Source: Bdellovibrionales bacterium
GTDB taxonomy: Bacteria > Bdellovibrionota > Bdellovibrionia > Bdellovibrionales > UBA1609
Reading direction: 5' to 3'
Length of the DNA: 33,554 nucleotides
NCBI GenBank assembly: GCA_028819305.1
Contig: JAPPLY010000039.1
Span: forward strand, 1-33,554
The notes under the pieces: model-generated
What the model saw: the letters and a program-made list of their open reading frames with translations, nothing else
Databases searched by the model: none
What the model was told of the DNA's origin: nothing
Program-made: the position numbers and the translations under genes
Part shown: piece by piece, positions 1-33,554 of the stretch
How positions within the stretch are numbered: the stretch's first letter is position 1
Layout of the letters: the number at the start of each line of letters is the position of its first letter

Positions 1-52
1 AAAATTCTTGTGAATGGGGTACTATATTCTTGACATTACTTTTTCCATAGGT

Positions 53-87
53 GAACCTTTTAAATCCTATTCTCTCATAAAGAAAAC
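53..87 (+). repeat. Partial copy of palindromic repeat family E
   Basis: About 30 of 35 bases match the right arm of the complete family E element at 31361-31474 (core CCTTTTAAATC, then TTCTCTC and AGAAAAC). Only this arm is recognisable; the left part is diverged. It lies just beyond the 3' end of the E2 gene. Confidence 0.55.
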
Positions 88-100
88 AATGAACCTCTTT

Positions 101-123
101 CAAACCAAATGGGGTTTGTTTTT
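101..123 (+). terminator. Candidate rho-independent terminator (plus strand)
   Basis: CAAACC (101-106) pairs with GGTTTG (113-118) around a 6-nt loop and is followed by a short T run. The orientation suits a plus-strand gene lying left of the window rather than the minus-strand E2 gene. The stem is short. Confidence 0.35.
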
Positions 124-156
124 ACAAAATTGTTAAGTCTATTAAAGAGAACCTAA

Positions 157-1509
157 TTAAATAAACAAACTCAGCGGATTTTCTATTTTATGAACAAAAG
201 ATTTTAATACCCGGGCGGATACAGCTCCATCAATAAGCCGGTGATCGCAAGTTAAGGAAAAATTCATTGTCTTTTTAGGCTTAAAAGAAGAACCGTCCCA
301 ACAAGGTTTTACATATAAGCGATACATCCCTAAGATAGCCACTTCCGGGGTGTTGATAATAGGGGTGGCGTACTCCCCTCCCAAGCTTCCTATATTGGTA
401 ATAGTAATAGTCCCCCCGCTCATATCGTCAGGAGAAATTTTTCCTTCTCTCGCCTTCTCTGCTAAAGTTTGAATCTCAAAACTAATTTCCGAAAGAGATT
501 TTTTATCTACATCTTTTATAACTGGAACCAAAAGCCCCCGTGAGGTGTCCACCGCAAAACCAAAATGATAATATTTTTTAATAACAATCTCTTTTGAAAA
601 ATCATCTATACCAGCGTTTAACTCAGGAAATTCTTTTATTGTCTGTAAAAGGGCCTTCATCACAAAAGAAAGATAAGTGACTTTAATTCCTCTATCCTTT
701 AACATTTCTTTAACGGCATTTTTAACTTCATCCAGCTGCTCTACATCTGCCGATTCCAACAAAGTAAAATGAGGAATCACAGCTTTGGAAAGCTGCATTT
801 TTTCCGCAATTTTTTTTCTCACTCCCTTAAGAGGGGCGCGCTCTTGCAAACCCTCTTTAGGAATGGAAAACCCCGTTACAGAAAATGAACTAGCCATACG
901 GCTTACACCCTGACGGCCTTCCTCTGCGACACCAGCCTGTTTCAAAACATCCTCTTTGGTGACCCGACCGGCCAGACCAGAACCTCGAATATGGCTTAGT
1001 GTTACCCCCAACTCCCTGGCCAACCTGCGGGTAAAAGGAGTCGCCAAGATAGAAATAGAAGAATCTTTCATTGGTTCATTTTCGATCGTACCCGTTGTTG
1101 AATCCACATCTGGAATCTTTACAGGAGGAATAGACTTTAAAACAGATTTTACAGGCAGGTCAGAAACAGAATTTTTTGGTGATCTTAAACCAGAAGAAAG
1201 TTCAGAGTTTTCCTTGGTATTTTCTTTTTCACCAGAGGAGTTAACTTTTTTTTCCTCATCAGAGCTTTTCATCGCTAAAAAACTCTGTCCCACCTGAATA
1301 GTATCTCCTTCTTTAACTAAAAAAGATTCCACTACTCCATCAAAAGGGGATGGCACTTCCATAGCCGCCTTATCAGTCATTACTTCTGCCACAGGTTGAT
1401 CTATCTGAATAAAGTCCCCTTCAGAAATGAGCCACTTCACTAGTTCTCCCTCTGTAACTCCTTCACCTAATTCCGGTAATTTTATTTCTTTATCTGATGA
1501 TTTTCCCAT
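157..1509 (-). CDS. pdhC: 2-oxoacid dehydrogenase E2 (dihydrolipoamide acyltransferase)
   Basis: This is the E2 core of a pyruvate or branched-chain 2-oxoacid dehydrogenase complex, which moves the acyl group from lipoyl-lysine to CoA in the cytosol. The 450-residue protein has one N-terminal lipoyl domain (about 1-82, lipoyl Lys47 in TDKAAMEV), a linker, a peripheral-subunit-binding domain (about 155-192, starting [12 protein letters not shown]), and a catalytic domain ending in DHRLIDG with His423 and Asp427. The start ATG has AAGG about six bases upstream. It overlaps the 3' end of lipA by 20 bp, so the two are very likely co-transcribed and translationally coupled; LipA makes the cofactor E2 carries. 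E1 and E3 are not in the window, so pyruvate versus branched-chain specificity is unresolved and the symbol is provisional. Confidence 0.93.
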
Positions 1510-2407
1510 TTGAACCTTCTTTACGCAAAAGAGCTTTCATAAACAACTCCCCGGCCCTGTAAGAACTTCTCACCAAAGGGCCGCTAGCCACATAGAGAAA
1601 CCCTATTTGCAAAGCGTATTCTTTCCATTCATTAAATTTTTCAGGAGTCACATACTCTTCCACCGGCAAATGTCTTTTTCTCGGGCGCAGATATTGTCCG
1701 AAGGTTACCACATCACAATCTACCGAACGCAAATCTTTTAAGGTGTTTTTTACCTCTTCGTCTGTTTCACCTAAACCCAACATAATAGAGCTTTTTGTAT
1801 AGACTCTTGGAAACTCTTCTTTTGACATTTCCAATACATTTAAAGATTGCCGATAACCGGCTCTCGGGTCACGCACACGGGGGGTGAGGCGCTCCACTGT
1901 TTCCACATTATGAGCAAACACATCAGGACCAGCAGAAAGAATAATTTTCACACAATCTCTTCGGCCTTTAAAGTCTGGTGTTAAAACTTCTATCAATAAA
2001 TCCGGCACTCGATTTTTTAAATGACGAATAGTTTTTGCGAAGTGTCCTGCTCCCTCATCAGGTAAGTCATCCCGATCTACTGAAGTGAGTACAACATACT
2101 CCAAACCCATTTTAGATATAGCTTTAGCTACCTTAATCGGTTCATCCTGATCTAAGCTCCCTTTGGGATTTCCCGTTTTGACATTACAAAACCGACAACC
2201 ACGGGTACAAACATCACCCATTAACATAATAGTAGCAGTCCCTCCACCCCAACATTCCGCCATATTAGGGCAATGGGCTTCTTGACAAACCGTAACCAGG
2301 TCTAATGACTTCAACAAACGACGAATACGAAAGTACTCCTTACCTGTAGGTAGAGGCACTTTTAACCAGGATGGCTTCATTTTATTTACAGAGGAGGAAT
2401 GAGACAT
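1490..2407 (-). CDS. lipA: Lipoyl synthase
   Basis: Radical-SAM enzyme that inserts two sulfurs into protein-bound octanoyl groups. The 305 residues show both LipA clusters: the auxiliary 4Fe-4S motif [12 protein letters not shown] (Cys41, 46, 52) and the radical-SAM motif CTRGCRFC (Cys67, 71, 74). The conserved C-terminal RSSY (from residue 280) supplies the serine ligand of the auxiliary cluster. Length is normal for the family. No clear Shine-Dalgarno precedes the ATG; Met10 is an alternative start but also lacks one. It is the first gene of a two-gene unit with the E2 gene. No lipB or lipM is visible here. Confidence 0.95.
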
Positions 2408-2465
2408 AAAAACTGTTTTAACACAAACATAAGGAATATTTTATGACTTTCTATTAAATATACCA

Positions 2466-2563
2466 AACTTATTATAGAAAAGATCCTCTTAAGAACTTCT
2501 TTTCTATTAGGAGAAAAAAAGAGAGTATCTGAAAAGTGCTATTTCCTGACCGGTTCGATATAA
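2466..2563 (+). repeat. Palindromic repeat family B, copy 1
   Basis: The right end reads ATTTCCTGACCGGTTCGATA (2541-2560), nearly identical to the end of the copy in ygfA (28953-28978), and the internal GGAGAAAAAAAGAGAG also resembles it. The left end is degenerate, so the left boundary is approximate. It lies between lipA and the dsbA terminator. Confidence 0.65.
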
Positions 2564-2618
2564 AAAACACATTGTTGATATGATCCCTTTATTTCACAGC
2601 TAGCTTTTTTTACCACTC

Positions 2619-2651
2619 TAAAAAAAGCCCCCAATATTAAAAGCAGGGGCA
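2619..2651 (-). terminator. Rho-independent terminator of the dsbA-like gene
   Basis: On the minus strand GCCCC, a 14-nt loop and GGGGC are followed by six or more T (plus-strand stem arms 2627-2632 and 2646-2650, A run 2620-2626). It lies about 55 bp beyond the stop codon of the DsbA-like lipoprotein gene. Confidence 0.7.
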
Positions 2652-2703
2652 TATATTTAAAATCACAAAAACCAAAAATAGAAGTCAGACCCAGTTAAAC
2701 TTT

Positions 2704-3549
2704 TTACTCTACTACTGTCTCCTCTTCCACCTCCACTTCTTCCTTGGGAGCCTCTGCTTTACCCTCTTTCGATCCTTTTCCTTTTAACTTAGGCAGATGG
2801 CAATCTTCTATAATCTTTTTAAACTCAGAAAAAGGCAAAGCCCCTGGAACACTCACTCCTCCTACAAGAAAACCAGGAGTGCCAGAAAAACCAAATTTTT
2901 CCGCCTCTCTCTTATCCGCTTCAACAATATCTCCTACCAAACTTAGATCCTTATCCAATTTATTCATATCCACTTTCAACTTTTTGGCCAACTCCTTGAA
3001 AAATTTATCTCCATTTTTAATCTCACTTTTTCTCTCAAAAACCATATCATGGAAATCGCGGGCTTTTTTACTATCTTGCATACCAATAGCTTCGTAATAC
3101 TCAGCCGCTTTATCTGAACCAGGAAAAAGAGGCTTGTGTTTGTAAAGTATACGTACATAATCAGGATACTCTTTTAACACCCTTTTTATTGTAGGCACCG
3201 ATTTAGCACAGTACCCACATTGAAAATCAGAGTATTCCACAATAGTAATAGGAGCTTCCTTTTTACCAAAATACACACGAGAGTCTGCCATCTTCGGTTT
3301 TTTAGGATTTTTACATTCCTCTTCGCGAGTAGCTATCTCTTTCTCTTGCTGTTTTTTTCTCCTATTGACCATATATTGACGTTGAGCCTCTGCTAAAGCC
3401 TCCATATACACTTCAGGGTTATTTTTAATGGATTCCGTAATAATTTCAGGATGATCTTTTAACATTTTCTTCAAAAAAGCCGGCCCGCAAGAAGCTAAAA
3501 ACGGCACAGTAATTACAATGAACAGTAAAGAAAAGTTTATTTTTTTCAC
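2704..3549 (-). CDS. DsbA-family thiol-disulfide oxidoreductase lipoprotein
   Basis: Predicted membrane-anchored, extracytoplasmic protein-disulfide oxidoreductase of the DsbA/Com1 type. The 281-residue product begins with a lipoprotein signal peptide whose lipobox LASC places the lipidated Cys at 21. A charged helical segment follows (about 30-80), then a thioredoxin fold with active site Cys111-Gly-Tyr-Cys114 and a cis-Pro loop in FSGTPGFLVGG. The tail from about 255 is Lys/Glu-rich. The start is GTG with GGGG eight bases upstream; no later in-frame start would keep the signal peptide. It is monocistronic between two repeat-bearing gaps and has its own terminator. The C-G-Y-C active site fits either oxidase or isomerase roles. 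Confidence 0.88.
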   Translation of the reverse strand: MKKINFSLLFIVITVPFLASCGPAFLKKMLKDHPEIITESIKNNPEVYMEALAEAQRQYMVNRRKKQQEKEIATREEECKNPKKPKMADSRVYFGKKEAPITIVEYSDFQCGYCAKSVPTIKRVLKEYPDYVRILYKHKPLFPGSDKAAEYYEAIGMQDSKKARDFHDMVFERKSEIKNGDKFFKELAKKLKVDMNKLDKDLSLVGDIVEADKREAEKFGFSGTPGFLVGGVSVPGALPFSEFKKIIEDCHLPKLKGKGSKEGKAEAPKEEVEVEEETVVE

Positions 3550-3770
3550 TTTTTTATCCCCTTTTGTTAATAGTTAATGTTTCTTGATCTATACATATTG
3601 TATGAAATTTTACCTACCAATTATTATAAAATCGCTTATCCCCCTTGTTTCACAAAAACCCGAACAGTTAAACAGTAGAATATAAAATTACTAAAAAATC
3701 AAACATTTTCAGTAAATATACTGATCTGGATTTGATTCCTTCTCCCCGTTTTCGCAGGAATGACAGTCTA

Positions 3771-3866
3771 TTCAGGAAAATAGCTTACCGGTTGAGGATC
3801 CAAGGACCTTGACTTTCTACCAAGAAAGACAAAGGCCATCCCGATAAAGGCAAATCTGTTTTCCTG
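3771..3866 (-). repeat. Palindromic repeat family A, copy 1 (inverted)
   Basis: Starts TTCAGGAAAATAGC and ends CTGTTTTCCTGA. The whole element is the reverse complement, with scattered substitutions, of the copies at 13698-13800 and 33307-33412. Internal TTTCTACCAAGAAAG forms a central hairpin. Confidence 0.85.
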
Positions 3867-3929
3867 ATAAACATCACTTGCACGAGACAGGAAGGCAACA
3901 AATTGCCTTCCTATTTTACAGGACTAGAC

Positions 3930-3985
3930 CCCACCACCCACTTTCGCGAGGACAAGCTTCGTGGAGAACGAAGGACCCGAACCGG
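3930..3985 (-). repeat. Repeat family C, copy
   Basis: The reverse complement contains GAAGCTTGTCCTCGCGAAAG, which matches 13560-13580 and related copies. The next bases carry GGACCCGAACCGGTTT, so it may be a composite of families C and B. Confidence 0.6.
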
Positions 3986-4036
3986 TTTGATTGTAAATAA
4001 ACCAAAAGTAAAAAGCAAATAGAAAAACAAAGACAG

Positions 4037-4064
4037 TTGACTCTCTCTATAACTTCCTTATAAG
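4037..4064 (+). promoter_or_regulatory. Candidate sigma70 promoter of asd, probably leaderless
   Basis: TTGACT (4037-4042), a 16-bp spacer and TATAAG (4059-4064). The expected transcription start (about 4071) is within a few bases of the asd ATG at 4075, and no Shine-Dalgarno is present between them. The sequence directly shows the hexamers and spacing; leaderless initiation is inferred. Confidence 0.5.
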
Positions 4065-4074
4065 CATATACCTT

Positions 4075-5166
4075 ATGAATATCGCTATTGTAGGTGCTAC
4101 CGGTATGGTAGGTCAAAAATTTCTTCAGTTAATAGAAGAAAGAAACTTCCCCGCAAAGGAAATAAGGCCCTTTGCCAGCCAAAAAAATGAAGGTAAAAAG
4201 ATTTTTTTCCGTTCCCAAGAATGGACCCTACAAACACTAAAAGAAGGCTGTTTTAACAACTTGGATATTGTCTTTTTTTCTTCAGGAGAGGAAATCAGCC
4301 TGAAATGGGCACCAAAAGCGGCTCAAGCCGGGGCTTTGGTGATTGATAATTCTTCCGCCTTCCGTATGGAAAAACATATCCCTTTAGTGGTTCCTGAAGT
4401 GAATGGGGAACAATTAGCTAAGTTAAAAAGAGGGGTAGGAGACATCATCGCCAATCCTAATTGTTCCACTATTCAACTTGTTTTAGCTTTAAACCCATTA
4501 AATTCCAGCTTTGGACTGGAGTCTGTTCATGTATCCTCTTATCAGTCCTTGAGCGGGGCTGGACAAAAGACCCTTACCCTCTTAAAACAAGAATCACAAG
4601 CTATTTTAGACCCAAAGGGTCTTATTTCTGAAAACTCTGGAAAGGTTATACCTGCTTTGGACAAAATAAACCCAAAGGGTCTTATTTCTGTGTCACTTCC
4701 TTCCGATGTTAGATCATACGCCTTTAACTGCATTCCACAAATAGGAACTATAAATGAAAATGGGTTTTCCACGGAAGAAACAAAGCTTATGCGGGAAACA
4801 AAAAAAATTCTCAACTTACCGGATTTAAAAATAAGTGCCACAGCTGTACGGGTACCTACTTTCAATGGTCACGGAGAAGCCGTCATTGTTACTTTTAAAA
4901 AACCAGCCAATAAAGAAGAGGTAATAATGGCTTTAGAAAAACAAGAAAACCTGACTGTTCTTCAGGGAGAGCACATACCCCATCAACGATTTGTAGATGA
5001 AAAAGATGATGTGTATGTAGGAAGAATCCGAACTGTGCCAGAATCAGAGGGAAAAAGCTGGATGATGTGGATAGCCGCAGATAACTTAAGAAAAGGAGCG
5101 GCTCTCAACGGTTTGCAAATTGCAGAAATCCTGACAAAGCTTTCTGAACAAAAAAGAGAATCATAA
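4075..5166 (+). CDS. asd: Aspartate-semialdehyde dehydrogenase
   Basis: Reduces aspartyl phosphate to aspartate semialdehyde for lysine/diaminopimelate, threonine and methionine synthesis. The 363-residue protein starts with the NADP-binding motif GATGMVG, has the catalytic Cys in ANPNCSTIQ and the His in NGHGEAV near the substrate site. It is roughly 20-25 residues longer than usual. The excess lies between SGAG and YAFNCIP, where a 21-bp direct repeat (4610-4630 and 4670-4690, encoding the PKGLIS motif twice) sits at a 60-bp period. This looks like an in-frame insertion of repeat family D. The start is fixed by homology; there is no ribosome-binding site, and a promoter lies just upstream. 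The gene stands alone. Confidence 0.95.
   Translation: MNIAIVGATGMVGQKFLQLIEERNFPAKEIRPFASQKNEGKKIFFRSQEWTLQTLKEGCFNNLDIVFFSSGEEISLKWAPKAAQAGALVIDNSSAFRMEKHIPLVVPEVNGEQLAKLKRGVGDIIANPNCSTIQLVLALNPLNSSFGLESVHVSSYQSLSGAGQKTLTLLKQESQAILDPKGLISENSGKVIPALDKINPKGLISVSLPSDVRSYAFNCIPQIGTINENGFSTEETKLMRETKKILNLPDLKISATAVRVPTFNGHGEAVIVTFKKPANKEEVIMALEKQENLTVLQGEHIPHQRFVDEKDDVYVGRIRTVPESEGKSWMMWIAADNLRKGAALNGLQIAEILTKLSEQKRES
4610..4690 (+). repeat. Repeat family D inside asd (60-bp period)
   Basis: Two identical 21-bp copies, each an A followed by CCCAAAGGGTCTTATTTCTG, lie exactly 60 bp apart. Each carries the small palindrome ACCCAAAGGGT. The 60-bp unit equals 20 codons, so the asd frame is preserved. 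A similar pair with 59-bp spacing lies after ssb. Confidence 0.85.
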
Positions 5167-5199
5167 TTAGTGGTTTGACCCCCCATCTCCGTAAGAAAA

Positions 5200-5263
5200 A
5201 GGCTTTCCGTTGTTTCTTTTTTTAGGAATAAGAAGGTACTATTTCTATACTGATTCGGTATAA
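5200..5263 (+). repeat. Palindromic repeat family B, copy 2 (degenerate)
   Basis: The right end, CTATTTCTATACTGATTCGG followed by TATAA (5239-5263), matches 32822-32842 (CTATTTCTATATCAGTTCGG). The left half is poorly preserved. It lies between asd and ssb. Confidence 0.6.
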
Positions 5264-5444
5264 CTTTGAAACAAATGGTATAGCAATCCTAACAATAGGT
5301 TTAAAAGAAAATAGTAAAGAATTAAAACTCTCGATTTATCAAATAACTTATGACACTTAGCGATATTTTATATTTTTTCAACCACCTACTTTACCTTCTG
5401 TGATATAAATTCCTACCGTAAGTTGTTAAAGAAAGGAGATAGTT

Positions 5445-5870
5445 ATGTTTGGAGTAAATAGAGTCACATTAGTAGGGAATCTGGGGGCCGATCCAGAAGT
5501 AAGAAAAACGGCTAATCAACAAACGGTTACTCAATTTAATTTGGCTACAAGCGAGAGCTGGATGAACAAAGATGGAGAGCGTCAGGAAAAAACAGAATGG
5601 CATCGGATTGTGGTTTGGGGAAAACTAGCTGAAACCTGTGCAAAATACCTAACAAAAGGGCGTCAAGTCTTTATAGAAGGCCGTTTGCAAACCCGCTCAT
5701 GGGAAACAGAACAGGGACAAAAAAGATTCACAACGGAAATAGTAGCCGGACAAGTTTTATTTTTAGGAAAATCCCCGCAAAACTTTGATAAAGAAATAAA
5801 TGAAACAACGGCTTCTCAATTTAAAAAAGAACCAGAGTTTAACACAAAAGAAGAAGAACTTCCGTTCTAA
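5445..5870 (+). CDS. ssb: Single-stranded DNA-binding protein
   Basis: Coats single-stranded DNA in replication, recombination and repair. It has 141 residues: an OB-fold domain (about 1-110, starting with [17 protein letters not shown] and including [13 protein letters not shown]) and a short disordered linker ending in EEELPF, the acidic tip that recruits partner proteins. A strong AAAGGAG lies seven bases upstream of the ATG. The stop codon overlaps a small palindrome that could act as terminator. mutS follows on the same strand after about 200 bp of repeat-bearing DNA, so co-transcription is uncertain. Confidence 0.95.
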
Positions 5871-5885
5871 ACCCAAAGGGTTTTT
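5869..5885 (+). terminator. Candidate terminator from repeat palindrome after ssb
   Basis: AAACCC, loop AAA, GGGTTT followed by TT, starting within the ssb stop codon. It is short but in the right place. It is also the first palindrome of the family D pair. Confidence 0.4.
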
Positions 5886-5949
5886 AAGAAGTGCACTTAT
5901 TATAGTATGAACAAAAACAACCTTATTAAACCCAAAGGGTTTTATTTTT
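5869..5949 (+). repeat. Repeat family D pair downstream of ssb
   Basis: The palindrome AAACCCAAAGGGTTTT occurs at 5869-5884 and 5928-5943, 59 bp apart, mirroring the 60-bp pair in asd. The DNA between the palindromes has only weak resemblance to the asd unit. Confidence 0.65.
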
Positions 5950-6077
5950 CCAGGCCTTTCAGGAGTTCTAAACTTTTGGATAAATAAAAATCTAACAGGA
6001 AAACCCTGTCTTCGCTTTTGTTCATTTGTCCTGAGTTGTTGACTGATTCTTAAGCCTCTTATAGAAGAGAAGTTACT

Positions 6078-8666
6078 GTGCAGACACAAAAACTAACCCC
6101 TTTAATGAGGCAATACTGGCAAATTAAGTCCCTTCATAAAGATAAAATTCTTTTGTTTAGAATGGGGGACTTTTTTGAGATGTTTTATGAGGATGCCGAA
6201 AAGGCGGCTCCTATCCTTAATATCACCCTAACGGCAAGAAATAAAAAAGCTTCTGATGTAACTAAAATGTGTGGAGTGCCTCATCATAGTATTGCTGGCC
6301 CCATTGGTAAACTACTAGCGGCTGGTTTCAAAGTAGCTATTTGCGATCAAATAGAACCAGTGTCACAAGCAAAAGGTTTAGTAAAGAGGGCTGTCACCCG
6401 TATTCTCACTCCTGGAATGGTTTATGACCCTGAAAATCTGGATCAACTCAGAGCGCATTATCTTTGCGCTTTTGATGATAGTTCTGTGAGTTTTACAGAT
6501 ACTTCCACCGGAGAGGCGTTTTTCTATATGACTGGAGATAAACAAAGAAGATGGCACCTTATCCGTCTGTTAAACCCTGTGGAATTGGTTCTAACAGCAG
6601 AACAAAAGAAAAAAATGTTTTCCAAAAAAGATTGGGAGGAGTTTCATTTCAGTGTTTTTGAAGACCCGTCATTAGAAGAAATGAACCAAATTGATTTGAA
6701 TTTGGCGAAGCCTACCGATCAGAGAAATAGGAGTGATAAAACAGACCAACTGCCTCTGAGCGCCTATCGTTTAAAATGTTATATTGCTGCTCAAAAAGGA
6801 AATATTAAAATCATTCAGCCTTTTCAACAAAAAATGATAGGAAAGGAGCTTTGGTTTTCCTCTCAAGCGCAAGAGCATTTAGAGATTTTTAAAACCTACG
6901 ATGGAGATACAAAAGACAGCTTATTTTCCGCTGTTAATCGCGCTAAAACACCTTCTGGCGCGCGACTTTTAAAAGCGCGTCTTCGCTGTCCATCCACGGA
7001 TAGAAAAGAAATAGAAAACAGACTGAACTCTGTAGAAAAATGGCTCCCTCAACCGGAAAAAATAAAAGAGGTGAGGGATATCCTTTCCAGGGTGGGAGAT
7101 ATTGAAAGAAAGTTGGGGAAGGTTTCTCATCCTCAGTGTAATGGCAGAGATCTTTTATCTCTAGCTGAATCTTTACGAACAGGTTTGCAATTAATCCTTT
7201 TCGATCAAAGCCTTTGCTCTCCCGTTGTTACTTTGGATTCTGTTCATAAGTTAGTGGAGGAAGTTATCCGCTCTATTCGCGTGGATGCTCCCGTTGGAAT
7301 CAAAGAAGGAAATATGATTAAAAAAGGGATTTCAGAAGGATTAGATAAACTTATCGAAGAGACAGAAAAAAGACAATCTAGTTTGCGGCGATTAGAAGCA
7401 CAGGAGAGAGCGCAAACAGGTATCCCTTCTTTAAAAATCCGTTATAACAATGTCTTTGGTTACTATATTGAAGTTACAAAAGTACATTCTAAAAAAGTGC
7501 CTTCTTATTATGTTCGGAAACAGACTCTCACTCAGGCCGAACGATATACAATGGAAAAACTGCAACTTATAGAAGAAAAAATCCTCTCCTCCCGGGCACA
7601 GAAAATAGAAATGGAGTTTGTTATTTTTGAAAATTTAAGACAAAAAGTAATGGGATCTCTGCCGGACTTATTTTATTTATCCCGAATTATTTGTGAGCTG
7701 GATGTTCATGTTGCTCTCGCCTACTTAGCTATTGAGCAATCTTATACACGCCCGGCATTTACTGCTGGCCATCAACTGGTTTTGGTAAACAGTCGTCATC
7801 CAGTCGTGGAGCAAAAACAAAAACAGCACTTTATTCCCAACACCATTCGTATGAAGGAAGGAGAATGTCTTCTATTAACTGGCCCTAATATGGCCGGAAA
7901 AAGCACCCTCATGCGGCAAGTCGCTTTAAGTGTAATCTTATCTCAAGCCGGTAGTTTTGTTCCGGCGGAACAAGCCCTGTTGCCTGTATTTACAAAGCTG
8001 TTTACTCGTATTGGGGCTAGTGATTCTCTTTCTCAGGGACTATCTACCTTTATGGTGGAAATGAAGGAATCTGTTGAGATCCTAAAACAAGCGGATGCAT
8101 ACTCTTTGGTGATATTAGATGAAATAGGTAGAGGTACAGCTACTTACGATGGAATGAGTTTGGCTCAGGCTATATTGGAATATCTGGTGCAAAAAAAGAG
8201 AAGTCTTATTTTTTTTGCCACTCATTATCATGAGCTAACAGATTTAGCTAAAAGTTTTCCCAGGATTAGGAATGCCCATCTCAGTGTGAGTGAAAAAAAT
8301 GGAAAAATTGAATTTCTATATACATTGTTGTCAGGAGCTTTGGCCCAGTCTTATGGAATTCATGTGGCTCGTTTAGCGGGTTTTCCCTTGGGAGTGGTGA
8401 AGAGAGCCGAAGAGCTACTGAAAAAAAGAGAAGCCGGAGCTTCTGTTTATCCTCATCAGCAGCAAATGGATTTATTCTCTACCTCTCATAAACCTTCTGG
8501 TTTTAAAGGTTCTTCTACTTCTGTTTCATCGCCTAGGGAAAAAGAAGATAAGCAACTTAAAGAGTTAATAAGAGAGATAAAAAGTTACCCTCTTCAGGAA
8601 AAAAGCCCTTTGGAAACTATGAATGTGGTAGCGGAATGGAAAAAGGAAATCACGAAGAGAAACTAA
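6078..8666 (+). CDS. mutS: DNA mismatch repair protein MutS
   Basis: Recognises mismatches and starts methyl-directed or related repair. The 862 residues match the normal MutS1 length. The N-terminal domain carries the mismatch-contacting Phe-X-Glu (Phe32-Phe-Glu34 in MGDFFEMF). The ATPase domain has Walker A GPNMAGKST (602-610), the signature STFMVEMKES, Walker B VILDEIGRGT and the FATHYHEL switch. The C-terminal tail is Lys-rich. I chose the GTG at 6078 because it lies just ahead of the conserved TPLMRQY segment and has AGAGAAG upstream; Met10 is the only nearby ATG. No mutL is in the window. Confidence 0.95.
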   Translation: MQTQKLTPLMRQYWQIKSLHKDKILLFRMGDFFEMFYEDAEKAAPILNITLTARNKKASDVTKMCGVPHHSIAGPIGKLLAAGFKVAICDQIEPVSQAKGLVKRAVTRILTPGMVYDPENLDQLRAHYLCAFDDSSVSFTDTSTGEAFFYMTGDKQRRWHLIRLLNPVELVLTAEQKKKMFSKKDWEEFHFSVFEDPSLEEMNQIDLNLAKPTDQRNRSDKTDQLPLSAYRLKCYIAAQKGNIKIIQPFQQKMIGKELWFSSQAQEHLEIFKTYDGDTKDSLFSAVNRAKTPSGARLLKARLRCPSTDRKEIENRLNSVEKWLPQPEKIKEVRDILSRVGDIERKLGKVSHPQCNGRDLLSLAESLRTGLQLILFDQSLCSPVVTLDSVHKLVEEVIRSIRVDAPVGIKEGNMIKKGISEGLDKLIEETEKRQSSLRRLEAQERAQTGIPSLKIRYNNVFGYYIEVTKVHSKKVPSYYVRKQTLTQAERYTMEKLQLIEEKILSSRAQKIEMEFVIFENLRQKVMGSLPDLFYLSRIICELDVHVALAYLAIEQSYTRPAFTAGHQLVLVNSRHPVVEQKQKQHFIPNTIRMKEGECLLLTGPNMAGKSTLMRQVALSVILSQAGSFVPAEQALLPVFTKLFTRIGASDSLSQGLSTFMVEMKESVEILKQADAYSLVILDEIGRGTATYDGMSLAQAILEYLVQKKRSLIFFATHYHELTDLAKSFPRIRNAHLSVSEKNGKIEFLYTLLSGALAQSYGIHVARLAGFPLGVVKRAEELLKKREAGASVYPHQQQMDLFSTSHKPSGFKGSSTSVSSPREKEDKQLKELIREIKSYPLQEKSPLETMNVVAEWKKEITKRN

Positions 8667-8669
8667 CAG

Positions 8670-9176
8670 CTAGCTCATCTGTTTTATTGTATTATCCCTG
8701 CACCTTTGGTGTTCTCCTCTGCGGGAGACGTCTTGATAAAAGTACGGATGTATTTCAATAGCTTTGTTAAAGTCTTCTATAGCTGATCTGACTGCATTTT
8801 CATAGTTTTCTGTGTTGTTGAGAGGAAAAGGAGGAGGCTCTCCTTTTCGCATGTAATAAGTATGTCCATCTTCATCATAAATAGGAAACCTCATATCTAA
8901 TTGAGCGGCCATTTGCCTATCTCCTTCCAAAGCCAACTGGTAATCTATAAGTCCTATTTTTACTTCTCCCCTGGAGTAATAACCAGTAGATTTTTCCAGG
9001 TGTGATTGAATAGTGTGAGTAAGAGCAGCGATGCCCCCGTTTTGCACTCTAAGAGAAAATGCAATAGTTCCAGGTAAAAAAGATTCCTCACAAGCAAATA
9101 GTTCTATAATGTTACAGAGAAAAAATAATAACAAAGAGAACCCACAAAATATTTTTTTAAAGCCTGTAAATTTCAT
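8670..9176 (-). CDS. Small secreted protein of unknown function
   Basis: I do not recognise this family. The 168-residue product begins with a Sec signal peptide (KKIFCGFSLLLFFLC, cleavage probably near FACEES). The C-terminal part, with SAIEDFNKAIEIHPYF, resembles a single tetratricopeptide-type helix pair, so it may be a short TPR-like periplasmic protein. I chose the ATG at 9176 because AGGGGGAAGGA lies directly upstream and the signal peptide starts there; an in-frame start at 9239 would add 21 polar residues. It converges with mutS, leaving only 3 bp between stop codons. Confidence 0.6.
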   Translation of the reverse strand: MKFTGFKKIFCGFSLLLFFLCNIIELFACEESFLPGTIAFSLRVQNGGIAALTHTIQSHLEKSTGYYSRGEVKIGLIDYQLALEGDRQMAAQLDMRFPIYDEDGHTYYMRKGEPPPFPLNNTENYENAVRSAIEDFNKAIEIHPYFYQDVSRRGEHQRCRDNTIKQMS

Positions 9177-9252
9177 TCCTTCCCCCTTTTTATGAAATAA
9201 TTTTTTTAACATATCACTTGATGCATAACAACCTGCCACATATACTTATAAT

Positions 9253-9387
9253 GTGCATTATACTAATCGTAGGTTTTATGATCCAGATAGAATTTACGCC
9301 TTCCTAACTCCGTTCACGCTCCAGAAGAAACTTACAGAAACGGTAAAACTCAAACACGATCAGTATAAAAATCTAGCTATTAAATAG
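9253..9387 (+). pseudogene. Possible coding remnant or tiny ORF
   Basis: A 44-codon open stretch from a GTG, encoding a motif RRFYDPDRIYAF and a charged tail ending YKNLAIK before TAG. It has no ribosome-binding site and no recognised family. It may be the 3' remnant of a lost gene. Weak evidence. Confidence 0.2.
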
Positions 9388-9405
9388 GACAAATTGGAAA
9401 AGGGT

Positions 9406-9453
9406 GGAAAAGCTTGTCTCCGAAGAAACGAGGATCATATCCAAGGGGTATAA
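9406..9453 (+). repeat. Repeat family C copy supplying the RBS region of the DUF2157 gene
   Basis: GGAAAAGCTTGTCTCCGAAG through GGGGTATAA aligns base for base, with a handful of changes, to 22839-22886 inside the helicase gene. Its last base abuts the ATG at 9454, and AAGGGG inside it is the only ribosome-binding site for that gene. Confidence 0.7.
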
Positions 9454-10968
9454 ATGTTTTTAAAAACAAAAGTGCACAAATGGCTTAAACAGGGAATCAT
9501 CACCCCTGAGCAGGCCGAAGCTATTTTAAATAGGGAAAGACCTTCTTATAAGACTCCTCATAAATCATGGGTGCTTTACGGCTTTTTAATTATAGCTGCT
9601 GTTTCCGCCGGACTGGGAATCCTCTCCTTAGTCGCTTCTAATTGGAATTTTATTCCCGATGCTATCAAACTCACTTTTTATTTTTTACTCATGGGTTTTT
9701 TAGCTTTCGCTATTATAAAAATGAAAGACAATCCGCCTTGGTTCGAAGCCCTGCTGGCTCTGTTCCTATTTCTATGTATGGGGGGGATCGGTCTTATAGC
9801 TCAAATTTATAATCTCGAAGGGGGAGGATGGAGAGCTTTTTTATTATGGTCTGTTATTACTTTTGGACTTATGCTTTTCTCTCAAAAACAAATAACCACA
9901 GATATATGGTTGTTCGTTTTTTCTTTTAGCTTTTTTAAATGGGCTGCCTCTTTAGACAGCACTTATGCTCCTGTAACAGCTTGCCAGGTTTTATACTTAT
10001 TGTTTTTTCTCCTGTATTTTTTTTGTGACAAAACAAAGTTTTTTTTGAGCAAAATAAAAACTTTAACCAGATGGTCTTTAATTATGGGGTTGATCGCTTC
10101 TGTTTATCTTTTTTTCATGCAGTTTTATGCACCTTCAGCAAAAGTTTTTTATATAGATAATTGGTTATTATATTTACTTTTTATACTGATTCTACATATC
10201 ATGACTTTAGCTCTCCTAAAAATATATCCGTACCAAAATAAAATACCTATATACTTATGGCTGACAGGGCTTTTTGCAAATACCCTAGTATGGGTCTCTC
10301 TTCTTAGTAAAAAAATAGCAAAAGACGGGGGGCAGGAATTAGACCCTCCTTTCGTTCTCTTATTTTTATATACTTACTTTTTATGCTTCGTTCTCATTTC
10401 TCTTTATTATTACATACCAACGACTCCCATACCCTCTTTTATAAAAAGATATAAACACACATTAGTTACTTGGACTGTGATATTGGGGGGTATCAGTTTA
10501 TTAGCTTTTGATCAAATTTGGGATGGAACCGCGTATAGTCACCCTTCCTTTTTTTATTATTTACTTCCTATAGGGTTATTATTAGGTGCCATAGCTTATA
10601 TGTTTTATGAAAGCCCCTATAAAAAAATACAAAAAATATTATTATCTACTTTACTGGCTTTATTAACGGTGTATTTTACTATCGCTGTTCATTTACCGGA
10701 TGAAGAAAATTTTATAAAAATGTTTTTTACTGCCCTTATTTTAGTTTCCACCGGGCTTTTTGCTGTTAGTATAAAAAATTATATTTTATTTGCATGGGCG
10801 ATTATCTTTTTAATTATTCGAATATTTATATTTTATCTGGAAAAATTATATAGCTCGAACTTAATGGGAATCAGTTTTATTATCTTAGCTCTTATCATAG
10901 TTGTTTTTATTAGATTAATACAAAAAAATAAAGACAAAATCGCCCTTTGGACAAAAAAACTAGAGTAA
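9454..10968 (+). CDS. DUF2157 multi-pass membrane protein
   Basis: Inner-membrane protein of 504 residues. The N-terminal soluble segment (VHKWLKQGIITPEQAEAIL) is the typical DUF2157 start, followed by roughly a dozen hydrophobic helices from residue 40 to near the C-terminus, and a short basic tail. The biochemical role of the family is unknown. It commonly pairs with a GDYXXLXY-domain protein, and that is the next gene here (18 bp apart), so the two form an operon. Its ribosome-binding site lies within a repeat family C element. Confidence 0.8.
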   Translation: MFLKTKVHKWLKQGIITPEQAEAILNRERPSYKTPHKSWVLYGFLIIAAVSAGLGILSLVASNWNFIPDAIKLTFYFLLMGFLAFAIIKMKDNPPWFEALLALFLFLCMGGIGLIAQIYNLEGGGWRAFLLWSVITFGLMLFSQKQITTDIWLFVFSFSFFKWAASLDSTYAPVTACQVLYLLFFLLYFFCDKTKFFLSKIKTLTRWSLIMGLIASVYLFFMQFYAPSAKVFYIDNWLLYLLFILILHIMTLALLKIYPYQNKIPIYLWLTGLFANTLVWVSLLSKKIAKDGGQELDPPFVLLFLYTYFLCFVLISLYYYIPTTPIPSFIKRYKHTLVTWTVILGGISLLAFDQIWDGTAYSHPSFFYYLLPIGLLLGAIAYMFYESPYKKIQKILLSTLLALLTVYFTIAVHLPDEENFIKMFFTALILVSTGLFAVSIKNYILFAWAIIFLIIRIFIFYLEKLYSSNLMGISFIILALIIVVFIRLIQKNKDKIALWTKKLE

Positions 10969-10986
10969 ATACTTGAGAGGCCCCTT

Positions 10987-11529
10987 ATGTTGAACCAAAA
11001 AATAGCTTTCTTACACACAAAATATAATCTGGTTATAGCCCTTTTATTTCCTATCCTGACCTTAGCAGGACTGGCTCTTTTTAAAAGTTATGAACTCAAA
11101 ACCAACCAAACCAGAGTATTTCCTATCAAATGGAGTCATATACAGTCAGACTCACTACAGGGTTCTTTTTTGCAATTTTCCATTAATTATGGCATAAAAT
11201 GTGTCTCTTTAGAAAAAACGTCAAGGTGTCCCTTTAAAGCGCATATATGTCTGGAACCTTATAAAAGAATTGGTCTTCATCACAAACCAGATAAAAACTG
11301 CACCTTATTTATAAAAGGGATATGTGAGTGTGGTCTTCTCGTTTTTTTAGGGGGAGAAGGACATTCTCATCGTTATTACATTCCAGAAAAGCATTTTAAT
11401 AAAATGAGCAAGCTCTTTAAAAATAAAAATATAAAAAAAGAAGTTCTGCTTTCCATTACAAAAACAGGTGTTCCGATTGTAAAAGACATTTTGATCGAAG
11501 GTCAATCTATCAAAAAGAAAATGAAATAA
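10987..11529 (+). CDS. GDYXXLXY-domain membrane-anchored protein
   Basis: This 180-residue protein has one N-terminal transmembrane helix (about 13-30, LVIALLFPILTLAGLALF) and a soluble domain. The motif region reads LQGSFLQFSINYGI, a degenerate version of GDYXXLXY, and the later RYYIPEKHF and GVPIVKDILIEG match the family's closing strands. Cysteines at CVSLEKTSRCPFKAHIC are additional to the usual pattern. It lies 18 bp after the DUF2157 gene, the usual family pairing. Molecular function unknown. Confidence 0.7.
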   Translation: MLNQKIAFLHTKYNLVIALLFPILTLAGLALFKSYELKTNQTRVFPIKWSHIQSDSLQGSFLQFSINYGIKCVSLEKTSRCPFKAHICLEPYKRIGLHHKPDKNCTLFIKGICECGLLVFLGGEGHSHRYYIPEKHFNKMSKLFKNKNIKKEVLLSITKTGVPIVKDILIEGQSIKKKMK

Positions 11530-11681
11530 ATAAGAACTAAGGATTATAATAGGGGCTATCCACTAATAAATCGGTTCTAAACAAATTTTAACAATTTGAT
11601 TTTATTTATAGTTTTGTTATTTTAAAGAAATAACCTTAGTAAGAAAACTTTTCAAGAATGACTAATAAGGAAAGTTTCATC

Positions 11682-12965
11682 ATGAATGTGTTGGTGATCG
11701 GAAAAGGAGGAAGAGAACAGGCTTTAGTTCGGGCTTTAGCTACTTCTCCTCAAGTGGGTCAGATTTTTGTTTGGCCTGGGAGGGCTGGTTTTGAACCGCA
11801 AGCTATTTGTTTACAGAACCAGACTTTAAATAAAAATACCATTAGAAAATGGGTTAAAGAAAAAAACATAGATCTGGTTGTTATTGGTCCGGAACAAGAA
11901 CTGGCCGATGGCTGGTCCAATTTTTTTCGATCTCTAAATGTAGCTGTGTTCGGTCCTTCCCAGGAAGCCGCTCAATTGGAGTCCAGCAAGCTTTTTGCCA
12001 AACGTTTTATGATGGCGGCCGGGGTGCCTACATCGGAGTTTAAAGAAGTAGATAGTGTGGAAAAGGCTCTAACGGCGAGTGCCCATTTTCCTTTTCCCAT
12101 AGTGTTAAAAGCGGATGGATTGGCGGCTGGAAAAGGGGTGTTCATCTGTTATAGTAAAGCAGAGTTAAAAAAAGCGGCAGAGCTTATTTTTGAAAAAAAA
12201 AAATTGGGGCCCGCCGGGGAAAAAGCTTTTTTAGAAGATTTTCAGAGGGGAGAGGAGCTTTCCTTATTTGTATTAACCAATGGGAGGGAGTACAAACTTC
12301 TTCCTTTTGCCAGAGACTACAAAAAAATTAAAGATAGCAACCAAGGTCCTAATACCGGGGGAATGGGAGCTTTTGCTCCTTATATCATTTCATCAACTTT
12401 GCAAAAAAGGATTGAGGAGCAAGTTGTTAGGCCCAGCATTAAAGGAATAGTAGATCATAAATTATTTTACCACGGCCTTTTATATATAGGATTGATGATA
12501 ACAAACAAAACTCCTATTGTACTGGAGTACAACATACGCTTTGGTGATCCAGAAGCACAGGTTCTGCTTCCTTTACTGGATGGGGATTGGGCTGAAGTGT
12601 TTTTTTCTGTGGCCAGGGGAGAGTTACCTAATTTAATTTGGAAAAAAAATTATTTTACAGCCTGTGTGGTATTAGCAGGAGAAGGTTACCCTTCTCAACC
12701 GATAACAGGAGTGCCCATTGAGGGGAATCTTGGTTTTGAATCTCCCCATTCTTATTTTCTCCACGCTGGCACTAAAAAAACAGATAAAGGGTGGCTTACA
12801 GATGGAGGAAGAGTGCTCAATGCCCTTGGTTTAGGGAACACAAAAGAGGAGGCCATCCGTCAAGCTTATGAACAAGCAAAGCGAGTTTATTGGCCTGGAA
12901 TGCAAATGCGATCTGATATAGGTGTAGTGGAGTCTATTAGAGGTTTTGAGGAGAGTCTTTTTTAA
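11682..12965 (+). CDS. purD: Phosphoribosylamine-glycine ligase
   Basis: Second step of de novo purine synthesis: ATP-dependent joining of phosphoribosylamine and glycine. The 427-residue ATP-grasp enzyme begins NVLVIGKGGREQAL (the family's N-terminal loop) and carries the ATP-grasp segments VLKADGLAAGKGV, NTGGMGAFAPY and EYNIRFGDPEAQ. I use the ATG at 11682 because AAGGAAA precedes it and homologues start there; an ATG at 11658 adds eight residues without a ribosome-binding site. Other pur genes are not nearby. The last 63 bp appear to be duplicated just downstream. Confidence 0.95.
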   Translation: MNVLVIGKGGREQALVRALATSPQVGQIFVWPGRAGFEPQAICLQNQTLNKNTIRKWVKEKNIDLVVIGPEQELADGWSNFFRSLNVAVFGPSQEAAQLESSKLFAKRFMMAAGVPTSEFKEVDSVEKALTASAHFPFPIVLKADGLAAGKGVFICYSKAELKKAAELIFEKKKLGPAGEKAFLEDFQRGEELSLFVLTNGREYKLLPFARDYKKIKDSNQGPNTGGMGAFAPYIISSTLQKRIEEQVVRPSIKGIVDHKLFYHGLLYIGLMITNKTPIVLEYNIRFGDPEAQVLLPLLDGDWAEVFFSVARGELPNLIWKKNYFTACVVLAGEGYPSQPITGVPIEGNLGFESPHSYFLHAGTKKTDKGWLTDGGRVLNALGLGNTKEEAIRQAYEQAKRVYWPGMQMRSDIGVVESIRGFEESLF

Positions 12966-13028
12966 ACTAATGTGAGGTCAAACGCTCCGAAAGAGTCTAT
13001 TAGGGATTTTGAGGGATATCCTTTTTAA
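12903..13028 (+). repeat. Diverged 63-bp tandem duplication of the purD 3' end
   Basis: The segment ending at the purD stop (12903-12965) is followed by a diverged copy (12966-13028). Both have GAGTCTATTAG, then TTTTGAGG, and end in TTTTTTAA or CTTTTTAA, 63 bp (21 codons) apart and in the same frame. The second copy overlaps the last codons of convergent grxD. Confidence 0.6.
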
Positions 13029-13347
13029 ACTCTGACAGGAGTTTCTCCAACTCTCCACTTTCAAATTGCTCTTGTACGATATCGCAACCTCCGATAAATT
13101 CCCCTTTGACATAGAGCTGAGGAATAGTAGGCCACTGAGCGTACTCTTTAATCCCGCTTCTAATACTCTCATCGTTCAGTACATTATAAGAGTGAAAGGA
13201 TACCTGCATAAAGTTTAAAATCTGACTAACTCTCGCTGAAAATCCACACATAGGCTGTTCAGGGCTGCCCTTCATAAAAAGCAGGATCGGATTATCTTTC
13301 AACATTTTTTGAATTTTCTCTTTTACAGTGTCCGTTTTTTCTTCCAT
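13000..13347 (-). CDS. grxD: Monothiol glutaredoxin (CGFS type)
   Basis: CGFS glutaredoxins bind a bridging 2Fe-2S cluster with glutathione and deliver it to apo-proteins. The 115-residue protein has the active-site motif Cys34-Gly-Phe-Ser, the preceding MKGSPEQPMCGFS, the WPTIPQLYV cis-Pro strand and GGCDIV, all diagnostic of the Grx4 subfamily. GGAG lies six bases upstream of the ATG. The gene converges with purD, and its last codons fall in the duplicated 63-bp segment. Together with the ferredoxin at 24.6 kb it indicates ISC-type cluster biogenesis. Confidence 0.93.
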   Translation of the reverse strand: MEEKTDTVKEKIQKMLKDNPILLFMKGSPEQPMCGFSARVSQILNFMQVSFHSYNVLNDESIRSGIKEYAQWPTIPQLYVKGEFIGGCDIVQEQFESGELEKLLSEFKKDIPQNP

Positions 13348-13434
13348 TATCTTCTCCTTTTTTTATAGAACTGTTAAACAGGCTGACAAGTTGTTACCTA
13401 CCTGCACCTCCTCACTTTGTTGCCTACCCTTTCT

Positions 13435-13625
13435 TCGTAAACTGAAAGCCCTCTAAGGGCTTTCAGTCCCGCGAAAGCGGGAATCCAGATATGCTAAACT
13501 GGAAGCCATTTTGGTAGCTTTCCGTCCCAAAGAAACACTGTCATTCCCGTGAAGCTTGTCCTCGCGAAAGCGGGGAACGGGAATCTAATCGCCTTGCGCT
13601 CAAGGGCCTAACTCAAATTTTGAAT
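13435..13625 (+). repeat. Repeat family C composite
   Basis: A chain of hairpins: CTGAAAGCCC/GGGCTTTCAG, then CCCGCGAAAGCGGGAATCCAG, a second AAACTGGAAGCC arm, GTCATTCCCG, and GAAGCTTGTCCTCGCGAAAG followed by CGGGGAACGGGAATCTAA. The end AATCGCCTTGCGCTCAAGGG recurs at 13916-13935. Confidence 0.75.
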
Positions 13626-13697
13626 CCTGTTTTCTATTAAAGAAGCTCCATCGCTTTAAGTCAATATATTAAGAATCATTTATTAGTACATATTCTA

Positions 13698-13800
13698 TTC
13701 AGGAAAACAGCTTTGCCTCTATCTGGACAGCCCTTGTCTTTCTTAGGTAGAAAACCAATGGCCTTGGACCCTCTGCCGGCAAACTGTTTTCCTAAAGGAA
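13698..13800 (+). repeat. Palindromic repeat family A, copy 2
   Basis: Begins TTCAGGAAAACAGCTTTGCC and ends CGGCAAACTGTTTTCCTAAA. Closely matches 33307-33412 in the same orientation and 3771-3866 in the opposite one. Confidence 0.85.
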
Positions 13801-13845
13801 TGAAGTTATACAAAAAGGCAATTCGTTACCTTTCCTTCCTTCATA

Positions 13846-13960
13846 AACGGGAAGCTACTTTAGTGGCTTCCCGTCCCGCGAAACTTGTCCCCGCGAAAGC
13901 GGGGAACGGGAATCTAACCACCTTGCGCTCAAGGGCCGAACTCACTTTTGCCCATTGTAT
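13846..13960 (+). repeat. Repeat family C composite, second copy
   Basis: ACGGGAAGCTACTTTAGTGG forms a hairpin, followed by CCCGCGAAACTTGTCCCCGC and GAAAGCGGGGAACGGGAATC, then CACCTTGCGCTCAAGGGCCG. Strong similarity to the right half of the element at 13435-13625. Confidence 0.75.
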
Positions 13961-14079
13961 TTTTCTCTATGTTTCTACCAGCATCTGACTAAATATTCGA
14001 ATCTCGGATTTTTTGTCTCTCAAAAGTACCTTAAAACCCCCTCTTTCCACTACTCCCATCTTGCACATATAAAAGCACC

Positions 14080-15066
14080 ATGAAAACACACATAAACAAA
14101 CAAAAGCTTCAGAACAAAAAACCCACCTTTAGCCACGATAGATTTTTTAAGGCTTTCTACTCTGACCCAGAACTCAGCAGAGAACTACTTCAGCTTATCT
14201 TTTCAAAAAAAGAACTAAAAGCTTATGATTTAAAAAAGATAAAAATAGAAAAAGACACTTTTGAAGAAAAAAGAGCAGACCTTGTTTTTTCTCTCCCTTT
14301 TAAAAATTATCCAAAAAGCCGGGTAAAAATATTCATTCTTTTAGAACACAAAAGCCACTATGATAAAAACGCATTTAGCCAACTTTTAGATTATCAGGTG
14401 TTAGGTCGAAAACAAAGCATTCAGCAAGTGGGTTATCCCCAGCCTATAATCACTGTGCTGTTCTTTCATGGCAAAGAACCTTTGAAATGGAAAAAATCCC
14501 TCCAAGAAGAAGATTTTGGACCTCTTTTTTCCAGGATTCCTGCTGAATCCAGAAAAAATATGATAAACTATGAACCAAAGATAATAAACACGCAAGACCC
14601 TAAAATCCGAAAAGCCTATAAGGGCAGGAAATTTAAGGGGTATAGTATCATAAACCTGTTATCAGAGATATGGAGTTTAAAGAAGAAACCAACTGTATCA
14701 AAAATAAGTGAGGCTTATGCTGAGTTTGAGGAGATACTGAAGGATTTAAAGGGGAAGGAAAGAAGGATTGTAGAATTAAGGGTATTGGAGTATTTAAAAG
14801 ATAATACAAGCTTAGATGCAAAGACTTGGGAAAAAGTGGAAAAGCTGCTTGTAGAAGCAGGGGTATTAAAACAAGGAGGACTTATGCAGGATGTACTGGA
14901 AATTGTCAAAGAAAAAGGCCGTTGGGAAGGACGACAGGAAGGACGACAGGAAGAACGGCAACAGGTTGTTCTAAATATGCTTAAGAAAAAGTTAGATATT
15001 TCTGTTATTGCTGAAGTGACAGGTTTGTCTGAAAAAGAAATAAAGAAACTAAAAAATGGTTCTTAA
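14080..15066 (+). CDS. Rpn-family recombination-promoting nuclease / putative transposase
   Basis: Member of the PD-(D/E)XK Rpn family (PF04754, formerly annotated transposase), whose members act as metal-dependent DNA nucleases that stimulate recombination. The 328 residues start with the family signature HDRFFKAFYSDPELSRELL; catalytic candidates are Asp67 (RADLVF) and Glu89-His-Lys91 (ILLEHKS). Before the C-terminal helical region is a 12-bp tandem repeat (14926-14961) coding EGRQEGRQEERQ. The last ~30 residues (LDISVIAEVTGLSEKEIKKL) resemble the family's helix-turn-helix-like tail. TATAAA at 14068-14073 is close enough to the ATG to suggest a leaderless message. It is a typical solitary accessory gene flanked by repeats. 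Confidence 0.85.
   Translation: MKTHINKQKLQNKKPTFSHDRFFKAFYSDPELSRELLQLIFSKKELKAYDLKKIKIEKDTFEEKRADLVFSLPFKNYPKSRVKIFILLEHKSHYDKNAFSQLLDYQVLGRKQSIQQVGYPQPIITVLFFHGKEPLKWKKSLQEEDFGPLFSRIPAESRKNMINYEPKIINTQDPKIRKAYKGRKFKGYSIINLLSEIWSLKKKPTVSKISEAYAEFEEILKDLKGKERRIVELRVLEYLKDNTSLDAKTWEKVEKLLVEAGVLKQGGLMQDVLEIVKEKGRWEGRQEGRQEERQQVVLNMLKKKLDISVIAEVTGLSEKEIKKLKNGS
14926..14961 (+). repeat. 12-bp tandem repeat in the Rpn gene
   Basis: GAAGGACGACAG twice, followed by the variant GAAGAACGGCAA. In frame, coding repeated Glu-Gly-Arg-Gln. Such repeats before the C-terminus are common in Rpn proteins. Confidence 0.8.
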
Positions 15067-15073
15067 TATGCGG

Positions 15074-15110
15074 TAGTATAGAGTTGTGTTGTAAACGCTT
15101 TTCTATACTA
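15074..15110 (+). terminator. Hairpin after the Rpn gene
   Basis: TAGTATAG (15074-15081) and CTATACTA (15103-15110) form a perfect 8-bp stem with a long loop. There is no T run beyond it, so terminator activity is uncertain. The right arm overlaps the stop codon of the minus-strand remnant at 15108. Confidence 0.3.
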
Positions 15111-15318
15111 GCTCACTTCAGGAAAACTCCAGTTTAAAAGTTGTAACAACTCATCAGGATAATCAAAAACATGAGCTATCTTTTGTCTATGATCTATAAT
15201 CTATAATGTAATCCTCAATATAATAGTAATTATTTGTAATTACCCCCTTAACTTTATTTTTTAAAAATTCAAATGCTTCCGGGAATTTATCACCACAATG
15301 AAGTATCACCAAAGACAG
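15108..15318 (-). pseudogene. Frameshifted remnant of an unrecognised gene
   Basis: On the minus strand, coding-like sequence (VILHCGDKFPEAFEFLKNK, then YYIEDYI) runs into a stop, and the next frame continues as HRQKIAHVFDYPDELLQLLN to a TAG. The break coincides with a 7-bp direct duplication, ATCTATA twice at 15192-15205. Removing one copy rejoins the frames. No family is recognised. Confidence 0.5.
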
Positions 15319-15444
15319 ATTTTAAGCTATCTTTTGAGTTTTTAAATTATTTTGTGGTGACCAAAAATCGTTGAACCAAGGTTTAATTTTATTGGATCAT
15401 AAAATAGCAGATTTATTTTCTGAATCTTTTAATAGATTTGCCTC

Positions 15445-15654
15445 TTGACCCCCCTATCTATATATTGTGGACAAAAGATACTCAAACTATATCGTTCTAC
15501 TGATTCTAATGGATATTCTTGTGATGTGCTTTACTACTTTTGGATTATGCAAGCAACTTGTCAAAAGTGTGATATACTCGTTGATTTGTTTTCTTCTTGG
15601 GTAATGGCTAAACATGCTTATCCTGATTTAAAACCTATCTCTTTTAGGGCTTAG
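15445..15654 (+). pseudogene. Fragment of a zinc-ribbon DNA methylase
   Basis: The segment LKLYRSTDSNGYSCDVLYYF, then ATCQKCDILVDLFSSWVMAK and HAYPD, resembles to my eye the internal zinc-ribbon portion of large adenine-specific DNA methylases (COG1743/DUF1156-like); this is from memory, not a search. No methylase motif I or NPPY is present and the frame ends at once, so it is a remnant. It opens with TTG and has no ribosome-binding site. It lies directly upstream of an intact, unrelated methylase, suggesting an earlier system was replaced or eroded at this spot. The bases between 15319 and 15444 also hold a short coding-like stretch (LLDHKIADLFSESFNRF) but nothing intact. Confidence 0.45.
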
Positions 15655-15708
15655 GGCTTATACACAGTAAATTTAAGTCTTGTTTTGCATTTTCCGATCT
15701 AGCTCTCT

Positions 15709-18700
15709 ATGGATATTTCACAACTGAGAGAGCATCTTACCCATTTCCAGTTTAATAAAATGTTTGAGGTTTTAGGATGGGAGCATCCAACAGGCCCAAA
15801 ATTAGGTGAGTTCAAAATCACTGGTCACCCTGTTTCCTATTCTGTATTAGCAGAGATAAGCAGTGTTCCTGTTTTGAAATTTAGTCAGGACACATTAAAA
15901 CAATTTGAAAGTAACTCTGCAAGAAAGAAATTTCATAAGGAATTGAAAAATCAGCATCACAAACATCTTGCTTTATTTTCTGATGAAGAGAACTTTTTCT
16001 CTCTCTCTTATCTATCCAAAGAAGGGCAAGTCAGAACTCACAGTTACTTTAAGGGACAAAATAGTGACTATTTCATCAGTAAATTAGCAGGGATTCATTT
16101 TGGAATAGAAGATGAACCAAATATATCAGAGATAGGAAACAAGCTGGAAAAAGCTTTTGACACAGAAGAAGTTACAAAAAGATTTTTTGAGAATTTTAAA
16201 AGCAATCATAACAGTTTTTTGAAATATATAGATGGAATAAAAAGCGAAGAGGAAAAAAAATGGTTTGCTTCTTTGATATTAAACCGCTTGATGTTTATTT
16301 GGTTTCTTCAAAAAAAGGGTTTTGTAAATACAGATTTTTATTATTTGGAAACTAAACTTAATGAGAGCAAAAAAAGAGGAAAGGATCGCTACTATTCAGA
16401 ATTTTTGACACTCCTTTTTTTTGAAGGTTTTGCTAAAAAACCTAAAGAGAGAAGCAACCAGGCAACAAAACTTCTTGGAAAAATTAAATATCTAAACGGA
16501 GGGCTGTTTGTTCCCCACCCTATTGAAGAGAAATACAAAAATAAAATTAAAGTTCAAGACAAAGCATTTGATGAGACATTTGTAATTTTTAGGAAATATA
16601 ACTGGAGCTTACAAGGAAAAGAAGGAAAATCTGATAATGAGATCAGCCCGGATATTATGGGGTATATCTTTGAAAAATATATCAATGAACTGCAACAAAA
16701 AAGCCTTGGAGCCTATTATACAAGAGATGAAATTACAAGTTACTTAAGCCGAACTACTATTCAAAAGTGCGTGCTGGAAAAGGTGAATAACAAGGGATAT
16801 AAGTTTGAAACTATAGCGGATATGTTGCACAAGCGGGATGCCCCCTTATGCAAACTACTTTTAACTAATGAAGATAGTATCCTTAATACTTTAACAGTTT
16901 TAGACCCAGCGGTTGGTTCAGGTGCTTTTTTGGTTTCTGCCATGAAGGAGTTAATTGATATTTATAGCCCCATTATTGGCAAAATAGAAACCTTGGCAGA
17001 TAGAGACCTTACAGACTGGCTTAAAAGTTTTAAAGAGAAAAATAAAAGTGCTCTTTATGGAATAAAAAAGAATATTATCCTTAAAAATCTTTATGGTGTG
17101 GATATTATGAAAGAGGCTACAGAAGTTTGTAAGCTAAGACTTTTTCTTTCCCTTGTTAGTTCTGCTCTTAAGATAGAGGAATTAGAGCCTTTGCCCAATA
17201 TGGACTTTAATATTATGTGTGGTAATTCCCTTATAGGTTTTTTAAAAGAAGCAAAACAAGCGCAAGAGGGTGAGGAACAACTTAAATGGGATGCTGTTTT
17301 AGGTGAATCCTATCAACAGATAAAAGATAGATACAACAGGATGGTGAACCAATATAAAAACAAAGCTTTATCTTTTGAAAAATTGAAAGAGCTAAAATAT
17401 AAAATATCAAACTTTATGGAAGAAAACAATTTTAAGCTCAACCGTGTATTAGCGGATAAATGTAAAGAAAAGGGACTAAAATACTCAGAAATTACAGATA
17501 TTCAAGGCAAAAAGAAAATTTTTGGTAAAAAAAGATTTGTATTGCCAGAGGATTTCTCTTCCAAAGAGGATTCCAGAAATTTAAAACCATTTCACTGGGA
17601 TTTTGCTTTTAATGAGATTATGAATAAAGGAGGTTTTGATATTATTATTACTAATCCACCTTGGGAAAAAGTTAAAACAGAGGATAGAGAATTTTTCCAC
17701 AAATACGATAAATCCATTGATAAAAAGAAAACCAAAAAAGAAGCAGTAAAGAAGAAAAAGAAGGAATTATTAAAGCAGTCTGAAATCAAACAAGATTATT
17801 TGAAAACAGAAGAGTTTTATCAGTTCCAAAGAGACTATTTTTCCAAGCTGTATCAATATCAATCCGGCAAAATAATCAACATAAATGGAACAGAAAAACA
17901 AGCCTCAGCGGACATGGATACTTACAGACTTTTTACAGAGAGATGTTTTGAACTCTTAGTTGAAAATGGGTTTTTTGGAATTGTCCTTCCAAGTGGCTTG
18001 CATAAAGATGATGGAGCTATTGGATTAAGAAGAGAGCTGCTTTTTAAAAAAGCAAAGATAGAAGGATTGATTGATTTTCAAAATCAAATGAGTAATGGAA
18101 AAGGAAAGATATTTGAAGGAGTTCATCCACAGTTGAAATTTCTTTTGCTTAATTTAAAAAAAGATAAGCCACAAGATGAGTTTCCCTGTCAATTTATGGA
18201 GAGGGACTTAAATATTCTCAATGAATATAAATTTCCTAAAAATCCTTCAATGAAACAATCTATAAACGAGATAAGAAAACTATCTCCTCGTGATTGTTCT
18301 ATCATTGAGTTTAAAACCCAAAGAGATATCGATTTGTTTAAAAAAACAAGTAAGTTTCCTATGTTAGGGAAACATATAGACAATCTGTGGAATCCTGAAT
18401 TTTATAGTGAACTTCATGAAAAAAATGACTCTCATTTATTCAAAACCCAAAAATTATCAGATGATCATCTACCTCTCTATAAAGGAGAAGCTATTTATCA
18501 ATATGAGTTTAACCATAATCTGTCTTATGTAAATCGCCATGTTAGTATAAATTCAAAAAAAGTACGAGGAAAAGGTTTTCCCTTTAAAAACAAATGTTAT
18601 AAAAATTATCGGTTGGTTATTAGAACTGTAGCCAGTAATACCAATGAAAGAAGCCTCATTTCTGCTGTCATTCCAAAAAATAGATTTTTCGCACATAGTT

Positions 18701-19236
18701 TACATGGAACTTATATAGGATCAAGAAGAACTATTCAAAAGAACAAGTATATGCTTGTACTTCAAGTATTTTTAAATAGCTTTGTTGTTGATTACCTTAT
18801 TAGAAAAAGAATATCTGCAAATATTACCCAAAACTATATCAAGTCTTTAAAAATTCCAAGACTCACAGAAAAAGACCCTTTTTTTAAAGAGCTTGTTGAA
18901 AGATCAGCAAAACTCACTTGTATTGGAAAAGAATTTAATGAACTGGCTGATGAAGTTGGCATCCAAAGAGGTGGGGTTAAAGATGAACAGGAACGTTGGA
19001 GAATACAAGGTGAAATAGATGCTATAGTAGCTTATGTTTATGGTCTAAATTTGGATGAATTTGAATATATCCTTAGCACTTTTACAACCGGTAAAAATCA
19101 AGAACGCTTACAAACTCTTAAAAAACATGCCCTTGCAGCTTTTAAAAAACGCAGAAAACAGAAAAGTGTATCAAACAAGGCTGATCCCTCCCGTAAAGCT
19201 TTAAAAAAAATTCAGCCCTTAAGAAAAACCAGTTGA
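15709..19236 (+). CDS. Eco57I-type N6-adenine DNA methyltransferase (type IIG/BREX-like)
   Basis: Large DNA methylase that adds a methyl group to adenine, probably the self-marking arm of a restriction or anti-phage system. In 1175 residues: an N-terminal helical region with LILNRLMFIWFLQKKGF (about 190-205); the conserved SPDIMGYIFEKYI and LGAYYTRDEI; SAM-binding motif I DPAVGSGAFL at 399-408; catalytic NPPW at 649-652; then a putative target-recognition region (HLPLYKGEAIYQYEFN, VIRTVASNTNERSLI, and LNSFVVDYLIRKRIS). I see no PD-(D/E)XK nuclease motif in the N-terminal part, so unlike classical type IIG enzymes it may rely on separate nucleases. The start ATG has no clear ribosome-binding site. 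Two small genes and a PLD-SNF2 helicase follow on the same strand. Confidence 0.85.
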   Translation: MDISQLREHLTHFQFNKMFEVLGWEHPTGPKLGEFKITGHPVSYSVLAEISSVPVLKFSQDTLKQFESNSARKKFHKELKNQHHKHLALFSDEENFFSLSYLSKEGQVRTHSYFKGQNSDYFISKLAGIHFGIEDEPNISEIGNKLEKAFDTEEVTKRFFENFKSNHNSFLKYIDGIKSEEEKKWFASLILNRLMFIWFLQKKGFVNTDFYYLETKLNESKKRGKDRYYSEFLTLLFFEGFAKKPKERSNQATKLLGKIKYLNGGLFVPHPIEEKYKNKIKVQDKAFDETFVIFRKYNWSLQGKEGKSDNEISPDIMGYIFEKYINELQQKSLGAYYTRDEITSYLSRTTIQKCVLEKVNNKGYKFETIADMLHKRDAPLCKLLLTNEDSILNTLTVLDPAVGSGAFLVSAMKELIDIYSPIIGKIETLADRDLTDWLKSFKEKNKSALYGIKKNIILKNLYGVDIMKEATEVCKLRLFLSLVSSALKIEELEPLPNMDFNIMCGNSLIGFLKEAKQAQEGEEQLKWDAVLGESYQQIKDRYNRMVNQYKNKALSFEKLKELKYKISNFMEENNFKLNRVLADKCKEKGLKYSEITDIQGKKKIFGKKRFVLPEDFSSKEDSRNLKPFHWDFAFNEIMNKGGFDIIITNPPWEKVKTEDREFFHKYDKSIDKKKTKKEAVKKKKKELLKQSEIKQDYLKTEEFYQFQRDYFSKLYQYQSGKIININGTEKQASADMDTYRLFTERCFELLVENGFFGIVLPSGLHKDDGAIGLRRELLFKKAKIEGLIDFQNQMSNGKGKIFEGVHPQLKFLLLNLKKDKPQDEFPCQFMERDLNILNEYKFPKNPSMKQSINEIRKLSPRDCSIIEFKTQRDIDLFKKTSKFPMLGKHIDNLWNPEFYSELHEKNDSHLFKTQKLSDDHLPLYKGEAIYQYEFNHNLSYVNRHVSINSKKVRGKGFPFKNKCYKNYRLVIRTVASNTNERSLISAVIPKNRFFAHSLHGTYIGSRRTIQKNKYMLVLQVFLNSFVVDYLIRKRISANITQNYIKSLKIPRLTEKDPFFKELVERSAKLTCIGKEFNELADEVGIQRGGVKDEQERWRIQGEIDAIVAYVYGLNLDEFEYILSTFTTGKNQERLQTLKKHALAAFKKRRKQKSVSNKADPSRKALKKIQPLRKTS

Positions 19237-19620
19237 TATTTTTTGCTTGTAGAGAAAAAATGGTATAAAGTCTTAATAAAAGCTTATTTTTTTCAAACAA
19301 AGCGTCAAAATGTGCTTTTTAAAGCGTTTTTTAATTTGGGATTTTATAATTTTAAATATACAATAGAAGAAATTTTCTTTATATGACAAAGTAAACCACA
19401 TTCAAAGACAGGTCTAACAGACAGATTGTGTTAAAAAACAATCCCTTGATCTGCCGGAAATTGAAAACTTAATGACAATTAATAGCCATTTGGAAAAAAG
19501 TCATAAAACAAAGATATCTTATCAAAAAAAGAAAGAACTCAGCTACATCACTTTTGTTTAAACAAATTAATAAAGAGGGCTTTTTAGTTTTAAAAAACTA
19601 AAATCAAACCGGAGGCTTTT
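19237..19620 (+). other. Gap inside the island; possible short remnant and hairpin
   Basis: About 380 AT-rich bases. A coding-like stretch at about 19435-19560 (LDLPEIENLMTINSHLEKSH) ends in TAA and may be the tail of a lost gene. A perfect inverted repeat TTTTAGTTTT/AAAACTAAAA (19582-19603) has a 2-bp loop and lies just before the GGAGG ribosome-binding site of the next gene, so it could influence its expression. Confidence 0.4.
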
Positions 19621-19824
19621 ATGTCCAATCAAAATAAAGAGCAAGTAGCAAAAAACAGTCAAGAGGACCAGAAAAAAAAACCAACATACTGGGAAAGAGT
19701 GATCCAAGGAAAAGGGACAGTCGCTGAACCCTGGCCAACAGCAGAAGAACTATGGAATGATCCCGAAGTGCAAAAATCTATTCAAGATCATAATCAATCA
19801 GTCAAAAAAAGAAGTGGATTATAA
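19621..19824 (+). CDS. Small polar protein of unknown function in the defence-like island
   Basis: A 67-residue, highly charged protein without hydrophobic segments or cysteines, carrying an aromatic patch (KPTYWERVIQGKGTVAEPWP). I do not recognise it. A strong GGAGG lies about six bases before the ATG, which argues that it is expressed. It ends 6 bp before the membrane-protein gene, and both lie between the methylase and the helicase, so they are likely co-transcribed. A role as regulator or accessory of the island is inference only. Confidence 0.6.
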   Translation: MSNQNKEQVAKNSQEDQKKKPTYWERVIQGKGTVAEPWPTAEELWNDPEVQKSIQDHNQSVKKRSGL

Positions 19825-19830
19825 GAGCGT

Positions 19831-20478
19831 ATGTTGGATTTGCATAATGTTCTATGGGTGATCCCTGGAGTGATTTTTATTCATTTTTATAATAAAAGAA
19901 GACCTGACGATACAATCAGCTTGTCCGGCTGGCCATATTTGTTTTTTCTTGTCGTTATAGCGGCACTCACCTGGCTACCTGCTGAATTTATAGTCAAATC
20001 TGACCTCTTGAATATTAAAACCTTTTTGGTCAGCTATCTTGGCGTCAACGAAAACACAATTATATTGCTGATTGCAATTATTTGCGCTTTTATGTGGTTC
20101 TTATTTGCCCAAGGGGGAGCTGTTTCCCGATGGATATTCTTACCGGCATACGACAACTTTTATAAAAAATGTATTGAATGGGAAAACAAAGAAATTTTAC
20201 TCACTCTTAAAAATGAAAAAGCTTATCACTGTCTTTTATGGAAATACCCTGAAAATCCAAAATCAAGACATGAATCACAAACCATCTCCATAATACCTTA
20301 TAAAAGCGGATACAGAGATGAGAAAACAAAAGAGGTGGTATGGAACACTTATTATCCTGAATACCGAGATAAATCCGATCTTGTCAATATGGAAGTGATT
20401 ATTCCAAGAACTGAAATAATCACTTTCGGAAAATTTAGCAAGAGAACTTTTGAACATTTTGAAAAACAACAATCTTAA
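19831..20478 (+). CDS. Three-helix membrane protein of unknown function in the island
   Basis: The 215-residue product has three hydrophobic segments (about 5-19, 34-52 and 76-93, the last ILLIAIICAFMWFLF) followed by a cytoplasmic domain of about 110 residues. The domain has a beta-rich look, starting with ILLTLKNEKAYHCLLWKYP and containing IPYKSGYRDEKTKEVVW. I cannot assign a family; small membrane proteins with a similar SGYRDE-T strand are faintly familiar but unverified. It lies 39 bp before the helicase gene. A membrane protein between a methylase and a helicase is unusual for classical restriction systems and could be a sensor or effector. Confidence 0.65.
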   Translation: MLDLHNVLWVIPGVIFIHFYNKRRPDDTISLSGWPYLFFLVVIAALTWLPAEFIVKSDLLNIKTFLVSYLGVNENTIILLIAIICAFMWFLFAQGGAVSRWIFLPAYDNFYKKCIEWENKEILLTLKNEKAYHCLLWKYPENPKSRHESQTISIIPYKSGYRDEKTKEVVWNTYYPEYRDKSDLVNMEVIIPRTEIITFGKFSKRTFEHFEKQQS

Positions 20479-20517
20479 CTGCATAATAAAGTATAACTTG
20501 AGAGTGAAATCCAACCA

Positions 20518-23500
20518 ATGCCAAAAATATACGACAATAAGGAAGTTTCTTTTTTATCCGGCTTAAGTGATGCTTTAGGCCGCTCTCATAGGTCTGATAT
20601 TTGCACAGCTTACTTTAATCTTCGTGGCTGGAAAAAAATAGCCTCTCTCATTGATAAATATAAAGGAGAAGCAGGAAATCAATGTCGCCTGCTCTTAGGA
20701 ATGTATGCTCCTGACTGGCAACTAAGAAAAGAACTTTTACAGGATGAAAGAGAAGTTTGGGATGCTGATAATAAAAAAGCCAGAAGACTAAGAGCAAAGG
20801 CTCTTAAAAAATTTAAGAATCAGTTAATGACAGGTACTCCCTCTAATGAGGATGAGCAGGGCTTAAGAAAATTAGCTCGTCAGTTAAAAGAAAAAAAAGT
20901 AATCGTAAAATGTTTTACCCGCCATCCTCTTCATGCAAAGCTCTATTTAACTTTTAATCAAACAGAATTTGCCGGCAGAATTGGTTTTCTGGGGAGCAGT
21001 AATTTAACTTATGCCGGGTTGGAAAAAAATGGGGAGCTTAATATAGATGTTTTAGATCAGGAACCTTGCAAAAATTTAAGTAAATGGTTTGAGGACAAAT
21101 GGCAAGATCAATTTAGCTTGGACATATCACAAGAGATTATCAACCTTATTGAAGAGAGTTGGGCTGGGGAAGAGTTATTGCTTCCTTATCATATTTATAT
21201 GAAAATGGCTTGGCATCTTTCAGAAGATGCCAGAAAAGGACTAACAGACTTTTTTATCCCAAAAGAACTGAAAAACACCCTCTTTGATTTTCAATCTGCC
21301 GCTGTTCGTATAGCCGCTCGCCATGTTTATTATAAAAACGGAGTGTTGATTGGGGATGTGGTGGGACTTGGGAAAACCCTTATGGCTATAGCTACGGCTA
21401 AAATTCTGGAGGAGGAACATGGTTGGCAAAGTCTTATTTTATGTCCTAAGAATTTATATGCTATGTGGGATGAGCATATTCAAAAATGGCGCATTAGAGG
21501 CAGAGTTATCCCTATAAGTCAAGTTCAACAAAAACTACCTGATCTAAAAAGGCATCATATTGTAATTATAGATGAAAGCCATAATTTAAGAAATCCCCTT
21601 GGCAAAAGGTATCAGGTAGTTAAGGATTATATTACTCAAAATGACAGTAAATGCATTTTGCTTTCAGCTACCCCTTATAATAAGACTTATAAAGATTTAT
21701 CAAGCCAATTAGGACTTTTTATTGATTCTGATGCAGATTTAGGTATTCGCCCTAATAGATTTTTAAAAGAAGAAGGAAAGACTTTGGAAGGGCTTACTTC
21801 AACACTTAAAGCCTTTGAGGAATCCCCTTACCCGGAAGATTGGCAACAGCTTATGGCTCAATTTTTAGTGCGAAGAACAAGAAGTTTTATTAAAGACAAC
21901 TACGGAAAAAAGAATAAAAAAGGCAGGTATTATATAGAGGGTTCCGATGGAGGAAAAAAGTTTTTTCCTAAAAGAGTGGCCAAAACTATTTCATACAAAG
22001 TAGATGAACAATATAAAAGGCTTTTTTCAGAAGAGGTTGTAGATATGATAAACAATTTAAAATTAGCCAGATACGATTTAAACCAGTATAAGAAAAAGAA
22101 CTTAACAGGGCTTTCAATAGAAGAGAAAAATCTTTTTAAAGACTTAGAACGATCCCGTGCTCATCCTAAAGGATTTTGTCGGATTAACCTTTTTAAAAGA
22201 CTGGAAAGCAGTGGTTTTTCTTTTTTGCAATCTGTCCAGAGGCATATTTTAAGAAATTGTATTTTTATTTATGCTATTAACACCGGACAAGACCTTATAG
22301 TGGGTGAAAAAAGTGGTGAAGTGATTGCTGACGCCTTTGACGACAAAGAAGGAGGCATGATTGGCTTATCGGAAGAGGGTGAAGAGACAAGTTGGTTTTT
22401 TACAGATTTTAACTCATTTTATAAAAAAGCAGAAGAAGCTTATAAAAAATATAAAGAAAACACCAGCCGGAGCTTACGCTGGATTTCTTCTTCTTATTTT
22501 ACGGATAATCTAAAAGAAGATTTAAAAAAAGATACGGAGCTGTTTATTTCTCTCTTAAAGAAGTCAGAGAACTGGAATCCAGAGAAAGACCTTAAACTGA
22601 AAACACTTGAGGAGTTACTAAAAAACAGGATAGAAAAAAAGGTTTTGGTTTTTACTCAGTCCAGAGAGACAGCGGAGTATTTAATAAATCAACTTCAAAA
22701 TCGGGGATTAAAAAACTTAAGCCTTATAACAGGAGGAATGGATAATATTCAACCCATTATAAAACGATTTAGTTCGATCGGGTTTGAAAGTTCTGGATTT
22801 AAAGACCTGGATGCTCGGAGGAAAGAACCGAAAAGTACGGAAAAGCTTGTCCCCGTGAAAATGGGGATAATACCCGATGGGTATAACCCTATCAGTAATG
22901 AATTTGACATAAAAAAATCCAAAGAATCTGAAATTGATATTTTAATAACAACGGATGTTTTAAGTGAGGGGCAGAATCTTCAGGATTGTAATACAGTGAT
23001 AAATTACGATCTCCCTTGGGCTATTATTAAGCTGATTCAAAGGGTAGGACGAATTGACCGAATTGGACAAGAATCAGATAAAATTTTTTGCCATTCCTTT
23101 ATGCCTGATGAGGATTTAGAAAGACAAATCCAATTAAGGAATCGTATCCAAAATCGGCTTAAAGAAAATGCGGAGGTAATAGGAACAGATGAGCAATTTT
23201 TTGAAAATGAAAGGCAAGTTTTAATAGATTTATATAACGAAAAATCAGAAACTTTGGAAAAGGAAATGGCGGATGATATTGACCTCTCTTCTTTTGCCTT
23301 GGAGATATGGAACAAGGGTATAAAAAAAGACCCCACTTTGGAAGAAATAGTCAAGAATATGCCGGATGTAGTTCATTCATCAAAAGAGATTGAAAAGAAA
23401 GATCAATCTGAAGGAGTGTTGCTTTTTGCAAAATCTCATATAAACAATTATTTACTTTATCTTAATGAGGAAGGAAAAAGCATTAAAGAAGACCAGATGA

Positions 23501-23925
23501 GTATTTTAAAGCAAGCGGAATGCCAGCCGGATACCAGGCCTTTAAAAAGAACGGAAAAACATTATGAGATAGTTAAGTCAGGTTTGGAGGGTATCCATAA
23601 AAATCTTAGTAAATTTGGTTTATCCAACAGACTGGGAACCAGCCGAAACCCGAGAAGAAAACTCTTTGAAAAACTGGAGGGTATTTCTGAAAAAGACGAT
23701 GAAGAAAAACAAATTATGGATGATATTCATCGTTATCCTTTATCCAATGAGGCTGAAAATACTCTTAAAAGAATGTTCAGGAGAAAAATATCAGATAAGG
23801 AAATCCTTAACCTCGTTATGGAAAAATATAAGAACGAAACTCTTGTGAATAAAAAAGAGACTAAAAAAATGGATGAAACACCCCGGATTATATGCTCAAT
23901 GGGGCTTTTAAAAAAATCTACATAA
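20518..23925 (+). CDS. PLD-SNF2 helicase-like protein of the defence-like island
   Basis: An ATP-driven DNA translocase with an N-terminal phospholipase D-type nuclease-like domain, 1135 residues. PLD-like part (1-175): His139-Ala-Lys141 and GSSN (159-162), but the HKD aspartate is absent. SNF2 core: Walker A GDVVGLGKT (279-287), DESH (352-355), LLSATPYNKTYKD; C-terminal lobe: LVFTQSRETAEYL, LITGGM, ITTDVLSEGQNLQD and LIQRVGRIDRIGQ. This architecture occurs in restriction and anti-phage clusters beside methylases. Residues about 755-790, just before motif V, are encoded by a family C repeat and are not expected in relatives. A weak GAGAG precedes the ATG. Confidence 0.85.
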   Translation: MPKIYDNKEVSFLSGLSDALGRSHRSDICTAYFNLRGWKKIASLIDKYKGEAGNQCRLLLGMYAPDWQLRKELLQDEREVWDADNKKARRLRAKALKKFKNQLMTGTPSNEDEQGLRKLARQLKEKKVIVKCFTRHPLHAKLYLTFNQTEFAGRIGFLGSSNLTYAGLEKNGELNIDVLDQEPCKNLSKWFEDKWQDQFSLDISQEIINLIEESWAGEELLLPYHIYMKMAWHLSEDARKGLTDFFIPKELKNTLFDFQSAAVRIAARHVYYKNGVLIGDVVGLGKTLMAIATAKILEEEHGWQSLILCPKNLYAMWDEHIQKWRIRGRVIPISQVQQKLPDLKRHHIVIIDESHNLRNPLGKRYQVVKDYITQNDSKCILLSATPYNKTYKDLSSQLGLFIDSDADLGIRPNRFLKEEGKTLEGLTSTLKAFEESPYPEDWQQLMAQFLVRRTRSFIKDNYGKKNKKGRYYIEGSDGGKKFFPKRVAKTISYKVDEQYKRLFSEEVVDMINNLKLARYDLNQYKKKNLTGLSIEEKNLFKDLERSRAHPKGFCRINLFKRLESSGFSFLQSVQRHILRNCIFIYAINTGQDLIVGEKSGEVIADAFDDKEGGMIGLSEEGEETSWFFTDFNSFYKKAEEAYKKYKENTSRSLRWISSSYFTDNLKEDLKKDTELFISLLKKSENWNPEKDLKLKTLEELLKNRIEKKVLVFTQSRETAEYLINQLQNRGLKNLSLITGGMDNIQPIIKRFSSIGFESSGFKDLDARRKEPKSTEKLVPVKMGIIPDGYNPISNEFDIKKSKESEIDILITTDVLSEGQNLQDCNTVINYDLPWAIIKLIQRVGRIDRIGQESDKIFCHSFMPDEDLERQIQLRNRIQNRLKENAEVIGTDEQFFENERQVLIDLYNEKSETLEKEMADDIDLSSFALEIWNKGIKKDPTLEEIVKNMPDVVHSSKEIEKKDQSEGVLLFAKSHINNYLLYLNEEGKSIKEDQMSILKQAECQPDTRPLKRTEKHYEIVKSGLEGIHKNLSKFGLSNRLGTSRNPRRKLFEKLEGISEKDDEEKQIMDDIHRYPLSNEAENTLKRMFRRKISDKEILNLVMEKYKNETLVNKKETKKMDETPRIICSMGLLKKST
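22781..22886 (+). repeat. Repeat family C inserted in frame in the helicase gene
   Basis: The right part (22839-22886, GGAAAAGCTTGTCCCCGTGA through GGGTATAA) aligns with 9406-9453. The left part (22781-22814, GGTTTGAAAGTTCTGGATTT) aligns with intergenic 29698-29730. The helicase reading frame stays open across it. Confidence 0.75.
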
Positions 23926-23999
23926 AATATTTTATAAATCTAAAAGTTTAACTATACCAAACCAGTATAAGTTTTATGAAACGGCTTTTTTTACACCCG

Positions 24000-24092
24000 A
24001 GATTCCCGCTTTCGCGGGACGGGAAGCCACCAAAGTGGCTTTCAGTTTAGCAAATCTGGATTCCCATTTTCACGGGAATGACAAGAGCGGGG
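24000..24092 (-). repeat. Repeat family C composite between helicase and HNH genes
   Basis: ATTCCCGCTTTCGCGGGA, then GAAGCCACCAAAGTGGCTTTC, AGTTTAGCAAATCTGG and ATTCCCATTTTCACGGGAAT: three consecutive hairpins. The reverse complement matches units at 13435-13560. The small palindrome TATACCAAACCAGTATA lies nearby at 23952-23968. Confidence 0.8.
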
Positions 24093-24143
24093 AAAGAACA
24101 CCGGAGATTTGACAAAGAAAGAAACTTGTAGCAATTTTTCCTT

Positions 24144-24422
24144 ATGAAAGAATTATTCCTACCGGCGGATAAAGAATATATCAAGAAAGAAAGACAAAAA
24201 GCTAAAGAACTTAAAAAAACACTTTGGTGGCAAAACAAGCTGAATAAAAAAGAATGTTATTACTGTACAAAAAAATTTGATGTAAAAAACCTGAGTATGG
24301 ATCATCTGGTTCCCTTAGTACGCGGAGGGCGCAGCACAAAAAACAATGTAGTGGTAGCTTGTAAAAAATGTAATTCTGAAAAAAAATACAAAACTTTGGT
24401 TGAAATTCGTCTGAATAAGTAG
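24144..24422 (+). CDS. HNH endonuclease
   Basis: A 92-residue protein with a helical basic N-terminus and a complete HNH fold: Cys-Tyr-Tyr-Cys (CYYC) zinc pair, MDHLVPLVRGGRSTKNN (catalytic His and Asn) and a second pair in CKKCN. Such small McrA-like nucleases occur as homing-type, phage or restriction enzymes. It sits 220 bp beyond the helicase on the same strand, separated by a repeat, so it may or may not belong to the island. No clear ribosome-binding site precedes the ATG. Confidence 0.75.
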   Translation: MKELFLPADKEYIKKERQKAKELKKTLWWQNKLNKKECYYCTKKFDVKNLSMDHLVPLVRGGRSTKNNVVVACKKCNSEKKYKTLVEIRLNK

Positions 24423-24509
24423 AAATTATTCTACAAACCATATTTATAAAAGATTCTTGAATAATATGGAAAGTCTCCCCTTCTTTTATGAAGAGCAGTA
24501 TACCCATAG

Positions 24510-24540
24510 AGGTATTATCCCCGCTTCCACGGGAACAAAC
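24510..24540 (-). repeat. Short family C fragment
   Basis: TTATCCCCGCTTCCACGGGA (24516-24535), followed by ACAAACTT, resembles the CCCGCTTTCGCGGGGACAAG arm seen at 29678-29697. Only one hairpin is present. Confidence 0.45.
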
Positions 24541-24573
24541 TTTTGCGTAACTTTTTGGTTCTTTTAAAAAATA

Positions 24574-25074
24574 TTAGAAGTGTCTTCTCTTTCTTCCATA
24601 ATGATTTTTTTTGTTTTTATCAGTACCCCTTTTTCTTTTCTTTTCCCCTTTTTCAGAGACTTGTATTTTATTGATCTCCTGATCCTGTTCAACCAATATC
24701 CCTCCTAGAGAAGAACTACCCTCTGCTTTATCTTTAGAAAGCTGTTTTAAAAGTTGTTTTTTAACAGCCCCTCCCTGTTTGTGTCTTTCCACCTGTTCTG
24801 ACAAGTCAACAGTAACATCACCAAAACAAAACAACTGACAGGATAAGCGCCTGTTATCAATAAAGTATCCTCCTCCTATTAGTTCCACTTCCCGGGAGGA
24901 TGGGGGAAGAATATGGGCCTCCCCTTTTACAATATAGACACGACATTCTGCACAGGCACACATACCGTTACAGGATGAACTAACCGGTAGTTTATTCTCT
25001 TTCGCTAAATCCATTACACTCTGCCCTGGTTTTATTTCCAAAGACATGTTTTGAGGTAAAAATTTAACCTTCAT
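24574..25074 (-). CDS. fdx: ISC-type 2Fe-2S ferredoxin with basic C-terminal extension
   Basis: Electron carrier of the adrenodoxin/Fdx class, used mainly for iron-sulfur cluster assembly. The N-terminal ~105 residues form the ferredoxin fold with ligands Cys35, Cys41, Cys44 (SCNGMCACAEC) and Cys79 (RRLSCQ). The protein is 166 residues, against about 110 for typical Fdx. The extra C-terminal tail is highly charged and ends in a Lys/Arg/Asn-rich stretch (KGEKKRKRGTDKNKKN), suggesting nucleic-acid or membrane contact. Start by homology. It follows tyrS on the same strand after about 130 bp. Confidence 0.85.
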   Translation of the reverse strand: MKVKFLPQNMSLEIKPGQSVMDLAKENKLPVSSSCNGMCACAECRVYIVKGEAHILPPSSREVELIGGGYFIDNRRLSCQLFCFGDVTVDLSEQVERHKQGGAVKKQLLKQLSKDKAEGSSSLGGILVEQDQEINKIQVSEKGEKKRKRGTDKNKKNHYGRKRRHF

Positions 25075-25151
25075 CTTCTAAACTCCCTATACCCAGAGGG
25101 TATTATTTGTCCGAACTTCCTAGCCTCTTCAAACACAATCAGTATATTTTA

Positions 25152-25190
25152 ATGTTTAGATAAAAACCTACATGTCTGTCTTCATAAGAG
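25152..25190 (+). repeat. Partial repeat near family E
   Basis: AAAAACCTACATGTCTGTCT followed by TCATAAGAGA resembles the stretch beside the family E copy at 33500-33530 (AAAAACTATAGGTCTGTCTT). Only about 30 bp is shared. Confidence 0.35.
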
Positions 25191-25207
25191 AAGTGATCCT
25201 ACTAACA

Positions 25208-26455
25208 CTACATTACTTTTATTTTAGCAAACCTTCTCTTTCCCGCTTTCAGAATAAATTCGTCTCCCTTTTTTAAATCTATTTTGATTTTATCATCCTT
25301 GATTTTTTCTCCATTAATCTCCACAGCAGAGCCTTGAACCAGCCGCCGGGCCTCACTTGTAGAGGGAGAAAATCCCACCTCACGGATAAGATGGCATATC
25401 CACAACCCCTCCTCTTTAGGAGAAAAAATATGTTCCTGAATATCAGAAGGCATACCTTGCCTGGAAAAAATATTTTCAAAATGCTCTTTTTCTTTTTCCG
25501 CCGTAGAAGAATCATAAAACTGCCTTACAAAAAAACAAGCCAACTCTTTTTTAACTTCCATAGGATGCGCTTTCCCCGCTTTTAAGTCTTCCTTTAACTG
25601 TCTTATTTCCTCATTCGTCTTATCTGTGAGAAGTTCGTAATAACGAATCATCAATGGGTCACTGAGCTTCATTGTTTTACCGAAGATCTCCCTGGGAGAA
25701 TCTTCAATAGCAATATAATTATCATAGCTTTTGGACATTTTTTGCACTCCATCCGTGCCTTCTAAAACCGGTACTGTTAAAACACACTGCGGTTCCTGTC
25801 CGCTTCTTTTTTGAAGTTCCCTCCCTACCAGGAGATTAAACAACTGGTCTGTGCCCCCTAATTCCACATCCGCTTTTAAAACAACGGAATCATAACCCTG
25901 TACAAGAGGATACAAAAATTCATGAACACAGATGGATTTATTTGTTTTAAAACGTTTGGAAAAATCATCCCTTTCCAACATACGCGCGACTGTGTACTTA
26001 CTTGCTACAAAAATCAACTCTCCAGCTAGCATTTTATCCGTCCATTGGGAATTAAAACATATAGTTGTTTTATTCCGATCCAAAATTTTAAAAACCTGTC
26101 TGGAATAAGTTTTTGCATTCTCTTTGACCTCGGACGAGGTTAAAACCGGTCGCGTTTTATCCGAACCAGAGGGATCTCCTATTTGCGCTGTAAAATCCCC
26201 AATAAGAAAAATAATCTGATGCCCTAAATTCTGAAACTGCTTAAGTTTATTTAATAATACAGCGTGCCCTAAATGCAAATCGGGCCGACTGGGATCGAAA
26301 CCCGCTTTAATTTTTAAAGGTTTTTTCTGCGTAAAACTCTTCACCAGCTTTTTCAAAAGTTCCTCTTCCGAAACAAAATCAACAACTCCCGAACGGAGGT
26401 GATTCAACTGCTCTTCTGGACTCATCGGTTGGAAAGAAAAGGAAAATTTCTTCAT
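25208..26455 (-). CDS. tyrS: Tyrosyl-tRNA synthetase
   Basis: Charges tRNA-Tyr. The 415-residue class I synthetase contains the HIGH-type motif HLGH (residues 61-64), the KMSKS loop (239-243), tyrosine-pocket elements including [10 protein letters not shown], and a C-terminal S4 RNA-binding domain ([19 protein letters not shown]). ATG at 26455 is chosen since the preceding in-frame codon is TTG and AGAGG lies eight bases upstream. It follows rny at a distance of about 190 bp, a gap largely occupied by a family B repeat, so a shared transcript would carry that palindrome. Confidence 0.95.
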
Positions 26456-26489
26456 CAAAAAACCTCTATTTCCTTAAAGTCCACTCCAA

Positions 26490-26606
26490 TTATACCAGTC
26501 CGGTTTAATCCTTTCTTTCGCAAGGGCAAGGTTTTCCGGCTGTCTTTTTTTTCTCTCCAGGGAAGAAAGTCTCTGAAGGGCCTTATTTCTATGCCGGTTC
26601 GGTATA
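26490..26606 (-). repeat. Palindromic repeat family B, copy 3
   Basis: Ends are TTATACCAGTCCGGTTTAAT (26490-) and ATGCCGGTTCGGTATATAA (-26609), inverted relative to each other. The centre carries the TTTTTTTTCTCTCCAGGGAA and GTCTCTGAAGG segments shared with the copy in ygfA. Located between rny and tyrS. Confidence 0.85.
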
Positions 26607-26649
26607 TAAATACGATGATATTTTGTTTCTGAAACATAAATAGCCCAAC

Positions 26650-28227
26650 CTATCTGGCTTGCTCCACCATTCTACACTCCCGCACCACACTGACTGTTAG
26701 CTGACCAGGTTCATCCATTTCTTTTGTTATTTTCTCAGCGATATCACGGCTCAACATAAAAGATTGCTCATCCGTTACTTTTCCATTATCCACCAATACC
26801 CTAATTTCTTTTCCTGTTCTAATAGCAAAACTCCTGATCACTCCATCAAAACTATTAGCTACAGACTCCATATCCTTCATCCTGCTAATATAATTTTCTA
26901 TAACCTCTCTTCGTGCCCCTGGACGCTCACGAAAGAGATTATGAGCGGACTGTACAATATGGTCCACAATAGACTGGGCAGGAGCTTCCCCTCTATGACA
27001 ACGAATGGCCTGACACACAGTTGATGACTCTCCATGTTTCCTGGCATACTCCGCTCCTACAAGGGAATAACTGCCTTCTATACGATGATCTACACCCAAA
27101 CCAACAGCATGAAAGAGACCGGCTCTCTTTGCTATTTTTTCATCAGACCCCAACTCATGAGCAATAAGACCCGCTAAATGGGCCACTTCAATACTACTCT
27201 TAAGAACATTATTCCCTTCTATAAACCGATACTTTAAAGAGCCTAACACCTCTATAAGAGCCGGTTTTACATCATGAATACCTAAGTCAAAACACACTTG
27301 CCTTCCTTCTTCCCCCATAGAAACAAATATGTTTCTTTTGCTCTTTCCAACCACTTCTTCAATACGAGCGGGATGCACACGCCCCTCCTCTAGCAATTGA
27401 TTAATAGATCGCACGGCTACTTCTCTGCGAACAGAGTCAAAACCAGAAATTAAAATAATCTCTTGGCTTTCATCAATTATAATATCCACACCACAAGCGG
27501 ACTCTAAAGCCCGGATATTACGTCCTTCCCGGCCAATAATTTTTCCTTTTGTCTCCTCCCCTTTTATCGGAATGGAAGTGGTGGTTCTTTCCGTAGAAAC
27601 TTCCGAAGCAAAACGAGCTATAGCCTGAGATAAAATTAATTTTGCCTTTTTCTCGGATTCTTTTTTTAGTTTCTTTTCCATATCTATTAATTGGGGAACT
27701 ATCTCTTTTTGTACTTCCTCTTTCATGTTTCTTTTTATTTCTTCCCTCGCCTGTTCCTTGGTTAAACTAGCCGCTTTTTCCATTATAGTATTTAGCTCCT
27801 CCCACTTTTCATTTGTTTTTTTAGTCGCTTTTTTCAGTTGTTGTTCCACTATATGAGAGGCTTCTTTTTGTTTTTTCAAATCTTTAATCTGATTCTCCAG
27901 CTCTTCTGTTTTTCTTCTTAAATCTCTTTCCAACCGGGTTTTCCGTCTCTCTGTTTGATATTTTATATCCTCTATTTGTTTCTTTTCCTTACGTATTTCG
28001 ACTTCCACCTGGCTTTTCATCTTTCGTTCCCTATCTCTAGCCCTGGAAAGAGCACTCTTTTCCATTCGCATAGCTTTAGACTTAGCCTGATTAATAATAA
28101 AATTTACTTCTTTTTTAAGATGCTTTTTTCTACGCTTTTGAAAAAGACGCAAATAAAATAGGAAAACAAGAGAACCCAGGAAAAATCCTGATAAAGCACT
28201 CACCAACATCCAAAATGAATCCATCAT
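26650..28227 (-). CDS. rny: RNase Y homologue with degenerate HD site
   Basis: RNase Y is a membrane-anchored endoribonuclease central to mRNA decay. All domains are present in 525 residues: N-terminal TM helix (about 5-27), long charged coiled coil (30-205), KH domain with GKIIGREGRNIRALE, then the HD domain and the conserved C-terminal RPGARRE to RIMV-like region. The metal-binding residues are largely lost: where active enzymes have KHS, HD, GSH, HHGD and AAADA, this one has KSS (Ser344), His373-Ala374, GSY (Tyr387), CHRGE (Arg412) and SAHN (His429). The frame is intact, so the protein is probably made but without nuclease activity. It begins 5 bp after ygfA with no good ribosome-binding site, suggesting coupling. 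Confidence 0.9.
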   Translation of the reverse strand: MMDSFWMLVSALSGFFLGSLVFLFYLRLFQKRRKKHLKKEVNFIINQAKSKAMRMEKSALSRARDRERKMKSQVEVEIRKEKKQIEDIKYQTERRKTRLERDLRRKTEELENQIKDLKKQKEASHIVEQQLKKATKKTNEKWEELNTIMEKAASLTKEQAREEIKRNMKEEVQKEIVPQLIDMEKKLKKESEKKAKLILSQAIARFASEVSTERTTTSIPIKGEETKGKIIGREGRNIRALESACGVDIIIDESQEIILISGFDSVRREVAVRSINQLLEEGRVHPARIEEVVGKSKRNIFVSMGEEGRQVCFDLGIHDVKPALIEVLGSLKYRFIEGNNVLKSSIEVAHLAGLIAHELGSDEKIAKRAGLFHAVGLGVDHRIEGSYSLVGAEYARKHGESSTVCQAIRCHRGEAPAQSIVDHIVQSAHNLFRERPGARREVIENYISRMKDMESVANSFDGVIRSFAIRTGKEIRVLVDNGKVTDEQSFMLSRDIAEKITKEMDEPGQLTVSVVRECRMVEQAR

Positions 28228-28232
28228 TGTGG

Positions 28233-28877
28233 CTATACCCCCACTTTCTTCTTCACATTAAACATTTGTAATCGGCTGGAAAGAACAAACATAAAATGAT
28301 CTGTCAAAACAGCATCCATTCCAATATCATGGTTCTCCTCTGGTAAAGCAGAATTACATATTTGAAAAGCATGAACCAAACCAAGCTTTAACCCTGTGAA
28401 CTGAGATAAAACACGATCATAAAAACCCTTACCCCGCCCTAACCGCCGCCCTTCCCGATCAAAGGCCAATGCCGGAACAAAGCACACATCAATTTCAGAT
28501 AAAGGTATCTTTTTTGCACCAGAAGGCTGCCAGCCCCCCCAGGGGCTTTTTTCCCAATCTTTACCCTTATCCCAAATAGCTGAAACAAAGCCATAGCTCC
28601 CCTCTTTCATTTGAGGGAAAACAAATGTTAATTTTTGATGGTATTTTCTGTGAAACACAGCGGGAGATAGCTCCCCTGGCAGAGCGTGATAACTCGCTAC
28701 AGTTAATCCTTTTTTCCAAATATCCAATTGAGATAGCATCTCTGAAAGCAGATGATCCGATGGCTTAGCAAAGTCCCCTTTTGTCCCTTTTTTATACTGC
28801 CGAACTTTCTCCCGAAATGTATCTCTCAGCTTCCCTTTTGAGGATTTATACCACTCCGGTTGGCCTTTGCCAGCCAT
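28233..28877 (-). CDS. ygfA: 5-formyltetrahydrofolate cyclo-ligase
   Basis: Converts 5-formyl-THF to 5,10-methenyl-THF with ATP. The product contains KGKLRDTFREKV at the N-terminus, the substrate-site VASYHALPGELSP and the ATP-binding GRGKGFYDR. From ATG 28877 it has 214 residues, near the family norm. The open frame extends to a TTG at 29033 (266 residues), but the added part is mostly family B repeat, including the peptide repeat SLGDLCSLGDLCSLG, and the TTG lies too close to its GGGGGAG. I prefer ATG 28877 (GGGAG ten bases upstream), which itself lies inside the repeat. Downstream rny starts 5 bp later. The zapA-ygfA order is common in proteobacteria. Confidence 0.85.
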   Translation of the reverse strand: MAGKGQPEWYKSSKGKLRDTFREKVRQYKKGTKGDFAKPSDHLLSEMLSQLDIWKKGLTVASYHALPGELSPAVFHRKYHQKLTFVFPQMKEGSYGFVSAIWDKGKDWEKSPWGGWQPSGAKKIPLSEIDVCFVPALAFDREGRRLGRGKGFYDRVLSQFTGLKLGLVHAFQICNSALPEENHDIGMDAVLTDHFMFVLSSRLQMFNVKKKVGV

Positions 28878-28978
28878 CTGCTTTTTTCTCCCGAGGGAAC
28901 ACAAGTCCCCGAGGGAACACAAGTCCCCAAGGGAAAAAAATCTCTGAAGAAGACCATTTCCTGACCGGTTCGGTATAA
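28846..28978 (-). repeat. Palindromic repeat family B, copy 4, at the ygfA 5' end
   Basis: Minus strand begins TTATACCGAACCGGTCAGGA and ends CAACCGGAGTGGTATAAA. The centre contains an 18-bp unit (GAGGGAACACAAGTCCCC on plus) twice in tandem at about 28893-28928. The ygfA start codon and ribosome-binding site fall within it. Confidence 0.85.
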
Positions 28979-29062
28979 TAGAGGCCCATTTTGAAAAAAG
29001 AGCTTCTGGTTTTAGATGAATAACTTGAGACAAAATCTCCCCCTTTTTTTATAAAAAACCGT

Positions 29063-29094
29063 AAAAAATAACAGAGATTTTAAATCTGTTATTT
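29063..29094 (-). terminator. Terminator overlapping the zapA stop codon
   Basis: AAATAACAGA (29066-29075) and TCTGTTATTT (29085-29094) form a 10-bp stem with a 9-nt loop. On the minus strand it is followed by six T. The stem contains the zapA stop codon. This suggests that ygfA-rny is transcribed separately. Confidence 0.6.
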
Positions 29095-29403
29095 TGATCC
29101 GCTTTTAGAGGAAGACTTTAATTCAGAAAAAACAGATTGAGTGGAAGACTCCAGATGATCTAATTTCCGCCGTAAAGCTTTTTTGAGACAGACCAACTCC
29201 TCAGCCATGTTCAGGCAGGATAAAGCAAATGTTTTTTGCGTAGATAAGGCCCGATTATTTGCTTTTGAAGAACGGATCTGCTGTTCAACCACTTGAACAA
29301 TTTCATTCAAAGTATTAGAATTATGGGCAGACTTTACTCGTAAAGAGCAGTCTCCAATTCGTACTTCGTAAGTTTTTAATGGATTTTTTGAAATAGACAT
29401 CAT
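29089..29403 (-). CDS. zapA: Cell division protein ZapA
   Basis: ZapA binds and crosslinks FtsZ protofilaments at the division site. The 104-residue product has the N-terminal beta-rich globular domain (KTYEVRIGDCSLRVKSAHNS) followed by a long helix that forms the dimer/tetramer coiled coil (from about residue 55, AELVCLKKALRRKL-like heptads). ATG 29403 is preferred, with GGAAG about nine bases upstream; the longer frame would start at a TTG at 29418. The gene heads the minus-strand zapA, ygfA, rny group and ends in a terminator hairpin. Confidence 0.8.
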   Translation of the reverse strand: MMSISKNPLKTYEVRIGDCSLRVKSAHNSNTLNEIVQVVEQQIRSSKANNRALSTQKTFALSCLNMAEELVCLKKALRRKLDHLESSTQSVFSELKSSSKSGSK

Positions 29404-29825
29404 TTTTGAAGCTTCCAAAATATTTAAAGTTTCCCTCTAAAACTAAAATTAAATTAAAGTAGGGTGAGAGTCAAATTTTCAATTCTTATTTCTTAATCCG
29501 GGCTTCTTTATTACCAATTCTACATATTTCCCTGATAAAAAATGTAAATCCTTAAAAAGACAGGGAAATATACTGATTTTGTGTGATTCTCGTATTCACA
29601 ATGATAAGGTTTTGTGGTTTCTACAAACTTCTTTTTAAAGGTAAAAAGAGGCCAAAAACGAATCCTCATCTTCCGCTTCCCGCTTTCGCGGGGACAAGGT
29701 TTGAAATTCTAGACTTAAAGGCTTGGTTGCCAAATTTTGAATAAGAAAAAATTTTCAGAACCAACTAACAGACTGAATACATAAAAATTGAAGTTAGAAA
29801 TAAAACAGCCGATACGGAAAATATT
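29404..29825. other. Divergent intergenic region between zapA and the subtilase gene
   Basis: About 420 AT-rich bases that must hold the promoters of both divergent genes; I cannot single out a convincing one. The only recognised element is a family C fragment at 29677-29736. Confidence 0.45.
29677..29736 (+). repeat. Repeat family C fragment
   Basis: TTCCCGCTTTCGCGGGGACA then AGGTTTGAAATTCTAGACTT and AAAGGCTTGGTTGC. The hairpin arm is the usual family C core, and the second part matches the left part of the copy inside the helicase gene (22781-22814). Confidence 0.65.
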
Positions 29826-31283
29826 ATGGATAAGATTCTAATTATAGCTTTTAGCCTTTTTATTCCTCTAGTTGGAGTTGGGGGGGCGGAAAAGAATAAA
29901 AATACCCTACTTCAAAACAGTAAAGCAAAACAACCAGACGCTGCTAAAATACAACAGAGTTTAAAAGAAAGCGCTATACCCGGTATTACGCCGTCTCAAA
30001 GACATATTAGTCTAGGCACACCAAAACCGGCAAAAGAGCCGGAAAAAGAAGTTCAGCTTATTATGAGCGATCCTCTCATGAAGAAAAAGTGGGATTTACA
30101 AAAAACCAATGTAAAAGACGCCTGGCTCAAATTTTCTAAAGGAAACAAAGATATTATTGTAGCTGTTATAGATACAGGTACAGATATAAATCATCCTGAT
30201 CTTAAAGCGAATATATGGATCAACAAAAAAGAAATCCCAGGAAACGGTTTAGACGATGACAAAAACGGCTATGTAGATGATATAAACGGATGGAACTTTG
30301 TTAAAAACAACAATAATATTCAAGACATTCATGGACACGGTACCCACATAGCCGGAATTATCGGAGCCGAAGGGGGTAATGGCATTGGTATTAGTGGGGT
30401 TGCTCCTAAAGTGAGCTTAATGACGCTTAAATATTATGATATAAATGATAACGGAAAAAATAACTTAAATAATACAATAAAAGCCATTCATTACGCCGTT
30501 CAAAACGGAGCCCATATTATAAACTACTCTGGCGGCGGCTTAAATGGAAATAAAAGGGAAAAACAAGCTATTCAAGCGGCAGAGCGAAAAGGTATTCTTT
30601 TTGTTGCCGCATCTGGAAATGAAAAATCAAACATGGATAAAAGTGGCTATTACCCGGCTAAATATGAACTGAGTAATATCCTCCCTGTAACAGCTACAGA
30701 TCATTCAGATAAAGTGTTAAAAAGCAGCAACTGGGGACAAAAAACCGTCCACAAATCAGCCCCCGGTTACAATATTTTATCCACCTTACCAGGAGGAAAA
30801 TACGGACACATGACAGGAACTTCACAGGCAACAGCCGTAGCCACAGGAGCAGCGGTACTCGTGATGGATTATTACAAAAATAAAACAGCCCATTTTGTTA
30901 TAAAACAGCTAAAAATGACAGGAGATATTAAACAAAGTTTGGTTGGAAAAACAAGCCAAAGAAGACGGCTTAACATTTTTAAAGCATTACAAGCCCGAGG
31001 GAAAAACCTTAACTTCATGGATGAAGCTGTGACAGATCCCAGCGGAAAAGTGTTCGACTCTGAAAGAGATATTTCTTCTTTTGTTCAAGGAAGCCCTCTC
31101 AGCCTAAAAGATTTATCGGAAATAAAAATGGTGAACGAAGTTCTACAAGAAAAACAATCTGAGATAAATCCATCAAAAAAAGAAACTGTAAAAAACACTA
31201 AAAACCCAGGTCGCAGTCCCTCCTCTAAAAACCAAAACAAACAAACCTTTTTTCTAAAAAGATGGTTCTTTAACAAAAAATAA
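29826..31283 (+). CDS. Secreted subtilisin-like serine protease (S8)
   Basis: Secreted endopeptidase of the subtilase family, 485 residues. Signal peptide 1-21 (LIIAFSLFIPLVGVGG), a short pro-region, then the catalytic domain from about 95 to 390 with Asp116 (VAVIDTGTD), His171 (HGHGTHIAG), oxyanion Asn265 (VAASGNE) and Ser333 (MTGTSQATA). All triad residues are present, so it should be active. The C-terminal ~95 residues are polar and lysine-rich, without a recognised domain, ending in a basic KRWFFNKK. A weak GGAAAA precedes the start. Two secreted proteins are encoded on the opposite strand downstream; no direct link is shown. Confidence 0.92.
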   Translation: MDKILIIAFSLFIPLVGVGGAEKNKNTLLQNSKAKQPDAAKIQQSLKESAIPGITPSQRHISLGTPKPAKEPEKEVQLIMSDPLMKKKWDLQKTNVKDAWLKFSKGNKDIIVAVIDTGTDINHPDLKANIWINKKEIPGNGLDDDKNGYVDDINGWNFVKNNNNIQDIHGHGTHIAGIIGAEGGNGIGISGVAPKVSLMTLKYYDINDNGKNNLNNTIKAIHYAVQNGAHIINYSGGGLNGNKREKQAIQAAERKGILFVAASGNEKSNMDKSGYYPAKYELSNILPVTATDHSDKVLKSSNWGQKTVHKSAPGYNILSTLPGGKYGHMTGTSQATAVATGAAVLVMDYYKNKTAHFVIKQLKMTGDIKQSLVGKTSQRRRLNIFKALQARGKNLNFMDEAVTDPSGKVFDSERDISSFVQGSPLSLKDLSEIKMVNEVLQEKQSEINPSKKETVKNTKNPGRSPSSKNQNKQTFFLKRWFFNKK

Positions 31284-31360
31284 AGCCAAAAAGGGGGGGT
31301 AAGGGGCAAACTTCAGTAAAATCTATGATAAATTTATCTCTTTTTAAACCTAATAAAAAA

Positions 31361-31474
31361 CTTCAGGAGAGAATAGAGTTTAAAAGCGAGTTCGGCTTTG
31401 ACACAAGAGCGGCTAGAAGTCGCTCTGTGGCAAAACGCATGTCCGAGCCTTTTAAATCTTGTTCTCTCCTGAAG
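31361..31474 (+). repeat. Palindromic repeat family E, complete copy
   Basis: The outer arms CTTCAGGAGAGAA (31361-31373) and TTCTCTCCTGAAG (31462-31474) are perfect inverted repeats, extended by imperfect pairing for about 26 bp. The centre has AGAGCG/CGCTCT (31406-31411 and 31421-31426). Half-copies occur at 53-87 and 33454-33505. Confidence 0.85.
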
Positions 31475-31506
31475 AAAACCATTATTTTATATAAGAATAC
31501 TAAACC

Positions 31507-31544
31507 AAAAGGGGTGTAAGGGGCGAAAAGGGGTGTAAGGGGCG
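31507..31544 (+). repeat. 19-bp tandem duplication
   Basis: AAAAGGGGTGTAAGGGGCG occurs twice back to back (31507-31525 and 31526-31544). A variant, AAAAAGGGGGGGTAAGGGGC, lies at 31289-31308 on the other side of the family E element, so the G-rich motif flanks it. Confidence 0.85.
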
Positions 31545-31599
31545 AACTCACAAGTTAAAACAAAGCACATCACAAGATATAAACCTTTATCCATTTCAT

Positions 31600-31984
31600 T
31601 TAAGCTTGCTTACCTTCTTGAAATAGTTTTTCACACTCTTTTATATCTTTCTTTAATCCATAAGCCCCACTCAATAAACACTTAGTAGGATCAATAAGGC
31701 TGTCTTCACTCAAACATTGCTTCATCAGTTCCGTATTTAATGTCTGATGCCGATTTAATACATTCCGCAACTAAAAGGGACATACAAATGAGTCCTGACT
31801 GCTCACTATTCATACATGTAAAACCATCATTTTCCGCTTTAAATATTTTTGAACCAGAACGGAGTAACAAGGGTTTATTATCTCCCCCCCCAAAAGTCTT
31901 ATTTTCTTCCGGTCCTGGACCTTCCCCAGAAAACACAAACGAAGAAAAGAAAAAGAGGAAAGAAAGAATTATTTTACTTTTCAT
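31600..31984 (-). pseudogene. Frameshifted small secreted cysteine-containing protein
   Basis: A signal peptide (SKIILSFLFFFSSFVFSG) is followed by GEGPGPEENKTFGGG, and then by a Cys-spaced helical domain (CMNSEQSGLICMSLLVAECI). The uninterrupted frame ends at 31706 after 92 residues. A second frame takes over at about 31727-31735 and reads LMKQCLSEDSLIDPTKCLLS, then KKDIKECEKLFQEGKQA, to a stop at 31600, continuing the Cys spacing. A single-base indel, or a sequencing error, would give a protein of about 127 residues. A strong AGGAGGT lies five bases before the ATG at 31984, so I use that start. It follows the next gene by about 40 bp, forming a two-gene unit. Family unknown. Confidence 0.6.
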
Positions 31985-32025
31985 GTTACCTCCTATGTGA
32001 AAGCTATTTTCAATCAAAAAACAAA

Positions 32026-32847
32026 TCAAAAGAAACAAGCTCCATCATAACTATCACCAAAAGAAGAACCACCACCCCCGGAACCGGAACCAGGGCCAGC
32101 ATCGTAACTGTCGGGAGAACAAGGTTTTATGAGTTCAGGATGAAGCTCCTCTATAAAAGGGATACTTTCTGCTTCATCGTCTTTCGAAGCATATTCAAGT
32201 GGTGGCTGAGGCTCATCATCATCATCATTTGGCTGAGACTTAGGCTGATAAGGCTCAGGCACAAGCAGGTAAGGCCAATCATCAGGATCCCATGGTCTAA
32301 CAGCCATTTCCATTTGTTTTATAAGGAACCCACTTCTTTTAAGACATTTTATTTGCACCTGGAGCGATTCTGTTCTTCTACACTGTTCAACACGAGAAAG
32401 CATAAGTTGGATGCAATCATCCTGATCCACTTCTGCATTATTTAGGCAAAAATCCACCGCCGCTTCTTTTGCCCTTTTATCTAGTAAAGTTAAAGGAGGT
32501 GGAAATTCCTCATAAGGATCCTTATCAGGACCATCAAACGGTCTAACAAAAGGCAACTCTCCAACATCTTTAGGAACTTCAGTACCAAAAGATAACTTTT
32601 GTACCTCTACCTTAATATAAGGCACCCAAGGTTCAAAAAGATCACCAGGGCCTAACTGGCTTTGTGTCTCTAAATTAATAGATGCTACACTTAAAAATGG
32701 CATAAACAACAAAATAGTTAAAAGTATTCTTATCTTGTCTGATCCCTGCTTTAGCAAGAACATACTTGGTGGTTTCTGTGAACTTCTTTCCAAAGGCGAA
32801 CGGGTTAAGGAGTTCGCTATTTCTATATCAGTTCGGTATAATTTCAT
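32026..32847 (-). CDS. Secreted protein of unknown function with repeat-derived N-terminus
   Basis: Unrecognised 273-residue protein. A signal peptide (IRILLTILLFMPFLSVA) starts only at about residue 39; residues 3-36 are encoded by a family B repeat that begins directly after ATG-AAA. The ribosome-binding site AGGAGA (32853-32858) is upstream of the repeat, so translation most likely starts at 32847, though Met29 is possible. The mature part has Pro-rich stretches, a four-Cys helical region (FCLNNAEVDQDDCI, CRRTE, IKCLKRSG) and a Gly/Ser-rich tail ending CFF. The adjacent small gene also has Gly/Pro-rich and cysteine segments, so the pair may be functionally linked. Confidence 0.65.
   Translation of the reverse strand: MKLYRTDIEIANSLTRSPLERSSQKPPSMFLLKQGSDKIRILLTILLFMPFLSVASINLETQSQLGPGDLFEPWVPYIKVEVQKLSFGTEVPKDVGELPFVRPFDGPDKDPYEEFPPPLTLLDKRAKEAAVDFCLNNAEVDQDDCIQLMLSRVEQCRRTESLQVQIKCLKRSGFLIKQMEMAVRPWDPDDWPYLLVPEPYQPKSQPNDDDDEPQPPLEYASKDDEAESIPFIEELHPELIKPCSPDSYDAGPGSGSGGGGSSFGDSYDGACFF
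32730..32842 (-). repeat. Palindromic repeat family B, copy 5, inside a secreted-protein gene
   Basis: Minus strand starts TTATACCGAACTGATATAGA (right after ATG-AAA), matching the family B end at 28978. The other end is degenerate (GATCAGACAAGATAA). The gene's frame stays open through the element. Confidence 0.7.
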
Positions 32848-33046
32848 TCTTATCTCCTTTTTATTAAATTTCTTTATATTTTATTTTTTATAGAACATAT
32901 AGAGTATTTCATTTCAAAAGAACAGAATTTTTTATACACCATGTAAAGATTTCATAGGTGTTTAAAGAGTTTGCACTTATTAAACATAAGAAAATTTTAT
33001 AGAGCTTATAAAAGATATGCTTATGGTACCGAATAATGGGTTATTG
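32848..33046. other. AT-rich upstream region
   Basis: About 200 bases upstream of the secreted-protein gene on the minus strand. It presumably holds the promoter of that gene; no other element is recognised. Confidence 0.4.
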
Positions 33047-33251
33047 ATTAAAACTTCTCTTAGCTTCTCTTAGAGAATTTGATTTTAGTATAATTGCTTT
33101 ATCAGGAGGTTTATTTTTTGTTCCTTTAATGACTTTTTTACAAACCACATCCTCTAAGCCACATTTATCGAGAGTGATTGCCGGAAGCAATATTCTGGAT
33201 GCGGCTTTTATGGTCTTAACCTCTTTTACTTTAATTGTGCTTTTTAGTTGA
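33047..33251 (+). pseudogene. 3' remnant of an MFS transporter (LplT/Aas-like)
   Basis: An open stretch reads REFDFSIIALSGGLFFVPLM, then TFLQTTSSKPHLSRVIAGSN and ILDAAFMVL, ending in TGA at 33249. The pattern GG-F-VPL, R-RVIA-N and LDA/ALFMV resembles, from memory, a major-facilitator segment of the lysophospholipid transporter LplT or the Aas MFS half. The start and most of the protein are missing. A 10-bp direct repeat, CTTCTCTTAG, lies twice at its left end. Confidence 0.5.
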
Positions 33252-33306
33252 GACCGCTATTACAAAGAAACCGAAAATTCACCCACTATTTATAGTATAA
33301 TTGTAT

Positions 33307-33412
33307 TCCTTCAGGAAAACAGCTTTGCCTTTATCGGAACGGTCCTTAGTCTTCCCTAGGTAGGAAGACAAGAACCTTGGACCCTCAACCGGCAAACTAT
33401 TTTCCTGAAGGA
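33307..33412 (+). repeat. Palindromic repeat family A, copy 3 (most intact)
   Basis: Perfect 13-bp terminal inverted repeats TCCTTCAGGAAAA (33307-33319) and TTTTCCTGAAGGA (33400-33412). The interior has AGTCTTCC-CTAGGT-AGGAAGAC as a central hairpin. This is the best-preserved copy. Confidence 0.9.
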
Positions 33413-33453
33413 CACATTGACTAATAAATCACTATAATAACCACAGGTGGCTT

Positions 33454-33505
33454 TGTGGCAAAACACATGTCTGAGCTTTTTAACTTCTATTCTCTTAGGA
33501 AAAAA
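33454..33505 (+). repeat. Family E half-copy
   Basis: TGTGGCAAAACACATGTCTG and AGCTTTTTAACTTCTATTCTC match the right half of 31361-31474 with few changes. Immediately beyond is a second hairpin, CTTAGGAA/TTCCTAAG (33494-33526). Confidence 0.75.
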
Positions 33506-33554
33506 CTATAGGTCTGTCTTCCTAAGATGAATAAATTAATTCACAAAGGAGTGC

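Follow-up and report, generated by a model that had tools for sequence, protein, structure and literature searches.

The rnyA Locus

The window (the whole stretch of DNA analyzed here, 33,554 nucleotides) carries on its minus strand an RNase Y homolog with a degenerate HD metal site and an intact KH domain, which we call rnyA (positions 26650-28227; A for copies at this locus in any genome). An earlier note on this DNA described the frame as intact, and the ORF indeed occupies exactly these positions, encodes 525 amino acids, and has no internal stop. Its neighbors lie on the same strand: a zapA-like gene (29089-29418) and ygfA (5-formyltetrahydrofolate cyclo-ligase-like; 28233-29033) upstream, and tyrS (tyrosyl-tRNA synthetase; 25208-26458) and a ferredoxin-like gene (24574-25074) downstream; ygfA is named from the earlier note and family knowledge, the other three by eye. 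This zapA-ygfA-rnyA-tyrS-ferredoxin arrangement is conserved, in whole or in part, around A in the genomes checked across the order. Elsewhere in the window, a subtilisin-like (S8) serine protease gene (29826-31283, opposite strand; by eye) adjoins the zapA-ygfA-rny cluster; a row of genes at 15709-24422, read by eye as encoding a large N6-adenine methyltransferase-like protein, a small membrane protein, a PLD/SNF2-helicase-like protein, and an HNH-like product, is possibly a restriction or defense island; and near-identical GC-rich palindromic repeats of the CCCGCGAAAGCGGG type lie between genes (13458-14000, 24001-24081, and 29673-29701).

rnyA scores 509.6 bits against NCBIfam TIGR03319 (RNase_Y; residues 10-525), above the curated equivalog cut-off of 454.35, and matches the Pfam models RNase_Y_N, KH_1, and HD. 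The N-terminal transmembrane helix and coiled coil are in place (PF12072, 67.6 bits), and an N-terminal hydrophobic segment is found in 109 of 110 A copies. The KH domain is conserved, as the earlier note held: by sequence comparison, its GxxG loop (GREGRN, residues 232-237; 27517-27534, minus strand) is intact. An AlphaFold2 model based on an alignment of 39 homologs has a long helical N-terminus (helices 2-152 and 157-210) followed by the KH domain, the HD domain, and a C-terminal α/β part; most HD blocks have a pLDDT of 86-93, falling to 76 around residues 381-390 and to 64-67 around the lost last Asp, and in this model the HD fold appears to be retained though the metal site is gone. Foldseek searches with full-length A and B models were mostly uninformative owing to the coiled coil: the KH part of rnyA resembles exosome and Dim2 KH domains and its HD part 2PQ7, and the model of the second copy, B, gave weak matches only.

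A Dismantled Metal Site

HD phosphohydrolases bind metal through an H..HD..D motif (PMC8177086); in rnyA this motif reads S344, H373-A374, and H429. When aligned with B. subtilis RNase Y and more than 100 relatives, rnyA proves to have lost four of the six ligands of the H..HD..H..H..D series: the first His is Ser344 (AGT; 27196-27198), the HD pair is His373-Ala374 with the Asp gone (CAT GCT; 27106-27111), the GSH His is Tyr387 (TAT; 27067-27069), and the last Asp (AADA) is His429 (CAT; 26941-26943; all on the minus strand). H373 and H411 remain, the latter at the head of H411 R412 G413 E414, which replaces HHGD (26986-26997, minus strand), and counted as retained since the first His of the HH pair is taken as the ligand; the Lys that follows the HD pair is Leu377. 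The earlier note was therefore right about an RNase Y homolog with a dismantled HD site but went too far in having the ligands replaced nearly everywhere.

The alignment rules out HD ligands at shifted positions, none being displaced, and a frameshift is ruled out by the alignment together with the nearly identical HD replacements in two other genomes of the same genus (G001 and G002), which also show that the rnyA state is not a sequencing error. From its sequence, rnyA is predicted to be nuclease-dead and membrane-tethered; the hydrophobic segment, the intact KH domain, and the lost ligands support, as a prediction, the membrane-tethered RNA-binding protein without nuclease activity that the earlier note had envisaged.

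A Second RNase Y

RNase Y initiates mRNA decay in many bacteria. If the copy at the conserved locus is dead, what takes its place? The earlier note had raised this question, suggesting a search for a second rny or an rne; the genome encodes an RNase E/G as well as a second RNase Y whose HD site is intact, so nuclease activity as such is not missing. A search with the RNase_Y_N model gave one copy only, and the reading of the source genome as devoid of a second RNase Y was discarded when a full-length B profile gave rnyB (the second copy; B for such copies in any genome) at G000:C6:16850-18505 (= L143:4851-6527), unlinked to rnyA. All HD ligands of rnyB are present (HFHCQEV, GMLHDIGKAMDH, GGHAV, AHHHD, and AADALSGARPGAR) and its KH domain lacks GxxG, with LLGPHFSKMK where rnyA reads IIGREGRNIR: the genome that holds rnyA thus holds a partner with an intact HD site and the complementary KH loss. 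The models of both A and B comprise a long helix, KH, and HD, and nearly all A and B copies have an N-terminal hydrophobic segment.

The profile match to rnyB is split in two by an in-frame repeat insertion (L143 about 5930-6060; G000:C6:17929-18059), which adds approximately 35-40 residues as a low-confidence loop between HD helices. This dispersed repeat of approximately 80 bp has 25 matches in the genome, with window copies at 26491-26606, 28930-28977, 2515-2562, and 32793-32840; one lies between tyrS and rnyA, and another is apparently in frame near the ygfA start. It is reminiscent of the protein-inserted palindromic elements found in Rickettsia.

The RNase E/G gene of the source genome (G000:C75) has counterparts among the 15 genomes tested, 13 of which carry one. 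RNase J is a poor candidate for a replacement, with no match above the family cut-off in 15 genomes and one strong match below it, in G036. Judging by these gene inventories, mRNA decay need not rely on A for catalysis.

Reciprocal Loss Across Genomes

RNase Y copies were extracted from 104 near-complete genomes of the source's order and from others of the order and phylum. The HD site of A is broken in all 92 genomes that have B and intact in 35 of the 39 without a detected B; the lineage-wide persistence that the earlier note proposed to look for is thus found, and the congeners carry the same state. All six HD ligands are present in 93/93 readable B copies. The KH loop follows the opposite pattern: GxxG is kept in 129/129 readable A or single-copy proteins but only in 3/90 B proteins, having been lost in 87. 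The HD loss described in the earlier note is real, yet its interpretation was incomplete: it is one side, the one visible in the window, of a reciprocal split. The A/B association is very strong when phylogeny is ignored (Fisher p = 1e-27), and the tree cuts it to approximately one origin in the order. A hold-out drawn after the rule had been formed agrees with it: seven of seven further genomes with both copies fit, and in an eighth (G221) B is intact and A was not found.

Four of the 39 genomes without a detected B (G038, G085, G101, and G113) depart from the rule. In the sole RNase Y found in G038 (G038:C42; L022, L249, and L252), the frame is interrupted after KH and before HD; the two pieces together contain the ligand residues, and the split into two frames is either an assembly error or a real break. 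In G085, G101, and G113 A is broken and B was not found; the G085 assembly, with about 10 contigs, is 99% complete, and the RNase Y fragment of G101 is A-like. G089 and G108 were counted as having B from B-type fragments.

The extent of the damage varies: among the 92 paired genomes, A has lost four ligands in 43 and only one, the last Asp, in 33. H2 is kept in 110 and H4 in 106 of 112 A-type copies, and Tyr recurs at the H3 position in many A lineages. The residues that replace D2 differ by lineage (A, S, C, T, N, G, V, L, E, or Y), and those at H1 and D5 likewise differ between lineages. No readable B lacks any of the H1, D2, H3, D5, and second-His ligands, and neither does any single-copy gene read, bar the exception assemblies named above.

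Among 293 genomes of the phylum, no B-type match was seen outside the order, judged by score. Two RNase Y genes each are present in G242 and G243 of family f16, elsewhere in the phylum (L247, L248, L250, and L251): the first copy has a GREGRN KH loop and has lost the last Asp (to Asn) along with other ligands; the second keeps its HD site whole, and its KH loop is altered to GRMGRN or GKSGRN, still GxxG. A quick tree places the two B-like genes with B, at the end of a very long branch, and the two A-like genes apart from A. The change at the HD site runs in the same direction as in the order, and a second split possibly took place there.

Origin and Selection

All duplicated A copies fall into a single clade (support 97) nested within the intact single-copy A genes, and all B copies into another (support 100). 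In the free tree B falls outside the A clade, a placement likely caused by long-branch attraction: joining B to duplicated A raises the log-likelihood by 4.3, and the AU test does not reject the resulting topology (p 0.611). As the joined tree is at least as likely as the free one, an old or foreign origin of B was set aside and a single duplication is preferred. Intact single-copy genomes (G043, G004, G011, G016, and G023) share the synteny of degenerate-A genomes, and B is located elsewhere among variable neighbors; A therefore marks the ancestral locus, and it is the ancestral-locus gene that became non-cutting. On the A tree, loss of D5 (the last Asp) needs one change, D2 (the HD-pair Asp) at least 10, H1 11, H3 12, and the second His of HHxD 10. 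These sequence comparisons fit a history in which rny would have been duplicated once, in an ancestor of most of the order; rnyA would have lost the last metal-binding Asp first, in an early Asp-to-Asn step, and then most other HD ligands, by repeated erosion in many separate lineages, while retaining the transmembrane helix, coiled coil, and KH domain; and rnyB, having moved elsewhere, would have kept every HD ligand but not the GxxG loop of its KH domain.

Is A simply on its way out? Stepwise and repeated ligand loss is what a duplicate decaying toward a pseudogene might show, but the frames are intact, the synteny is conserved, the KH identity equals that of single-copy orthologs, and dN/dS is far below 1 even in HD; we regard such decay as very improbable. 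rnyA is under purifying selection: within the genus, NG86 dN/dS is approximately 0.03 for KH and 0.06 for HD, rough values since dS (0.7-2.3) is near saturation, and the constraint that the earlier note had suggested checking is thus present. Purifying selection on HD, the near-universal retention of H2 and H4, and the recurrent Tyr at H3 could also mean that A's HD domain still performs a reaction or binds a ligand, in a rebuilt site made of H373, H411, and new residues such as Y387 and H429. The lineage-to-lineage variation of the H1, D2, and D5 replacements is, however, what relaxed constraint would produce, and we think a rebuilt site improbable, if less so than pseudogene decay.

Each copy is relaxed in the domain that the other copy kept. 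Mean pairwise identity is 0.75 (KH) and 0.80 (HD) in single-copy A, 0.74 and 0.56 in duplicated A, and 0.37 and 0.72 in B; coiled-coil identity is 0.21 among B versus 0.41 among A. With the TyrS distance removed by regression, A and B distances still correlate across 12 genomes (partial r 0.58, permutation p 0.0002), a result that is suggestive only because the sample is small and shared rate effects could explain it.

A Proposed Two-Subunit RNase Y

In B. subtilis, RNase Y dimerizes through a parallel coiled coil, and its AlphaFold dimer has a hole near KH, a possible RNA entrance (PMC9775385). A His-to-Ala change in the HD pair inactivates H. pylori RNase Y, and GxxG is the backbone-binding motif of KH domains (PMC11821409). 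Together with the H..HD..D rule, these reports imply that A should be nuclease-dead and B catalytic but poor in KH-type binding. We consider it probable that complementary degeneration produced an RNase Y encoded by two genes, in which rnyA supplies the subunit that binds RNA without cutting it and B does the cutting. Given the parallel coiled-coil dimer of B. subtilis, the two proteins would most simply work as a membrane-bound A/B hetero-oligomer: the KH domain of A would take single-stranded RNA and the HD domain of B would cleave it, so that the assembly would restore one full enzyme. Three elements of this picture are inferred: the lack of catalysis by A, the activity of B together with its poor RNA binding when alone, and a physical association of the two. 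On balance, we also lean toward the broader proposition that RNase Y split once in the order, and possibly again elsewhere in the phylum, to yield an obligate two-subunit enzyme with RNA binding and catalysis on separate paralogs, the pair forming a natural separation-of-function series that runs from one lost ligand to all six.

Some observations sit uneasily with this proposal. The A and B genes are unlinked and the surroundings of B vary; the loss of GxxG does not prove that B has lost RNA binding; and G085, G101, and G113 have a broken A with no B found. Against a dead A stand the 33 of 92 pairs in which only the last Asp is gone, given that Bd1817, an unconventional Bdellovibrio HD-GYP protein, may offer a precedent: like A, it belongs to the HD superfamily, has its last Asp replaced (by Asn), and has no detected c-di-GMP activity, but it is not an RNase Y and still binds two irons (PMC8177086). 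The main rival of the hetero-oligomer is a pair of separate homo-oligomers with separate jobs, with A as a nuclease-free, membrane-bound KH RNA-binder that serves as a regulator or as a scaffold for a degradosome, and B as an independently acting nuclease with an altered KH domain that binds other RNAs or proteins. The lack of linkage would suit such an arrangement, as would the KH-like secondary structure kept in the B model and the strong divergence of the B coiled coil, whose dimer interface may differ. Yet the A/B loss is reciprocal rather than random, neither gene has been seen lost alone in near-complete genomes, bar a few assemblies, and a scaffolding role for A would leave the release of B's KH from constraint unexplained; we hold separate homo-oligomers to be possible but rather unlikely.

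If the two-subunit split is real, bacteria that are probably predatory, and that have cultured members, carry the two functions of RNase Y on separate genes. One could then test if KH serves HD in cis or in trans, and if a dimer needs one active site or two. There is also a consequence for annotation: the rny gene at the conserved locus passes the automatic ribonuclease Y rule, yet the likely nuclease is the other copy.

Comparison with Known Systems

As the earlier note surmised, such a loss in rny appears to be undescribed: no published account of an A/B RNase Y pair was found in the open-access literature (subscription papers and preprints lay outside the scope), and a sequence search of the PDB with a B-type profile found no RNase Y chain. 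rnyA shares the order transmembrane helix-coiled coil-KH-HD-C-terminal part with B. subtilis RNase Y (rny/ymdA, TIGR03319) and scores above the equivalog cut-off of that family; in B. subtilis, however, the KH and HD sites are on one polypeptide that forms a homodimer, whereas here they are on different gene products. Among other ribonucleases, RNases J1 and J2 of Firmicutes are paralogs that form a hetero-oligomer with one weakly active partner, but they belong to the unrelated metallo-β-lactamase family, and we know of no reciprocal loss of RNA-binding and catalytic sites between them. Although its fold is unrelated and its hetero-assembly is shown by structures, whereas we infer that of A and B, the archaeal (αβ)2 tRNA-splicing endonuclease EndA took a similar route: a homo-oligomeric endoribonuclease was duplicated and subfunctionalized into catalytic and structural subunits (PMC6379350).
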